Shown here piece by piece: positions 1 to 58,437 of a stretch of 58,437 nucleotides of DNA. The translations under genes were made by a program, and so were the position numbers. The first letter of the stretch is position 1, and every line of letters begins with the position of its first letter. The DNA lies in the NCBI GenBank assembly GCA_014650475.1, contig BMVA01000029.1, positions 1 to 58,437 of the forward strand, written 5' to 3'. This DNA comes from Streptomyces albogriseolus. GTDB taxonomy: Bacteria; Actinomycetota; Actinomycetes; Streptomycetales; Streptomycetaceae. The notes beneath the pieces were generated by a model. That model searched no databases. It worked only from the letters and a program-made list of their open reading frames with translations, and was not told where the DNA came from.

Positions 1-1
1 C

Positions 2-127
2 CCAGGGAGCAGAACCCGCGCACTCAACCGCGAAGATCCCCTACACCACACAGCGGGACGCCATCTGGCGTCGCTGTTTGACGGCGACTGGACCGACGAG
101 GAGGCACTCCCTGCAGCTGTGCCGTAG
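2..127 (+). CDS. 3' end of an unidentified gene (partial)
   Basis: An open frame enters from the left edge and stops at the TAG at 125-127. The 41 visible residues end HLASLFDGDWTDEEALPAA-VP, an acidic tail of ordinary actinobacterial composition. The fragment is too short to assign a family. It converges on the minus-strand gene ending at 243. The alternative is a chance open frame in GC-rich DNA. Confidence 0.4.
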   Translation, partial: PGSRTRALNREDPLHHTAGRHLASLFDGDWTDEEALPAAVP

Positions 128-242
128 CGTGACTGCCGGTGCCGCTCCCAGCTACCCCGTTCATGTCGCTGGCTGGAACACCGACGAATTCCATCATCCC
201 GCCGATGTACCTCACGATGTACGACCACTGGATGGCGGATGG

Positions 243-1697
243 TCATAGATTGGAGGCGGACTCTTTCGGGCGGGCGTCGATGAAGCGAGCAGTAACGGTC
301 CGTCGGGACTCCGCCTGATAGGCGGCACACGTTTCCTGAACGCGGTCGAGCCGGGCTTCGGCGAGGTCGGCGTCAGTGAATCCGACGCACACGTAATAGG
401 CGCTGCGAACGCGTTCGCTCTTCAAGTACTGGGGGAGTTGCGCCTCCGCGCCTTGCTGCAACTTGCGGCTGCTCAGCAGCTTGACCTCGATCAGCGCACG
501 GCGCTTCCAACCGGCGGAGAACTTGAAGTCCACCGGGCCGCGGCCGACGTTGGCCTCCCGGCTGACATCAACGTCTGCCTGTTCGCACTGGACCAGCCAC
601 AGCTGCCCCGCAATGGCCTGGACGATCTTCTCCTTGCGCGGCCGGGTCAGTTCGTCATTCCACAGCGCCCGCCACAGGTCGGTGTCCTCGACCGCATGCT
701 GAAAACGGTCAACGAGCGTACCCAGCCAGGCATGGAAGTCTTCCTCGGACGGCTGACTCATAGGGCTCTGACGCCGCCCCGCCGCCTCGCCGGCTGCGCG
801 TCCCGCCTCGTACCAGCGCACCAACAAGTCGGGGTCGTCGCCGACGTCGTAAGGCTCAGCAACAGTCCTTTCGGCGACCGTGTCGATGTAGTCGAAGGCG
901 ACATCGGGCCGCCGCTCGGCCAGATGGCGGCCACGCTCGGCGCGCACGCTATTGCTGATGTCCGCGGCAAGGTCGAAGTTCAGGTCTTCGCGCAGGACGT
1001 GGTTCACGTTCGACTCCGCCCACCGGTAAAAGCCCTCGGCGGTGATCCGCTGAGGGATGTCCTGCAGGAACCGGTCCGGTACCAGAAGCACCGCCTCATG
1101 GGTGACCGGACTGACCGGAAGGGCCAGGCGGGCCTCCGCCCAGCGGCCGCTCGCCCGACTCCACGATGCGTTGCGGACACGGACCGTGTCCCCGCTGAAG
1201 CCGTGAGCCGCACACACGCGCTGGGTATAGCGGATGAAGCGCTGCTTGAGGATGTTGCAGAAGATGTCGCTGATCCGGTCGACACCCAGCCCAGGGACGA
1301 ACAGCGCGAACGCCTCGACGTAGTCGACCTGGCGGTCCAGTGCGTGGCCGATCAGATCGAGCGCGGCGGCCATCCGGGCACCGAAGTGTTCATCCGTGCC
1401 GGACCCGAACGGCGATCCCATGGCCAGCCCCAGAGCGAACTCCTTGGGCTCGGGAAACGTCAGCATCCGGACGGCCTTCTCCCAAGCCCGGCCCCGCCGC
1501 CCGGCATCCGCGCGCACAAGATCACGACAGCCAGCGAAGAACTCCACCACCATGTCACGGGCATCGGCGAACAACGGATCACGGTCCTCGAAGACGAGAA
1601 ATGGATCCACATACAACGGCGTGTCCTCGGTGAGGACAGGATCGAACCAGTCGTCCTGCGGGCCGCGATGTACTCCGGCCAGTTCGCTGAACCTCAT
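243..1697 (-). CDS. PD-(D/E)XK nuclease-like protein of unknown family
   Basis: This 484-residue protein begins MRFSELAGVHRGPQDDWFDP. I chose the ATG at 1697 because a GGGG-rich ribosome site precedes it and the longer frame upstream has no coding character. The N-terminal part (about 1-60) has the pattern DDWFDPVLTEDTPLYVDPFL, seen in widespread uncharacterised bacterial proteins. Near residues 400-425 comes G-PVDFKF followed by ALIEVKLL, an Asp then Glu-x-Lys arrangement typical of PD-(D/E)XK nuclease folds. This suggests a DNA-cleaving or DNA-binding C-terminal domain. It stands alone, with no methylase or helicase partner nearby, and lies downstream of a biosynthetic-type operon on the same strand. 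A defence role is inferred, not shown. Confidence 0.8.
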   Translation of the reverse strand: MRFSELAGVHRGPQDDWFDPVLTEDTPLYVDPFLVFEDRDPLFADARDMVVEFFAGCRDLVRADAGRRGRAWEKAVRMLTFPEPKEFALGLAMGSPFGSGTDEHFGARMAAALDLIGHALDRQVDYVEAFALFVPGLGVDRISDIFCNILKQRFIRYTQRVCAAHGFSGDTVRVRNASWSRASGRWAEARLALPVSPVTHEAVLLVPDRFLQDIPQRITAEGFYRWAESNVNHVLREDLNFDLAADISNSVRAERGRHLAERRPDVAFDYIDTVAERTVAEPYDVGDDPDLLVRWYEAGRAAGEAAGRRQSPMSQPSEEDFHAWLGTLVDRFQHAVEDTDLWRALWNDELTRPRKEKIVQAIAGQLWLVQCEQADVDVSREANVGRGPVDFKFSAGWKRRALIEVKLLSSRKLQQGAEAQLPQYLKSERVRSAYYVCVGFTDADLAEARLDRVQETCAAYQAESRRTVTARFIDARPKESASNL

Positions 1698-2078
1698 TGA
1701 GCCATCCCCGGTACACGTCGTACTCGCGCTCTGCACCAGATGGCAGCCCGCTGATGCGCAAACGCCCTGCGCAACCGTATCGCCTGCTCCCTTCACGGAA
1801 CGGATCTTGTCGAAGTGATCTTGTGTGGCCGAGCTTGGTGAAATGGCCGTTTGATCATAAAGCGGGCTGCTCGCATGTACCTTGCGCTGGGCCCGGATGG
1901 CACCAGCTGGCAGGGGCGGTGAAGGCAATGGATGTTGCCGTCCGTGTCCCGTGGGTCTGTCGAAGCAGGGTCGGGGCGGAACGAGGCAGGGCCACGTGCC
2001 TATCAGTGCGTCGGCGATGTCGTGCATGAGGTGCCCGTCAAGCCGGAGAAGCGATCGGGCTCTCCTGCTCAACCATCC
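1698..2078. other. Intergenic region between the PhyH operon and the nuclease gene
   Basis: This gap holds the presumed promoter of the minus-strand nuclease gene and the 3' untranslated end of the biosynthetic operon. I see short AT-richer patches around 1810-1860 but no convincing terminator, RNA or coding sequence. Confidence 0.4.
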
Positions 2079-2828
2079 TCAGCCGGCTCTTCCCTCGTCA
2101 GGATGCGAGACGGGGCACGGGTGTGAGTGCCCCCTCAGAACGCGGCGGGCGCGGCCGGTGGCCACGGTGCCGCCCTGGTGCAGACAGTCGGTGTCGAAGA
2201 GGACCAACGTGCCCGGCGGCCCCTGCAAGCCGACAGGCACGTATTCCTGATGCCCGCGTGTGATCGGCAGTAGGTCTTGGGGCATGCCGGCTGCCAGATG
2301 AGCTTCCCGGATCGATCTGCCGTGGTGATGTGTGCCTGGTACGAAAGCCGGTGCTCCCCAGTCCTCGTGGGCCGGGGTGAGGCACACATAGGCCTTCAGG
2401 GCGTGCTTGCGGTCGTAGTGCAGTTCGGTGACGGGAGTTGCGTGTGCCACGTCGAGTGTCAGATAGGCGAACTGGTTGATGGAGGCGTCTTCGCCGAGGT
2501 ACGCGGCTGCCACGGTCGCCAGCGTGGTGTCCTTGAGGAACGCTTGCGTCTCGGGGAAGGCATGGGCTGCTGCCGCGGTGAGCCGCAAGGCGCGGGACGG
2601 GATGCCCGGACGGTAGGCGACTTCGGCAACAGCTTTCCCACCGCGTTCCTGTGTCGTACCGGACTCGCTGGTGGACAGAAAGGCTCGGTGGTGTTCTTCG
2701 AGTAGCCGGTCGAGTCTTTGGCCGCTTATCCAGGCCGACGCGACGACCAACCCGAACTGGCGCAGGAGCGACAGCCAGCGGTCCGGAACGCCGTACTCGT
2801 GTGGTGACAGTCCTGGAAGGGCCCTCAC
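2079..2828 (-). CDS. PhyH-like Fe(II)/2-oxoglutarate dioxygenase
   Basis: This 249-residue protein resembles the phytanoyl-CoA dioxygenase (PhyH) family, non-haem iron enzymes that hydroxylate small molecules using 2-oxoglutarate. The iron ligands are visible: H137-x-D139 in ELHYDRKHALKAYVCL, and the distal H217 in FDTDCLHQGG. An arginine-rich GRARRVLRGH segment follows where the 2-oxoglutarate-binding Arg is expected. The first Met in the frame is far downstream, so I start at the GTG at 2828, which forms a GTGA overlap with the upstream sulfotransferase stop. It is the last gene of a seven-gene coupled operon and probably tailors the pathway product. Substrate unknown. Confidence 0.82.
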   Translation of the reverse strand: MRALPGLSPHEYGVPDRWLSLLRQFGLVVASAWISGQRLDRLLEEHHRAFLSTSESGTTQERGGKAVAEVAYRPGIPSRALRLTAAAAHAFPETQAFLKDTTLATVAAAYLGEDASINQFAYLTLDVAHATPVTELHYDRKHALKAYVCLTPAHEDWGAPAFVPGTHHHGRSIREAHLAAGMPQDLLPITRGHQEYVPVGLQGPPGTLVLFDTDCLHQGGTVATGRARRVLRGHSHPCPVSHPDEGRAG

Positions 2829-3658
2829 GCATACCCCCAATGGGAAGCGAGTGTCGCAAGCCCATCGCCGTGACCTTGCACAACTGGATGATCCATGTCC
2901 GGAGCGAAGCGAATGTCGGCGGGAAGTCCCTTCAGAACCTGTGGCGGCCATTCGATGAGCGGAAGCCGCGCGGTCTGTTCTACCTTGCGAAGCACGTGCA
3001 CAGGGGAGCAAACGAGTTCTTCCAGACGAACGACCAAAGCTGCCGCGTTCAGGGAGGCGAGCACACGACGTGCATGGCGCAGGGTGACGTCGACGAAGTG
3101 CACGGCCTCGGCGGGCCGCATCCCGTCGACCTGCGATGCGGTGAGCTGGATCACCGTTTCCGCCGGGTGCCGTATGGCGTACAGGAGGCAGTCCTGGGGG
3201 CCGATCACGCGGGTGACGAGAGGGGAGAAGTGGGGGCCGATCTTCACGGCCAGATGAGACCCGTCGGAGGCTGTCATCAGCATCGCCCTCCTGATGAGCA
3301 ACTGCCACCGAGCGCGGGGGAGCGGGACAGGCATCCACAGTCGCCCGTACACGGGGATTAGGACGGACCGAGCTTGCGTCCATGCCAGAAGCGCGTCGGC
3401 GGCCTCCCTGTCGGCTGCTGATCCCGTGCGGAGTCTGCCGACAACGTCCGTGAGGGCTTGAGCCGCGCGCCGTGGGAGCCAGGCCTCCCCGTCGCTCGGG
3501 GCGTGGGCCAGCAAGCGGTTCACCGCGGCCACCATCGGGACGTTCCACACGGGCGCTGTGGTGACGGACGGGTGAGCGGTCAGGGCCTTGAGGGTGGAGT
3601 CGGCTCCCGACCGGCCTGGTCCGGCGGCCACGAAGACAACTCTGTCCGGTTTAGTCAC
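2825..3658 (-). CDS. Sulfotransferase-like protein
   Basis: This 277-residue protein begins MTKPDRVVFVAAGPGRSGA. The glycine/serine-rich loop after the first beta strand matches the 5'-phosphosulfate-binding loop of PAPS-dependent sulfotransferases. A later stretch, CLLYAIRHPAETVIQL, fits the 3'-phosphate-binding region (Arg-His-Pro). It is near the usual length for the family. It overlaps the upstream epimerase gene by 8 nt and the downstream PhyH gene by 4 nt, so it is very probably co-translated with them. The P-loop lacks the canonical Lys/Arg-Thr order, so it may be a divergent member or bind another nucleotide. It would sulfate a hydroxyl or amine of the pathway product; this is inferred. 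Confidence 0.75.
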   Translation of the reverse strand: MTKPDRVVFVAAGPGRSGADSTLKALTAHPSVTTAPVWNVPMVAAVNRLLAHAPSDGEAWLPRRAAQALTDVVGRLRTGSAADREAADALLAWTQARSVLIPVYGRLWMPVPLPRARWQLLIRRAMLMTASDGSHLAVKIGPHFSPLVTRVIGPQDCLLYAIRHPAETVIQLTASQVDGMRPAEAVHFVDVTLRHARRVLASLNAAALVVRLEELVCSPVHVLRKVEQTARLPLIEWPPQVLKGLPADIRFAPDMDHPVVQGHGDGLATLASHWGYA

Positions 3659-4478
3659 TGTCAGTGCTCTTCTCCCATGCGGTCACGCGGGCGTGGACCG
3701 TGTCGCGGATAGTGGAAAGCAACGGGCGGGGTGTCACACCAGTTCGGGCGCGGAGTTCCGCCCACCGTGCCGGGTCCGCAGCAGGCGGGTGTCGACTGGA
3801 GGGCAGGTCGGCTCGTGCGAGGCGAATTCGGCGGCCGGTCGCCTCCTGCACCGCTTCGGCTGTGGCGTGGGCGAGGGCAGCCAGGTTCAGTGGGCCGGAG
3901 GTGGCGTCGACCGGTCCCTGGCCCGGCCACGCCAGCGATACGTCGGTGACCGCCGCCATGACCGCCGCCGCTTCGCGAACGTCGAGGAAGTCGACGGCGC
4001 GCTCACGCGACGGGATGGCGATGGCTCCGCTACGCAGGGCCGCATCCGTCATCCGGGTCACGAACGATCCGCCCAGCCCGGCTGGAGACGGACCTGCCAA
4101 GACCGTCAGACGTACGATGCGGACCGGTCCTCGATGCTTCGTCGCTGCCTGCTCGGCGGCGCGCTTGCTGCGACCGTAGTCGTCCAACTCGCCTCGTGGA
4201 GCAGTGACGGCGCGGGAGGAGGCGAGCACCAGGAGGGTGCTGTGGCTGATCGCGCGGAGCAGCGGTGTCAGCGCTGTGACGTTGGCGTTCCATATGTCCT
4301 GCGAGGGGCGTGAGCGCAGGGCCCCCGCGCAGTGGATGACAGCCCGGCAGTCGATGGATTCCGGCGCCAGCTTTTCCAGCCTCCCCAGACTGGCTTGATA
4401 CTGCCTGCCGGAGGCGTGCAGCTGGCGTACCACAGCACTGCCGAGGTACCCGCGGCACCCCGTCACCGCCACGCTCAT
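3651..4478 (-). CDS. NAD-dependent epimerase/dehydratase (extended SDR)
   Basis: This 275-residue extended short-chain dehydrogenase has the N-terminal Rossmann motif TGCRGYLGS (residues 6-14) and the catalytic Y101-x-x-x-K105 (YGRSK). The serine expected before it lies in VLASSRAV. Such enzymes epimerise, dehydrate or reduce nucleotide sugars or related substrates. At 275 residues it is slightly short for a sugar epimerase. It starts at the ATG at 4478 in an ATGA overlap with the ATP-grasp gene. The clustered aminotransferase suggests an amino-sugar or amino-polyol substrate, but nothing in the sequence fixes it. Confidence 0.85.
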   Translation of the reverse strand: MSVAVTGCRGYLGSAVVRQLHASGRQYQASLGRLEKLAPESIDCRAVIHCAGALRSRPSQDIWNANVTALTPLLRAISHSTLLVLASSRAVTAPRGELDDYGRSKRAAEQAATKHRGPVRIVRLTVLAGPSPAGLGGSFVTRMTDAALRSGAIAIPSRERAVDFLDVREAAAVMAAVTDVSLAWPGQGPVDATSGPLNLAALAHATAEAVQEATGRRIRLARADLPSSRHPPAADPARWAELRARTGVTPRPLLSTIRDTVHARVTAWEKSTDSD

Positions 4479-5527
4479 GATGTTGCCCGCCCATCCTCCA
4501 AGGGCACTTCCCGAGTCCGGTATTCGGGGACGTGCACGTCGATGACGAGCCCCGGCCCGGGAGGTTGTGCCGGTTGGGGCGGTCGGCGTAACACGCAGGC
4601 CTCGTAGAGCTGGTCGAGCTCGTTGAATCCCAGCCGCGCCCGCAGGCCCGTCAGCCCGGTCGGTCTTGCGTTGATCTCGAAGAAGCGGATGCCTCCGTTC
4701 GCCGTACGGCGGCCCTGCAGGTTCCAGGCCCCCCAGGCACCGTGCCGGGTCAGGGCCCGGTGTGCCTGATCGGCGACGCCGAGCGCTCCCGCATCAACGA
4801 CCTCCACGAGACGAGGGACGCCCTGATTCAGGTTGTTACGGGTGATGAAGCACCCCAGATGGTGGCCCAGCGGACCGATCAGGAGCTGAACGGAGTATTC
4901 GCCGTCCTGAGCATGTGGGTCCTTGACCCTGTCCCAGGGGCGCCGATCGTAGGGTTCGAGCGGGACGAACTCCTGGGCAACGTCCTGGCCGGAGGTGAAG
5001 TGTGCGCGCAGCTCGTCCTCGGCGTGTGCGAACCGCACACCGTGTGAGGCGTTGCCGTAGCGCGGCTTGATCAACAGCGGGTATCCCACCCGCCAGGCCA
5101 GTTCAAGCGCGTCTGGAGCCGTGGCTGCCGTCCGCGCCATCGACAGCGCAGAGCCGGCCAGCAGCAAAGGTGTCGCGGCCTTGTCGTAGGCCTGCAGCAC
5201 GGCCGTGCCCGGGCCCGAAGTGAGGGAGCTGCCCAGCAGGGTGAGCCGTTCGTCCACCTCGCACAATGCTGCCGCATCCTCGTCGCGGCCGGGAACCACC
5301 AGGCATGGCCCCGCCTCCTCCACCAGTGCGAGGACTTTGTCCTGGAAGAGGGGCCGGTCACGCGTCGGCGGGCAGGGAAGCGTGGGGGAGCCGTTGAGCA
5401 TGCGAGAGGGCAGCGAGCTCAGCCCAGTCACGCAGTAGTCATGTGAGCTTGCCATCGCTGCCTGCTGAACCGCCGTCCCCACCCCGCTGGCGGCACTCGT
5501 CAGAATGATCCTGCGTGGCGGAGTCAC
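4475..5527 (-). CDS. ATP-grasp domain ligase
   Basis: This 350-residue protein starts at a GTG that overlaps the stop of the upstream gene (GTGA at 5524-5527). It has ATP-grasp features: the nucleotide-binding strand YPLLIKPRYGNASHGVRF, the QEFVPLEPY hinge, and a metal-binding end RFFEINARPTG (Glu and Asn that bind magnesium). The N-terminal part is a carbamoyl-phosphate-synthase-like preATP-grasp fold. Family members join a carboxylate to an amine through an acyl phosphate, so this is the bond-forming enzyme of the cluster, possibly making an amide or peptide link. Closest in style to carbamoyl-phosphate-synthase-like and amino-acid ligases of natural-product clusters. Confidence 0.85.
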   Translation of the reverse strand: MTPPRRIILTSAASGVGTAVQQAAMASSHDYCVTGLSSLPSRMLNGSPTLPCPPTRDRPLFQDKVLALVEEAGPCLVVPGRDEDAAALCEVDERLTLLGSSLTSGPGTAVLQAYDKAATPLLLAGSALSMARTAATAPDALELAWRVGYPLLIKPRYGNASHGVRFAHAEDELRAHFTSGQDVAQEFVPLEPYDRRPWDRVKDPHAQDGEYSVQLLIGPLGHHLGCFITRNNLNQGVPRLVEVVDAGALGVADQAHRALTRHGAWGAWNLQGRRTANGGIRFFEINARPTGLTGLRARLGFNELDQLYEACVLRRPPQPAQPPGPGLVIDVHVPEYRTREVPLEDGRATS

Positions 5528-6489
5528 GACCGCGCCCTCAGGGCAAGGTATCGGGCGCGCCCGTAGTACGCCTGTGCCGCACGCCGATAAACCGCCGCCA
5601 CGGGTGCCTTGAGGGGCCAGGGGGTGTCGGGATACCAGGCTTCCAGGCATCGCCCCATGTCCAGATAGGAGTCACCGGGGCGTGCCCGGAACAGCCGCGC
5701 GATGAGCCACTGGGCGCAGGTGCCCAGCTCGAACAGATACAACCGGGGACGGGTCGTAGTGATCGACTGCAACTGTTCGAGGAGCCGGTGGCGAGTGACA
5801 TGAGTGCGCAGAGCCGGCAGGACGGGATCGCTGAACAGCGAACCATTGGGACGCCGGTCGGGCCAGGGCGGTGAGGGCTGGAACGTGAAGTGTTCCGGAT
5901 CAAGGTGCCAGCGGTCGGCGAGATCCCGCATCTTCTCGGGCGCCACGACGACGACATGGTACCGGCGAGCGATCTGCGGGAGTTCCAGCAGGCTGAGGGA
6001 GACAAGACCACGCGTCAGCGTCTGCGCGAACTGGAAGGAACGCTCGCCGAGCTCGAACCGGCGGATCAGGTCGCCGTAAGAATAGTCCCACTGCCAGTAA
6101 CTTAGCAAACGAGGGTCGACACTGGCGCGTAGGCTGAACGCTGGCTTGCGGAGCTTGCCGGTCAGGTAGTCCAGGTCCAGGCTGATCGTCTGTATCCACC
6201 GTGGATCGTCGGGAGGGCGCACCACGTCGTCCAGGATCTCCTCCAGGTACTCCAGATACGCCTGGCGTTGGCGCACGACCTCAAGGGTCGGCTCGGCAGT
6301 CCGCTTGAAGATCATCTGGTCGCATCGGCGATATTCGTCCGCCGTCCACCCGCCCGTGGTCAGCAGAGCCAGGTGGTCCCAGATGCCGTGTGTTCTCTTG
6401 GCGAAGGCGACCCCGTCTCCGGAGTCGAGACACGCAAGGAGTTGGTCACAGGGTGGGTTGCGAACCCACAGCGTCGCCCGGCCGCTCAT
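5524..6489 (-). CDS. Unknown protein of the biosynthetic operon
   Basis: This 321-residue protein begins MSGRATLWVRNPPCDQLLAC. It starts at the ATG at 6489, in an ATGA overlap with the aminotransferase stop, and ends in a GTGA overlap with the ATP-grasp gene. I do not recognise the family. The early segment LDSGDGVAFAKRTHGIWDHL loosely recalls the Gly-Asp-Gly loop of GT-D type glycosyltransferases. The middle has a hydrophobic strand YHVVVVAPEKM, and LFELGTCAQWLIARLF lies near the C terminus. No signal peptide or membrane segment. A transferase acting on the cluster product is a guess. The overlaps on both sides show that it belongs to the pathway. Confidence 0.7.
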   Translation of the reverse strand: MSGRATLWVRNPPCDQLLACLDSGDGVAFAKRTHGIWDHLALLTTGGWTADEYRRCDQMIFKRTAEPTLEVVRQRQAYLEYLEEILDDVVRPPDDPRWIQTISLDLDYLTGKLRKPAFSLRASVDPRLLSYWQWDYSYGDLIRRFELGERSFQFAQTLTRGLVSLSLLELPQIARRYHVVVVAPEKMRDLADRWHLDPEHFTFQPSPPWPDRRPNGSLFSDPVLPALRTHVTRHRLLEQLQSITTTRPRLYLFELGTCAQWLIARLFRARPGDSYLDMGRCLEAWYPDTPWPLKAPVAAVYRRAAQAYYGRARYLALRARS

Positions 6490-7601
6490 GAGACTGCCTC
6501 GGCCACAAGCCCGGCGACACGCATCAGGGTACGGCGGGGAATGTCCCCCCACAGGGGCAGACACAGTACGTCCTCGGCGGCGGCGTCCGCCACAGGAGTC
6601 GGGTGCGGGCACAGGGTTCCTCGGCCGCGGTAGCGATGGCTGAAGTACCGCCTGCTGTCGATGCCATGACGGCCCAGGACGGCGTGCACCTTGTCAGCCA
6701 GCGGAGCTGCCCCGGCACGCAACCGCGCGACGGCATACGCGTAATTGCCGCTCACAGCGTCCGACGGCCACAGAAACCGAATCGTGGGCAGGTTACTCAG
6801 CAGTTCCCGGTACACCGCGGCGGCTTGCGCGCGGCCGGCGACTTCCGCGTCAAGCGTTCTGAGCAGAGACAGCCCTACGGCGGCTTGAAGCTCGTTCATT
6901 TTGGCGTTCGTGCCATACTCCTCCGCGCCGCCCCACTCCCCGAGACCGAAATTGCGCAGGCGGCGCACCGCCTCGGCGGCATCGTCGTGCGGCGTGCACA
7001 CCGCACCGCCCTCGACCGTGTGCATCACCTTGGTGGCGTGGAAGCTGACAGCGCTCGCATCACCGAACGCCGTGACGGGCACCCCGTCGACACGTACCCC
7101 CACCGCCGGCGCGGCGTCATAGACGAGCGCAAGACCGTGACGGCTGGCGAGCGTTTGCAGCCCAGTGACATCAGCCGGGTGACCGAAAGCGTGGACAGCC
7201 ACAATCGCACAGGTGCGCGGCGTGATCAGTGCGGCCACCGAGGCGGGATCCAGCGTCAGCCAGCGAGGCTCCACATCGGCCAGGACCGGAACCAGTCCAT
7301 TCCAGCGCAGCGCCTGAATCGTCGCGGGAAACGTGAACGCCGACGTGATCACCTCCCCGTCGAGCCGCAGCGCCCGACACGCCAACTGCAAGGCCATCGT
7401 CCCGTTGGCCGTCGCAACGACGTTGTCCCATCCCAGTTCCTTCTGGAGCGCGGCCTCGAACCGGCGCAGCATGGGACCGTCGTTGGTCAGACGCCCGCTC
7501 CTCCATATGCTGTCCAGGAGCGACGTCAACTCGTCCGAGGCGGGGACACGAGGACGGACCAGCGGTACACGCTCACTCCCGTGGAGCCCGTCATCTTTCA
7601 C
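6486..7601 (-). CDS. DegT/DnrJ/EryC1/StrS family PLP aminotransferase
   Basis: This 371-residue protein shows the full DegT/DnrJ/EryC1/StrS signature: substrate loop near ANGTMALQLACRAL, the PLP-contacting Asp in VYDAAPAVGVR (D162), and the Schiff-base Lys191 in SFHATKVMHTVEGGA. These enzymes transaminate keto-sugars or keto-cyclitols, usually with glutamate or glutamine as amine donor. It starts at a GTG (7601) that overlaps the stop of the upstream sulfotransferase. It gives the best clue to the cluster chemistry: an amino-sugar or aminocyclitol intermediate. Confidence 0.92.
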   Translation of the reverse strand: MKDDGLHGSERVPLVRPRVPASDELTSLLDSIWRSGRLTNDGPMLRRFEAALQKELGWDNVVATANGTMALQLACRALRLDGEVITSAFTFPATIQALRWNGLVPVLADVEPRWLTLDPASVAALITPRTCAIVAVHAFGHPADVTGLQTLASRHGLALVYDAAPAVGVRVDGVPVTAFGDASAVSFHATKVMHTVEGGAVCTPHDDAAEAVRRLRNFGLGEWGGAEEYGTNAKMNELQAAVGLSLLRTLDAEVAGRAQAAAVYRELLSNLPTIRFLWPSDAVSGNYAYAVARLRAGAAPLADKVHAVLGRHGIDSRRYFSHRYRGRGTLCPHPTPVADAAAEDVLCLPLWGDIPRRTLMRVAGLVAEAVS

Positions 7602-8644
7602 CAGGCCCCCGCCGGAGCGCGGTAGCCGTAGTACTCGATCTCCTCGGCGAGTTCGGCATGCATCTCTGCCAGCCTCTTGTCGGGCAGCGAGGCCGTGCGG
7701 TCCTGAGACGGCTGAATCTCGGCACTGGCCTGGTCCAGCCAGTCGGTGTCGGGGGGCAGTTGAAGGAAGGCGCGCACCTCATCCAGCACCTGCCGCGGCT
7801 CGGCGACCAGACGCTCGTGCCGGACCATCACAACGCGATCGTCATCCAGGGCGACATCCCGCCAGGAGCGGAAATAGGCTGCCGTGTAGGCGGCGGCCTC
7901 GACCGGATCCGGTGGCCCCCAGTCTCGGCGCGTGTGCGACAGAGCGACATGCACCGGGTGACGTGCCATGACCACCACCCGGCACTCAGGCATCAATAAA
8001 CGCAGCCGACGAACGTACTGCGCGTTGCTCGGGGTCTTCTCGCACAGGAACGGACGTGAGGGATCCAGCGCGGCGGCCCGGAAAACAGAGGTCAGGAACG
8101 CAGCGAACAACGGGGCGAGTTCCCTCGACGACATCGGAGACGGCAAAGGCAGCCGCGGTCGGCCAACGAGCCGCACCGTACGGGCACCGAGACCGGCGAA
8201 GAGGCACTCAAGCGCTGCCTGTACCTCAGGCGTGTCGCCGAGCGTTTCCCGCACATGACCCGAAAAGCCCGCCAGAGCGGCACTGGCTGCGCCGGGCGTA
8301 TAACCGACGTCCGCATCGAGTATTGGCCAGAGCTCGCTGATCGCCTCCAGCATCCGCGTCTCGCCTCCGCTGACGGCACTCACCTGAGGATGGCTGCACA
8401 GCAGACGCTTGACCACACTGGTCCCCGTCCGCCCGTGCACGCCCCCGATGAAGAACGGCTGCGGCGCCGGACAAACCCCCTCGACGGACGTTCCCTGCAC
8501 GGTCGTTACCTCCAGACCAGCCAGTTCCATGCCATGCCACACTTCACTTGCCGGATCCAGACACACGGCCGTGTCCGAAGAACCGCATTGAATGAGGAGT
8601 GTCCCACTGACGGGGCATCGACTCCAGACCGCGTACCGGTGCAC
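7598..8644 (-). CDS. Sulfotransferase family protein, first gene of the operon
   Basis: This protein of up to 348 residues contains a classical sulfotransferase domain: FFIGGVHGRTGTSVVKRLL (5'-phosphosulfate loop), FLCEKTPSN, and CRVVVMARHPVHVALSHTRR (3'-phosphate loop). The GTG at 8644 gives the longest frame. An ATG at 8530 (MELAGLEVTT) is an alternative that removes 38 residues and still leaves the whole domain. I keep the longer form because the extra stretch looks coding, but the start is uncertain. It heads the seven-gene coupled operon, whose other sulfotransferase (2825-3658) is a separate, more divergent enzyme. Confidence 0.85.
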   Translation of the reverse strand: MHRYAVWSRCPVSGTLLIQCGSSDTAVCLDPASEVWHGMELAGLEVTTVQGTSVEGVCPAPQPFFIGGVHGRTGTSVVKRLLCSHPQVSAVSGGETRMLEAISELWPILDADVGYTPGAASAALAGFSGHVRETLGDTPEVQAALECLFAGLGARTVRLVGRPRLPLPSPMSSRELAPLFAAFLTSVFRAAALDPSRPFLCEKTPSNAQYVRRLRLLMPECRVVVMARHPVHVALSHTRRDWGPPDPVEAAAYTAAYFRSWRDVALDDDRVVMVRHERLVAEPRQVLDEVRAFLQLPPDTDWLDQASAEIQPSQDRTASLPDKRLAEMHAELAEEIEYYGYRAPAGAW

Positions 8645-8669
8645 AGGACCAACCCGACCTACCTGCCTG

Positions 8670-8876
8670 TCAGCTTTGGCAACGGCTCTTGCAGATTGGG
8701 CAGCTGAACGGCTTGCGGTGTACCGGCGGTGCGTCTTGGGCCCGCGGACAAAGCCGCTGCTTCACAATCCACTGCTCAAGGGAATAGGCTCCCGAACGCC
8801 GCCGAGTCGCCCGCAGTATCCTCCGTGAATGCTTCCCATTCTCGGTCGCAAGCATCGACAGCAACGCTGTCCCCAT
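8670..8876 (-). CDS. Possible small Cys-rich protein
   Basis: A 68-residue frame begins MGTALLSMLATENGKH and ends PFSCPICKSRCQS, a CxxC-x3-C tail that could bind zinc. It ends only 25 bp before the sulfotransferase start. No good ribosome site is visible and the start is uncertain, so it may not be translated. If real, it could be the first gene of the operon. Confidence 0.3.
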   Translation of the reverse strand: MGTALLSMLATENGKHSRRILRATRRRSGAYSLEQWIVKQRLCPRAQDAPPVHRKPFSCPICKSRCQS

Positions 8877-8908
8877 ATGAATCAGAGCCCACTCGGCGGA
8901 TATGACAA

Positions 8909-8951
8909 CGTCGGTCTTCAAGGCCGCCATTGGGCCTTGAAGACCGACGTC
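8909..8951. terminator. Perfect 18-bp hairpin
   Basis: The arms 8909-8926 and 8934-8951 are perfectly complementary (ACGTCGGTCTTCAAGGCC and its complement) around a 7-nt loop. It lies about 50 bp beyond the stop of the minus-strand membrane peptide gene at 9003, so it most likely ends that operon. There is no T-tract, as is common for Streptomyces terminators. Confidence 0.6.
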
Positions 8952-9002
8952 TATTCGTGTCTGTCCGGAGCTGTCGGCGCGGGGTGGAGCGGAGTCAGGG
9001 CA

Positions 9003-9170
9003 CTATTTCTTGCCGCGGAGCGCCTTCACCAAATCCACCACGATCCGCAGCGCTTCCGCGTCCGCATCCGGGCCGGCCTCGGTGATCGCCCGAACGACCC
9101 TCACCGCCGCTACAGAGACGATCAGTATGATCAGTACCGCTACCCCACCCGCCACGATCTCTACCGCCAT
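9003..9170 (-). CDS. Single-pass membrane peptide
   Basis: This 55-residue protein starts at the ATG at 9170 after a strong GGAGGA ribosome site. Residues 4-24 (EIVAGGVAVLIILIVSVAAV) form one transmembrane helix, followed by a charged, partly amphipathic cytoplasmic tail ending ALRGKK. It lies 82 bp downstream of the 477-residue gene on the same strand and may be the last gene of that operon. Small membrane peptides occur as effectors in many phage-defence systems, so it could be a membrane-acting output. That is inference; a chance housekeeping peptide is possible. Confidence 0.65.
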   Translation of the reverse strand: MAVEIVAGGVAVLIILIVSVAAVRVVRAITEAGPDADAEALRIVVDLVKALRGKK

Positions 9171-9251
9171 GTACGTCTCCTCCGCTGACTCGACTCGCCG
9201 TCGCAGAGGATTTGCGGTCCCAAGCAAGTGTTTGGGAGCGGTACGGGAAGC

Positions 9252-10685
9252 TCACGCAGGGAAAAGCGGGCGCAGTCGGCTCCATTCGGCAAGCGTTGGC
9301 CTCCACTCAGAGGAAGCCAACTGGGGATTGGCAGGATCTGGCGGCTCGTTGCCCGCGGCGGCCAGTGCCGCGCGAACCAGCCCGTCTACCCGGGCGGTGA
9401 GCGGATCGAGGCCGTGTTCTTCCTCGATCCGTGTGAGTCGCGCGGCGGTGTCCGCGCCGACGATTTCCGCCCACCGGACGAGTTGCCTGCGGTCGTCGCG
9501 CGCCAGGTGAGTGCGCAGGACCATAAGGTCGCGCACAGCTTGGCGTTCGGCGGCGGCTAGCGCAGCAGCTACCCCGCTGCGGACCGGGCTGGCCCACGCC
9601 GGGTGGTAGACATCAACATGGAGGCGGTCAGGGTGGACCGGTTCGCGGAGCCGGGCAGTGCCGCGCCAACTGGCGGCGCCGTGCTCCAGCGCTCCGATGG
9701 CGACCGGCAGCGGGCGCGTCGGCGTGTAGACCCGGAAAGCGAGGCGGTCGCCGACCGGATCGGCAACGTATTGGTCTGCGGCGTCGACGCCGACTTCGAT
9801 GCCGGTGTCCTCACCGCTGCCCTGCAGCCTCCAGCGGATGGCGCCTTCGTGCGAGGCCACGGCGTTCGGCGGTACCTGGGCCCAGTCCACGTCGGCAGTA
9901 CGCCAGCCGTCGGCCCGGCGCAGGGTGGTGCCTTCATAGGCTGGGACGCGCTCGATGAGCCGGCGCAGTTCGCTGTCCATGGTGTCGGCTGCGTTGTCCT
10001 CTCCCGCCTCGAGGCAGGCGCGGTCGGCGAGGTCGCGGAGCCGGGGCGCGAGCGGCAGGTCCTCGGCGAGGTGGGCGGTGGCGGTGAGTGCGTCGCGCAG
10101 GAGGGCGGCCACCCAGTGCTCGCCGGCCAGTACGCCGCGGTCCAGAACGGAGGTGGCGATGGCGGCGAGATCGGGGGCGCGGCGTACGAGGAGGTCGCGG
10201 GCGGTGTCCTCGGCGTCTTCCACCACGTCGGGCAGTGCGGCCAGCAGCGTGCCGGCCTCGATGTCCAGGAGGGCGGGGGAGAGAGGGAAGGGGGCCCAGC
10301 GGGCCAGCCACATCAGGACGGCCAGTCGTGCCAGAGGGGTGTGATGGAGACCGGGCCGCCACGGGGCACTGTCCCGGGCGAGTACCCGGCCGGCGGGGTC
10401 GTCAGCTGAGACCGGCACTTTGGCGGCGCTGCGGCGGGTGGCCCGAAGCGTGCGGGCGACGTCTTCGCCGTAAGCGAGCGGCAGCCAGGCGCCCTCGCCC
10501 TCGGTGGCGTCGACCTCGGCGTACGGGGCCAGGTCGGGGGCGAAGGGGTCGACGATCAAAAGGCCGCCACAGACGTACAGCGGTGCGCTGCGCGGGGCGG
10601 GGCCGGGATGATGGCCGAGCTGAGCGCGGCCAACGGTGTCGACGAGCACCGGGAGTGACCTGGTGATGGGCATCGCGTCAGTCAT
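9252..10685 (-). CDS. Unknown 477-residue protein of the STAND operon
   Basis: This protein starts at the ATG at 10685, in an ATGA overlap with the stop of the preceding gene. I do not recognise a domain. The N-terminal 120 residues look like alpha/beta (RSAPLYVCGGLLIVDPFAP). The middle is helical and rich in Ala, Leu and Asp. Residues about 265-360 contain beta-type repeats such as IRWRLQGSGEDTGIEVGVDA. The C-terminal third is helical. No signal peptide, membrane segment or obvious catalytic motif. Its tight coupling to the 595-residue gene suggests the two form a complex. Confidence 0.8.
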   Translation of the reverse strand: MTDAMPITRSLPVLVDTVGRAQLGHHPGPAPRSAPLYVCGGLLIVDPFAPDLAPYAEVDATEGEGAWLPLAYGEDVARTLRATRRSAAKVPVSADDPAGRVLARDSAPWRPGLHHTPLARLAVLMWLARWAPFPLSPALLDIEAGTLLAALPDVVEDAEDTARDLLVRRAPDLAAIATSVLDRGVLAGEHWVAALLRDALTATAHLAEDLPLAPRLRDLADRACLEAGEDNAADTMDSELRRLIERVPAYEGTTLRRADGWRTADVDWAQVPPNAVASHEGAIRWRLQGSGEDTGIEVGVDAADQYVADPVGDRLAFRVYTPTRPLPVAIGALEHGAASWRGTARLREPVHPDRLHVDVYHPAWASPVRSGVAAALAAAERQAVRDLMVLRTHLARDDRRQLVRWAEIVGADTAARLTRIEEEHGLDPLTARVDGLVRAALAAAGNEPPDPANPQLASSEWRPTLAEWSRLRPLFPA

Positions 10686-12469
10686 CGGAGGCCTCCGGCC
10701 TCGGGGCGGTATAGGGAACGGACGATGTCGCGGGCGGACTCGAATGGGACCGGTGGGAATGCAACGGGACCGCTATCTCCCTGGTGCTTGTGCTGGTACT
10801 CGGCGTACAACTCGCCCCAGGCGGGCTCGGCCCAGTCGTGGTGCAGGGGATCGATGAACCGATGGACCCAGTCGACGAGTTCGGCGCCGGTGGTACCGCG
10901 CTGCTCAAGGCCGTCGACGATCACGTCGACGACGATCTGGTGGGTGTGTGGTCCGCGGTAGAGGACTGGGGCGGTGCTGTCCGGGCCGGTGAGGTCGTCC
11001 GCCAGGTTCTCCAGCCTGTCCCCGGCGAGGTGCGCGTCTTGTTCTGCCTCGGCGGGTTTGGTGCCGCTCAGGACGAGTTTCAGTTCCCCGCGAAGCACTT
11101 GGAGGTAGCGGTTCGCTGCGGTGCGGATCAGCCGTATCCAGCGCTCGTCCGGGTTCGGCAGGTCTTCCTGCCGGATCTCGGCGCTGTGCAGCATTCGCCA
11201 CAGCAGCCGGGTGCAGCCGGGCAGCGGGTCTTCCAGCGCCCGGCGCACTGGGGCGTGCTGGGCGGCGCCGAGGCGCAGCGTCGTGGCGACGAAGGACTTG
11301 CGCTCCGTCAGTTCGGCCAGGTCGGTCAGCAGCCGGGGGACGGCGGTTCGCTTGGCGAGCAGGACGGCTGAGTGTTCGGCGCCTACGGCCGGGAAAGAGA
11401 CGATGCCGAGGCAGAGGACGGCACGCTGTTCGTCGTTGGCGAGGCCGAGGGCGGCCAGAGCCCGCCGCGCCTCCTCGTGGACCACTTCCCGCGCGGTCAG
11501 TCCGGCTGCGCTGGGGCAGGAGGCGAGAGTACGGACGGAGTGGTCCAGCCTGCGCCAGATCGAACGGTCCAGCGGCAAGACGGTGCTCTCGGAGTGTCCA
11601 AAGACCTCGCCGGCACAGTCCTGTTCCTCTTCCGCGCTGATGGTGAGAGGCGGGTCCTGCGAGGCGTCGCCGGGGCTGTCGTCCTGCCTGTCGTCTTGGA
11701 CGGTCGGTCGGGCGGGGACGGCGTGGCGGGACAGTCCGGTTGCGTGGACGGCCGTCAGGTGTCGCTCCCACGGACGCAGGAGGGTGTACCGGGCCCATAG
11801 CCGCTCCCAGTCGGCGCCGAGCGGGGCATCGAGGAGTAACGCTTCGGCATCCCGTACCGCTGCTGGGTCGCTGGTCGCCTCTGCGGCGGGGGTGAAGGCG
11901 GCGAGGATGTCGTCCAGCGCCTCTGTCTCCTCCTGCCGGGCGAACAAGGCCTTGAACGCGGCGTGGGTCGGGGGAGGGAAGTCCGGGTCGTCGTGAGCGA
12001 AGCTCTGGAACAGCAGCAGGCATTCGTCCGCGTCCACTGCGCGGTCCTCGGCGGACCGCGCCCAGGCGGCGGGGAAGATGCGGTGGGAGAGGGAGGACGC
12101 AGCCGCCGGGAGGGACTTGCCGGCGGCGGCACGCAGCCGCTTGACCTCCCCGCGTGCCGCCTTCAGGCCCTGCACCCAGTCGCCGGCGCGGTCCAACCGG
12201 GCTGACTGGCCCACGATGGCGGCGACCAGCTGCTCGGCCTGGGCGGCAGTCAACTCGCCGCGAGAATCGTGGCGGAGCACGGGGCGCAGCTCCAGGTTGG
12301 TGTCCCGAGCCACGTGGTAGAGCAGCCCTTCCCAGATCCGCTTGGTGTAGCCCCCTTTGGGGTTGAACTTGCACCGGGTGGCACGCGGTACCCGGTTCCA
12401 GGCGCGGGTCGCGGCGGTGACGACGGATTCCGTGTCGTCGCGCCGCCTGGCGGCATCGTCGCGGTTCAC
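10682..12469 (-). CDS. Unknown 595-residue helical protein of the STAND operon
   Basis: This protein starts at a GTG (12469) only 3 bp after the stop of the large NTPase gene and overlaps the next gene by 4 nt. It is predicted to be almost wholly alpha-helical, with an acidic low-complexity linker around residues 255-290 (VQDDRQDDSPGDASQDP). The N terminus is basic and tryptophan-containing (AATRAWNRVPRATRCKFNPK), and the C-terminal part carries HHDWAEPAWGELYAEYQHKH. I find no P-loop, nuclease or HTH motif. Function unknown; the operon structure argues that it acts with the upstream NTPase. Confidence 0.8.
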   Translation of the reverse strand: MNRDDAARRRDDTESVVTAATRAWNRVPRATRCKFNPKGGYTKRIWEGLLYHVARDTNLELRPVLRHDSRGELTAAQAEQLVAAIVGQSARLDRAGDWVQGLKAARGEVKRLRAAAGKSLPAAASSLSHRIFPAAWARSAEDRAVDADECLLLFQSFAHDDPDFPPPTHAAFKALFARQEETEALDDILAAFTPAAEATSDPAAVRDAEALLLDAPLGADWERLWARYTLLRPWERHLTAVHATGLSRHAVPARPTVQDDRQDDSPGDASQDPPLTISAEEEQDCAGEVFGHSESTVLPLDRSIWRRLDHSVRTLASCPSAAGLTAREVVHEEARRALAALGLANDEQRAVLCLGIVSFPAVGAEHSAVLLAKRTAVPRLLTDLAELTERKSFVATTLRLGAAQHAPVRRALEDPLPGCTRLLWRMLHSAEIRQEDLPNPDERWIRLIRTAANRYLQVLRGELKLVLSGTKPAEAEQDAHLAGDRLENLADDLTGPDSTAPVLYRGPHTHQIVVDVIVDGLEQRGTTGAELVDWVHRFIDPLHHDWAEPAWGELYAEYQHKHQGDSGPVAFPPVPFESARDIVRSLYRPEAGGLR

Positions 12470-12472
12470 AAG

Positions 12473-15400
12473 TCACCTTCCCCCGGTCGCTCGGGAAGCC
12501 TCCTCGACCAGACCGCGCAGCGACCGCAAGGCCGTGCGGACTTCGGCGAGGTAGCGGGTTGCGGAGAACGGCTGGTGCAGCGCATCCGCCAGGCCAACCG
12601 GATTGCCTCCGACCGTCTCCACCTGAACCTGGTAGGGCAAGGCGAGCCTGTGCAGGGCGGTGAAGTGCTGGCTGGGAGTGTAGATCGGGGTGGTGACGAG
12701 CAGCAGCCGGGCGCCGGGCCGCAGTCGTTCCATGCGCTCGGCGAAGAACGCGTAGGTGTCGCCGGTGTGCGCGCGGCGGGTGGCGGGATCGGAGGAGGGC
12801 GCGGCGGCGACTCGGACCGTTCCGCCACCGGGACGGTGATAGTGGCGTACGCCCCAGGTGCCGCCGATGTCCTGGGCGTGTTCGCCCTCGACGTGTTCTG
12901 GCTCCTCGAGCCGGAAGGCTGCGCGGGTACCGGCGTCCAGGGCCTGGTACTCCTCGGTGAGTTCGGGGTGGCCGATGCGGTCAGCGAGCCGGAACTCATC
13001 CTCCGCGGGGTCGGCGGAACTGCGGAAGGGCCGGTGGCCGCCCAGCGCGACGATGCTGGCGGTGCGCACCTGACCGGCGTCGCACAGCTGCGCTGCATAG
13101 GCGGGGCGGTTGAAGCAGGCGCGTACCAGGCCGCCGAGCAGCAGTACGTGGTCGTAGTCGGTGTGGCGCGGCGGCGGGCAGTCGTGCAGGCCGAGTGCCG
13201 CAGTGGCGGCAAGTACCACCTCCGTCTGCTGCGGTGTCAGCGGCAGGTCGGCGGCCTCGTTGCGCTCCTGGTTGGCGGCGCGGTTTTGCCAGCGCTCGCT
13301 GAACGCATACAGCATCTCGACACGTTCGGCGAGATCCACGTCGGAGTCGATGAGGGACTTCTCGTCGCCGTCGAAGGCCGTGACCAGAGCCCGCATGGCC
13401 TCGGAGCGGATCCAGTCGTCGACGGCGGGCAGGATAGCGTCGCCCGAGGCGGCCAGAGGGACAGTAGGGAAGTTGAGCGGCATAGTGCGTTTCTCGATTC
13501 CTGGATCACGGATGAAGCTCAGGGCGGGCAGGTAGGAGCACAGTGAGGTGTCGCGGTCGTATTCGTCGTTGTAGTGCTTCGCCCTCTTGCCGGGGTCGGC
13601 GTCGGCCGCAACAGACAGGCCTAGCCGGGCCAGTGCGATCCTGGCGCTGAGCGAGACGGACTTGAGGGTGTTGCCTCTGTCGACAGGGCCGTCCGAGTGC
13701 GCACGCAGTGCGTCGGCGGCGCTGGCGTGGCCGGCGGCCTCGCGCAGCCGGTTGATCCGTTGCTGATGGGACAGGGGCAGCAGCAGTGCCTCGTAGTAGG
13801 CGACGAGACCGAGACCGTTCACGCAGCAGGCGACCTCCTCAAGGTAACGGGTGCCAAGGCGACGCTCCCGAATCTCGAGAACTTCCTGGTAGACCGACCG
13901 TGCGAGATCCAGATGCTGTTTACAGCAGGCGGGATCGTCGTGCTTGGCCAGTTCGATGGACACACCCGCCAAGTTGAACTTGCTGCGGTCCAGGTCGGGG
14001 CTGTCCTTGTCACCGACGAGTTCGGCGCGGACGGCGGCGCTCCGTTGCAGCAGGCGCTCGGACTCACGGTAGGCAGCCAGCCGCGCCGCACCCTCCAGTG
14101 AGGCGCCGCGCTTCTTCAACAGCAGCCCGTACATGGCCTGGGCACGTGCGCCGGTGAGCCGGAAGGCATCACGCAGCAGCGGCTTGCCCGGGAGCTGGGC
14201 ACACAGGACGTCACACCGCTCCATCCAGCCGAGTGCCTCGGTCACCTGCCCGGGTGATGCCGCCGGATCCCGGTAGACCGCACGGGCGCTGCTGCGCAGC
14301 GCGTTGACGGTCATCAGCCGGGGCCCGGCGGGCCCGTCGGCGGCGGGCGCAGCATCGCGCAATTGGGCAACGATACGGGCGGCGGTCTTCTCGTCCTGGC
14401 GTTCGACAAGGCCAGCCAGCGCATGCAGTGCCCGAGTCGCAGCGGCCGAGTTGGGGTGCGCGCCGAGAAGATCCTCAAGAGCACCGGATGAGTCAGCGGT
14501 GCCGATATCCTCGGCGTCCAGCATGAGCCCGTACGGCACCGGGCTTTCCGCCGGGGGCATCGGCCCGCCGGCGTCGCACAGGATCGCGTGGCCGACCGCA
14601 TCGATTGACGCCCACAGCTCCTCCAGGACCGTCCCCAGCAGCGCGGCAGCGCCAGCGGCGTCCCGGGCACGCACATCATGACGGACGGCGGTACGCAGCA
14701 GCCGGTGCATGAGGACGCGGCCATCGCGCAGGTCAACCATGCCGAGCTGGCTAAGCCGCTGGGCTGCTTCCCACAGACGACCGGGCTCCGGCGCCCCGCC
14801 GTGCACAGCGGCAAGAGCGGTCGCGACGACCGGGGCGACCACGTCGAGGTCCAGGCCAGCCGGCGGCAGCCAGGCAAGGGCAGCGGCCAGCCCGAGGGCA
14901 GCCGCATCCTCGGCCTGGCCAGCGGCAAGCTCATCGCGAACAGCCGCCCACAGCACGTGCGGGGCCCCGTCAGCGGTGAGCCCGTCCCGGCCGGTCCACC
15001 AGTCCCGTCCGCCGGTCGCCTCACGGAACCGGTTGCTGGCGCTGACGAGCAGCGGCCGACCGTGCAGGGCTTCCAACGGAGCCTCGCGGCCGAGATGTTC
15101 CTTGACGTCCGCATCGGGCAACGGTTCGAGACGGTGCACCACGACGCCAGGGTGGTGGCCGAGCCACTCGGGTGCGGTGGTGGTCACGACAACCAGCTGG
15201 CCCTTGTGCGGCAGTGGCACCGGCATGTCCGTTAACTTGTCCGGGCCGACATCGACGTTGTCGAGAACGACCACCCAGGAACCCGGTGCCTCGCGCAGTC
15301 GCGCCTGGGCCAGCTTGGCGAAGGTCGCACGCGTCCCGCGGTCGATGGCGGACGGGTCAACGCCCTGCTCGGCCATCTCGGCGTCCCCCAGCTCGGCCGT

Positions 15401-16339
15401 CAGCACCGCCTGGTCGTTGGCGGCAAGGAACCAGCCAGAGCCGTACTGCGCTTTCGCCGCGATCTGATGTGCCAGCATCGACTTGCCGCTGCCCTGCTCG
15501 CCGTACAGGACGACGGTACCGGTGGCGCCCACGAGGTCGTCCACCAGCTTCTGCCGCGCGGCGTAAGGGTGGAAGCGGGGCCGAGCGGGGAGACGGCTCG
15601 TGATCGCGGGAGCGTTGGTCTCTGGGAGCGGTGCAAAGGGCGGGTAACCCTCGGTTTGCAGGGCGAGGATGTCGATCAGAACGATGTCGCGGTATCCGCT
15701 ACGCAGCATGAGCTCGCGGCCCTCGGCGCAGGCGGCCGCGAAGTCGGCATTGGGGTGGCGACACGCCTGCCTTACGTCGATCGCCAGCGCATCCGGGTCG
15801 AGGCCGGCGGCAGTCGGCATCCAGAAGTAGACGTGCGTCTCACCGGTACGCGGCGTGGCGCTGTCCAGTGGCCGCCAGGGGTGTCGGGCATCGGTGAGGT
15901 CCCGCACACCGCCGAGCTCGGGGACGCGCACCTTGGGGGCGATCAGGACCAGGGCGTGATCGGGCAGCCGCTCCTCTGGGTCACTCAGCAGCACGATGTA
16001 CGGGCGCAGTCGCTTGTGGAGGCACATCGACGCGTACAGCAGCGCCAGGTCGAGACAGGTAGCGCAACTGCGGTCCACCATCCGGATATCGCGGATGATC
16101 TGCTCCGAGCCTGTGTTCCACGGCACCTTCTCGTACGGCCTCTCCTTGTCGCGTAGCGCCTGGTACAGGTCGGCAAGCAGACGGTGCGTGTCCTCCTCAC
16201 GCTCGTGATGGCCGCCGTCCACCCACAGCCGGTGCCGGGTGAGCGCACCCACATCGGCGTTGGCGTAGCGCGCGAGACGCCGGTGGGCGTCCTCGACAGT
16301 GACGTCCCACGGCCCCCAGGCTCCCTGCATGCCATCCAT
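12473..16339 (-). CDS. Transglutaminase-like / P-loop STAND NTPase / TPR / YdcF-like fusion
   Basis: This 1288-residue protein is the core of the operon. Residues about 75-135 resemble a transglutaminase/papain-like fold: SCATCLDLALLYASMC (C95 candidate nucleophile) and LPDHALVLIA (H128). Residues 277-290 hold a Walker A loop (LYGEQGSGKSMLA) and 356-363 a Walker B (VVVLDNVD), in the order of STAND ATPases. A winged-helix-like region (MVDLRDGRVLMHRLLRTAVR) and a long helical TPR-like stretch follow. The last 240 residues look like a YdcF/DUF218 domain: DYDHVLLLGGLVRAC, IVALGGHRPF, and an SS-x-N/DT-like TGDTYAFFAE then LLLVTTPIYTPSQHF. The first ATG (16345) sits against the GAGGGGG site, so I start at the second one (16339). 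A sensor-NTPase of a conflict system is the likely role. Confidence 0.85.
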   Translation of the reverse strand: MDGMQGAWGPWDVTVEDAHRRLARYANADVGALTRHRLWVDGGHHEREEDTHRLLADLYQALRDKERPYEKVPWNTGSEQIIRDIRMVDRSCATCLDLALLYASMCLHKRLRPYIVLLSDPEERLPDHALVLIAPKVRVPELGGVRDLTDARHPWRPLDSATPRTGETHVYFWMPTAAGLDPDALAIDVRQACRHPNADFAAACAEGRELMLRSGYRDIVLIDILALQTEGYPPFAPLPETNAPAITSRLPARPRFHPYAARQKLVDDLVGATGTVVLYGEQGSGKSMLAHQIAAKAQYGSGWFLAANDQAVLTAELGDAEMAEQGVDPSAIDRGTRATFAKLAQARLREAPGSWVVVLDNVDVGPDKLTDMPVPLPHKGQLVVVTTTAPEWLGHHPGVVVHRLEPLPDADVKEHLGREAPLEALHGRPLLVSASNRFREATGGRDWWTGRDGLTADGAPHVLWAAVRDELAAGQAEDAAALGLAAALAWLPPAGLDLDVVAPVVATALAAVHGGAPEPGRLWEAAQRLSQLGMVDLRDGRVLMHRLLRTAVRHDVRARDAAGAAALLGTVLEELWASIDAVGHAILCDAGGPMPPAESPVPYGLMLDAEDIGTADSSGALEDLLGAHPNSAAATRALHALAGLVERQDEKTAARIVAQLRDAAPAADGPAGPRLMTVNALRSSARAVYRDPAASPGQVTEALGWMERCDVLCAQLPGKPLLRDAFRLTGARAQAMYGLLLKKRGASLEGAARLAAYRESERLLQRSAAVRAELVGDKDSPDLDRSKFNLAGVSIELAKHDDPACCKQHLDLARSVYQEVLEIRERRLGTRYLEEVACCVNGLGLVAYYEALLLPLSHQQRINRLREAAGHASAADALRAHSDGPVDRGNTLKSVSLSARIALARLGLSVAADADPGKRAKHYNDEYDRDTSLCSYLPALSFIRDPGIEKRTMPLNFPTVPLAASGDAILPAVDDWIRSEAMRALVTAFDGDEKSLIDSDVDLAERVEMLYAFSERWQNRAANQERNEAADLPLTPQQTEVVLAATAALGLHDCPPPRHTDYDHVLLLGGLVRACFNRPAYAAQLCDAGQVRTASIVALGGHRPFRSSADPAEDEFRLADRIGHPELTEEYQALDAGTRAAFRLEEPEHVEGEHAQDIGGTWGVRHYHRPGGGTVRVAAAPSSDPATRRAHTGDTYAFFAERMERLRPGARLLLVTTPIYTPSQHFTALHRLALPYQVQVETVGGNPVGLADALHQPFSATRYLAEVRTALRSLRGLVEEASRATGGR

Positions 16340-16500
16340 TTCCATCCCCCTCGCGGTGCGCATGCCGTACGTGGTGGTATTCCGCTCCCAAGAACTCGTC
16401 GTCCGGCGGCCTAGGTTCAGGACAGAGGCTGCCCGGTGCAGGACCAGCCGGCCCAGGAAGCCCTTGCGATAGCTGTGATGGACGACGGCTTGCCACGTGG

Positions 16501-17313
16501 TCAGATTGAGGTCTCCCACGCAGCGTTGAACAGGGCGCATTCGAGCAGGTCTGGGGTCGCACCAGGGGGCCACCCGTCGATGGCGGCCAGTTGGCGGGCG
16601 GCTTGATGAATAAAGGAGAGGTAGATCCCGTAGCGGTGAGGCGACCAGTTGCTGTCTGCCCACACCCAGGCGGCGATGGAGCCGGCCGGGTCGTGGCCGC
16701 TGTCCCGGCCTGCCGTAGCGGCCATCGAGCGCAGGCGCCGGGACACGACGCGGTCGAGGATGAGCGGTCGCGGGCCGTGAGCGGGCGACAGCGTGGCGCC
16801 GGCGAAGTACAGGAACTTGGTGAAGAAGGACGGCCCGAGCCCAGGAATCTGGCGGTACAGCGTGGTGTAGGCCGCTTGCGAGCCGTGCTCGTGCAGCGTG
16901 GTGACTGCACACGCCAGGGCCCCATCCAGACCCTCGGCGGCCAGGATCTTTCCCAGGGTGGCCGGTCCGCTGCCGCCGGGGGTGCCACGTTTGCCCTTGC
17001 CCCACACGTACGTTGCGACCAGGGCCTCGCGGAAGGAATCACGCCGCAGCGCGTCGGCGACGGTCGAGGTCACCTCCGCCCGGCTGATTGCGGCATCACC
17101 GCCGACGGAGGTGAGGGCCAGCGTCGACGGCCACGGAGCGATCCGTGCCCACCGGCTGGGGGTGTAGCGGACCGTGTGCGCGCCCGGCGTGCCGTCGGCG
17201 TAGACCCCCGCGTGTTCCGTCCACCAGTGGCCCAGCGCGTGCACGGCGGCATCGGGCAGTAGGCGTGCGGCCATCTCCCGGTCCACCGCGTCGGCGTGAT
17301 CTTGTCTGTTCAC
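16501..17313 (-). CDS. 8-oxoguanine DNA glycosylase OGG-fold protein
   Basis: This 270-residue protein starts at a GTG (17313) after a G-rich leader. It matches the OGG-fold family found in actinobacterial accessory regions: TYVWGKGKRGTPGG at 101-114, the helix-hairpin-helix-like IPGLGPSFFTKFLYFAG at 156-172, and LILDRVVSRRLR downstream. Bona fide glycosylases flip damaged bases. Here the family may instead recognise altered nucleotides or DNA. It leads the operon whose next gene is the large NTPase, with 161 bp between. It is divergent from the gene at 17491 and probably shares its promoter region. Enzyme activity is not proven. Confidence 0.78.
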   Translation of the reverse strand: MNRQDHADAVDREMAARLLPDAAVHALGHWWTEHAGVYADGTPGAHTVRYTPSRWARIAPWPSTLALTSVGGDAAISRAEVTSTVADALRRDSFREALVATYVWGKGKRGTPGGSGPATLGKILAAEGLDGALACAVTTLHEHGSQAAYTTLYRQIPGLGPSFFTKFLYFAGATLSPAHGPRPLILDRVVSRRLRSMAATAGRDSGHDPAGSIAAWVWADSNWSPHRYGIYLSFIHQAARQLAAIDGWPPGATPDLLECALFNAAWETSI

Positions 17314-17490
17314 CCTCCACCCCCCAAGACGCTTTCCCTGACCGGCCGCCGGCCAGGCCGCGGTCTGTGCCGGGCGCCGGTCCGGCGGCGCTGCTTCCCA
17401 CGCAGCTGGCCCCGGCCCACCAGTGTCCTTTGCGGAGAGGCCCGGAGAACCATATTGCGCTCGAAGCATTTTTTTGCGACTGTCGTAAAC

Positions 17491-17913
17491 ATGGATTTGA
17501 TTGGTGATCTCGCAGCCATCCGCGTCCCCCTGCCACAGCCTGGTGACGTCACGCCGGAGGAGCTCTACCCCGACGCCCTCGAAGAGGCCGAACAGGCCCG
17601 TGAGAACTACGCCCTCTCCCTCGAAGCACAGCACGACGACCTGCAGGAAGACCCCCTGCTGATCGCTCTCGGCAACGCCCGCGCCGCCCGCGAGGCCGCC
17701 GATCGCGAAATCCGCCATCTCCTCGCCTACGGCCGCGAGTTCCACGGCGAGCGCCCCTACAAGCTCGAACCCCTCGCCCGGGCCAGCGGCATGACCCCCT
17801 CCGGCATCCGCACCGCCTACGGCAGCAGCGAGATCGAAACCGTCACCCGCTGCATCGGCCGCACGCCTGACAGCCGCCGCGCCCGACCTCCGGCCACGCC
17901 GCAGCCCTCATGA
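17491..17913 (+). CDS. Small HTH-like protein of unknown function
   Basis: This 140-residue protein begins MDLIGDLAAIRVPLPQPGD. An acidic coiled-coil-like helix (residues about 25-75, rich in Glu and Ala) is followed by a segment LEPLARASGMTPSGIRTAYG that looks like a helix-turn-helix. The ATG has no clear ribosome site and follows a T7 run, so the mRNA may be leaderless or very short-leadered. It is divergent from the OGG-fold gene and overlaps the next gene by 4 nt. A small DNA-binding protein that could regulate the neighbouring operon is a reasonable guess. Confidence 0.7.
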   Translation: MDLIGDLAAIRVPLPQPGDVTPEELYPDALEEAEQARENYALSLEAQHDDLQEDPLLIALGNARAAREAADREIRHLLAYGREFHGERPYKLEPLARASGMTPSGIRTAYGSSEIETVTRCIGRTPDSRRARPPATPQPS

Positions 17914-18122
17914 GCAAACACCTCGAAACCGCTGCACCGGCCTGCACCTGTGTGCCGCCGTGGCCCGCCCTGACCACCCTCATCGAGGGCACGACCCACC
18001 CGGTCGTGCCCGCCTCCACTCACACTCCAGTCTCCGCCCTCTACCTCGCCCGCTGCACCGGATGCGGCGCCGCCTACACCGGCCCGTGGAAGCGACTGCC
18101 CTGCTCATCCCGCGCCGCCTGA
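17910..18122 (+). CDS. Small Cys-containing protein, possibly zinc-binding
   Basis: This 70-residue protein starts at an ATG overlapping the previous stop (ATGA). It contains CTC early and ARCTGCGAAYTGPWKRLPC near the end, a Cys pattern (C-x2-C ... C) that could bind zinc. The last 75 bp recur, with about 80 percent identity, at 19828-19902 beyond the AlbA_2 gene, in broken form. Function unknown. Confidence 0.65.
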   Translation: MSKHLETAAPACTCVPPWPALTTLIEGTTHPVVPASTHTPVSALYLARCTGCGAAYTGPWKRLPCSSRAA

Positions 18123-18261
18123 GAGCACGGTCCGGGGCGGGGCAGCCGCCCGCCCGGGCGTCGCTGTGCCCCGGGGGCGAGTGCCATCCCGGCTGCTCTG
18201 GGCGGCGCCGGGCCGAACCGGCGGGACCGCGTTGTCGGTGCTCCGCCGTAGGGTTTCGGGC

Positions 18262-19530
18262 ATGCCCCGTTCCTGGACGCGTCTGCATGAGCACCTCGGT
18301 GTGCCGCCCGGCCCGCTGACCTTCGACATGGTGAAGAAGGCCGCCGAGGACCATCTCGCGGAGTCGGATGATCTGGACTGGAAGGAGCAGTTGCCGCAGC
18401 CGCCGCGGGACGGCCGCTTCAACGAGCTGGCCAAGGACGTCGCCGCGATGGCCAACACCCGCGGCGGGCTGCTCATCTACGGCGTCACGGACCAGGACAC
18501 GAAGCCGGTCGGCATCGACCCCGACGAGGTCAGCACCCAGCAGTACGCGCAGTGGATCCGCAACCACGTCCAGCCCTACCTGCCCGATGTCACCTTCACC
18601 GTCCTGTCCTCGTCCGACGGTGCCATCAGCTTCCTGGTCATCGACGTGCCCGCCAGCCCCATGGCCCCGCACCACGTGTACGGCACTGCCGCCAAGGACA
18701 AGGACCAGCAGGCCGCCGTCGTCCCCTACCGCGACCGTGACCACACTGCCTGGATGGCCGAGCACCAGATCGAACGCGCCTACCGCGACCGCTTCACCCG
18801 CGCCCAGCACGCCCAGAAGGAAACCGACCGGCTCTTCGCCCACGCCCGGGAGAACGTCCTGGCCGAACAGGCCGAGCCGTCGGCCTGGTTCATCGCCGTC
18901 GCCCGGCCCGACCGGCCGCTGCCGCGTACCGCCGAACCTCTGACTCAAGAGGCGGCCGCCTACCTCCGCAGTACGGCGAACGCCAGCTCCCAGGCTCTGG
19001 CGCGAGGTCACGTCGTCGGCCCGCTGCGGACTTTGGAGACTGTCTCCAATCCCCGTCCCGGACTGCGCTGTTGGGTCTTCAGCACCCTGTATCCGATCCT
19101 GGGCCGGGGAGTTTACGCGGAGCTGCACTACGACGGCAGCATGGTCTTGGCCGCCGACCTGTCCTGGAAGGCCCTGCGAGGCGGCCCGGCCGGTCCCGAG
19201 GCGACGGGCATCCTGGTCGACGCGGACGTTGTCGGCGCCGCCTGCCGCGACACCCTCGTTCTCGTCCGCGAACTCGCCCGCCGTCTGGGCGTGGACAGTG
19301 CCATCCCCGTGACGGTGGCCATCGCCACCGCCGAACCGGCGCCCATGACGCCCATCGTCACCGAGTACGCCAGCTTCAGGAGCATCCCCGACCATGCCCG
19401 CCGGCCCCGCCGCATTCAGCCGGTGACTGTCCTGGTGACCCCCGCTGACGAGGACGGCCTCCTGCGTACGAGCGCCCAGGAGGCCTTCACCGACCTGATG
19501 CACCAGTTCGGTATCACCGTCTCGTTGTAG
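18262..19530 (+). CDS. AlbA_2 / Schlafen-like domain protein
   Basis: This 422-residue protein begins MPRSWTRLHEHLG. Residues about 25-135 are an AlbA_2 (Schlafen-type, divergent AAA-4) domain: the acidic-Lys strand DDLDWKEQLP, then ELAKDVAAMANTRGGLLIYG-VTD, the hallmark of the family. Bacterial AlbA_2 proteins are linked to nucleic-acid processing, transcription control and phage defence. The C-terminal 250 residues are unknown alpha/beta. I chose the ATG at 18262 because the conserved domain begins soon after and the upstream frame has no coding character. It is a single gene ended by the hairpin at 19553. Confidence 0.85.
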   Translation: MPRSWTRLHEHLGVPPGPLTFDMVKKAAEDHLAESDDLDWKEQLPQPPRDGRFNELAKDVAAMANTRGGLLIYGVTDQDTKPVGIDPDEVSTQQYAQWIRNHVQPYLPDVTFTVLSSSDGAISFLVIDVPASPMAPHHVYGTAAKDKDQQAAVVPYRDRDHTAWMAEHQIERAYRDRFTRAQHAQKETDRLFAHARENVLAEQAEPSAWFIAVARPDRPLPRTAEPLTQEAAAYLRSTANASSQALARGHVVGPLRTLETVSNPRPGLRCWVFSTLYPILGRGVYAELHYDGSMVLAADLSWKALRGGPAGPEATGILVDADVVGAACRDTLVLVRELARRLGVDSAIPVTVAIATAEPAPMTPIVTEYASFRSIPDHARRPRRIQPVTVLVTPADEDGLLRTSAQEAFTDLMHQFGITVSL

Positions 19531-19552
19531 CCGGGTGGGTCCGATCCGCCGC

Positions 19553-19580
19553 GGTCGTGCCGTCCCGCGACGGCACGACC
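19553..19580 (+). terminator. 12-bp hairpin after the AlbA_2 gene
   Basis: Arms 19553-19564 (GGTCGTGCCGTC) and 19569-19580 are perfectly complementary around a CCGC loop, 23 bp after the AlbA_2 stop. It fits an intrinsic terminator without a T-tract. Confidence 0.65.
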
Positions 19581-19827
19581 TCATGCCCTCCGATGGACGA
19601 CCGTTGGCGATGCAATGCTCTCGTGGGGCCAGGAGCGCGGATGATGAGCGGTCGGGTCTCGCGCCGATCCCCGAGCCGGCGCGGGACCCGCACCACCATG
19701 TGCGCAAGAGGCGTCACGGTTGCCGCGGGTGCGTGTGATGCCGTACTGCGGTGCGCCGGTCACTGCGCTGTGCTGTGGCTTGTGTGGGCGTTGACGGATG
19801 CCGCGGCCGGTGACCGGACCGAGGTGC

Positions 19828-19902
19828 ACCGCCCGCTGCACAGGATGCGGAACCGTCTACACCGGCCCGTGTAAACGACGGCCCTCCTCATCGCGTGCCG
19901 CC
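19828..19902 (+). pseudogene. Broken second copy of the Cys-protein tail
   Basis: This segment aligns with 18048-18122, the end of the small Cys-containing gene, with about 80 percent identity. Both share GGATGCGG, CTACACCGGCCCGTG and GCCGCCTGA. An in-frame TAA (GTGTAAACG) and other changes break it. The two copies form a direct repeat around the AlbA_2 gene. Confidence 0.6.
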
Positions 19903-20027
19903 TGAGCTCATCGTGCGACGCGGACACGCACCGCGTGCTTGCGGCTATGCCTATCGGGGCGGTTGGCTATCGGCGTACCGCGTGTGCGCCCGAGTTCGGC
20001 TTCGGTCTTGTCACCCCGCAGCTACGG

Positions 20028-21164
20028 TCACGGGGCCGGCTTTTGATGCCGAGCGAGGAGGTCGGTGAAGAAGTCCGTCAGGACGCGTTCACCGCCCGCA
20101 CCGGTCAGTTCCCAGCCGCCGAAGCGGTAGATCTCGTATCCGGCGAGCCGGAGCCGGCGGTCTTCGGCGACCATCTCCGCGTACAGCTGCGGCGCGGCGG
20201 TATGAGTGACCCGCCCGTGCTCGTCGGGCGGGTTGGGGCGGCCGTAGTGCTGCACCCCGTCGACCTCGATGACGATGCGAGAGCGATCCGGTGCCAGGAG
20301 CAAAAAGTCCATCCGCTGCCGGTACAGCGCCCCGGACTGCTGGCCGCTGCGCCGTGTGTAGGGGTCGTAGTGGAGATAGACCTGCGGGATCAGTGCGGGC
20401 AGGTCGAAGCCGCCGTCCTCGGCGTAGCGAGCACAGTAGGTGATCATGAGGAGTTGTTCGGGCGGTGAGTCCAGTGACCGGTAAAGGCGCCGGTAGAGGG
20501 TGTCGGCGGCGCTCTTCTCGTCGGCGTCGGGCTGGTGGTTGGCCGTCCACCAGGCGACCATCTGCCGCCAGGTGAGCCCGTGCGGCGGCAGGGGATCGGT
20601 GAAGACCAGGCAGGTGTCGGCGTGGCGGACGATCTCCACGTCGTTGTTCACCGCGTCGCGCAGCACGATCTGCGGTTTTGCGCCGTCGGCGGCGAAGATC
20701 AGGTTCTTGAAGGTGCCCGACGGCCCCTTGGAGAAGCGGCGTTCGTATTCCAGCTCCTGCAGGTCCTCCAGCGCGTCGCGGGTCGGGCCGAGGATCTGCT
20801 CGATGCAGTCCCGGCGGGCCTGCCAGCTGCCCCGCATGTCGTTGTCGCGCCAGTAGGTGCCGAAGCCGCGCGGCCCCTCGAACGTCCGAAACGGCCAGGC
20901 GGGCGGCTTGAGGGCGAGGCGTTCCAGGACGGCGCGGTGGGCCTTGATGACGACGGGGACGGTCTCGTCATCAAGGTGCCTGCCCTTGCCGTCGGTGCCG
21001 TGGGAGACGAAGTCGTGGTGCAGAAGCCGGGTCAGCGCGATGGCGACCTCCAGGTCGGTGCGGCCGGCCGGAGGGCCGAACCGCAGCGACTCGATCAGCT
21101 CGACATCGAGCACCCACGGCTGGGCCCATCCGTCCCCGCTGCTGAAGAACGCCTCAACGTCCAC
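20028..21164 (-). CDS. AbiJ-related protein with nuclease-like C terminus
   Basis: This 378-residue protein starts at a GTG (21164). The N-terminal half (RTDLEVAIALTRLLHHDFVS, then GSWQARRDCIEQILGP) resembles proteins annotated as AbiJ-related, named after a lactococcal abortive-infection protein. The C-terminal 100 residues look like a Vsr/DUF559-type PD-(D/E)XK nuclease: D286 in RQRMDFLLL, E300-V-D302 in IVIEVDGVQHYG, and EDRRLRLAGYEIYRFGG. It stands 246 bp downstream of the helicase-nuclease gene on the same strand and may be part of that group or a separate defence gene. Cleavage activity is inferred from the motif. Confidence 0.8.
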   Translation of the reverse strand: MDVEAFFSSGDGWAQPWVLDVELIESLRFGPPAGRTDLEVAIALTRLLHHDFVSHGTDGKGRHLDDETVPVVIKAHRAVLERLALKPPAWPFRTFEGPRGFGTYWRDNDMRGSWQARRDCIEQILGPTRDALEDLQELEYERRFSKGPSGTFKNLIFAADGAKPQIVLRDAVNNDVEIVRHADTCLVFTDPLPPHGLTWRQMVAWWTANHQPDADEKSAADTLYRRLYRSLDSPPEQLLMITYCARYAEDGGFDLPALIPQVYLHYDPYTRRSGQQSGALYRQRMDFLLLAPDRSRIVIEVDGVQHYGRPNPPDEHGRVTHTAAPQLYAEMVAEDRRLRLAGYEIYRFGGWELTGAGGERVLTDFFTDLLARHQKPAP

Positions 21165-21410
21165 GCCCCCACCCCCTGCGACCCGTAGCGAGCCTCCTCG
21201 GCCCCCGTGACAGCCAGTTCACCAGATGTTGCAGACACACCGTCACCCTGTTCACGACCCTGCGCGGTTCCGGCCGGCGCGGACCCCTGCCGCTGTGGGG
21301 TTCACACCAGCGCAGACGGCCCGCACGGCCCCTTCCCGTGGTCCGGCGCGGCGGTGGGGGCCTGCCAGAGGGCGTCGGCAGGCCGCCACCGGTGGTGATG
21401 CCCGCCGTGG

Positions 21411-23933
21411 TCAGGAGGCGCGTACGGCTTCGGCGTAGGTGGTGAAGAACCGGTCGCCGGTCAGCTTGTGGTGTGCGAGCTGTTCACGGACGGCCTGTTG
21501 GTCCGCCCAGCGGTCCGGGCTGCTGGCGAGCGCGGCCGCGTAAGCCGTCACGGCCTCCTTCAGCTTCTCGAACAGGGCCGGGGTGACGACGCGCATGCCC
21601 GGCACGGCAGTGCCCTTGGCGTCGCTGATCCGGCTGGGATGCAGCATGACCGCCACGGCCTCCACCTCCGGGTTGTGATCGTTGAGCCAGCGGACGCTGC
21701 CGCCGAGCTGGTCCATGTCCTTCTTCGCGATGGTGTCGGTGGTGCACCCCGTCTTCAGCTCGATGACCGCCTGCCGCGCCGCCGAGAGCGCCCACAGGTT
21801 GTCCGGGCCCGTGCCGTACTGCTTCTCCGGGCGGGTGCTGGCGAACCCGAGGTGCAGGCCGAGCTGTTGCCAGGCCCGCTCGGCGTCGTCGGAGCGCTCC
21901 TCCTCGCCCCACACCACGTCCTCGAACAGCGTCTGTATGCCGAGCCTGAGGCTGGTGCCGTCGCGGTACTGGGCGGCCAGGAACTCGGCGGCGGCGCGCG
22001 ACTGCACCGCGGCCGCCTTGAGCTGGACGGGCGCGCCGTGGTTGACGGGACGCAGGACGAACGCGTTGTCGTTCAGCGCCCCGGTCAGGGCCTGCTGGGC
22101 GGCCGCGCGGTCGGTCAGGTGCAGGTAGGCGGCCTTCTGCTCGCGCAGCCAGCCCCGCAGGGCCTTGTCGCTCTCGCCGAGATCGTTCACCGCCTTCTGC
22201 ACCCGCTCCGCCGCGGCCGAAGTACGGCCGGTGGCCGCGAGGTCGAACGCCTCACGCAGCGCCACGGCCTCGCCCCGCACCGTCCCGTGCTCGGCGTAGC
22301 GGACCTCCGCCAGCGCCCGCCGGCTGCGCTCGCGCCACTGCGGCACCCGCGCGAGGCAGGCCCTGAGCGCCTGCCGGACCGCGTCGAGGCCTTCGCCCTT
22401 GATCTGGCCGGCGATGTCCCGGCTCAGCTTCAGCTGGGCCTGCGTGGCGGGGGAGAACAGGGCCAGGTGACGGGCTTCGTGGATCGCCGTGGCGAGCTTC
22501 GCGCCCAGCAGCAGGACCGCGCAGTAGTCCTCGCCGTCGCGCACCCCGCGGCCCATGCCCTGCTCGATCCGCTGGACCTCCCGGGCCAGGCGGACGGTGC
22601 TGTCGGCCAGTGCGACGGCCTCGCGCCGCTCCACCCCGTCCAGGGGCCGGGGGACACCGTCGAGGATCAGCAGACGGCAGGCACCGGCCGGGAGGTTGAC
22701 GCCGTCGTACTTGTTGACCAGCACCACCAGACCGACGTGGCCGGCCTGGAGTTCCTTGACGCCCGCCTCGAGGTCCCCGACTCGCCAGATGTGGTGGGCG
22801 TAGGGTTCCCAGGCCGCGGCGGCCCGGTCGCTGGGCACCAGCACGACCACGTTGACCGGCTCGGTCTCGGCGACACCGTCGCCGTCCTGGTCGCCGTCGG
22901 CGAACTGGCGGGCCAGCACGCGGACGGCCTCGTCGTCCAGGTCCGGGTTGAGAGCTACCGGGGCCAGGATCATCCGCTCACCGAGGTCCGCGGCGCTGCC
23001 CGGGGTGACGGGCTTCGCCACGAGCTCGGGGTCGGCACCGAAGTCGGTGACCAGGGCGCTGTCGTCGGCGAGGGTCGCGGTCAGGTAGACCCTGCGGCGG
23101 GCGCGCACGAACGACGGGATGCGGTCGATCGGCGTGCACGAGGGCCTGATCTCGATCGCCGCCGACGTCGCCGTCGCGGTGCACAGGTGCATCACCTCGG
23201 CGAGCAGCGGCCACACGAACTTGAAGGCCCGCTCCTCCCGGTGCGGGCGCAGGATCTTCAGCACCTCCTCGCGCTTGTCGGCCCACGCCCAGAACGGGAT
23301 CGGCGCCAAAGCGGTGGGGTCCTTGTCCTCCAGCTCCGCCCAGGCGTTCGCCGACTGGTGGCGCAGGTCCTCGCCGAACAGCTCCAGCAGCTTGTCGTAC
23401 GCCTCGTGGCCGGCGGGCACCCGCAGCCGGAACTGGTCCTCGGTCCGCGCCAGCGCGGCGTGCGCGTCGTCGACGACGACGACACCCAGGTCGATCGGCT
23501 CCTTGCCGTCCCCGACGACACCGAAGGCCGACTTGCCGTTGATCAGCTTCTGGTAGTTCGTCACCAGGACGGCCTGGGCCGACAGGAACGCCGGGTCGTG
23601 CGGATCGTCGGTGGTGGCGATGCTGAGCCTGGCGGCCTCCTCGCGGACCTGCCTGACGAGGTAGTTGTCCGGGGTCAGGTAGACGGCCTTGCCGATGCCC
23701 TCGTTCAGGGTGCTCTGCGCGATCAGCAGGCCGACGGCCGTCTTGCCCCCACCGGTGTTCTGCTTGATCACCACATCACGGTCACCGCGCCGCTCGAACC
23801 ACTTGTCCAGCACCTCGCCCTGCTCGTGCCGCAGATACGGCCACGGCCGGCTGGCCAGCCCCGCGTAGATGTCCCGGGGCCGCAGCAGCGCCTCGCTGTC
23901 CCCCGTACCGATCCGATCCCAATCCAGCGCCAC
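21411..23933 (-). CDS. SF2 helicase with C-terminal PD-(D/E)XK domain
   Basis: This 840-residue protein starts at a GTG (23933) after GAGGAGG. Helicase motifs are in order: Walker A KQNTGGGKTAVGLL (57-70), Ia-like LTPDNYLVRQV, DDAH box VVVVDDAHAA (151-160), motif III-like YLTATLADDSAL, and motif VI-like RIEQGMGRGVRDG near 470. This is the Rad3/DinG-like style of SF2. Around residues 705-735, GTGPDNLWALSAARQAVIELK gives the Asp and Glu-x-Lys of a PD-(D/E)XK nuclease. A helicase-nuclease fusion beside a GIY-YIG and a ParB-like gene suggests DNA targeting, probably defensive. The partner genes lie 257 bp upstream, separated by a strong hairpin. Confidence 0.87.
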   Translation of the reverse strand: MALDWDRIGTGDSEALLRPRDIYAGLASRPWPYLRHEQGEVLDKWFERRGDRDVVIKQNTGGGKTAVGLLIAQSTLNEGIGKAVYLTPDNYLVRQVREEAARLSIATTDDPHDPAFLSAQAVLVTNYQKLINGKSAFGVVGDGKEPIDLGVVVVDDAHAALARTEDQFRLRVPAGHEAYDKLLELFGEDLRHQSANAWAELEDKDPTALAPIPFWAWADKREEVLKILRPHREERAFKFVWPLLAEVMHLCTATATSAAIEIRPSCTPIDRIPSFVRARRRVYLTATLADDSALVTDFGADPELVAKPVTPGSAADLGERMILAPVALNPDLDDEAVRVLARQFADGDQDGDGVAETEPVNVVVLVPSDRAAAAWEPYAHHIWRVGDLEAGVKELQAGHVGLVVLVNKYDGVNLPAGACRLLILDGVPRPLDGVERREAVALADSTVRLAREVQRIEQGMGRGVRDGEDYCAVLLLGAKLATAIHEARHLALFSPATQAQLKLSRDIAGQIKGEGLDAVRQALRACLARVPQWRERSRRALAEVRYAEHGTVRGEAVALREAFDLAATGRTSAAAERVQKAVNDLGESDKALRGWLREQKAAYLHLTDRAAAQQALTGALNDNAFVLRPVNHGAPVQLKAAAVQSRAAAEFLAAQYRDGTSLRLGIQTLFEDVVWGEEERSDDAERAWQQLGLHLGFASTRPEKQYGTGPDNLWALSAARQAVIELKTGCTTDTIAKKDMDQLGGSVRWLNDHNPEVEAVAVMLHPSRISDAKGTAVPGMRVVTPALFEKLKEAVTAYAAALASSPDRWADQQAVREQLAHHKLTGDRFFTTYAEAVRAS

Positions 23934-24092
23934 TGCGCCGTCCTCCTCACCTGTTCGGCGGCATCACGCCGCCTGCACTTCCTCGTCTTTTAGGGGCCGC
24001 CGCACACCTGGCGGCGGCCTTCGCACCGCACCGAAGTCCCCAGGCCCTGGTACAGCCCCCTGCTTCCGTCCGCCTCCCGTGCCCACCGGCGG

Positions 24093-24135
24093 GGGTGCCT
24101 TCCGGCCGCCTGGAAGCGGCGGCCGGAAGGCACCC
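24093..24135. terminator. Perfect 18-bp hairpin between the GIY-YIG and helicase genes
   Basis: Arms 24093-24110 and 24118-24135 pair perfectly (GGGTGCCTTCCGGCCGCC and its complement) around a 7-nt loop, 55 bp after the GIY-YIG stop. It would end or attenuate transcription before the helicase gene. Confidence 0.65.
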
Positions 24136-24190
24136 GTTCACGCACCATGCCCGGTCCGTCAAGCCGGCACCGCAGGACAGAGGCTGTCTC

Positions 24191-24676
24191 CTACCGTTCC
24201 TGGGCGGGCAAGGAGACCAGCGTCGCGGGGGTCTGCGTGAGATCCACTCGTGGGTGGGCCGAGCCGTCCAGCGGGTTCAGCAGCCGGGCCGTCCACCCCT
24301 CGGTGCTGCGCACCACCTCCAGGGCGCTCTGGTCGGCCAGGGGCAGGACGGTCAGCAGCAACCAGGCCCCCCGCCGGACCGCGCCGGTCGTGGGGTGCGC
24401 GTAGTGCTCGGCGAGCCGGTCGCCGACCGCGCCGGCGCCCTGGCGGCACACGCTGCCCACGTACCGGCACCGGCGGCGGCTGTCCCACGCGACATACACC
24501 GCGCAGCTCGCCGCCACCCGGCGGCGTACCGCATCCGGCCGGGCCGGGCACACCACCACCGGCGTATGCCTGTCGCCGCCCTGGACCACGCTGTCGTCGA
24601 GCACCGGGCCCACCAGCCGCAGCACCGGCCGCAGCGCCCGGCCGATCTGCGCGGGCAGCGTGAGAGCGGCGCTCAC
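24191..24676 (-). CDS. GIY-YIG-like nuclease domain protein
   Basis: This 161-residue protein starts at a GTG overlapping the stop of the ParB-like gene (GTGA at 24673-24676). It shows a GIY-YIG-like core: AVYVAWDSRRRCRYVGSV for the two strands, an Arg/Glu in VGDRLAEHY, and a late acidic ALEVVRSTEGW. The first motif is Val-Tyr-Val rather than Gly-Ile-Tyr and the second is Tyr-Val-Gly, an accepted variant. Such domains cut or nick DNA. Strict coupling to the 707-residue gene implies the two act together. Confidence 0.75.
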   Translation of the reverse strand: MSAALTLPAQIGRALRPVLRLVGPVLDDSVVQGGDRHTPVVVCPARPDAVRRRVAASCAVYVAWDSRRRCRYVGSVCRQGAGAVGDRLAEHYAHPTTGAVRRGAWLLLTVLPLADQSALEVVRSTEGWTARLLNPLDGSAHPRVDLTQTPATLVSLPAQER

Positions 24677-26796
24677 TCGGTGTCCTCCTCGTCCTCGTCG
24701 AACACGAAGAGGGAGGTGTCCACGGGCCCGAACTTCGTGAGGATCTCGGCGAGCTGGGACAGCTGCTCGCGCTGGCCCTGGACGGCATCGAAGGTGCCGA
24801 ACACCTGGTTGCCGCGCCTCTGGCTCATGCGGGCCAGGGCCCGCGCGGCCTTGGCGGCCGAGGTGATGCCCTGCTCGAGCGTCCGGCGCAGGCGCACGTC
24901 CTCCGCCTCGGGCTCCTGGTGCTTGCCCCCCGTCTTGGCCTTGGCCTCCGCGCGGTTCTTGGCGATGGTCTCCAGGGCCTGGGCCGGGTCGGCGGCGTGG
25001 ACGAGGTCCCACTCGTAGTCGATGATCATCTGCTGGCCGGCCTTGTCGAGCATGGGCTCGCCGTCGCGGACCAGGACACCGTCGATCTCGCGGTCCTGGG
25101 TGTGGAACAGCTTGGGCAGCACGGTGGGATTGGCGGCGACGTGGGCGCGGGCGATGGAGTGCAGCATCCGCAGCCCCCCGGCACTCCGCGCCAGCAGATC
25201 CAGCAGCTTCACCGGCGTCGCCCGGAAGGGCGCCTTGCGGGCCTCGCGGTCGGTGCCCTCCTTCGAGCCGCGGTCCCGGGTGATGTAGCCGTCGAGGATC
25301 GCCGCGGTGCCGCCCAGGACGGTCAGCTCCGCCACGGCGCCCGTCTCGCCGGCCACAGCGCGCTCGAGGATGTCGTCGAGGACCTCGAAGGTGTCCTCGC
25401 CCTTGGTCAGCTCCCACGGCTGCTTCCACACCGTGTCGGTGATCGTGCCGCCGTTGCCGAAGGCGCGCAGCGGCTGTTCGATGCCCTCCTGGCTGCGGTA
25501 GTCCGACAGCGCCATGGGCGCCAGACGCTCGCTGACCCGCTGCCGGTCGGCCTTGCCCATCCCGAATTCCTGCTTGATCAGCCGGTTCATGGCGTCCGCG
25601 TGCGGCCCGGCGAGCACCGCGTGCTGATGGACCGCGGCCGACCACAGCCGGTGCGCCGGAACGCCGAGCAGTTCGTGCATGGCCTGCGCGCCCACGGTGC
25701 CCGACAGCACCCGGTGCACGTCCGGGGTGACCAGGCCCTCACGGTGGGCGTGCCGGTAGACCCGCTGCATGCCCTGCGTGTTCTGCGCCCCCGGCGTCCA
25801 GGCGGTGACGTGCACGTGCAGGTTGGCCAGCAGGTCGTCCCGGGCCGCCACCAGGTCGGCCAGCGGCTCGCCGCTGTCGGACCGCGCGCCGACGACGACG
25901 GTGGCCGGGAAGGCGAGCGTGTGGCCCTCGCGCCGGGTCGCCTCCGTCAGCACGGGCGCGGCCAGGTTCTTGCGGGTGCGCGCGGTCAGCTCGGCCACCC
26001 GCCGGCGCGCGGCCCCCTGCTCGGCACGGCTGCGCTCGCCGGGCTGGTCGGTCGAGCCGATGACGGTGCTGATGCAGGCCGAGATCGCCTGGTAGATGTC
26101 GCCGCCGGTGCGCGCCAGCCACATGCTCACCAGCCGGCTGTTGCCGTCGCCCGCGATCAGGAAGGTGTCCTCGCTGCCGTCGTCGTACACGACGCGCATC
26201 GCGAACAGCGTCAGCGGCTCCTTCACGCCCTGCTGGAGCACGCTCTGGGTGTAGTCGTTCTCGCCCTTCTGGGCGTAGAAGGTGTTGAGCATGCTCTCGG
26301 AGACCGCACTGGCCAGGGCCTTGCGGTCGTGCATGCGGACGGTGAAGACCGCGATCGGCTCGCCGGTCTCCGGATCGGTCAGCGTCTCGTACGAGGTCAC
26401 CAGCGACGTGGGCGGTGCCGCGTCCATGGCCGTGCGCAGCTGGTCCGCCCACCGCTGGTTGATGAAGTCGGGCAGGACGTCGAGGTCGAGGTAGCGGTCG
26501 TGCGGCGCGGTCGCGTACAGCGTGCCGCCGACGACCGGCTTGGCCGTCAGAAGGCTGACCGGCTCACCAGCCACCAGGGCGCGCAGCCGCGCGGGATCCA
26601 CCGCGCCCGAGGTGACGGCGTTCGCCGCCGCCTCGTCCAGCGAGGTGTCGGGGTTCTCCTGCAGTGCCCTGCGCGCACCGCGGAGCCGGGTCACCGGCTG
26701 CGGGTCCGCCACCGGTGCGGGGCGGCGCAGCAGGGGAGGAAGGCCGTCGTCGGGTTCCTGCCCGTCCCGGCCGTCGAATGCGTCGATCGAAGTCAT
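24673..26796 (-). CDS. ParB/DGQHR-like protein of unknown function
   Basis: This 707-residue protein starts at the ATG at 26796 after GGGAGGGCGAG. The segment TFLIAGDGNSRLVSMWLART (about 235-255) resembles the nucleotide-binding loop of ParB/Srx or DGQHR proteins, which in DndB-type proteins reads DGQHR. A conserved-looking central part follows (LLGVPAHRLWSAAVHQHAVL), then a helical C-terminal region ending in an acidic tail FVFDEDEEDTE. No HTH or nuclease motif was found. It may bind DNA or CTP-like ligands and recruit the coupled GIY-YIG protein. Length and family placement are uncertain. Confidence 0.75.
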   Translation of the reverse strand: MTSIDAFDGRDGQEPDDGLPPLLRRPAPVADPQPVTRLRGARRALQENPDTSLDEAAANAVTSGAVDPARLRALVAGEPVSLLTAKPVVGGTLYATAPHDRYLDLDVLPDFINQRWADQLRTAMDAAPPTSLVTSYETLTDPETGEPIAVFTVRMHDRKALASAVSESMLNTFYAQKGENDYTQSVLQQGVKEPLTLFAMRVVYDDGSEDTFLIAGDGNSRLVSMWLARTGGDIYQAISACISTVIGSTDQPGERSRAEQGAARRRVAELTARTRKNLAAPVLTEATRREGHTLAFPATVVVGARSDSGEPLADLVAARDDLLANLHVHVTAWTPGAQNTQGMQRVYRHAHREGLVTPDVHRVLSGTVGAQAMHELLGVPAHRLWSAAVHQHAVLAGPHADAMNRLIKQEFGMGKADRQRVSERLAPMALSDYRSQEGIEQPLRAFGNGGTITDTVWKQPWELTKGEDTFEVLDDILERAVAGETGAVAELTVLGGTAAILDGYITRDRGSKEGTDREARKAPFRATPVKLLDLLARSAGGLRMLHSIARAHVAANPTVLPKLFHTQDREIDGVLVRDGEPMLDKAGQQMIIDYEWDLVHAADPAQALETIAKNRAEAKAKTGGKHQEPEAEDVRLRRTLEQGITSAAKAARALARMSQRRGNQVFGTFDAVQGQREQLSQLAEILTKFGPVDTSLFVFDEDEEDTE

Positions 26797-27445
26797 GGTC
26801 TCGCCCTCCCGGGCATCGCGCGCAGCAGGAAAACCCGCGGGCAGGGTCGTCCCTGCCTCCACTGCGCGCCGTCCGCAGGGGGCGGCGAGCGCCGTCACGA
26901 TCCATCAGCGGCTCCCACGCCGTGACGTCCCGTGCCGACTGGCGTTCTACGTCGCTGGCGAGCCGCTGGTCAGCCGGTCCGAGGACCGAACGCCCGTCGA
27001 TGACGGGTGCCAGCTGCTCTCATGCCTCAGCTCGAAGTCTGGGGCATGCAGTTTCCGTGTAGCCAGAGCGGTGCGCGGCCGGTACAGCAACGCTGAACCG
27101 GCAACCCCCGAGTGTACGCCAACGCGTGCCGAACCAAACCGAGTTCGCGTAAACGGTCAAAATGCCCAGATCGCGCGGTGTGGTCGCAGACGGAGTTCGC
27201 CGGGCCGGACGGTGCACTGATCCAGCGCGGCTGGGTGCAGGCCGCCGTGGGGACCCGTTCGAACGGCTTCCGCTGGTCGCGCCGTTCCCGGTGGTGCCCG
27301 AGCCGCCCGTCTTGCTCCGCCGCCAGGACGCGCAGCTGCCCGCGCGACCGCCGCCGGGAGCCCCGCAGCTCGGCTGGATCCGGCGCGTGCAGTCCGCGTG
27401 ATGACCCGCGCACCCGTGAGGGTGCTCCTGGGGGCTTGCCTTGGT
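26797..27445. other. Gap upstream of the ParB-like operon
   Basis: About 650 bp separate the ParB-like gene start from the HEPN gene stop. Frames open here on both strands but in different reading frames with no recognisable motif. The AT-richer patch near 27110-27170 may hold a promoter or a decayed gene. I see no hairpin or RNA gene. Confidence 0.35.
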
Positions 27446-28726
27446 CTACTTGGCGGGGCGACGGAAGCTGCTGGCGAGCGGGGTGCGCACGTCCGGTACG
27501 GTCAACGCGGCGGTGTCCGCGCCGGCCTTCTGGGCAGCAGCCATCACGGTGGCGATATCGCCCGTGGCCAGTGTCTCGGCGGGGCACTGCCGGCACTCTC
27601 CTTCCGGCACGTGCCCTGGCTGAGCGGCAACGAGCCCCCGGACGTGGCCGAAGGCGTCCAGAGCCCGGTCGACCCGCACCGCGTACCACGTCCCCCGCTG
27701 CTCCTGCGGTGAGATGCCGGCCGCGACCCGGGGATGCATGGGCAGATCCACCCGCCCGCCCATGGCACGGACGAGGACGACCTGGTCGAGGTAGTCACAC
27801 CGGTCGGGCTCGGGCCGATTTGCGTCCAGCCAGTCAACGGCCTCAGTGCGGATGCCCGGCCCCCACAGATACTCGGACGGGAAGACGGTTGCCGCGGCGC
27901 GGGCGTCGAATTCCATCAGGGCCGGGTCATCCACCACGGCACGGACCAGGAGGTAGGTCAGCGGCTCCTCGTCCCCGGCCGACGCCAGATGCTCGGCCGG
28001 GCCGGCGAGGATCGTGTGCCCGCTCTCGCTCCAGCCGATGGCGACGATGTCTCGCTCCAGCGGCGCCGGGTACAGCCGTCCGCCCGGCGTGGGCTGCCCC
28101 CACAGATGGTTGATGAGCTCGGCAAGGTCGGACAGGGTGCGGGCGGCGTCCACCGGCGAGTTCAGATGGTAGGAGCCGTGCGCGACCATGTTGCGCAGCT
28201 CCCCCTGGACCGGCTCCAGGCTCCGGTTGCGCTGCCCACGTATCAGACCTTCGCGACGCGCCCACCGCAGCAGCCCGCCGAGCATCCCATTGAAGCGCTC
28301 CCAGTCCCCGGCAGCGCCCATCCGGATCTTGGCACCTTGCACGGCCCGGAACTGCTCGTAGAAGGCCGGGTAGCTGGTCATGGCGATCTGGTGCTTCCGG
28401 CCCCGGCGGTCGCGCACGTCGATGGCGCGGTCCTGGTAATGGGCCACGAAGCGGTCCCGCAGGGCCTGCTCGAAGGCGAGACGGGCCGCATCCTCGACGA
28501 GGGTGAAAAGCTCGTAGCACAGCACCCCGTGGCTGAACCCGGCCCGCAATTGCTCGAACTTGTTCCGCGTCGATTCGGCGACCTCGTCCGCCAACTCCAG
28601 CCGGGCGATCACCTGCTGCTGGAACTCCGCCGAGTCCTCCGCGTGCATCCGGCCGAGGCCCCAGGGAGTGAAGTGCAGCGTCCGCTCGTCGACCGCCTGC
28701 AACTGCTCGAGCGTCTTGATCTCCAT
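27446..28726 (-). CDS. HEPN-domain protein
   Basis: This 426-residue protein begins MEIKTLEQLQAVDERTLHFT. Its centre contains R178-N-M-V-A-H183 in ELRNMVAHGSYHLNS, the R-x4-H motif of HEPN ribonucleases, preceded by helices of the Apea/MAE_28990 type (SHGVLCYELFTLVEDAARLA). HEPN proteins often cleave RNA in toxin or abortive-infection systems. The C-terminal 200 residues are beta-rich and unassigned. It stands alone, with no adjacent MNT antitoxin gene, so it is either a solitary effector or regulated by its own C-terminal part. Confidence 0.78.
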   Translation of the reverse strand: MEIKTLEQLQAVDERTLHFTPWGLGRMHAEDSAEFQQQVIARLELADEVAESTRNKFEQLRAGFSHGVLCYELFTLVEDAARLAFEQALRDRFVAHYQDRAIDVRDRRGRKHQIAMTSYPAFYEQFRAVQGAKIRMGAAGDWERFNGMLGGLLRWARREGLIRGQRNRSLEPVQGELRNMVAHGSYHLNSPVDAARTLSDLAELINHLWGQPTPGGRLYPAPLERDIVAIGWSESGHTILAGPAEHLASAGDEEPLTYLLVRAVVDDPALMEFDARAAATVFPSEYLWGPGIRTEAVDWLDANRPEPDRCDYLDQVVLVRAMGGRVDLPMHPRVAAGISPQEQRGTWYAVRVDRALDAFGHVRGLVAAQPGHVPEGECRQCPAETLATGDIATVMAAAQKAGADTAALTVPDVRTPLASSFRRPAK

Positions 28727-29037
28727 ACTGGGCCGTGCCTGCCTTCCTGATACCGCTTTCAGCGAACCGGCCAGAATCGGCCCAAGACCCCGGATGCCGC
28801 AACCGAATTGACAAGAGCTGTGCGAGCCCTCAGCCGTAGTGGCGCGCCAGCACCCAATGTGGCGTAACTGTTGAGTCTGCTTATTGATCTTGAGTGTGGC
28901 CTGCTGTTGCTCAGCTGTACTGAGTGACGCGTCTGTTTCCCAGGGGAGGCTCGCCGCCGGGCCGAGGTGCTGGTGACGGGCGGTTGCTGGGAACCGCTGT
29001 GCTGAGGCCGGCTGGTGCGAGTGACTGGCCGACCGCG
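28727..29037. other. Gap upstream of the HEPN gene
   Basis: About 310 bp with no convincing gene. The AT-richer part near 28860-28920 could carry the HEPN promoter on the minus strand. No hairpin of note. Confidence 0.35.
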
Positions 29038-29931
29038 TCAGGCCGGTTCGCTGCGGTCGATTATCGCGCGCAGCTTCTCGCGCAGGTCGACATCGGTCTG
29101 GGAAGGCGGCTGGGCCGCTGCCTCGGCCTCCCAGGCGGCGAGCTCTGCCTCATCCGGCCACTGGTAGCCGGACGCGGAGGAGTTGAGGTAGCCGAGGCCG
29201 AGGAGTTCGTAGTCGTCCGGCTCCTTCAGCTGTCCGGTTTTCCGTTTGATCTCCTCGTCGTGCTCCAGCCGCGCGAGTGCACGGTCGGCAGCCTCGCAGG
29301 AGGTGAGGGCAGCCGGCTCATCGCGTACGACGGGGGGCGGCTGTCCCCAGGCGCGCCGCGCGGGGGCGTCGGCGAAGAGACGGCGATGGGCCTCCATCCA
29401 GTTCCGCCTGTGGGCGGCAGGCACGGGCAGGGCGTCCATGAAGGCGGTGAACAGCTTCTCGGTGGGAGGGATCTGTCCCTGCAGGACGAGGTGGAGGGTC
29501 GAGTGCGGCAACCGTTTCCGGCCGTCCGCGGCGCTGCCCGCCTTCTTCTCGAGCTGGCGCAGCGGCGGATACCCGCCCTCGATCCGCAGGAAGATCATCG
29601 CCTCGACGAACTCGGCACGCGAGGTGACCATCAACGGGCCCAGCTGCCGCGCGCCCGGCAGGATCTCCTCCGCCTTCGCCGCGTACCAGGCCCGGGCCAG
29701 GTCATCCTCCTTGCGGCCGCAGGCGCGGGCGATGGCCTTCATGTTCTCCAGCAGCGGCACTCCCTTTCCTGCCAGGGCGCGGCGTACGACGTTCTCCGAG
29801 ATCCTGCTGTCCTTCGCGAGCATCGCAAAGGTCTTGCCCGAGGCCTCCTTGACGTCCCGCAGCCGCTGGACAAGAGCCCGCAGCGCAGGGGGCGTGCTGA
29901 CCGGGACGGGGCTGAGCGGACGGCCGGCCAT
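29038..29931 (-). CDS. XRE-type regulator, accessory region
   Basis: This 297-residue protein begins MAGRPLSPVPVSTPPALRAL. Residues about 20-75 fit an XRE-like helix-turn-helix (KTFAMLAKDSRISENVVRRALAG ... LLENMKAIARACG). The remainder is helical and ends in acidic, low-complexity sequence. The ATG follows the stop of the small membrane protein by 1 nt (TGAGATG), so the two are translated together. In Streptomyces such proteins regulate accessory loci. Target unknown. Confidence 0.75.
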   Translation of the reverse strand: MAGRPLSPVPVSTPPALRALVQRLRDVKEASGKTFAMLAKDSRISENVVRRALAGKGVPLLENMKAIARACGRKEDDLARAWYAAKAEEILPGARQLGPLMVTSRAEFVEAMIFLRIEGGYPPLRQLEKKAGSAADGRKRLPHSTLHLVLQGQIPPTEKLFTAFMDALPVPAAHRRNWMEAHRRLFADAPARRAWGQPPPVVRDEPAALTSCEAADRALARLEHDEEIKRKTGQLKEPDDYELLGLGYLNSSASGYQWPDEAELAAWEAEAAAQPPSQTDVDLREKLRAIIDRSEPA

Positions 29932-29932
29932 C

Positions 29933-30205
29933 TCAGAGCACCCTGCCGAACAGGTAGCGCACGCCCAGACGCAGCCCCGGCCGGGCACGCGCGAGCCGGC
30001 CGGCGGCCGCGGTCGCCAGCACACCCAGCACGGCGGGCACCTCGTGGCCGGCCGCGGCCAGCATGGTGACGGCCAGGATGAGGATGACGATGACGACGGC
30101 GTCACGGGCCGGGAGACGGTCGGCGCGCGGGTACGCGATGCCGCACTCGGCGGCCACCGCGACGGCCGCACCGGCCGTGGCCAGGCGGGCGGAGAAGACG
30201 AACAT
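29933..30205 (-). CDS. Small membrane protein, co-translated with an XRE regulator
   Basis: This 90-residue protein has a good ribosome site (AAGGAGC). It carries an N-terminal hydrophobic stretch, a central helix DAVVIVILILAVTMLAAAG, and a third weaker one ending RYLFGRVL. It is the first gene of a two-gene unit with the regulator at 29038-29931. Function unknown. Confidence 0.7.
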   Translation of the reverse strand: MFVFSARLATAGAAVAVAAECGIAYPRADRLPARDAVVIVILILAVTMLAAAGHEVPAVLGVLATAAAGRLARARPGLRLGVRYLFGRVL

Positions 30206-30870
30206 GGTGCTCCTTGAACTGACAGCGCAACAGATATGGCTCGTCGCACGGCTGTTGCGGGCGAGGTGCCCGCGGACCGTGGCGAGGCCTCGATCGTGGC
30301 ACCTGCCCCGCCCGGCGGGCCAGGCCGATCAACCCCATTCCGGCACCTGTGTCCACACGGACGTACCCCCGTCACGGGAGGCCTTCATCTCCCGTCACCA
30401 CAGGTCAGACCCACTGTGGTCACGGAAATCCGCCTCATTATCCAATTCGGTGGGCCCGAAACGGCAGCGCCCTTGTACCGGCACGGGTGACGTCGATGGG
30501 TCCGGTCAGTGACGTCGCCACGCCCCCGCCGGCAGCGGTCGAGCGCGAGGCCTTCGGGGGGTCGGTCAGACACGTCAGTAGCAGGGGCACACCGCGCCTG
30601 CGGCTCCTGCGCCGTCGCCTGGTACACCACGGTGCAGGACCCAACTGACGGACACCGACCCGGCCGTGCGCGTCGCCGCCGAGGCGGCGTGGGAGCGACG
30701 CCCGGCGCTGTACCGCAAGACCCTGGGGATCGTCGGTCCGGGCATGGGCCCCTTGGAACGCGGCGCGACCTCCCACGGCCGTAACGCGCGTGTGCTCCTC
30801 GGGCGTGGGTGGTCTCACCTAAAAATGACTGGTGAGGACGCGCGCCGTGTGCTGCGGCATGCGGGTGCCG
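30206..30870. other. Gap with no recognised gene
   Basis: About 665 bp between the membrane-protein gene and the end of the MerR-like regulator gene. Several short overlapping frames exist, none with a family motif or good ribosome site. The region near 30410-30450 is AT-richer and may hold the promoter for the membrane-protein/XRE unit. Confidence 0.35.
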
Positions 30871-32004
30871 TCACAAGCGGGCGGGAACCAGGAAGGCGCG
30901 CACGCAGTCGGGCATGAGGTCAGGATTGTCGAGGAGGTCCCACTGCAGGCCGGGCATCACGGTGTGCAACCGGCCGAGCATGTCCCGGATCATGAGCAGT
31001 TCAGCAGCGGTCCGCGCATGCTCAGCAGGGCTGGGCCGTCCCGGCTTGAGCACGCTGATGAGGAACATCCGTGTGGGCATGAGCGAGGCGCGGAACCAGG
31101 CGAGGACCGACGGGCCCACGCGCCGGGCTGCGACTTCGGCCTCGGCCGCGCAGCAGAACTCATGAGCCCAGGCACGGATCTGGTCGACACTCTGCCAGGC
31201 ATGATGCAACAGCGGCAGCGGTGCGCCGGCCACCAGCTGGCGCAGTCCGTCACGGATGTCGCCCTCGAAGAGCACCCCGTCGAGGTCCTGCACGGCCAGG
31301 CCTTCGTCGTCGACGTCGAGGTGCTCGATGAGCGACGCGATGGGGTTCGCTGCGTTGGAAGGAGCCACGGCACGGAAGAAGTCGCCGAGGGCCTGGTTGT
31401 GGACCGCGCCGCGGCCGGTCCGGATGATCTCCACGGCCGTGGTCAGCAGATCGGCCACCCGCGCCGGCTCCATCATGCCCACACCGCGGTCCAGCGCGGC
31501 GAGTTGCGGCGCCGACCAGTCCACACCCAGGTCCCGGATCGCCTCGTCGAGCCGGCGGATCCGCGCGGGCACGAGCGTGGCCAGGCGGCCAGTCGCGGCG
31601 AGACGCTGCGCCAGGACCTCCGCCTGCTGCTGCGGATCCCCGATCCCGGCCAGCTCACCGGACTGCTCCGCCTGCGACATGAGGCGGTCCACGGCCACGC
31701 GGAACGCGGTGCGAACGGCGGCCTCCGGCACGGGCATTCCGTCCGCGAACGCCCGCAGGGCCAGATCGTCGGGCCGACCGCCCGGTTTGGCGTTGCGGGC
31801 CAGCCAGAGCACCATCTCCTTGGCCCCGTCGGTGGGCCGGGAGACAGTGCCGCGGCCACGGCCGAGACGGCGTACAACATTGCGCTCCACCAGCCCGCGC
31901 GCTCGCCAGATACGCAGCCGTTTGGGCGTCACGATCTCGCCGCGGGCCGCCGCGTAGCCGATCAGCTCCTGGTCTGCGGGGCTGAGGGCATCAGGTGAAG
32001 GCAC
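30871..32004 (-). CDS. MerR-like regulator, paralogue A
   Basis: This 377-residue protein starts at a GTG (32004). Residues about 10-60 look like a MerR-type winged helix (EIVTPKRLRIWRARGLVERN, then RLGRGRGTVSR). The remainder is a helical sensor or dimerisation region of unknown type. It is paralogous to the gene at 36529-37662, which has the same layout: N-terminal helix, GRGRG loop, long helical tail. Like that gene, it is divergently transcribed from a small membrane protein. The shared architecture suggests a repeated two-gene unit. Confidence 0.75.
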   Translation of the reverse strand: MPSPDALSPADQELIGYAAARGEIVTPKRLRIWRARGLVERNVVRRLGRGRGTVSRPTDGAKEMVLWLARNAKPGGRPDDLALRAFADGMPVPEAAVRTAFRVAVDRLMSQAEQSGELAGIGDPQQQAEVLAQRLAATGRLATLVPARIRRLDEAIRDLGVDWSAPQLAALDRGVGMMEPARVADLLTTAVEIIRTGRGAVHNQALGDFFRAVAPSNAANPIASLIEHLDVDDEGLAVQDLDGVLFEGDIRDGLRQLVAGAPLPLLHHAWQSVDQIRAWAHEFCCAAEAEVAARRVGPSVLAWFRASLMPTRMFLISVLKPGRPSPAEHARTAAELLMIRDMLGRLHTVMPGLQWDLLDNPDLMPDCVRAFLVPARL

Positions 32005-32153
32005 CGTCCCACGCTAGCCCGGTCAGACCCCCGGGCGTGTGCCCTCTTACAGACTGCCCACCTTCGCTGAAGACCCAGTCCTGGCGGGAGCTTTCCTCTT
32101 ACCAGCGCAGGGCAGCCGGCCTGGCGCCGCAAGCCCATGAAAGGTGCTCCGCG

Positions 32154-32420
32154 ATGGTCACTATCCCGCCCCTCGTCCATCTCGCCGCCCAGACAAGTGC
32201 CCGGGCCGGGCTGTGGAAAGGCCTTGCAGTCCTGGCCCTGTGGGGCCTGCCCCGCCTCGTGCTTGCCATCACGCACCTGCTGACCGCCATAGTCGCCTTG
32301 TACCACCGCAACAACGCTCGCCGACGAGAGGCCAGACAGATCCTCTTCCGGCACCCCTTGATGCGGCCACCCTGCACCCATCCCCACAGAACACCCTGCC
32401 GGGCGCCCTCCCGACGGTAG
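32154..32420 (+). CDS. Small membrane protein, divergent from regulator A
   Basis: This 88-residue protein starts at the ATG at 32154 after AAGGTG. Residues about 20-50 (GLWKGLAVLALWGLPRLVLA and following) form one long or two short membrane helices, followed by a very basic tail (RRREARQILF). It is divergent from MerR-like regulator A, 150 bp away. Function unknown. Confidence 0.55.
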   Translation: MVTIPPLVHLAAQTSARAGLWKGLAVLALWGLPRLVLAITHLLTAIVALYHRNNARRREARQILFRHPLMRPPCTHPHRTPCRAPSRR

Positions 32421-32533
32421 CTCCCCAACTCCCCGGCCCCGTCGGCATGCAGCGATGCCGTCTCGGCTGGCCCTGCGCATAGCGACCGACGACTACGCCT
32501 TGCGGCTGCGGCCGCAGGGCCCTCTGCCCGGCT

Positions 32534-32655
32534 CTCACCCGCCCGGAGCCAGCTCGTGCAGAACGCGCATCCACCTCTCCATGAAGCCGGCTGCGCCCGT
32601 CTCATCGTCCGGGATCCGGAAGCGACCGGGACCGGCGGCGACCTGTGCCATGAGT
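32534..32655 (-). pseudogene. C-terminal remnant of a MerR-like paralogue
   Basis: The minus strand encodes MAQVAAGPGRFRIPDDETGA and continues AGFMERWMRVLHELAPGG before a stop at 32534. The intact paralogue at 36529 ends with near-identical ETGAAGFMERWIGTL. At DNA level 32569-32603 and 36569-36603 share long identical runs. Only the last 35 or so codons survive, so this is a broken third copy. Confidence 0.7.
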
Positions 32656-32658
32656 GCT

Positions 32659-32898
32659 TTAGCGCTGGGCGCGTACATGGGCGCCGTACATGAGCAGACC
32701 CACCCAGACCGCAGAGACCGCGGCGGTCATGGTCGCCCAGGGCGCCGTGGTGAGGGACGGGCCCGTCACCAGTTGGTAGGTCGTCACGCTGGCGAAGACG
32801 ATGACCAGCAGGAAGGCGGCGGGCCGGGCCAGCCGCAGCCACATCGGAAGACGAACCGGGGAGGAGGGCTGCACGGACGGCGTCGGCGAAGCGGGCAT
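32659..32898 (-). CDS. Small two-helix membrane protein
   Basis: This 79-residue protein has a ribosome site AGGAGA. Two membrane helices are visible (AAFLLVIVFASVTTYQLV and MTAAVSAVWVGLLMYGA), with a proline/serine-rich N terminus. It ends beside the broken MerR-like remnant. Function unknown. Confidence 0.65.
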   Translation of the reverse strand: MPASPTPSVQPSSPVRLPMWLRLARPAAFLLVIVFASVTTYQLVTGPSLTTAPWATMTAAVSAVWVGLLMYGAHVRAQR

Positions 32899-33047
32899 GA
32901 CGAACTTCTCCTACAGGCGGGGAGTTGGCGGACGAGCGACCTTGCTGGCCGGTGCTTCGACCGTATGGCGCCCGCCCCCGTGCAGACCATCTCCCATTTC
33001 CGCCCTGATTACCCAAGGATGAGGACGTGGGGGAGAGGAGGAGACCC

Positions 33048-34118
33048 ATGCGGGTTTCGGTGACCCTGTACGACAAGGAAGGCTCCTCCGAGCGGCCCGG
33101 AGCGGAGGCCGGGCACGCCGAGATCAGCGGGCTGGAGGGAGCCCGGACCGCCGTCTTCACCGTGGGCCTGCGACGCACCGAGTACGGCATCCACCGGCCC
33201 GCTGCCCTGCGCCTGCGCGTTCCTGGAGTCCGCCCCGGCAGGGTGACGGCGAAAGCGGTGCGCGCCCTCGACTGGGAGCGGGTGCTGGCCATCGCCACCA
33301 CCGCGGCGACCGTCTCCACGCGCGCCGCCGAGCAGCTCGATGCCGGCTGGACGCGGCGTCCCCGGGGCGGCAGCCGCGACTTCTGCCTGCTCGTCGCCGC
33401 GGTCTACGTGCATGCGGTCGCCCGCCACCTCCCGCCGCGCCATGTGATCGCCGCAGTCTGGGGCAGGGGAGTGGACACCGTGGACAACTGGCTGGCCGAG
33501 GCGCGCAGGCGTCAGGTCCTCGGGCAGGATCCGCTCTCCAGCCGCCACGGCCCCCGCACCGAGCCGGACCGGCGCGGGGTGACCCCGCTGCCGCGCCCGC
33601 CACACCAACCGCCCTCCTCGCAGACAACCGTGGGAACCCACGGAGCGACACTGCGCGACCTGCCCGGCTGTCCCGACTGGTCCTTCCGCATCGAACCTGG
33701 TGCCCGTGAGGGCAACGTGTTCGTCCGTGGATGGGCGATCGAGCCCGACATCACGCACGCCGGCGGCTGGCGAACGCACCTGACGGCCAGGGCCCTTGTC
33801 ACCGCTCCGCTCGACGACGTCTTCGCCCGCGGGCTCGCGGCCCTGCAGGGCAACCTCTACCTCACGACGGCCCGGGGCGTCGTGGGCGAACCCGTGCGGA
33901 GCCGGGGCGAAGACCACCTGCGCCAGGTCACCGACGCCTACCTCTTCGCCCTGGCCCAGGAACAGCCACCGCTGCCTCTGATCTGCACCCTGTGGAACGT
34001 CAGCTACGGGACGGCATCGAGCTGGACCAGCAAAGCTCGCAGAGCCGGCGTCCTGACGGCCCGGTACAAGCCGCTGCCCAACCGCTGGGGACGCTCAAGG
34101 AGGCCCGAGGGGCCGTGA
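33048..34118 (+). CDS. Unknown protein with possible HTH segments
   Basis: This 356-residue protein starts at the ATG at 33048 behind a strong AGGAGGAG. The N-terminal 60 residues are beta-like (MRVSVTLYDKEGSSERPGAE). Two similar helical blocks follow: FCLLVAAVYVHAVARHLPPR then VDNWLAEARRRQVLG, and DAYLFALAQEQPPLPLICTL then ASSWTSKARRAGVLT. These look like duplicated HTH-type units, separated by a proline-rich linker. A DNA-binding role is inferred from this shape. No catalytic motif. Confidence 0.7.
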   Translation: MRVSVTLYDKEGSSERPGAEAGHAEISGLEGARTAVFTVGLRRTEYGIHRPAALRLRVPGVRPGRVTAKAVRALDWERVLAIATTAATVSTRAAEQLDAGWTRRPRGGSRDFCLLVAAVYVHAVARHLPPRHVIAAVWGRGVDTVDNWLAEARRRQVLGQDPLSSRHGPRTEPDRRGVTPLPRPPHQPPSSQTTVGTHGATLRDLPGCPDWSFRIEPGAREGNVFVRGWAIEPDITHAGGWRTHLTARALVTAPLDDVFARGLAALQGNLYLTTARGVVGEPVRSRGEDHLRQVTDAYLFALAQEQPPLPLICTLWNVSYGTASSWTSKARRAGVLTARYKPLPNRWGRSRRPEGP

Positions 34119-34326
34119 GTCCTGCCGCGCCTGCCGTAGCCGCACGCGACGTAAAGGTTCCAGGGCTACGTCCTTGGCTGGAGCGAGACCCGGGGCGACC
34201 GTTGCTGTGCGTTACGGGGCGCACCCCCGTGGCTGCGGACGGTCGGCGTGCTCCGGGCCGTGCCCCGTGTCGCGCTGGGGGCGGTGTCGTCCGGATAATC
34301 CCTGGGTGCCTGTGAATCCGGAGTAC

Positions 34327-35994
34327 ATGGAGACCAATGTCAGGGTCCCGTTCTGTGCTTTCGATGCGCTGGCCGCTATCGCGGCCCGGGAGGGCGCCTC
34401 GCGGGACGCGACCGTGCGCCGGCTGCTGGCCGAGCATGTCGAGCGGCAGGAGCAGGTTGATCCCGACGACCGGCTGACGCACATCTCGACCGTCTTGCGC
34501 TACCCGCCCCCGCCGCGCTGGCGTAAGGACCCGCGCCAGGACCGGCCCCTGCGGCTGAGGGCGAGCTCCGCGTTGTTGGAGCGGGCCCGCGCAGTCTCGC
34601 TGCTGCTGCCGGGGCAGTACGAGCGGGCGTTTCGGGACTATCAAGGACGGGTGCTGACCGACGCGGTGGTCACCGCCATCGCGGTGGCCGAGCCGTTCAC
34701 GGACGAGTTCTTGGACGGGCTGCTTCCCCTCCTGCGGCACCGCGCCGCCCGCAACCTGTGGCGGCTGGCAACCGCCGCGTCCATCACCGGTCCGGAGCTC
34801 GACCTCCTGGACGCGGCCGACGAGCTACGTAAGGCGACGGCCTGGACGTCCGACACCGAGCTGGATGCGTACGACCAGCGCCTGCTGAGGATCGCGACGG
34901 CCCTCGAGGAGGACGTGGCCTGGCACTCCCCAGCCCGATTCCAGGTCGCGGACAACATTGCCCGCGACCTGCTGACCGGCCCGCAGGCCGAGGCGAACGC
35001 ACGGATGCTGCAGGAGGAGGGCGAGGCCTGGGAGGACCTGCATCAGGACACGCTCCACGCAGACCAGGAGCGCCGGTGCTACCTCAAGCGGGGGACCACG
35101 GACTACGACTGGAGTGGCCGGGGCGGCACCGCGGTGTGGCGGGCCGAACGACAGGTGGCTCTGCAGGACTTCGAGGACTGGCTCACCCACCGCACCCGGA
35201 CGGACACGCCCCAGTACGCGGTCCGCCCGCCCGGCTGGGTGCTCACGGGCCCGCCCGGCTGGCGCGCCGTCGTCCCGGCCTCCGCGGACACCGGCGGGCT
35301 GCCGCAGCCATACGCGGCATGGACGGGCGAGGGCCGCGTCCTGGCCTTTCCCCACCGCAACCGGCAGGCCGTGTGGCCACTTCAGCACCGGCCGGACGCG
35401 CCGGGCTACGAGCCCGTGCCCGGCGCCGCAGCACTGCTCACCGCCGCGGCCGGCCTGCCGCCCGAGCAGATCCTCCAGTACATCGAGGCCCTACTCGTTG
35501 ACTGGAACCACGAGTTCGGCGACGAGGACGAGCCTGACCTCTATCTCGCGCTGGACGTCCCAGTGGGCGCAGCATACGACTTCGGTCTCATCAGCGCCGA
35601 GGAACGTCAGGAGGCCATGGCCCAGGCCCGCACGGCGACCCTGCAGGCCATGGACGAGATCATCGACGAGCTGGCCTTGGACGGCTGCGACGAGGAGGAC
35701 CTGCGGCACCTACGGCACGTGCGCGGCAACGTCCGCCAGTTCACGGACGAGGCCACCCGCCTCGACAGCCGGATCGGCGCACGGTTCCGGGTGCACAAGG
35801 CGACCTGGCGGTGGCCGGGACAGTCGGTGACCGGGGAGTTCCTGGCCAGCGCCTCCACCGACCTCGTGCAGTGGCTGGCCACCGTCGCACACGCGAGGAG
35901 CTCTCTGATCACGCAGCACTCGATGCAGCAGGCGTGGAGCGAGGCCTTCGACCGCTACGCCCCCAGGGAGCGCAGCTCCCGACGGCGCCGGTGA
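34327..35994 (+). CDS. Unknown 555-residue protein with N-terminal RHH-like segment
   Basis: The ATG at 34327 (METNVRVPFCAFDALAAIAA) follows CGGAG; a GTG at 34306 is an alternative. The first 45 residues resemble a ribbon-helix-helix (strand NVRVPF, then helices ALAAIAAREGASRDATVRRL). The rest is helical and acidic, with low-homology stretches such as FGDEDEPDLYLALDVPVGAA. No nuclease, P-loop or membrane segment. The RHH fold would make it a DNA-binding protein of the accessory region. Confidence 0.7.
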   Translation: METNVRVPFCAFDALAAIAAREGASRDATVRRLLAEHVERQEQVDPDDRLTHISTVLRYPPPPRWRKDPRQDRPLRLRASSALLERARAVSLLLPGQYERAFRDYQGRVLTDAVVTAIAVAEPFTDEFLDGLLPLLRHRAARNLWRLATAASITGPELDLLDAADELRKATAWTSDTELDAYDQRLLRIATALEEDVAWHSPARFQVADNIARDLLTGPQAEANARMLQEEGEAWEDLHQDTLHADQERRCYLKRGTTDYDWSGRGGTAVWRAERQVALQDFEDWLTHRTRTDTPQYAVRPPGWVLTGPPGWRAVVPASADTGGLPQPYAAWTGEGRVLAFPHRNRQAVWPLQHRPDAPGYEPVPGAAALLTAAAGLPPEQILQYIEALLVDWNHEFGDEDEPDLYLALDVPVGAAYDFGLISAEERQEAMAQARTATLQAMDEIIDELALDGCDEEDLRHLRHVRGNVRQFTDEATRLDSRIGARFRVHKATWRWPGQSVTGEFLASASTDLVQWLATVAHARSSLITQHSMQQAWSEAFDRYAPRERSSRRRR

Positions 35995-36139
35995 CCTCCG
36001 GGAGAAGACGTGTGACACCCACCGGTACAACAACGACGAACCCTCTTCGTAAAAAGGGATGCAGGCCGAGCAAACGACGCCCGGAATCCCGACATCCCGC
36101 GTACCGCACACGTACGCCCACCCGAGGGGGAACCCTTCA

Positions 36140-36445
36140 ATGCACAACCCGAACCGACCACTTATCTCCTCCGTCGCCACCGGCATCAGCGGCCTCGTCC
36201 TGGCCCTGATCGGCGCCCCGTGGTGGCTGACCGCCATCGCCTTCGCCTGCTTCGCACTCGGCCTGCTCGTCACCGTCATCCAGTCCGTCTTCCCTCAGGA
36301 CTCCGAGCACCGGCTGGCCTGGTGGCGCGCCCGCTGGCACCACCAGCAGCGCCGCCGCACCCCACTTCCGGTCCGCCACCCGGTCCGGGACGCGCGACAG
36401 GCATCCGGCCCGCGCGCCGACGCGCCCGACCGACATGGTGAGTGA
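36140..36445 (+). CDS. Small two-helix membrane protein
   Basis: This 101-residue protein begins MHNPNRPLISSVATGISGLV. Two membrane helices (SGLVLALIGAPWWLTAIAF and FACFALGLLVTVIQSVF) precede a basic, histidine-rich tail. The ribosome site is GAGGGGG. Function unknown. It belongs to the series of small membrane proteins in this 29-38 kb stretch. Confidence 0.65.
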   Translation: MHNPNRPLISSVATGISGLVLALIGAPWWLTAIAFACFALGLLVTVIQSVFPQDSEHRLAWWRARWHHQQRRRTPLPVRHPVRDARQASGPRADAPDRHGE

Positions 36446-36528
36446 TCGTCCATCGGCTGCCCGGGGGCGCCGCGCCGTCGACGGGCGCCCCCGGCCGTGC
36501 CTGGCGCCGCACGCGCTGCGTACCGGAA

Positions 36529-37662
36529 TCACATCGCTCCCCGGCCCGACTGAGCCCGTCCGCGCAGCGTACCGATCCACCTCTCCATGAAGCCGGCTGC
36601 GCCCGTCTCGTTGCCGGGGAGCTGGAAGAGGGCCGGGCCGGCCGTAAGCTGTTCCATGAGCGTCTCGTACAGCCCGTCGAAGAGCGGCTCGAGACAGACG
36701 GCCAGGCCCTCGGCGAAGTGCCTGGGAGAGGGGCTCAAAGCGATGACGTGATCCAGGACCGGGAACATGCCCCACTCGTCGATCCGCGCCCGCAGCGCGG
36801 CCAGTGCCGGCGTATCCGGCATGAACAAGCCGTGCATCGCGTACAACCCGTAGAACATCCGCAGCCCGAGCAGCACCGTCCGGGCCCGCAGCAACTGCTC
36901 ATCACTGGCCTGCTGAACCGGCCCCAGCACGTCCGCGCGCTCCTGGAGCAGCCCCCAGTCCACCGGCGGACTCTCACCGCGCTCAACCGCCCCCAGCATC
37001 TGCGCCCAGTCCCCGGCCGTCAGCCCGAACAAGCCGTAGGCGGCGAACGCCTCCGCCAGCGCATCCGCCCCCACCTCCTGCGCCCCCAGACCAATCGCCG
37101 CGACCAGGTGCACCACCCCGGTGAACTCCGGCCCGTCCGGCACGTCCTCATCCGCCTCAAGCGCGGCACGCACCAGGGCGGGATTCGCAGCCCCGCGGTA
37201 CGGATGTGCCCCCATCAGCCGGCCGGCGACCTCATACAGCGCATCGGCGGCCTCTTCACCCGCCCCCGCCGCACCGCGAGCGACCTCCAGCAGCCGATAC
37301 GACATCGTCCCCCGCAGCACCCACACCACGGCCTCACGCACAGCGGCCACCGGCGGCTCCGGCACCTGCACCACTCCCGGCTGAGCAGCCATGCCCGCCT
37401 CGGCGAACCACTCCAGCACCGCCAACCGACGATCCCGCCCCTGGCGAAGATGCCGCGCCAGCACCGCCGCGCTCTCCACCACCGCCGGATCGACCACGTC
37501 CACCACCGACCCCCGGCCACGCCCCAGCCCCCTGCGCCGGTGCCGCGGCAACAACCCCACCCGCCGCCAGCTCTCCAACTGGCTGGCCGTCACCACCAGC
37601 CCACGAGCAGCAAGTTCACGGACCACCTGCAGATCAGCCGGACTCGGCGCTCCTCGTGCCAT
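36529..37662 (-). CDS. MerR-like regulator, paralogue B
   Basis: This protein of about 377 residues begins MARGAPSPADLQVVRELAAR; an ATG 9 bp upstream is possible. The N-terminal winged helix (LVVTASQLESWRRVGLLPRH, then RGLGRGRGSVVDV) and the helical tail match paralogue A at 30871. The C-terminal ETGAAGFMERW stretch recurs in the broken copy at 32534. It is divergent from the small membrane gene at 37775. It likely controls that gene and itself; this is inferred from the layout. Confidence 0.75.
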   Translation of the reverse strand: MARGAPSPADLQVVRELAARGLVVTASQLESWRRVGLLPRHRRRGLGRGRGSVVDVVDPAVVESAAVLARHLRQGRDRRLAVLEWFAEAGMAAQPGVVQVPEPPVAAVREAVVWVLRGTMSYRLLEVARGAAGAGEEAADALYEVAGRLMGAHPYRGAANPALVRAALEADEDVPDGPEFTGVVHLVAAIGLGAQEVGADALAEAFAAYGLFGLTAGDWAQMLGAVERGESPPVDWGLLQERADVLGPVQQASDEQLLRARTVLLGLRMFYGLYAMHGLFMPDTPALAALRARIDEWGMFPVLDHVIALSPSPRHFAEGLAVCLEPLFDGLYETLMEQLTAGPALFQLPGNETGAAGFMERWIGTLRGRAQSGRGAM

Positions 37663-37774
37663 GCCCACCATTACAACCCCGAGAGGTGCAATTCTCTGCG
37701 GACCTGCGGCTCTGGCTCACTGGACTCGGCACCACCCAGACACCCGCCAACTCCAAGAAGACAAAGGCCCACCC

Positions 37775-38002
37775 GTGACCCCAGAACACCGAAACCGCAC
37801 CCGGACCAGGACCGCTGCAGCCCTCACCACCGCGCTCCTCACCCTCCTCATCGCCGGCGCCCTCCACCACCCCGGCCACCTGATCAGCCTCCTGCTCATC
37901 CTCACGGCCGCACTCGGCGCGACCACCGCCACCCGCACAGCAGCCCGCCACACCCTCGACCTCCTGCTGGGCGCGGTGCCCTGGTACACACCCCGAAACT
38001 GA
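37775..38002 (+). CDS. Small membrane protein, divergent from regulator B
   Basis: This 75-residue protein starts at a GTG (37775) after AAGAAGACAAAGG. One or two membrane helices are visible (TAAALTTALLTLLIAGALHH and HLISLLLILTAALGAT), with a basic N terminus. It is divergent from paralogue B, about 110 bp away. Function unknown. Confidence 0.55.
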   Translation: MTPEHRNRTRTRTAAALTTALLTLLIAGALHHPGHLISLLLILTAALGATTATRTAARHTLDLLLGAVPWYTPRN

Positions 38003-38206
38003 CACCACGACAGGGGGACAGGACCTGGATGTCTGTCCAACGAAGCGGAACGGACATCACCCCCGCCCGCACACCCCGCAGCACAACCATCACGATCTCC
38101 AGACCCGGGAGGGCACCTGTCGGCGACGGCTGAAAAGTGGACCAGTGGCGACGCTTGAAAGTTGACCCCCTCCAGGGGTCTGGCTCGTTGAGTCAGACCG
38201 GGAGGA

Positions 38207-39460
38207 GTGGTGATCAGCGTGGAGGACTGGGCGGAGATCCGTCGGCTTCATCGGGCCGAACAGATGCCGGTACGGGCGATCGCGAGGAAGCTGGGGATCG
38301 CCAGGAACACCGTTCGCAGAGCGATCGCGGACGACGCGCCGCCGAAGTATCAGCGGGCGCCGAAGGGTTCGATCGTGGATGCGGTCGAGCCGCAGATTCG
38401 TGAACTGCTCGAGCAATGGCCGGAGATGTCGGCGACGGTGATCGCGGAGCGGATCGGATGGGACCGCGGTCTGACCGTGCTCAAGGACCGGGTCCGGGAC
38501 CTGCGGCCGGTCTATCGGCCTGCGGATCCGGCCTCGCGGACCGTCTATGAGCCGGGCGAGATCGGCCAGTGCGACCTGTGGTTCCCGCCCGCCGACATCC
38601 CGCTCGGCTTCGGTCAGGTCGGGCGGCCGCCGGTGCTGGTCATGGTCGCGGGCTACTCGCGGTGGATCACTGCCCGGATGCTGCCCTCCAGGTCGGCGGC
38701 CGACCTGATCGCCGGGCACTGGCGGCTGCTGACCGAGCTGGGCGCCGTCCCGCGGGTGCTGGTCTGGGACAACGAGGGAGCCGTCGGTTCCTGGCGGTCC
38801 GGAGGTCCCCGACTGACGGACGACTTCGCTGCGTTCGCGGGGCTACTGGGCGTCAAATTCCTGCTCTGCAAGCCCCGTGATCCGGAGGCCAAGGGCCTGG
38901 TCGAGCGGGCCAACGGCTATCTCGAGACATCGTTCCTGCCCGGGCGGGTGTTCACCTCGCCGGCGGACTTCAATATTCAGCTCGCCGACTGGCTGACCAG
39001 GGCGAACCGGCGCATCCACCGGACCTTGCAGGCTCGCCCAACGGACCGGCTGGAAGCGGATCGCTCCCGGATGCTGGCCTTGCCGCCGGTCGCCCCGCCG
39101 GGCTGGTGGAAGGCATCCCTGCGGCTGCCTCGGGATCACTACGTCCGTCTGGACACATGCGACTACTCGGTGCATCCGCTGGCCGTCGGCCGCCGCGTCG
39201 AGGTCGCCGCCGACCTGGACCAGGTGCTGGTGACCTGCGACGGCGTCGAGGTCGCCCGCCATGCCCGCAGCTGGGCTCGCCACCAGACCATCACCGACCC
39301 GGACCACGCGGCCGCTGCCGCTGCCGCCCGCGAGGCGGCCACCGGCCCGAAGCCGGCGCCGGTGGACATGGCGGAGGTCGAGGAGCGGTCGCTGGAGACC
39401 TACGACCGGATCTTCGGCGTGATCGACGGCGGGCTGAGCACAGGCGAAGGGGCAGCGTAA
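38207..39460 (+). CDS. istA: IS21 transposase IstA
   Basis: This 417-residue protein has an N-terminal helix-turn-helix (MPVRAIARKLGIARNTVRRA) and a DDE integrase core: Asp in IGQCDLWFPP, Asp in VLVWDNEGAV, Glu in AKGLVERANGY. The length is normal for IstA. It carries out the strand transfer of the element. Its TAA stop shares one base with the ATG of istB, so translation is coupled. No frameshift or truncation was seen, so the element looks intact. Confidence 0.93.
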   Translation: MVISVEDWAEIRRLHRAEQMPVRAIARKLGIARNTVRRAIADDAPPKYQRAPKGSIVDAVEPQIRELLEQWPEMSATVIAERIGWDRGLTVLKDRVRDLRPVYRPADPASRTVYEPGEIGQCDLWFPPADIPLGFGQVGRPPVLVMVAGYSRWITARMLPSRSAADLIAGHWRLLTELGAVPRVLVWDNEGAVGSWRSGGPRLTDDFAAFAGLLGVKFLLCKPRDPEAKGLVERANGYLETSFLPGRVFTSPADFNIQLADWLTRANRRIHRTLQARPTDRLEADRSRMLALPPVAPPGWWKASLRLPRDHYVRLDTCDYSVHPLAVGRRVEVAADLDQVLVTCDGVEVARHARSWARHQTITDPDHAAAAAAAREAATGPKPAPVDMAEVEERSLETYDRIFGVIDGGLSTGEGAA

Positions 39461-40266
39461 TGAGCACGAAGAACGGCACGAACCAGGCCAGGACCAGCCG
39501 CGACGTCGGCTCCGAACTGATCTATCTGACCAAGGCACTGAAGGCCCCGGCCCTGCGCGATGCGGCAGCCCGGCTCGCCGAGCGGGCTCGCGACGAGGGC
39601 TGGAGCCATGAGGAGTATCTGGCCGCATGCCTGCAGCGGGAGGTCGCTGCCCGTGACTCCCATGGCGCCGAGGGACGCATCCGGGCAGCTCGATTCCCCT
39701 CCCGCAAGTCGCTGGAGGACTTCGATTTCGACCACCAGCGGTCTGTGAAACGCGAAGTCATCGCCCATCTGGGGACGCTGGACTTCGTCGCCGGAAAGGA
39801 GAACGTGATCTTTCTGGGACCGCCCGGCACCGGCAAAACCCACCTCGCCACCGGGCTCGGCATCCGGGCCTGCCAGGCCGGCCATCGAGTCGCCTTCGGC
39901 ACCGCCGCCCAGTGGGTCACCCGCCTCGCCGAAGCCCATCAGGCCGGGCGTCTGAGCGACGAGTTGACCCGGCTGGGACGAATCCCGCTGATCGTGGTCG
40001 ACGAAGTGGGTTACATCCCCTTCGAACCCGAGGCCGCGAACCTCTTCTTCCAGTTCATCTCGGGCCGCTACGAACGCGCCTCCGTGATCGTGACGAGCAA
40101 CAAGCCCTTCGGACGCTGGGGCGAGGTCTTCGGCGACGACACCGTTGCCGCCGCGATGATCGACCGACTCGTCCACCATGCCGAGGTGATCTCGCTGAAG
40201 GGCGACAGCTACCGCATGCGCGGCCGCGACCTCGGACGGGTTCCCGCCGCCAACTCCGGGGAATGA
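39460..40266 (+). CDS. istB: IS21 helper ATPase IstB
   Basis: This 268-residue AAA+ ATPase has Walker A GPPGTGKTHLATGL, Walker B LIVVDEVGYIPF, and sensor-like VIVTSNKPFGRWGE. IstB is the target-selection partner of IstA. It starts at the ATG overlapping the istA stop (TAATG) and has the family length. Confidence 0.93.
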   Translation: MSTKNGTNQARTSRDVGSELIYLTKALKAPALRDAAARLAERARDEGWSHEEYLAACLQREVAARDSHGAEGRIRAARFPSRKSLEDFDFDHQRSVKREVIAHLGTLDFVAGKENVIFLGPPGTGKTHLATGLGIRACQAGHRVAFGTAAQWVTRLAEAHQAGRLSDELTRLGRIPLIVVDEVGYIPFEPEAANLFFQFISGRYERASVIVTSNKPFGRWGEVFGDDTVAAAMIDRLVHHAEVISLKGDSYRMRGRDLGRVPAANSGE

Positions 40267-40339
40267 CCAACATCAACTGACGCAGTGGGGGTCACTTTTC
40301 ACCCGCCGGAACCGGCTCACTATTCAAGCGTCGCCGACA

Positions 40340-40676
40340 GACGACCTCTTTCTCGCGGACTCACCAGTTGCCCCCGGGGGCGAGCGGGTCCTCGGTCGTA
40401 TTGGCCGCAGCCCGCGGTCCCGACTCACGCTTCGTCTCGGTGACGCTTCGAGTCGACAGGTAGAACCGGCAAGCGTACGTTGAGGAATGAGATGCCTCGG
40501 CATGCAACCTTTCAAGCGAGGCTCCGGATGGAACGGGACCCTAACGCGGCCGCCATCCATTCTGGCCTTCTCTCCCTGCGTGGCCACCACCACTGTGACG
40601 TGTGCCTGCTCAGGTGAATAGGTCCCGGTGAGATCTCTCGCTGTTCGTCGGTATCAATTGAAAGTTGGTTGCGGTG
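40340..40676. other. Gap after the IS21 element
   Basis: About 340 bp with short frames but no gene I can support. The last 40 bp are AT-richer (TCAATTGAAAGTTGG) and probably carry the promoter or leader of the low-GC gene that follows. Confidence 0.35.
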
Positions 40677-41327
40677 ATGTGCACCCAGAACACTTCGGAA
40701 AGCTCAGGAAGTGACTTTGGCCTGCCTCTGTCATCTGACGAATTCCGATCGCTGTGGGATCGACGGGAAAAGCCCTTTGAGCGTCAGTGCCCGTACATGC
40801 CGAGTCTGCCCTTGCTGCTCAACGGGAAGCTCGTTGAGGATCTTGAGCGCATGAACGCGGAGAATGCTGGAAACCTCTACGTCACGCCAGTGGCATACGG
40901 CGGAGATTTGGCTCTTGCTGCCTTCACCGACCGCAAGGACATGCTGTCTGAGGCGCAGAAGGTGATAGACAGTGCCGAACTGCACTGGCTCATGGAGGAA
41001 CGTGCAATCGGGTGCCTTCCAGAAGGCGCACCGGCACCACAGGTATTGGATTGCCATGACGTCTTGGATCTCCGAGGGGAGAGGTTGCGCACCCCCCCCA
41101 ACAGGAGCTGGAAGGACCTCTCTTTGGTGCCTCGGAGAGAGTTCCTGAACTGGGACAACTGCATCCGCTCTGTGGATGTCTGCGCTTACCCCTACTCGGC
41201 GTACTCCGAGAAGGAATTCCATGGCGTGGAGCATTTTATAAACTTCCGGTGTGGATTCAATCCGACCGTTTTCGGTATCAATACATCATCTCTCGTCAAC
41301 TGGGGAACGAACCCACCTGATTTCTGA
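40677..41327 (+). CDS. Low-GC gene of unknown function
   Basis: This 216-residue protein begins MCTQNTSESSGSDFGLPLSS; GTG at 40674 or TTG at 40665 are alternatives. The GC content is visibly lower than that of its neighbours, with non-Streptomyces codons such as TTT, AAT and ATA. The protein has no recognised motif. It contains LEDLERMNAENAGNLYV and a C-terminal VEHFINFRCGFNPTVFG. Lying between two IS elements and with atypical bases, it is probably a recently transferred gene. Confidence 0.6.
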   Translation: MCTQNTSESSGSDFGLPLSSDEFRSLWDRREKPFERQCPYMPSLPLLLNGKLVEDLERMNAENAGNLYVTPVAYGGDLALAAFTDRKDMLSEAQKVIDSAELHWLMEERAIGCLPEGAPAPQVLDCHDVLDLRGERLRTPPNRSWKDLSLVPRREFLNWDNCIRSVDVCAYPYSAYSEKEFHGVEHFINFRCGFNPTVFGINTSSLVNWGTNPPDF

Positions 41328-41369
41328 CGGTCTCCTCGACGAAGCAAAGTCAGGAGAGGACAGGGGCAG

Positions 41370-42032
41370 TTGCGGTGTAACGAGCTCGTGCACGGTAGGC
41401 GGTGGGGCGTCGAGCGCCTGATCGTCGATCATGGTCGTGTGGTGGGGAACGCGTCTCGTGCAGCGATCATCAGCGACCGGAGGATCACGGGCCTGTTGGC
41501 TGAGGTGATCGCTGACCTCGTGGCAGAGGTAGGCCCGTTGTGGCACGCCCGACACCAGGCCAAGCTTGCGTCCAGGCCACGGAAGCGGGCTGTGGGCGCG
41601 GGCGCGAAGCACCAGCTGGTGTTCGTCGACCGGCTCCTCGCCACGCTCGTGCATCTCCGCCACGCCACCACCCACGACGTACTGGCCTGCTTGTTCGGCG
41701 TAGACCGCTTCACCATCACCCGTGCCATCGGCGAGATGCGGCTCCTGCTCGCCGAGCGAGGGTGCACCATCAGCCCCGGAGTGCGGCTGCGGACCCTCGC
41801 CGAGGTCGTCGATCATCTCGGTGCCAGCGGGAAGACCGGCATCATCGACGGAACTGACATCCGGGTCCGGAGGCCGGCCGCCGGACGCACAGACCGGGAC
41901 AAATTCATCTCCGGCAAGAGTAAACAGAACGCGGTCAAGACCATGGTCGTCACGGGCGGCGATGGCCGGGTGCTCTTCTGTAGCCCGATTCAGCACGGCA
42001 GCTGCGCGGACATCACCCATGCCCGCCACTTA
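41370..42032 (+). pseudogene. Truncated IS5-type transposase
   Basis: The N-terminal and first catalytic part of an IS5-like (DDE_4) transposase is present: HTH region DVLACLFGVDRFTITRAIGE, then GIIDGTDIRVRRPAAGRTDR (catalytic Asp) and NAVKTMVVTGGDGRVLFC. It is cut at THARHLD by the second IS inserted at 42033. The rest does not resume after that element, so the 3' end was lost. Confidence 0.8.
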
Positions 42033-42897
42033 GACCGTGTCCTACGTGGCGAGGCGTCGTTGAGCTCGGTATGGGGCGGGGTACGTGGAGTTGGATTGTT
42101 CCGGACGGGTTGTGGGAGATCGCGAAGCCGTTGATCCCGCCGGCGAGGGTGCGGCCGCAGGGGGGGTGGAACGCAGGACACGCCTGATGAGACGCTGTTC
42201 GCCGCGATCATCTACGTCCTGGTGTCCGGCTGCGCCTGGCGTGCGTTGCCACCCTGCTTCGGCATCTCGAAGTCGACCGCCCACCGCCGCTTCCTCATCT
42301 GGTCCAGAGCTGGCCTCTGGGGTCGGCTTCACGAGGCGGTGCTGCACCGACTCGACGACGCCGGCCTCATCGACGTCACCCGCGTCGTCTCGACACTGCC
42401 CACGTGAGGGCTAAAAAAGGGGCGAACACACAGGCCCGAGCCCCGTGGACCGGAGCAAGCCGGGTTCCAAGATGCACGTCCTGTCGGACGCGAACGGACT
42501 GCCCCTTCTCGTCGTTGTCTCCGCGGGTAACACCCTCGACAGCGAAGGACTGAAGCCGATGGTGGAGGGTCACCAAACGAGACACGACCCCCACAACGGC
42601 CGGTACTTCAAGCCACAACGCCTGCATGCGGACAAAGCCTACGACCGGGCTGACCTGCGCAGATGGCTGCGCGCGGGAAGCGGATCGGCGTGCGCATCGC
42701 CCGTAATGGCATCGAGTCCAGCAAGCGATTAGGGCCGCGCCGGTGGGTCATCGAGCGGACGATGTCGTGGCTGTCCGGCTACCGCCGCTTGAGCCCTCGC
42801 TACGAACGCGATCCCCGCAACTACCTGGCCTTTCTCGGACTCGCCGCCGCCCTATGCTGCTAAGCGACTCATCCGCCTGACCACGTAGGACACGGTC
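42033..42897 (+). mobile_element. Decayed IS5-type element with 17-bp inverted repeats
   Basis: Ends GACCGTGTCCTACGTGG (42033-42049) and its exact complement (42881-42897) bound the element, with TA on both sides as probable target duplication. It sits in the truncated transposase upstream. Its own transposase is frameshifted (see 42071-42863), so it is probably immobile unless helped. Confidence 0.85.
42071..42863 (+). pseudogene. Frameshifted IS5-type transposase
   Basis: Three reading frames together give a normal transposase: MGRGTWSWIVPDGLWEIAKP, then SGCAWRALPPCFGISKSTAH, then HVLSDANGLPLLVVVSAGNT and RIGVRIARNGIESSKRLG. Breaks lie in a G7 run near 42170, near 42390 and near 42680. A slippery T-AAA-AAA-G sequence near 42413 resembles a programmed -1 site of this family, but the other breaks are not programmed. 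The gene looks dead. Confidence 0.8.
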
Positions 42898-42910
42898 TAA
42901 AGCGCGCCGA

Positions 42911-42939
42911 CGCCCCTCCCGCCGGACACGGGAGAGGCG
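42911..42939 (-). terminator. 11-bp hairpin after the DUF6207 gene
   Basis: Arms 42911-42921 (CGCCCCTCCCG) and 42929-42939 pair with one mismatch around a 7-nt loop, 20 bp beyond the DUF6207 stop. Confidence 0.5.
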
Positions 42940-42958
42940 GCGACGGCAGCGTCCCGGG

Positions 42959-43162
42959 TCAGGCCGAGGCGGCCTCCTGGTGCAGGTCCAGGTAGCAGCG
43001 CAGCCGTACGCCCGGCTCGCGGACCGTGCGGTCCGCGCGTGCGGTTGCCCACCGGGCGGCGAGCAGTTCCTGGATGGCGAAGGCGGTCTGGTCGTCGGCG
43101 GCCGCTACTTCCACCACCGCGAGTCCCGGTTCCGCCACGTGCGCGTCGTTGATCGGTCTCAT
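42959..43162 (-). CDS. DUF6207 family protein
   Basis: This 67-residue protein begins MRPINDAHVAEPGLAVVEVA and ends VRLRCYLDLHQEAASA, matching the short DUF6207 family that is common in Streptomyces and has no known function. I start at the ATG at 43162 because it fits the usual family N terminus. The stretch between this gene and the first CRISPR repeat is only 83 bp, so any CRISPR leader would overlap its promoter. Confidence 0.8.
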   Translation of the reverse strand: MRPINDAHVAEPGLAVVEVAAADDQTAFAIQELLAARWATARADRTVREPGVRLRCYLDLHQEAASA

Positions 43163-43245
43163 ATCCGGCACGACGCTTGGCCGCCTGCTGGAGTTCTCCC
43201 GTCCGGGCAGTGTCACCCGGACCGGGTACGGCAGACCAAGCATGC

Positions 43246-44298
43246 GTCGTCCCCGCGCCCGCGGGGGTAGCTCGCCAGCCGGGCTCGGCGCCGGTCCCGG
43301 CCTCGTCGTCCCCGCGCCCGCGGGGGTAGCTCGTACTGGCGCAGCCTCAGCGCGGTTGCCTCCTCGTCGTCCCCGCGCCCGCGGGGGTAGCTCGGCGCCC
43401 GGGCGGAGAGTCAGCGTGTGCGTCGCGTCGTCCCCGCGCCCGCGGGGGTAGCTCGGGGTGGTGCCGTCGGTGACCGTGTTCCCGGTGGTCGTCCCCGCGC
43501 CCGCGGGGGTAGCTCTTCTCAGCTCGTCCCCGGCGAGGACGGTGCGGGGTCGTCCCCGCGCCCGCGGGGGGTAGCTCCACTGGCCGCCATGACCAGCGAC
43601 CAGACCCGCCGTCGTCCCCGCGCCCGCGGGGGTAGCTCCTACTACCTCCGGACCGTGCGGTCCGGGCCCCAGTCGTCCCCGCGCCCGCGGGGGTAGCTCT
43701 GGCCGGACTCAAGCCCGACGCAGAGGTGAGCAGTCGTCCCCGCGCCCGCGGGGGTAGCTCCACGGACGGGCTCTTGGTGACGAGGGCGATCAGGTCGTCC
43801 CCGCGCCCGCGGGGGTAGCTCCCGCCCAGCACCTCGGCGTACGCGGCCAGCGCCGTCGTCCCCGCGCCCGCGGGGGTAGCTCCTGGGACGAGCAGTAGGG
43901 GAGGCAGGCAGATGAGTCGTCCCCGCGCCCGCGGGGGTAGCTCCCCGACCGCGAGCAGCGCGACGCCGAGCCCGGCGTCGTCCCCGCGCCCGCGGGGGTA
44001 GCTCCCACGTGCCGGGCGGTGCGGGAAGTGGCGTGACGTCGTCCCCGCGCCCGCGCGGGTAGCTCGCCGAGGGAGACGGCGAGGATGGCGACGAGGGCGT
44101 CGTCCCCGCGCCCGCGGGGGTAGCTCCAAGGTCCGGCACTCGATCACCGTCGAGGTGCAGTCGTCCCCGCGCCCGCGGGGGTAGCTCCTGGCGGTTGGCG
44201 GCGGCGATCGCCGCGGCGTCGTCCCCGCGCCCGCGGGGGTAGCTCCGACGCCTACGAAGCGAGGCCACCAGCTACACGTCGTCCCCGCGTCCGCGGGG
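43246..44298 (+). CRISPR. 18-repeat type I-E-like CRISPR array without cas genes
   Basis: The 28-nt repeat starts GTCGTCCCCGCGCCC and ends GCGGGGGTAGCTC. Repeats begin at 43246, 43305, 43366, 43427, 43488, 43549, 43611, 43672, 43733, 43794, 43855, 43916, 43977, 44038, 44099, 44160, 44218 and 44278. Spacers are mostly 33 nt. The first is 31, the sixteenth 30 and the seventeenth 32. The repeat at 43549 has an extra G, that at 44038 one substitution, and the last is truncated and changed, which marks the leader-distal end. So the leader should lie to the left. Repeat form and 61-nt unit fit type I-E. No cas gene is in the window. Confidence 0.97.
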
Positions 44299-44313
44299 CG
44301 ACGAACAGGCCGT

Positions 44314-44640
44314 TCAGCTCGGACTGGATGGCGAAGCGGTCCAGAGTTCGTTGTGGTAGAGGACGAACCGCTCCCAGCCGCCCGCGCTTGTGGAACGGGC
44401 ACGCAGCAGGTTCTGCGAGGCGCCGGTGTAGTTCTTTTCGACAGCCACGTAGAGGTCGTTGGCCTGGGACTTCATGGCGGAGGTGCTCTCCTCCCCGATC
44501 CGCTCGAAGGTGAAGCCTTCCCGGGAGCCGCCGTAGACGTCGGAACGGGCGTGCAGGGCACGGGTGTTGGGGGCGGCGTAACACCTGGATCCGGGACAGA
44601 CCCGAGGTCGGCGCCGGCGAGGACGACGAACGGGTCGCAG
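44314..44640 (-). pseudogene. Beta-trefoil (fascin/ricin-like) tail fragment
   Basis: The minus strand encodes GFTFERIGEESTSAMKSQAN, then DLYVAVEKNYTGASQNLLRA and GWERFVLYHN, before a stop at 44314. This resembles the last repeat of a fascin- or ricin-type beta-trefoil domain, as found at the end of secreted hydrolases. Upstream, the coding signal moves to another frame (FVVLAGADLGSVPDPG) near 44580. The gene start is missing, and its end abuts the last CRISPR repeat. Confidence 0.55.
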
Positions 44641-44665
44641 CCGACGAATGCGAGGGCTTGCCTCT

Positions 44666-45795
44666 TCAGTCCCGGGGGCGGCGCTGCGGTGCGGACGCCG
44701 GCGGACTCATGTCCGGCAAGTAATGACGAGCGAAGAGCGTGGCGACCAGATCTCGTCGGCTGCGGACGCCCGTCTTGTCGAACACCGACTTCAGGTGATC
44801 CTGGACCGTGTGTGGTGACACGCCTGCACTGTGGCTGATGTCGGCTGTGGACCGCCCCCGCAACACCAGCGTCATGACGTCCCTCTCGCGAGGAGTCAGT
44901 CCGTACGCCGCGACGATTAGTGCGACGTGTTCAGCGGGACCGGCTCGTTCGACGACGACGGCGGTGCGGGCCGGGGCCGCCGTGGGTTCCTCCAGGCGCC
45001 AGGCGGCAACCGTACCCGGCCGTGCCGGCGGCTGTGCATCCAGGAGGTGTGGGAGGCCGCGGCCCCTGCGGCCTGTACCGCCGCTGCCACCGCGTACACG
45101 GCGGGAGGCAGTCCGCGATCCCCGCACGGCACGCCGTCGGCGTGCGCAAGGTCGTTGAACCAGATGGCCACGGTGGGTGTCGCATGGACCACCTGGTGGT
45201 CGGCGTCAAGCAACACCAGTCCCGGCGCCGTCTCCGAGGCGTTCGCTTCGGCCAGCCGCGTCAGGTGCAGCTGGCGCAGTGCGTTCCCCAACGGCTGGAC
45301 CAGCGACGCCGCCGCAGCCAGCTCTGCGGAGCCGAACGGAGGCGCGTCGTCTGCGCGTCCCATGACCAGGGCGCCCCATGCTTCGTGACGGTCCCGCAGC
45401 AGCACACGCAGCTCGTCGCGGAAGCCGAGGGGCCGCATGATGTCGCGGTACCGGGGACTTAAGGTGAGGTTCCCGCTCGTTTCCCGGCTGAGCAGGCCCA
45501 CCGGCGTCGGCCTGGCCGCCAGATCGGACAGGTCGTTGGCGTCCCCCTCGCGGTACTCGATGTCGAGCATGCGCGGCATCAGGGCGGGCGGCAGGCCGTC
45601 TCGGTAGTCACCGCCGGTGTTCATCAGCGTCTTCGGATCCACGGTCAAGCAGGCGCAGACGTCGAAGCGCAGCGCAGGCCGTACGACCCGTTTCACCGCC
45701 TCGAAGAACTCCTCGACGCTCCGCGCGGACTGCGCCGCCCGCGCCGCCGCGTCCCCGGTCTCGCCGACCCGTCTTGCTCCCCCATGGCGCCTCAT
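44666..45795 (-). pseudogene. Frameshifted GAF/LuxR-type regulator
   Basis: The first frame (45795 to about 44990) gives a GAF-like sensor: RPALRFDVCACLTVDPKTLM, WGALVMGRADDAPPFG, ASLVQPLGNALRQLHL. A second frame continues with a LuxR HTH: AYGLTPRERDVMTLVLRGRS, then SHTVQDHL-like SPHTVQDHLKSVFDKTGVRS. The change falls near 44990, around the tandem GCCTGGC/GCCTGGA. Either the gene is broken or the base call is wrong. Intact, it would be a GAF-LuxR regulator of about 375 residues. Confidence 0.8.
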
Positions 45796-45916
45796 GGTCC
45801 GAGGCTAAGCGTGCACAACGGGTCCCGAGCCCGGTTTGCGCAGGTAGCTGTGCCTCCGCTTACCGTGCCCGGGAACCGTCGATGTCCGGGGCGCGCGATC
45901 GACGCCTCGGTACGGG

Positions 45917-46441
45917 TCAGCGGTTGTTGTGCAGGACGAGGTTGAGCTTCGCCCAGTCCTTGCCGCCGTTCTCCCCGTTGCGGAGCGTGATCTCGCTGAC
46001 CGTCGAGGTCTGTCCCGCGGGGACGTAGCGGTTGAAGTTGTACTCGGCGTCGAGGTCGGTGTTGGTGTCGTTCGTGCCCTCGTAGAACCGCAGGGTCACA
46101 TAGATCATGACTCCGCCGCCGGCGTCCGTCTCCGCGGACACATGCTTCTCCACACGGATTTCGCCCCCGCACGTGGTCTCCCACCACACCGACGGCGTGC
46201 GGACCTCGTTCACCCAGCCCTCGGAGGCGACGTTGCCGTTGCAGTACGTACCGGCGGCGAAAATGCCTTCGTCGTCGCGGATCGTGTAGGTGCCGGTCAG
46301 AGCGACGTTCCGCCACACGGAGGCCGTGACCGCGTCACCCGCCGCAGACGGGGCCGCACCGGCAGCCGGAGCCCCCGCCACCGTCAGGCCGGCGACTGCG
46401 GCCGCGGCCAGCATCCCCATGGTCCTTCTTCGCATGAACAT
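45917..46441 (-). CDS. Secreted protein of unknown function
   Basis: This 174-residue protein has a signal peptide: basic MFMRRRTMGMLAAAAVAGLT, hydrophobic core, and an AGAAPSAAG cleavage region. The mature part is beta-rich (ALTGTYTIRDDEGIFAAGTY) with two cysteines (YCNGNV, TTCGGEI) likely to pair. The ribosome site is GAGGGGG. The pattern suits a small secreted beta protein, common in Streptomyces. No enzyme motif. Confidence 0.8.
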   Translation of the reverse strand: MFMRRRTMGMLAAAAVAGLTVAGAPAAGAAPSAAGDAVTASVWRNVALTGTYTIRDDEGIFAAGTYCNGNVASEGWVNEVRTPSVWWETTCGGEIRVEKHVSAETDAGGGVMIYVTLRFYEGTNDTNTDLDAEYNFNRYVPAGQTSTVSEITLRNGENGGKDWAKLNLVLHNNR

Positions 46442-46559
46442 CTCTTCCCCCTCGTTGTCGTCACCGAACGCGCCGAAGGCGGCTCACCACCCTCGACCTG
46501 GTAAAGAGTGCCGCGGCCGGTCGGCGTATCCCATCCCAGACATCTGGGGGGGCGCACCA

Positions 46560-47104
46560 CCGGTGGGCTGTCGCCTTCGGGCTCACCGTCGGCACCCCCA
46601 CGCCCGGCCTGCCGTACTTCTCCGGCAGCTGCACCCCACTGAGCCCCGGTCTGGGACTTCCAGGCGAGGGGGTCGATCACCGGGCGGATCCCGCGCTGCC
46701 GCAGGAGCCGGCGGTACTTGGCGTGGTCATAGCCGCGGTCCGCGAAGAGCATGTCGGGTCGCCTTCGTGGCCGGCCCACGATTCCCGCCACTGCCGGGAT
46801 CTTGTCCAACAGCGGCAGCAGTTGGGTGACATCGTTGTGGTTCCCGACGGTCAGCGGCACCGCGAGCGGGATGCCCTGGCCGTCGGTGATGACGTGGTGC
46901 TGGCTGCCCGGCCGTGCGTGGTCGACCGGGCTGGGGCCGCTTGTCGGCTTCTGTGTGCGGCCTGGGCGTGGAAGGAATCGACCATCGCGCGAGACCAGTC
47001 CAGCTGGTTCTTCGACGGCAGCTTGTTCAGCAGCAGCTGGTGCAGCTTCTCCCAGACACCGGCCTCGTTCCAGGCCGCCAGACGCCGCCAGACGCCGCCA
47101 GCGA
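46560..47104 (-). pseudogene. Broken IS5-type transposase, left of the small CRISPR array
   Basis: Two minus frames give pieces of one transposase: GVWRRLAAWNEAGVWEKLHQ and LDWSRAMVDSFHAQ in one, then GSQHHVITDGQGIPLAVPLT, LFADRGYDHAKYRRLLRQRG and IRPVIDPL in another. The shift lies near 46955. The N terminus is lost at about 47100, exactly where the CRISPR repeats begin. Confidence 0.75.
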
Positions 47105-47105
47105 C

Positions 47106-47272
47106 GGGACCATCCCCGCAGGTGCGGGGAGCAGCGGAGGCCGGCCATGTCTTCGTGTCCGCCGAGGGGACCATCCCCGCGGGTGCGGGGAGCAGCGCAC
47201 CGCAGGCTCGTCGGCCTCGGTCACGGCGATCTCGACGGAGCAGGGACCATCCCCGCGGGTGCGGGGAGCAGC
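47106..47272 (+). CRISPR. Three-repeat CRISPR array trapped between transposase fragments
   Basis: The repeat starts GGGACCATCCCCGCGGG and ends TGCGGGGAGCAGC. Copies start at 47106 (one change), 47167 and 47243. The first interval is the type I-E unit of 61 nt. The second is 76 nt, giving a spacer of about 46 nt, so it is unusual. The repeat family differs from that of the array at 43246. No cas genes are near. Confidence 0.88.
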
Positions 47273-47282
47273 CCAGCAGGGA

Positions 47283-47594
47283 CGACCTCGCGTCCGCCCG
47301 GAGCGGGTGGTGGCAGACAAGGGCTACTCGGCCCGCACCTTCCGCGCTTACCTGCGCAGACGCGGAATTAAGGCGACCATCCCAGAATGCGTCGACCAGC
47401 TCGCAGGCCGGCGCCGGCGCCGTGAACGGCCCTGCGGCTTTGACACAACCGTTTACCGCCGCCGCAACGTCGTCGAGCGCTGCTTCAACCGCCTCAAGCA
47501 GTGGCGCGGCATCGCCACCCGCTACGAGAAACAGCCCGGCCGCTACCTCGCAACCGTCACCCTGGCCAGCACACTCATCTGGCGCGAGACGTGA
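47283..47594 (+). pseudogene. C-terminal fragment of an IS5-type transposase
   Basis: The plus strand encodes RPERVVADKGYSARTFRAYL, RRRGIKATIPECVDQ and RRNVVERCFNRLKQWRGIAT up to a TGA at 47594. This is the last third (with the catalytic Glu in VERCFN) of a DDE transposase. It is a different element from the one on the left, which runs the other way. It starts right after the last CRISPR repeat. Confidence 0.8.
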
Positions 47595-47915
47595 TCGACA
47601 AGACGCTGCCTAGCGCGCCTCCTAAGCCCGCTTTACTGGCGAAGAGGCAGTGTTCCGACCCTGCACTATTCGACCCAAGTGTCGGCTCTTGCCCACCAGG
47701 CCGGACGTTCCAGAGGGCTGATTCATCGGACCGCATGGCTGAACCACGAGGGCGAACTCCGACTGACCGAGGGCACATCGAACTGGTTGGAGGGCGGCGG
47801 GTGTCGAAGGCCCGGGCGGTTTTCGGCCGTGGGCTTGTGGCCCCATAGGTCGGCACCAAAGGCGCGGACGCCTGACCGGGCTGACGAAGTCTCCGTCCCT
47901 GCAGCCAGGAAGCCG
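47595..47915. other. Gap with no recognised gene
   Basis: About 320 bp between the transposase fragment and the MFS gene. Frames are open but show no known motif. Possibly old transposon flank. Confidence 0.35.
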
Positions 47916-49196
47916 CTACGCGGCCGGACTGTCCGTTGCCGGGGACGGAGCCGCTTCTGTCGTAGGCGACGGAACATGCCCGCTTGACAAGCGTTCCCTT
48001 CGCCATGGCAGAAGCAGCGCGCTCGCCATGCACAGCAGGCCGGCGATGAGCAGGGCGCCGCGTACGCCTGCGACGGCGGCGATGAGGCCACCGGCGATCA
48101 CGAATGCGGCCTGGCACGTCTTCGCGCCCACTGACCAGGAGGTGCCGACTCGGGACATGAAGGCGTCCGGTGTGGCCGCCATGCGGTAGGTGGTGAACGA
48201 CGGGTTGAAGACCCCGGCGGAGAAGAGCAGGCCGAAGTCGGCGGCCACGATGACAAACAGGCCGAGGGCGCCGGAGGGCGTCAGCGGCAGCAGGATCGTC
48301 CACAACGTACGTGCCACACCGGACACCAGCAGAACGCGACGCTGTCCGAATCGCCGGGTAAGGAGCGGAGTCAGGCGCGAGCCCAGCACACCGCCCAGGC
48401 ACGGCAGTCCCAGAGCGAGTCCGTACTGCCACGGCGCCAGACCGAGGTCATCCAGCATGAGGACGGCCATCAGCGGGGAGGTCATCATGACGGATCCGCC
48501 GAAGAGCAGCGCGTTGAAGAACAGCGGCCGTAGTCCCGGGTGGCGCAGGAGGTACTGCCAACCGGCCGCGATGTCCCGGCCCAGGCGAGCGGTGGCGGCA
48601 CGTGCCGGTGGCGCGAATTCGGGCTGCCGGATACGACGGATCCCCACAGCCGATCCGAGGAAGGACAGCGCGTCGACCACCATCGTGGCCGCCGCGCCCA
48701 ATGCCCCGATCAGAAGCCCTCCGACGGGCGGGCCGGCACTGACGCTGATCCAGGTAGTCGTCTCAAACAGGCTGTTGGCACGAAGGCGGTGCTCGGGCAA
48801 GACGAGTGCTTTCAGATGTGCTCCACTGGCCGCGTCGAACGCGACAGACGCAGCTGTCTGGAGAACGCCGACGACACATAGCTGGGTGAAGGTGAGCTGG
48901 TCGAAAGCCATGGCGACAGGAATGCTGACCAACAGTACGCAGCGGGCCAGATCGGCGGTGATCATGACCGGCCGTTTGTACTGGTGCTCGATACGCACAC
49001 CGAGCGGCAGAGCGATCAGCGCGCTGGCCACCGCAGACAACGCTGCGAGCATCGAGACCTGGAATGCCGAGGAATCCAGCACCAGAAGGGCGATCAGCGG
49101 CAACGCCCCCATGCCCACGGCACTGCCCGCTGCGCTGACCGCGTAGGCGCCCCACAACCGCCGGAAGTCCTGCCCGAGCGTGCTCCGCCGTACCAA
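47916..49196 (-). CDS. MFS exporter
   Basis: This protein of about 426 residues has twelve predicted membrane helices and the actinobacterial exporter pattern: RSTLGQDFRRLWGAYAVSAA at the start, LPLGVRIEHQYKRPVMITAD in the loop between helices 2 and 3, GPPVGGLLIGALGAAATMV. A TTG at 49196 preceded by GGGAGG is the likely start. A GTG at 49250 would add 18 residues but has no ribosome site. It lies near the recombinase module but has its own reading direction and no linked resistance enzyme. Substrate unknown, probably a drug or metabolite. Confidence 0.88.
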   Translation of the reverse strand: MVRRSTLGQDFRRLWGAYAVSAAGSAVGMGALPLIALLVLDSSAFQVSMLAALSAVASALIALPLGVRIEHQYKRPVMITADLARCVLLVSIPVAMAFDQLTFTQLCVVGVLQTAASVAFDAASGAHLKALVLPEHRLRANSLFETTTWISVSAGPPVGGLLIGALGAAATMVVDALSFLGSAVGIRRIRQPEFAPPARAATARLGRDIAAGWQYLLRHPGLRPLFFNALLFGGSVMMTSPLMAVLMLDDLGLAPWQYGLALGLPCLGGVLGSRLTPLLTRRFGQRRVLLVSGVARTLWTILLPLTPSGALGLFVIVAADFGLLFSAGVFNPSFTTYRMAATPDAFMSRVGTSWSVGAKTCQAAFVIAGGLIAAVAGVRGALLIAGLLCMASALLLPWRRERLSSGHVPSPTTEAAPSPATDSPAA

Positions 49197-49298
49197 CCGA
49201 ACCTCCCGAGTCGCGAAGGCGCTCAGCGTAGTGAGTCGGCCAACGACCACCTTGTGATCAAGCCATCAAGCTGGTCAGCCACAGGCCAACGCGAGGGC

Positions 49299-50315
49299 TT
49301 ACTTCTCTGTGGCGGCGCGGGCGGCGAGGTAGTCCGTCCAGCTGTCCTGCGCAAAGCGGGCCCACCTGTGTGCAGTCTGGGGGTGGATGCCGAAGAGGTC
49401 GCTCGCGACGATCGGGGGGAGGTCGGCGACTGCTTCGATCATGGCGGTGTTGCGTGCGCTGAGGCCGGGAAGGCCGTGCTGGCGCATGAGGGAGTGGAGT
49501 CCGGCAGCCGATCGTGGCCGGCTGGGTGGGCGCCCAGGCAGCAAATACTTCGGATGGTCTCCTGTCGGCTGGTCGAGGATCGAGATGTGGCCGATGGGAC
49601 GGGTGGCCTGTTGTTCGATGAGTCGGGCCAGCTTGGGCGGCAGGAGAACGGGGTTCTGGTCGATGGTGAGGTAGGCGCCGTCCTCCTCATGGTGGAACCG
49701 GTCTGTTGTGAGTTGAAGGATGCGGACGGTGGGAAGTCCGTAGAGCCTGGTCAGGGCTCCAGCGATGCGGACTTCGAGCGGTAGTTCGTCGTCGTTGAGG
49801 CATCGCCGTAGTTGCTCGTGGTGTTCTTCGCTGCTGAGGAATTTGGTCGGCAGGCCGCTGTGCTGGGGGACGGCCGTGAGCTTCCCGGTGAGGCGGCGGG
49901 CGACGGTCCACCGGATGAACGCCCCGATGCGCCGGGTGCGGTGGGATGTCACCCAAAGGTCGAGATCGCCTTGGGTCAGCGAGCCGAGATCGAAGTCTTC
50001 CATCTCCACCCAGGCAATGAACTCCATGGCGGCACGACTTTCCATGCGGTCGACGGAGGCGGCGCCGGACGTGTATCTGCCGCGTTCGGACCGGCGTCGC
50101 GCGTCGCGGAGGATGCACCACTCCGCGAAGGGACGGAGAACCCTCAACTGCGTGGCAGGCAGGCCGTTGAGGGCAGCGTCGAGCCAGAGCTGGATCCGTG
50201 CGAAGTTCTCGTCCCGACGCGGCAGGACACCCGTGATGACGAGGAGTTCCCGGAGGTAGCGGGTGCTGCCGTCCTGTTCCAGTCCGTCGAGGACTTCGTG
50301 AGTGATCTCCGCTTT
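49299..50315 (-). pseudogene. Downstream part of an amber-split zinc-ribbon/recombinase-like gene
   Basis: This frame continues directly, in register, from the TAG at 50316-50318. It encodes KAEITHEVLDGLEQDGSTRY onward with no good start codon near the stop. The internal part (EVRIAGALTRLYGLPTVRIL, then LQLTTDRFHHEEDGAYL) resembles the first part of a tyrosine-recombinase catalytic domain. The late His/Arg/Tyr residues are not evident. If translated alone, the first usable codons are the TTG at 50147 or later. It is best read as the C-terminal half of one 761-residue protein. Confidence 0.65.
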
Positions 50316-51584
50316 CTAAGAGGCGAGTCTCGCCAGGACTTGAACGCCCTTGCTCGTGGCGAGCCAGTTGCGGACCGCCCAGGGCTCCGCAGCCGTGAGC
50401 TTGTCCGCAAGCGGCGCGAGATGCGGCACCAGGTTCCCGTCCTCGTCGCTGAGGAAGTCGTGAACACGATCGCTGTTGATGCAGCGGCCGCAGCACCCGT
50501 CCGCGTAGATGTTTCCGGGAAAGCCGCAGCGGCGGCAGGCGTAGTCAATCTCCGTGCCAGAGCACGGCCCGCAGAGATCATGTCCCTGCTCGGAGCGGCC
50601 GACCAGAACCCGGAGAGTGCCGCATCCGGTACAGGGGGCCGGGGAACGGGTGCGACGGCGGTAACAGGTGTCGCAGAGAGCCCCGACCGGCCAGGTGGCC
50701 TTCAGAGGCCGTCTCCTGTCGCAGTCGACGCAGGTTGTCATGCTGCGCGGACGGCAGGAATCGCAGTAGCGAGCGCCGCCAGGCCCCCTGCGGCGCTGGA
50801 CGGGACGCTGCCGGCCGCAGACGCTGCACTCGCCGAGCGGAGAGCGGTAGCAGCTCATGCACGTGTCCGGTTGCCCGTCGGCGGCTCGTTTGGCCATTGG
50901 CTGGACCTCACCGCAGACGCCGCAGAGCCGCGGCGGCCGTGTGTAACAGGACCGGCAGATGGGTTCATCGCCCGCGACGGCGGAGGGTGCCATCCGGCCG
51001 CAGCGCGAGCACTCGTGCTCCAGCTTGGGAGCACACGGTCCGCAAACGATCTTCCCGTTCTCCCGTCGAGCGGGCTCGCGCAACTGGCCGCACTTCGCGC
51101 ACTTCGTCTTTCTCGCCGGGTCTCTGCGGTAGCAGGCCCGGCAGATCGGGCCTTCCTCGCGGTGGGTGACGATGTTGCCGTCCTTGCCGCAACGGGCGCA
51201 TGGCCGCAGTTCCGTGCGGTGTCCGCACCAACCGCAGCAGCGTCCTTCGGGCGTCGGACGAACCAGCGGCTTGTCGGTTCGTCCGCAGCGGGGACAAGCG
51301 AGCTGGGTGACGTTGAGGCCGTAGCCGTGTAGGTCGAGCTGCCGCAAGAGCCGCGGCAGCGCGGCCGGGCAGTGCGACGAAGGGGCCGTCAGAGCATCGG
51401 GGTGTTCCTCAAGGTAGGTGGCCATCTCTCTCGCGACGACGGGGCTCCATGCCTTGGCCTGCGTGAGGATCACCTCGGCGTCCCTCGCTGAGAGCGTCGG
51501 ACCGACCACTTCCCGCAGGCGGCCGAGCAGCCAGGACCGGACCTCGGCGAGTTCCCGCCCCGGTATTCGCGGTCCGTTCGTCAC
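50316..51584 (-). CDS. Multi-zinc-ribbon protein of the recombinase module
   Basis: This 422-residue protein starts at a GTG overlapping the XRE stop (GTGA). It carries more than ten CxxC knuckles in a row between residues about 95 and 375 (for example CPRCGRTDKPL, CGWCGH, CARCGKDG, CSRCGRM, CGVCGE, CVDCDRR), so it binds many zinc ions. It ends at a TAG, after which the same frame continues for 338 codons (49299-50315). In related three-gene modules this protein accompanies a tyrosine recombinase. Probably a DNA-binding accessory or degenerate recombinase. Confidence 0.75.
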   Translation of the reverse strand: MTNGPRIPGRELAEVRSWLLGRLREVVGPTLSARDAEVILTQAKAWSPVVAREMATYLEEHPDALTAPSSHCPAALPRLLRQLDLHGYGLNVTQLACPRCGRTDKPLVRPTPEGRCCGWCGHRTELRPCARCGKDGNIVTHREEGPICRACYRRDPARKTKCAKCGQLREPARRENGKIVCGPCAPKLEHECSRCGRMAPSAVAGDEPICRSCYTRPPRLCGVCGEVQPMAKRAADGQPDTCMSCYRSPLGECSVCGRQRPVQRRRGPGGARYCDSCRPRSMTTCVDCDRRRPLKATWPVGALCDTCYRRRTRSPAPCTGCGTLRVLVGRSEQGHDLCGPCSGTEIDYACRRCGFPGNIYADGCCGRCINSDRVHDFLSDEDGNLVPHLAPLADKLTAAEPWAVRNWLATSKGVQVLARLAS

Positions 51585-51907
51585 GACTGACCGGGCCGAC
51601 GGACGACGGCTCGCCGCGGAGCCGCCGGAACGGGACCGAGCGTCCCGTCGGAGGTCTTGTTGACCTGGGCGTTGACGGCTTCCGGTTTGATCAGGTCATT
51701 CGGGGTGCACTCCAGGATGTCGCAGAGCGCGACGAGCGTGTCCATACTCATCCGTTGCGGGGGCTGGGTGACCAACCGGTAGACCTGCTCGCGGGACAAC
51801 GTCACTCCGCGTTCGGCCAGCAGCGGCACCAGGTCCGAGGTCTGGAACATCTCCCGCTCGGCCATCAGCTGCCGCAGCTTCCACTGGTATCCCATCTTCT
51901 TGATCAC
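51581..51907 (-). CDS. XRE-type regulator of the recombinase module
   Basis: This 108-residue protein has an HTH_26-like XRE fold: LRQLMAEREMFQTSDLVPLL, then GVTLSREQVYRLVTQPPQRM and MDTLVALCDILECTPNDLIK. It is the middle gene of a three-gene module, 4 bp after the recombinase stop and overlapping the zinc-ribbon gene by 4 nt. It may regulate the module or act as a directionality factor. GTG at 51907 and ATG at 51895 are both possible starts. Confidence 0.85.
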   Translation of the reverse strand: MIKKMGYQWKLRQLMAEREMFQTSDLVPLLAERGVTLSREQVYRLVTQPPQRMSMDTLVALCDILECTPNDLIKPEAVNAQVNKTSDGTLGPVPAAPRRAVVRRPGQS

Positions 51908-51911
51908 GCCG

Positions 51912-53018
51912 TCACTCCCAGTCCTCGCCGAGCCGTGCCTTCATCGAGGCTTCCAGCAGCTTGTTCCTGTACTCGTTCGAGACACCCATGTAGATCGCCG
52001 TGGTCGAGGCGTGGGAATGGCCGACCTGCTCCTGAACGAACCGGGCGGGGTAGCCGAATTCAGTGAGATGGGTGATGTAGCTGTGCCGGAGGCAGTGCAG
52101 ATCCAGGTCCTCGTCCAGGCCGGCGGCCTGGCGGGCATTTACGAAAGCCTCGTTGATCGACCGCGGGGACAGGCGGCCCACCCGCTCGGTCACCCAGAGC
52201 GCGGGATGCCGGCCCGGCGCGAAATGCGGGCGTATCTCGGACAGCCACTCCTGGAGGACACCGACCACCCAGTCCATCTCGGGGACGGTCAGCACGGTGC
52301 GGCGCTTGGCCGGTGCCCCCTTCGACGCCTTGCCGAAGCGCACCATCAAGCTGCCGTAGTTGCCGAACCGTGGCGCCTTGCGGTTGCGCCTGAAGTCGAC
52401 CAGGTCCACCCGGGATGATTCCGTGCGCCGGGTCCCGTAGGCGTAGATCGTCTTCAGGACCGCGGCATCACGTAGTGCGGCAAGCACACCCTTGCGGCCC
52501 TGTCCTCGGATCTTGGCGGGCCTGGCGTCCGCGGCATCGAAAAGGGCCTGGACCTCGTCATAATCCAGCGGACGCCTGCGGGGGTCGCCCTCGTACTCAA
52601 TGGTGTGCAGAACCGAGTTGCCCTCGTGGAAGACCGCCTGCGGCCCCTCACCGAAACGCTCACCGCAGACCTCCGTCCACCCGTAACGGCTATCCATGAG
52701 GTACTCGATGAACAGCCCGATCGTCACCTCATAGGTCCGAGCTGTCGACATCTGGATCGGCTTGGCGCCGCCACGGAGATGAGCGATGAACGCCTCCCCC
52801 TCCGCCGGCGTCCACTGCCACGGGTACTGGCCGGTGAACTCCCCGAACCGCTCGATCAGCCGCAGTCGCGGGGTGATCGAGGCTGCCCGTAGAAACCGAG
52901 CCGACTGCTGCCTCGCCCAACCCTCCTTCATCGCCTCAAAGACCGCAGGTGCCGGGTCGATGTGGACGACGTTCTGGGCCAGGACGAGCTTCGCTGACCC
53001 AAGCGCGTGTGTACTCAC
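51912..53018 (-). CDS. Tyrosine recombinase/integrase
   Basis: This 368-residue tyrosine recombinase has its catalytic residues visible: R197 (YGTRRTESS), H308 and R311 (LHCLRHSYITHL), H334 (QVGHSHASTT) and Y343 (AIYMGVS), with a candidate K230. The N-terminal part is a SAM-like core-binding domain. It looks intact. It starts at GTG 53018 with no ribosome site, so leaderless translation is possible. It heads a module with an XRE and a zinc-ribbon gene. Upstream are two palindromes at 53027 and 53158. The element it moves and its attachment sites were not found. Confidence 0.92.
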   Translation of the reverse strand: MSTHALGSAKLVLAQNVVHIDPAPAVFEAMKEGWARQQSARFLRAASITPRLRLIERFGEFTGQYPWQWTPAEGEAFIAHLRGGAKPIQMSTARTYEVTIGLFIEYLMDSRYGWTEVCGERFGEGPQAVFHEGNSVLHTIEYEGDPRRRPLDYDEVQALFDAADARPAKIRGQGRKGVLAALRDAAVLKTIYAYGTRRTESSRVDLVDFRRNRKAPRFGNYGSLMVRFGKASKGAPAKRRTVLTVPEMDWVVGVLQEWLSEIRPHFAPGRHPALWVTERVGRLSPRSINEAFVNARQAAGLDEDLDLHCLRHSYITHLTEFGYPARFVQEQVGHSHASTTAIYMGVSNEYRNKLLEASMKARLGEDWE

Positions 53019-53026
53019 AGAAGCTG

Positions 53027-53041
53027 TTGTATCAGATGCAA
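53027..53041. promoter_or_regulatory. Palindrome 1 upstream of the recombinase gene
   Basis: TTGTATCAGATGCAA has near-perfect dyad symmetry (TTGTATC/GATGCAA) and lies 8 bp upstream of the recombinase start. A half-similar TTGCTTGATACA lies at 53053. It resembles an operator, perhaps for the XRE protein of the module, or a recombinase binding site. Confidence 0.5.
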
Positions 53042-53157
53042 CATTGTTGAGCTTGCTTGATACAGTGCAGCTCAGACAGTCAGGCAGGCATTGAAACTCG
53101 TCACGGTGCCGCCTGCTCGGACCCGCCTAAACGGCAGTGCCTCCACCCTGCGTCATG

Positions 53158-53172
53158 TTGCATTTGATGCAA
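53158..53172. promoter_or_regulatory. Palindrome 2 between the recombinase and secreted-protein genes
   Basis: TTGCATTTGATGCAA has a perfect 6-bp dyad (TTGCAT/ATGCAA) and matches palindrome 1 at 11 of 15 positions, 131 bp away. It touches the stop of the secreted-protein gene. It is probably a second site for the same DNA-binding protein. Confidence 0.5.
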
Positions 53173-53526
53173 TTACGCTCGTTTCAGGCAGGTGGCGGGC
53201 ACCTGACCGCCGCGGACGATCCTCCAGACATGCCCGTCGCGGCCGCACTTCCGGTATGCCGGGCCACTCTGCGTGCGGGCGATGGCCTCCACGCATGACG
53301 TCACCACATCACCCCGGTACAGGTAGCGCACGACCGGCGAGTCGGGTGAGGCGACCGGAGCGTTGTCTGCTGGCCTGCGCACCGCGACCTTCTTGCCGGT
53401 GACCACCCACTTCGCCGAGCAGGCGCTCGGCGAAGAGAGGTGGGCAGGCGTCGAGGCCGCAGGAGAAGCTGTGGCCGGCAGCAGTGCGAGAGCCGCCGCC
53501 GCAGCGGCCGCGATCATCGTCTTCAT
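53173..53526 (-). CDS. Small secreted protein, SH3-like
   Basis: This 117-residue protein begins MKTMIAAAAAAALALLPATA, a typical signal peptide with cleavage near SPAAS. The mature part (KKVAVRRPADNAPVASPDSP, then YRGDVVTSCVEAI and GHVWRIV) has the style of bacterial SH3 domains, with three cysteines. Secreted cell-wall or surface role inferred. Function unknown. Confidence 0.7.
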   Translation of the reverse strand: MKTMIAAAAAAALALLPATASPAASTPAHLSSPSACSAKWVVTGKKVAVRRPADNAPVASPDSPVVRYLYRGDVVTSCVEAIARTQSGPAYRKCGRDGHVWRIVRGGQVPATCLKRA

Positions 53527-53639
53527 GATTAGACCAACGGTGCGCGGCCTGTTCTGAGACTGTGCAGGCGGCACGACCACCCGTCCGGGCGATAGGCCCG
53601 GCTGTGCGCGGGTGCTGAGGGGGTTTTCGGCGTGGGGCC

Positions 53640-54260
53640 GGACGGAGAGCTGCCAGACTGCCGAAGTTCCAGACTCCGGCAGCCCCTGCAGGCCTCAGGG
53701 TTGGAGCGAGGCGGAGGCCTACGTCGAGCTGGCCAGCCTGTCCGGGCTGTCCCGGGTCGCCCTGCGCCGCTGGTTCACCGAGCGGCGCGTTCATGGAGCG
53801 TGTGCAGGGCACCACCACGACGCTGTGGGTCTCCCTGCACCTCAACCACCACGGCGAGCACCCCGTCCCGCCCGAAACTCCCACGGAGCCGCGCGGTCTC
53901 TACCGCGCCTGGACCCGGGCCGTCGAGCAGACCAACGCTCAGATGGCCGGTGAACCCTCGCGGGTTCCCCTGCCCACCCCCATGGAACAGTTCCGCTGCG
54001 GCGTCAGCCCGAAAACCTCCCCGGCGCCCCGGCGCCCCGGCAGCCCGACGCCGAACAGGCGTCCTCCGGGACGACGTCGCCGCGTGCAGCCGCGCCCTCG
54101 CCGCGGTGCGCCGTTCCGGCGAGCCGGAAACCACCGAGGAATTCCCGAGAAGATCGAGCAGGCGATGCAGTTGTCTGCGCTGGTCGAGGCGGGCCTGACC
54201 GGCACCGCCGACCTGACGGCCGTCGGAAGATGCCGCCCCTCCAAGGCCAATGCCGTCTGA
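53640..54260 (+). pseudogene. Decayed gene split over several frames
   Basis: Coding-like text moves between frames: GWSEAEAYVELASLSGLSRV in one, then LWVSLHLNHHGEHPVPPETP and GLYRAWTRAVEQTNAQMAGE in the next, then DDVAACSRALAAVRRSGEPE, then EKIEQAMQLSALVEAGLTGT. At least three shifts are needed to read one protein. I do not recognise the family. Confidence 0.5.
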
Positions 54261-54419
54261 CCTGTGCCGCGAATCCCGGAGTCACAGCCTCCGGGCTCAC
54301 GCATTCCGGAACTGGGGAAGTGGTCGCGTGACATGAAGTCCCCGGCGGCGCTCGGTGCAGGAGCAGGCGCCGGGAGGGCTCACGACGATGATTTAGCCAG
54401 CGATAACCGGGCGCGGTCG

Positions 54420-54855
54420 TTGCCCCTCTACGTCGCCGCTGGTCAGGCGGGTGCTCCGGTGCGCCAAGGCCTGGTTCAGCGTGCTCAAGGGAGCTCGACG
54501 CCGACGCCCCGACACAGCCGGTCTCCCGCGCCCCGACCGTTACCGGCCGGCTCCGCCAACCGCAACCCGCCACCCGGCGGGGGAGCGCATGAAGGGAGGC
54601 GCGGTCAACGACCGTGTGCAGCTGCTCGCGAGTCGGGCCGGAATCCCGTATGTGGGCGAGCGGAAGGTGCGGGCGCACAGTCTGAGGGCGGCCCGAACAC
54701 CCATGATTGCCGCCAAGGTGCCGCTGCGGGAGCGCAACCCGAGCGGCCGCTGGGCGGGAAGTCCGAACACCGCTGAAACGGTCTACGGCCGGACCCCTAT
54801 CAGCCCGGAGGCCGATCCGCTGCCGCAGGTCCCGCTGGGCGGCTTCGACGGATAG
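54420..54855 (+). pseudogene. Remnant of a tyrosine integrase (copy 1)
   Basis: The end of the frame reads RKVRAHSLRAARTPMIAAKV, then PLRERNPSGRWAGSPNTAET and VYGRTPISPEADP. HSLR and the late Tyr in the spacing of a tyrosine recombinase C terminus support this. The N-terminal part is absent or in other frames. The 54720-54848 stretch recurs at 56812-56938. Confidence 0.6.
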
Positions 54856-54898
54856 TGCAGCACGGCGGGCCTCTCCGCGGGGCCCGCCGTGTCCAGGG

Positions 54899-55438
54899 TC
54901 AGCGGGTGGCGCGGATCATCACGGTGAGCACCGGGGACGCGGGGGACGGCTGGCTCTGCCCGATGTCCTCGTACCCCCACGACCGGTAGAGCGCGTGCAC
55001 CTTCCCATCTCCGGCTGCGGGGTTGACCATGAGCGTCACGTACAGCTCGTCACGAGCGGCGAGGAACGCGTCGTGCAGTGCCTTGGCCGTCCCGGTCTTC
55101 CTCCACGTCGGGCGTACGCCGATCTCTTTGAGCGCCACGGCCGGCTGACCGGTGTATTCCTGCGACGGTTCCGGGGCGGTCCGCTGCCAGTACCGGTCAC
55201 CGTGCTCAATGCGGTTGCCGTAGACGTACCCGACGGGGGCCCCCTCCGCGTACGCCAGGACGGCCACAAAACCGGGCTCGGTGCTGTGCCGGTCCAGCCG
55301 CTCCCCGAACGCGGTGACCGCGTAGTTCGGCAGGTGGAGCAGCGGGGCGCGGACCTCGGCGTAGGTGTCGAGGATGTCGCCGCGTATCGGGCCCAGGTCG
55401 GTGTGGGTACGGAGTTCGGTTGTCGGTGCGCTGGTCAT
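54899..55438 (-). CDS. GNAT family acetyltransferase
   Basis: This 179-residue protein has the GNAT core: a strand GFVAVLAYAEGAPVGYVYGN, the acetyl-CoA-binding VALKEIGVRPTWRKTGTAKA (R/Q-x-x-G-x-G/A variant), and a C-terminal ALYRSWGYEDIG. It would transfer an acetyl group to an amine of a small molecule or protein. It starts at an ATG overlapping the stop of the truncated TPR regulator (ATGA). The pair XRE/TPR regulator plus GNAT is common in Streptomyces, so the coupling is probably ancestral. Confidence 0.85.
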   Translation of the reverse strand: MTSAPTTELRTHTDLGPIRGDILDTYAEVRAPLLHLPNYAVTAFGERLDRHSTEPGFVAVLAYAEGAPVGYVYGNRIEHGDRYWQRTAPEPSQEYTGQPAVALKEIGVRPTWRKTGTAKALHDAFLAARDELYVTLMVNPAAGDGKVHALYRSWGYEDIGQSQPSPASPVLTVMIRATR

Positions 55439-56205
55439 GCGGCGGCCCTCCAGGCGTCGCGGGTGTGCTCGGTCCAGGCTTGCGCGGCGTCGCTCTTCGG
55501 TGCCTTCGCGCGAATGGCTGCGCCGAATTCCTGCAGCATGCGGGACACCCGGGCGTGCTGGGTAGCGGCGTCGGCGGGAACCTTCATTGCGGTGGCGGTC
55601 GCGGTTTCCGCGTCGTCCTGGGCGAGCTGGGCGTGGGCGAGGCGCGTCATGGTGATGGCCTGGGAGCGGCGCATGTGCGGGCGCAGGCCTGCCAGGCAGC
55701 GGTGCGCGTGGAACTCGGCGGTCGGGTAATCGCCCAGTGCCAGGTGTGCGGAGAGGGCGAGCGAGTGGAGTTCTGCCTGGTCGTAGAAGGCGAGCAGCCA
55801 CACCGGTCGGTAGTCGTCGGGGTTGGCGCGCTGCATCGCTTCCTGCGCCTGGTCGAACGTGCGGCGGGTGCCGGTGCGGTCCTGGGCTGCGCCGTGGATG
55901 GCTGCCTGCCGGGCAAGGCCGAGGGAGGCGAACATCGGGTCGCGGCGTGTGATGTGGAGGTTGCGCGCCACATCGTTGGCGGCGAAGGCGTCGGCGGGGC
56001 GGCCCATGTGCCGGTACATGGCGCCGGCGTGGCTCCAGATACGGAACTTGATGGCCTGGTCGCCGGACATCTCCGCGAGGGCCTGCGCCTCGCGCATGTG
56101 CATCTTCGCGTCGTCGTAGCGGCGGCCGTCGATCGCGGCCCACATGGCGGAGGAGCGGTAGGAGGCCGCACACACCTTGAGGCGGCCGACGGCGTCCAGC
56201 TCGAA
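55435..56205 (-). pseudogene. 5'-truncated TPR regulator
   Basis: The readable part (ELDAVGRLKVCAASYRSSAM to HTRDAWRAAA) is the TPR-like C-terminal region of an XRE/TPR regulator of the Streptomyces type. The N-terminal HTH and about 150 residues are missing. Coding signal ends near 56205, where a plus-strand DUF499 fragment begins. A full-length gene of the same general architecture stands at 57099. The GNAT gene is coupled to its stop. Confidence 0.75.
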
Positions 56206-56322
56206 GTCCGAATCGACATTACCGCGACCACTGCCGAGGGGTTCACCGAACAGCAGGTGCGCACCGTCCGGGAGAAGGCCGCCCATCTGAAGTCTGAGGA
56301 CAACGGCTTCGAAGAGAACTGA
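56206..56322 (+). pseudogene. C-terminal fragment of a DUF499-like ATPase
   Basis: The plus strand encodes RIDITATTAEGFTEQQVRTV then REKAAHLKSEDNGFEEN and a TGA. This matches the end of DUF499-type ATP-binding proteins (pattern GF-x-VR-x-V-x-EN-A-L and a final GFE). The first 1000 or so residues are missing. Those ATPases occur with DUF1156 methylases in defence islands. Its stop abuts the degenerate CRISPR trace. Confidence 0.65.
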
Positions 56323-56460
56323 GCCCGGGGGTGTTCTGAGCCTTGCGAACGGGGAGCGAGGGGCGCGCCGGTTCTTCCCGCCGATGCGGGGGAGCTCTGC
56401 TCGGCTACGGTGCCTGCTGGCGGGAGATTGTGTCCTCCCCGCCGACGCGGGGTGTTCTTG
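56319..56460 (+). CRISPR. Degenerate CRISPR trace with 61-nt spacing
   Basis: Two clear repeats start at 56371 (GTTCTTCCCGCCGATGCGGG then GGAGCTC) and 56432 (GTCCTCCCCGCCGACGCGGG then GTGTTCT), exactly 61 nt apart. A third, half repeat (CGGGGGTGTTCTG at 56326) is again exactly 61 nt upstream of the same core in the 56371 repeat. The repeats differ from each other, so this is a decayed array of type I-E unit size. No cas genes near. Confidence 0.7.
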
Positions 56461-56470
56461 GCTGCCGGCA

Positions 56471-56501
56471 CTGGGTCGGTTGAGGGCTATAGCCGACCCA
56501 G
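56471..56501. repeat. 9-bp inverted repeat after the CRISPR trace
   Basis: CTGGGTCGG (56471-56479) pairs with CCGACCCAG (56493-56501). The loop contains the palindrome GGCTATAGCC, whose last bases overlap the right arm. It may be a terminator or a recombination remnant. Confidence 0.4.
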
Positions 56502-56811
56502 GGGGTCTCTGCGTCACGTCACGTGGGGCTGGCCCTCCTCGGCCCGTTGCGTGAACGCGACCTCGTCGCCTATCTGGGGTTCGCGTCCTTGTGCTCGAGC
56601 GCCATGAACTGGTGTGCCACCGACGAGGTGGTGGAGAGGCCGACCGCTGACGGCGTACGGGATGGCCCGGGTCGACCGGCAACGCGCTGCCCCAGGCGTT
56701 CACGGCCCCCTGCACGGCGTTGAGGTGGTGCGTCGTCTGCTGTGACCGAACGCCTCGGACACCGCGGCCGCCAGGCCGCCGAGGGCACCGGCCAGGGCTT
56801 CGGGGTAGGGC

Positions 56812-56938
56812 GCCGCTGCGGGAGCGCAACCGGCGTGGCCGCTGGGCGGAAGGGTCGAACAGCGCTGACACGGTCTACGACCGGACCCACATCAGCCCGG
56901 AGGCCGACCCGCTGTCGCAGGACCCGGTGGCTGCTTCA
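56812..56938 (+). pseudogene. Remnant of a tyrosine integrase (copy 2)
   Basis: This stretch encodes LRERNRRGRWAEGSNSADTV, YDRTHISPEADPLSQDP and aligns with the integrase tail at 54720-54848 over its whole length with only scattered changes. It lacks any upstream part. The stretch 56503-56811 before it holds no gene I recognise. Confidence 0.6.
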
Positions 56939-57098
56939 AGGGACCAGCCACCGGATAGCCCAGTGCGCGGCGGATCTCCCGTCGAGGTTTGCCGCGCCAC
57001 GACGAAGCCCCACCGCCGGGTGAGCGGTGGGGCTATTCGTGTACCGGCGGCGCGGACCGCGGGTACGGTTCTGGTGTCGAAGCAGAACAGGAGCCAGT

Positions 57099-58295
57099 AT
57101 GCACGCTCTGCCGCAAGACCACACCGGTACTCGAATCGCCCGTCTACGCCGCGAACGGGGATTGACGCAGAGGGCCCTTAGCGAGCTCGCCAACATTCCG
57201 TACAGCACCCTGACGAAGGTCGAGCAAGGAGTCATCCCCGCCTCGCCGCACGTCGTGGGGGCGTGCGCCCGCGCGCTGCGCGTGGAAGTGGTGACCATCC
57301 AGGGCCAGCCCTACGCCGATGAGTTGCGCGCCGACCAACTCGACGTGCTGATAAGGCCCATCCGGGAAGCCCTCGACGTGTACGACCTGGGCCCCGACCC
57401 CGACATCCGGGCCCGTCGGCCGGAGGAACTGCACCTCGAAGCGGAACAGCTCTGCACCGACGTACGGGCGGGGAACATCAAGAGCGCCGCGTCTCGCGTC
57501 TCCGGACTGATCGAAGAGGGCACGACGGCCGCGCACACTGCTCAGACCCGGGGGGGCTGGCTGACTCTGGCGAGCTTCTACCGCACGGCCTACGACGTCG
57601 CGGCGAAGCTGGGCTATCCCGACCTCGCTCAGCTCGCCCTGGCACGCCTCGACTGGGCAGCCCAGCGCGGGTCAGACGCCGTCCTCGGCGGCATGTATCA
57701 GTACCTGCGCGCCCTGACCTACCTGCGTGAGGGCAAGTACCGCACCGGTACCCGCCTGGTGCGTCTCGGCCTGACCACCTTGGAACAGGCCGAGCCCACT
57801 CGCGAACGCCGTGTCGTCACCGGGCAGCTCCACCTGGGCGCCGCGGTGCTGGCTGGCCGTGCGCACGACGCGGACCAGGCGCACGTGCACCTCGGTGAAG
57901 CCGAGCAGATCGCGGACGAGACCGGCGAAGCGATGAAGGTGCACTGGCTCGCCTTCGGGCCGACGAACGTGGGCGTCCATCGCGTCTCCGTCCTCGCCGA
58001 GCTGGACCAGTACGGCGAGTCCGTGGAGGCTGCGCGTACGACGTTCATCCCGAAGGAGTGGCCCAACTCCCGAACCAGTCACCATTACGCGGAGGTCGCC
58101 CGATCCCTTCTGTGGACGGGCAACATTGACGCCTCCTTCGAGAACCTGCTCAAGGCGCGCAAGGCCGCTCCGCAGCAGGCGAAGTACCACCCGACCGTGC
58201 GTGAGACGTACGCGGGCCTGGAGGCCGCGCACCGCCGCCTCCCGGACAGCTTCCTCTCCTACGGGTCGTGGCTGGGCCCCGCGCCCGCCCACTAG
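57099..58295 (+). CDS. XRE-family regulator with TPR-like C terminus
   Basis: This 398-residue protein has a strong AGGAG site. Residues 10-70 are an XRE helix-turn-helix (GTRIARLRRERGLTQRALSE, LANIPYSTLTKVEQGVIPAS). The rest is helical and TPR-like (GYPDLAQLALARLDWAAQRG, GRAHDADQAHVHLGEAEQIA). In Streptomyces such proteins are common single-gene regulators of secondary traits. It is complete, unlike the truncated relative at 55435. A strong hairpin follows. Confidence 0.88.
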   Translation: MHALPQDHTGTRIARLRRERGLTQRALSELANIPYSTLTKVEQGVIPASPHVVGACARALRVEVVTIQGQPYADELRADQLDVLIRPIREALDVYDLGPDPDIRARRPEELHLEAEQLCTDVRAGNIKSAASRVSGLIEEGTTAAHTAQTRGGWLTLASFYRTAYDVAAKLGYPDLAQLALARLDWAAQRGSDAVLGGMYQYLRALTYLREGKYRTGTRLVRLGLTTLEQAEPTRERRVVTGQLHLGAAVLAGRAHDADQAHVHLGEAEQIADETGEAMKVHWLAFGPTNVGVHRVSVLAELDQYGESVEAARTTFIPKEWPNSRTSHHYAEVARSLLWTGNIDASFENLLKARKAAPQQAKYHPTVRETYAGLEAAHRRLPDSFLSYGSWLGPAPAH

Positions 58296-58314
58296 TCGCG
58301 TCAGGTGAACCTTT

Positions 58315-58350
58315 GGCCCCAACTATCAACAAGTACTGATAGTTGGGGCC
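58315..58350 (+). terminator. 14-bp hairpin after the XRE/TPR gene
   Basis: Arms 58315-58328 (GGCCCCAACTATCA) and 58337-58350 pair perfectly with an 8-nt loop, 20 bp after the stop, followed by TTC. It is a good intrinsic terminator. Confidence 0.75.
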
Positions 58351-58401
58351 TTCACTGGTGGCCACCATGTCGTTACACGCCATTTCGACATGGAGCCGAC
58401 C

Positions 58402-58437
58402 ATGACGACTGTCCACCTCCCGGCCTCGGGCCGCGCC
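58402..58437 (+). CDS. 5' end of the next gene (partial)
   Basis: An ATG after GGAGCCGACC opens a frame MTTVHLPASGRA running off the window edge. The ribosome site and spacing are good. Too short for a family call. Confidence 0.5.
   Translation, partial: MTTVHLPASGRA

What the first reader, a model, noticed from the sequence alone, without database searches (positions are those of the whole stretch)
9003..17313. Candidate undescribed conflict system: OGG-fold / transglutaminase-STAND-TPR-YdcF protein / two unknown proteins / membrane peptide
Seen: five minus-strand genes, with the 1288-, 595- and 477-residue genes separated by 3 bp or overlapping by 4 nt. The large protein joins a transglutaminase-like Cys/His region, a P-loop NTPase core and a TPR-like region to a YdcF/DUF218-like end. 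Known: STAND NTPases with TPR sensors are common in phage defence, and OGG-fold proteins occur in such islands. Inference: the NTPase senses a trigger, the OGG-fold protein reads DNA or nucleotides, and the 595/477 pair and peptide act with it. I know of no named defence system with this gene set.
Basis: partly seen in the sequence, partly recalled or inferred. Interest (0 to 1): 0.86.

Follow-up and report, generated by a model that had tools for sequence, protein, structure and literature searches.

The report
Rare protease-switch operon in Streptomyces
A soil bacterium carries a rare three-gene operon whose giant protein seems to join a protein-cutting domain to an ATP-driven switch and a nucleotide-binding-like tail, perhaps a self-destruct or phage-defence device, while the DNA-repair-like gene beside it is most likely just a neighbour.

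Summary
The genes are real. The core is three coupled minus-strand genes: P0001 (1288 aa), P0003 (595 aa, 3-nt gap), P0004 (477 aa, 4-nt overlap); a 55-aa one-helix peptide follows after 81 nt. The OGG-family gene is genuine (PF21790, 4e-51) but 161 nt upstream; none of 7 relatives' plasmid loci read carries the core, so it is probably a neighbour. P0001 = transglutaminase-like Cys/His region (C95, H128), STAND-like NTPase (K286, D360), weak TPR-like region, DUF218-like module. The N-terminal family occurs in large Streptomyces STAND-type proteins, one passing Pfam Transglut_core. The C-terminal module exists as standalone proteins at 8 places: 2 beside Trypco1 and trypsin-NB-ARC-TPR genes, 1 behind a Rhodococcus CHAT peptidase gene. 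Two ~480-aa genes precede that CHAT gene; P0004 resembles the second (above 197 of 197 natural controls), but shuffles of another protein score as high, so this is only a lead. P0003 has no proven relative. Best reading: a rare, undescribed variant of actinobacterial peptidase-STAND conflict systems: sensing assembles the NTPase, which switches on the cysteine peptidase against P0003/P0004 or the membrane peptide. Mechanism and phage defence are inferred.

The parts
12473..16339 (-). P0001, 1288-aa transglutaminase-like/STAND-like NTPase/TPR-like/DUF218-like protein
   Evidence: ORF and translation; one match in own genome, no stops
15710..16339 (-). P0001 residues 1-210: transglutaminase-like Cys/His region (C95, H128, D159)
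   Evidence: Aligned with six relatives; profile vs Transglut_core proteins 26.3 against a maximum of 17.7 in 30 column shuffles and 16.9 against DUF218 as cross-control; relative L042 just passes the PF01841 cut-off; residue numbers
14990..15571 (-). P0001 about residues 257-450: P-loop NTPase, Walker A GEQGSGKS (K286), Walker B VVVLDNVD (D360)
   Evidence: Pfam AAA_25 27.8 bits over cut-off 27, 29.3 for the N-terminal piece; motif positions; borders by eye
13505..14422 (-). P0001 about residues 640-945: TPR-like helical region (weak, borders by eye)
   Evidence: TPR_10 at 756-782, E 0.006, below cut-off
12473..13483 (-). P0001 residues 953-1288: DUF218-like module, also found as standalone 307-340 aa proteins
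   Evidence: 27-52% identity to standalone proteins; AlphaFold model pLDDT 82.9, pTM 0.86; one of 7 family members hits PF02698 at E 0.0011, under cut-off
10682..12469 (-). P0003, 595-aa protein of unknown family
   Evidence: ORF; 3 nt after P0001; no match of weight in Pfam, PADLOC, NCBIfam or PHROGs
9252..10685 (-). P0004, 477-aa protein of unknown family; uncertain remote likeness to the 480-aa gene of Rhodococcus CHAT loci
   Evidence: ORF; overlaps P0003 by 4 nt; hhalign 25.8, above 197 of 197 natural proteins and 100 of 100 of its own shuffles, but a shuffle of P0003 reaches 26.9 against the same profile
9003..9170 (-). P0005, 55-aa single-helix membrane peptide
   Evidence: Translation; hydropathy 2.97 over residues 5-23; GGAGGAG before ATG; no relative in plasmids; not called by my gene score
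16501..17313 (-). OGG-family protein (PF21790), probably a neighbour and not a component
   Evidence: PF21790 E 4.3e-51; no other component in the 7 relatives' loci read

Best explanation
The three-gene core (P0001-P0003-P0004, perhaps with the membrane peptide P0005) is a rare variant of the actinobacterial peptidase-STAND conflict systems. Most likely working: the TPR-like region and DUF218-like tail of P0001 detect an invader- or stress-derived protein or nucleotide; the NTPase exchanges nucleotide and oligomerises; this switches on the N-terminal transglutaminase-like cysteine peptidase, which cuts P0003 and/or P0004 (substrate or scaffold) and ends in growth arrest or membrane damage, possibly through P0005. 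Shown here: the genes, their coupling, the domains as far as sequence goes, and that each end of P0001 is a module also found in, or at some places beside, peptidase-STAND-type or CHAT genes in other actinobacteria. Inferred: every step of the mechanism, the trigger, and that phages are the target.
For: Coupled ORFs. NTPase over Pfam cut-off. N-terminal region shared with six 920-1870 aa STAND-type proteins of same-genus genomes; the same stretch is part of NCBIfam's anti-phage protein ProA model (P0001 E 4.7e-4; relative L043 E 1.7e-14); its Cys aligns with the transglutaminase Cys and relative L042 passes Transglut_core. DUF218-like module: of 8 standalone loci, 2 sit beside Trypco1 + trypsin-NB-ARC-TPR (G007 by Pfam; S. 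curacoi by 84% and 93% identity), 1 beside Trypco1 alone, 1 behind a CHAT gene that follows a 479/480-aa gene pair overlapping by 4 nt. P0004 scores above 197 of 197 natural controls against that 480-aa family. PDC-S28 helicase nearby.
Against: No full-length relative of P0001 in 100 other genus genomes, none of P0003 in 178, none of P0004 in 235. P0003 against the 479-aa family is reached by 7 of 197 natural controls and 3 of 100 shuffles. The P0004 margin is thin (25.8 against 24.8); its hhalign probability is 2.5% and P-value 0.018; shuffles of P0003 reach 26.9 against the same profile; and a search with that profile did not find P0004 in its own genome. Of the 8 standalone DUF218-like loci, 5 have no peptidase gene in view: 2 with nothing of the kind, 1 with Trypco1 only, 1 with an 804-aa unknown, 1 Nocardia locus. 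P0001 itself has no Transglut_core, TPR or DUF218 match over cut-off, and STAND-specific profiles stay below theirs.
Confidence: 0.45

Rival explanations
1. A five-gene system, in which the OGG-family protein reads DNA or a modified base and signals to the STAND-like protein.
For: Same strand, 161 nt upstream; PF21790 match 4.3e-51.
Against: 0 of 7 OGG plasmid loci read (of 15 records found) hold P0001/P0003/P0004/P0005 relatives; 0 of 22 other loci hold OGG. In 3 of the 6 annotated OGG loci a 'Helicase associated domain' gene lies close by instead.
Confidence: 0.12
2. A signalling or developmental regulator of Streptomyces with no defence role: STAND-TPR proteins often regulate (recalled), and the DUF218-like tail could be metabolic.
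For: Five of the 8 standalone DUF218-like genes lie at one chromosomal site beside a 1104-1268 aa gene that I read by eye as sucA.
Against: Very rare distribution, no DNA-binding domain match in the core proteins, neighbourhood with defence-type genes.
Confidence: 0.25
3. A decayed or chance neighbourhood: P0001 is a one-off fusion and P0003/P0004 are unrelated cargo.
For: No conserved gene order found by direct search; the P0004 link to Rhodococcus is within reach of noise.
Against: 3-nt gap, 4-nt overlap and intact long frames; codon-position GC above threshold for all three.
Confidence: 0.18

Closest known systems
Peptidase-STAND and related conflict systems with Trypco1, trypsin or alpha/beta-hydrolase partners (Kaur et al. 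2020, PMC7159879; passages seen)
   Same: Signalling peptidase domains tied to NTPase systems of multicellular bacteria; transglutaminase-like peptidases are named there as rare N-terminal domains of the VMAP component.
   Different: No vWA, MoxR-type or Trypco match over cut-off in the nine window proteins; DUF218-like fusion; P0003/P0004 pair. The words YdcF and DUF218 do not occur in that paper's main text.
Large transglutaminase-like/STAND-type proteins of same-genus genomes (L016-L018, L039, L042, L043)
   Same: N-terminal Cys/His region followed by an NTPase.
   Different: A hydrolase-like gene stands directly in front (Pfam LCAT in L016; by eye in the other five); no match to the DUF218-like tail, P0003 or P0004 was found in these loci.
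Rhodococcus plasmid gene row of unknown, ~480-aa and CHAT genes (pYYL1.1, DN22 p4, pNSL1)
   Same: Two unknown genes and a cysteine peptidase (CHAT) in a row; a DUF218-like gene follows in pYYL1.1.
   Different: Peptidase is CHAT with no fused NTPase; relation of P0003 not shown, of P0004 uncertain.
CARD-NLR / LypABC (PMC13236601, passages seen)
   Same: Peptidase plus NLR-like ATPase with TPR-like repeats; rare; peptidase and Walker residues are needed there.
   Different: Trypsin-like peptidases, on proteins other than the NLR-like one, and CARD-like domains; no trypsin match in the nine window proteins.

Membership tests
STAND/P-loop NTPase | Walker A and B, P-loop domain score | tested here: met
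   GEQGSGKS 280-287, VVVLDNVD 356-363; AAA_25 over cut-off
STAND/P-loop NTPase | STAND-specific profile (NB-ARC, NACHT, nSTAND) over cut-off | tested here: not met
   NACHT 20.7 of 26.7, NB-ARC 13.4 of 23.5, nSTAND3 16.6 of 27.2 bits for residues 1-343: STAND-like, not a proven member
Transglutaminase-like (PF01841) | Pfam cut-off for P0001 itself | tested here: not met
   no PF01841 match up to E 2 in residues 1-343
Transglutaminase-like (PF01841) | membership through relatives, catalytic Cys aligned | tested here: met
   profile score 26.3 against a maximum of 17.7 in 30 shuffles (14 of 25 extracted transglutaminase stretches used, chosen by a pattern that includes the Cys); L042 relative 23.5 of 23 bits
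Transglutaminase-like (PF01841) | proteolytic or crosslinking activity | not testable with these tools
   -
DUF218/YdcF (PF02698) | Pfam or profile match | tested here: inconclusive
   1 of 7 members at 19.4 of 27.6 bits; profile-profile 16.9, inside the shuffle range up to 17.7; motif likeness by eye to DUF218 proteins; PDB fold searches inconclusive
OGG-like (PF21790) | Pfam cut-off | tested here: met
   173.9 bits, cut-off 27
NCBIfam anti-phage ProA (NF058533) | cut-off 1500 bits over 1903 positions | tested here: not met
   17.6 bits over 77 positions
CATRA system | CATRA-C (PF20270) protein | tested here: not met
   own genome 0 matches; P0003 and P0004 gave no signal against the one same-genus CATRA protein found
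MoxR-vWA ternary systems | MoxR and vWA genes in the operon | tested here: not met
   none over cut-off among the five genes and four upstream neighbours; genes left of 9003 were not scanned
Any PADLOC system | full-length profile match of one of the five proteins | tested here: not met
   only short P-loop matches of P0001, none for the other four
Anti-phage system | protection against phage | not testable with these tools
   -

The most novel reading that the evidence does not exclude
The window shows one form of an undescribed actinobacterial immune system built from a fast-evolving protein pair (P0003/P0004 and the 479/480-aa Rhodococcus pair), a DUF218-like nucleotide-binding protein, and an interchangeable cysteine peptidase: CHAT on separate genes in Rhodococcus, transglutaminase-like and fused through a STAND-TPR switch here. 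The DUF218-like module would be a new kind of sensor or signal enzyme in bacterial immunity.
Probability: 0.2. Interest if true: 0.72.

Novelty: new variant of a known kind. Interest (0 to 1): 0.5.

Why it matters
If true, it adds a protein architecture (cysteine peptidase-NTPase-repeat-DUF218-like) to the bacterial relatives of animal and plant NLR immune switches, and gives a lead on DUF218-like proteins outside envelope biology, where the papers listed place ElyC and SanA. It also gives the unknown genes next to CHAT on Rhodococcus plasmids a testable context. My literature searches (open-licence PMC, listings of at most 20 papers each) showed no description of such a gene set, and none listed a paper on the anti-phage protein ProA.

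Tried and rejected

Limits: in multi-genome searches with proteins only the best 6 to 11 candidates a genome were scored, so divergent relatives can have been missed; itself warned that its empty answer, without a genome known to match, shows nothing.

Full report
What is there. The window is contig C29 of an 8.07 Mb, 66-contig genome. Three genomes given as the same genus (G049, G059, G061) have contigs of the same lengths as named Streptomyces records, so the genus is Streptomyces. On the minus strand lie, in order of transcription, an OGG-family gene (16501-17313), P0001 (12473-16339), P0003 (10682-12469), P0004 (9252-10685) and a 55-residue peptide (9003-9170). P0001 and P0003 are 3 nt apart, P0003 and P0004 overlap by 4 nt. 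OGG ends 161 nt before the P0001 start that I favour; the frame is open further upstream and my own gene score chose 16519. The peptide starts 81 nt after P0004 and has GGAGGAG in front of its ATG, but my gene score does not call it. In 8600-18400 no sigma-70 promoter pattern and one terminator pattern, inside P0004, were found (2.7 expected).

P0001, front. Residues 257-363 contain a P-loop NTPase: Pfam AAA_25 27.8 bits over a cut-off of 27, Walker A 280-287 and Walker B 356-363. STAND-specific profiles stay below their cut-offs, so it is STAND-like by motif and layout only. Residues 1-210 match the N-termini of six large proteins from 5 of 178 other same-genus genomes (L016, L017, L018, L039, L042, L043). 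Of these L016 was scanned with Pfam: TPR_12 over cut-off, NTPase profiles just below. In all six loci the gene directly in front (354-495 aa as called) looks like an alpha/beta hydrolase by eye; only that of L016 was scanned with Pfam (LCAT). The shared motif is T-C-L-D-L, then A (S in one), with C95 in P0001, and later a His (H128). The family profile scores 26.3 against transglutaminase-core proteins; 30 column shuffles reach at most 17.7, and the cross-controls give 16.9 and 18.8. The N-terminus of L042 passes Pfam Transglut_core (23.5 bits, cut-off 23); P0001 alone does not. The same stretch belongs to NCBIfam's anti-phage ProA model (P0001 E 4.7e-4; L042, L043, L016 and L039 E 1.7e-14 to 4.7e-8), of which P0001 is not a member.

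P0001, tail. Residues 953-1288 are a separable module. Full P0001 in 101 genomes matched this region in 4 of the 100 others; a pattern scan of 84,980 species genomes gave 5 loci, three of them the same genomes; plasmids gave two more. That makes 8 distinct standalone loci. In G007 and S. curacoi the gene stands beside Trypco1 and a trypsin-NB-ARC-TPR gene (84% and 93% identity), in Streptomyces sp. cf386 beside Trypco1 alone, in S. cyaneochromogenes and NRRL WC-3605 beside neither, in PsTaAH-137 before an 804-aa unknown protein. In Rhodococcus ruber pYYL1.1 it follows a CHAT gene; in Nocardia pPE-7 I saw no CHAT or trypsin gene in the annotation. The first five are one chromosomal site and not five independent cases. 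The AlphaFold model is confident (pLDDT 82.9, pTM 0.86), with alternating strands and helices, but PDB searches are inconclusive. The DUF218 name rests on one of seven members hitting PF02698 at E 0.0011 below cut-off and on motif likeness by eye; the profile comparison did not beat shuffles (16.9 against 17.7).

P0003 and P0004. Neither has a match of weight in Pfam, PADLOC, NCBIfam or PHROGs. P0003 was found in 0 of 178 other genus genomes and 0 of 198 others in a partly overlapping set of relatives; P0004 in 0 of 235 other class genomes; neither is in plasmids. The Rhodococcus DUF218-like locus pointed to a row seen in three plasmids: a 441-539 aa gene, a 473-481 aa gene and a CHAT gene (CHAT by Pfam in two, by annotation in DN22). 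Against the alignment of the three ~480-aa proteins P0004 scores 25.8, aligned over almost its whole length, above all 197 natural control proteins (best 24.8) and all 100 of its own shuffles (best 22.6); but a shuffle of P0003 reaches 26.9 against the same profile, and a search of 236 class genomes with that profile did not find P0004 in its own genome. P0003 against the first-gene family scores 21.9, which 7 of 197 controls and 3 of 100 shuffles reach. So the P0004 link is a lead, and a P0003 link is not shown.

OGG. The protein is a clear PF21790 member. Relatives lie on 15 plasmid records. I read 7 of these loci: none contains relatives of P0001, P0003, P0004 or P0005 at E 0.01, and none of 22 other loci (19 distinct places, one of them a CATRA locus) contains OGG at E 0.001. 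In three of the six loci that carry gene annotation a 'Helicase associated domain' gene is near. I therefore leave OGG out of the system, as more likely than not.

Surroundings. Upstream of OGG lie a Schlafen AlbA_2 gene (18166-19530), a gene with a weak AbiJ_NTD3 match (20028-21164) and a helicase that matches PADLOC's phage-defence candidate PDC-S28 with 997 bits (21411-23933). Eight further window proteins gave no PADLOC match. This is compatible with a defence setting and does not prove one.

How it probably works. By analogy with peptidase-NTPase systems (Kaur et al. 2020, PMC7159879, passages; LypABC, PMC13236601, passages; nuclease-protease pairs, PMC12799240, abstract and outline; PMC8195603, passages), the C-terminal half senses, the NTPase assembles, and the N-terminal cysteine peptidase is released to act. 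P0003/P0004 are the natural candidates for substrate or partner, and P0005 for a membrane-acting end point. All of this is inference. CATRA, ProA and MoxR-vWA systems were tested and not met.

Verdict. It is a new variant of a known kind; a wholly new system is possible but would rest on the uncertain P0004 link.

Noticed in passing
window 21411-23933 (-): Helicase-type protein matching PADLOC phage-defence candidate PDC-S28 over almost its full length (997 bits).
   Followed up: no
window 20028-21164 (-): 378-aa protein with a weak AbiJ_NTD3 match (E 0.006, below cut-off) and, by eye, a nuclease-like C-terminal end.
   Followed up: no
window 18166-19530 (+): Schlafen AlbA_2 domain protein (PF04326 55 bits), weak PDC-S50 match.
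   Followed up: no
L024 4315-8572, L025 7608-11822, L026 7070-11567: Rhodococcus plasmids share a three-gene row: unknown 441-539 aa, unknown 473-481 aa, CHAT peptidase, with TPR genes nearby; no family names for the first two.
   Followed up: partly
L019, L028, L029, L027, L030: One chromosomal Streptomyces site in which a DUF218-like gene is accompanied by Trypco1 plus trypsin-NB-ARC-TPR, by Trypco1 alone, or by neither, as if a system were being gained or lost.
   Followed up: partly
L016, L017, L018, L039, L042, L043: Hydrolase-like gene followed by a large transglutaminase-like/STAND-type gene: six loci in 5 of 178 other same-genus genomes; the N-terminal stretch is shared with NCBIfam's anti-phage ProA model.
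   Followed up: partly
L106 8001-10334: An OGG-family match in two pieces about 1.5 kb apart on a Streptomyces griseorubiginosus plasmid.
   Followed up: no
L022 7267-9681: 804-aa protein after a DUF218-like gene; its C-terminal half may resemble 461/445-aa proteins near the Rhodococcus and Nocardia DUF218-like genes (26.6; own shuffles to 23.6, another protein's shuffles to 26.0).
   Followed up: partly
window 38207-40266 (+): Two genes that look by eye like an IS21-type transposase pair; not scanned.
   Followed up: no
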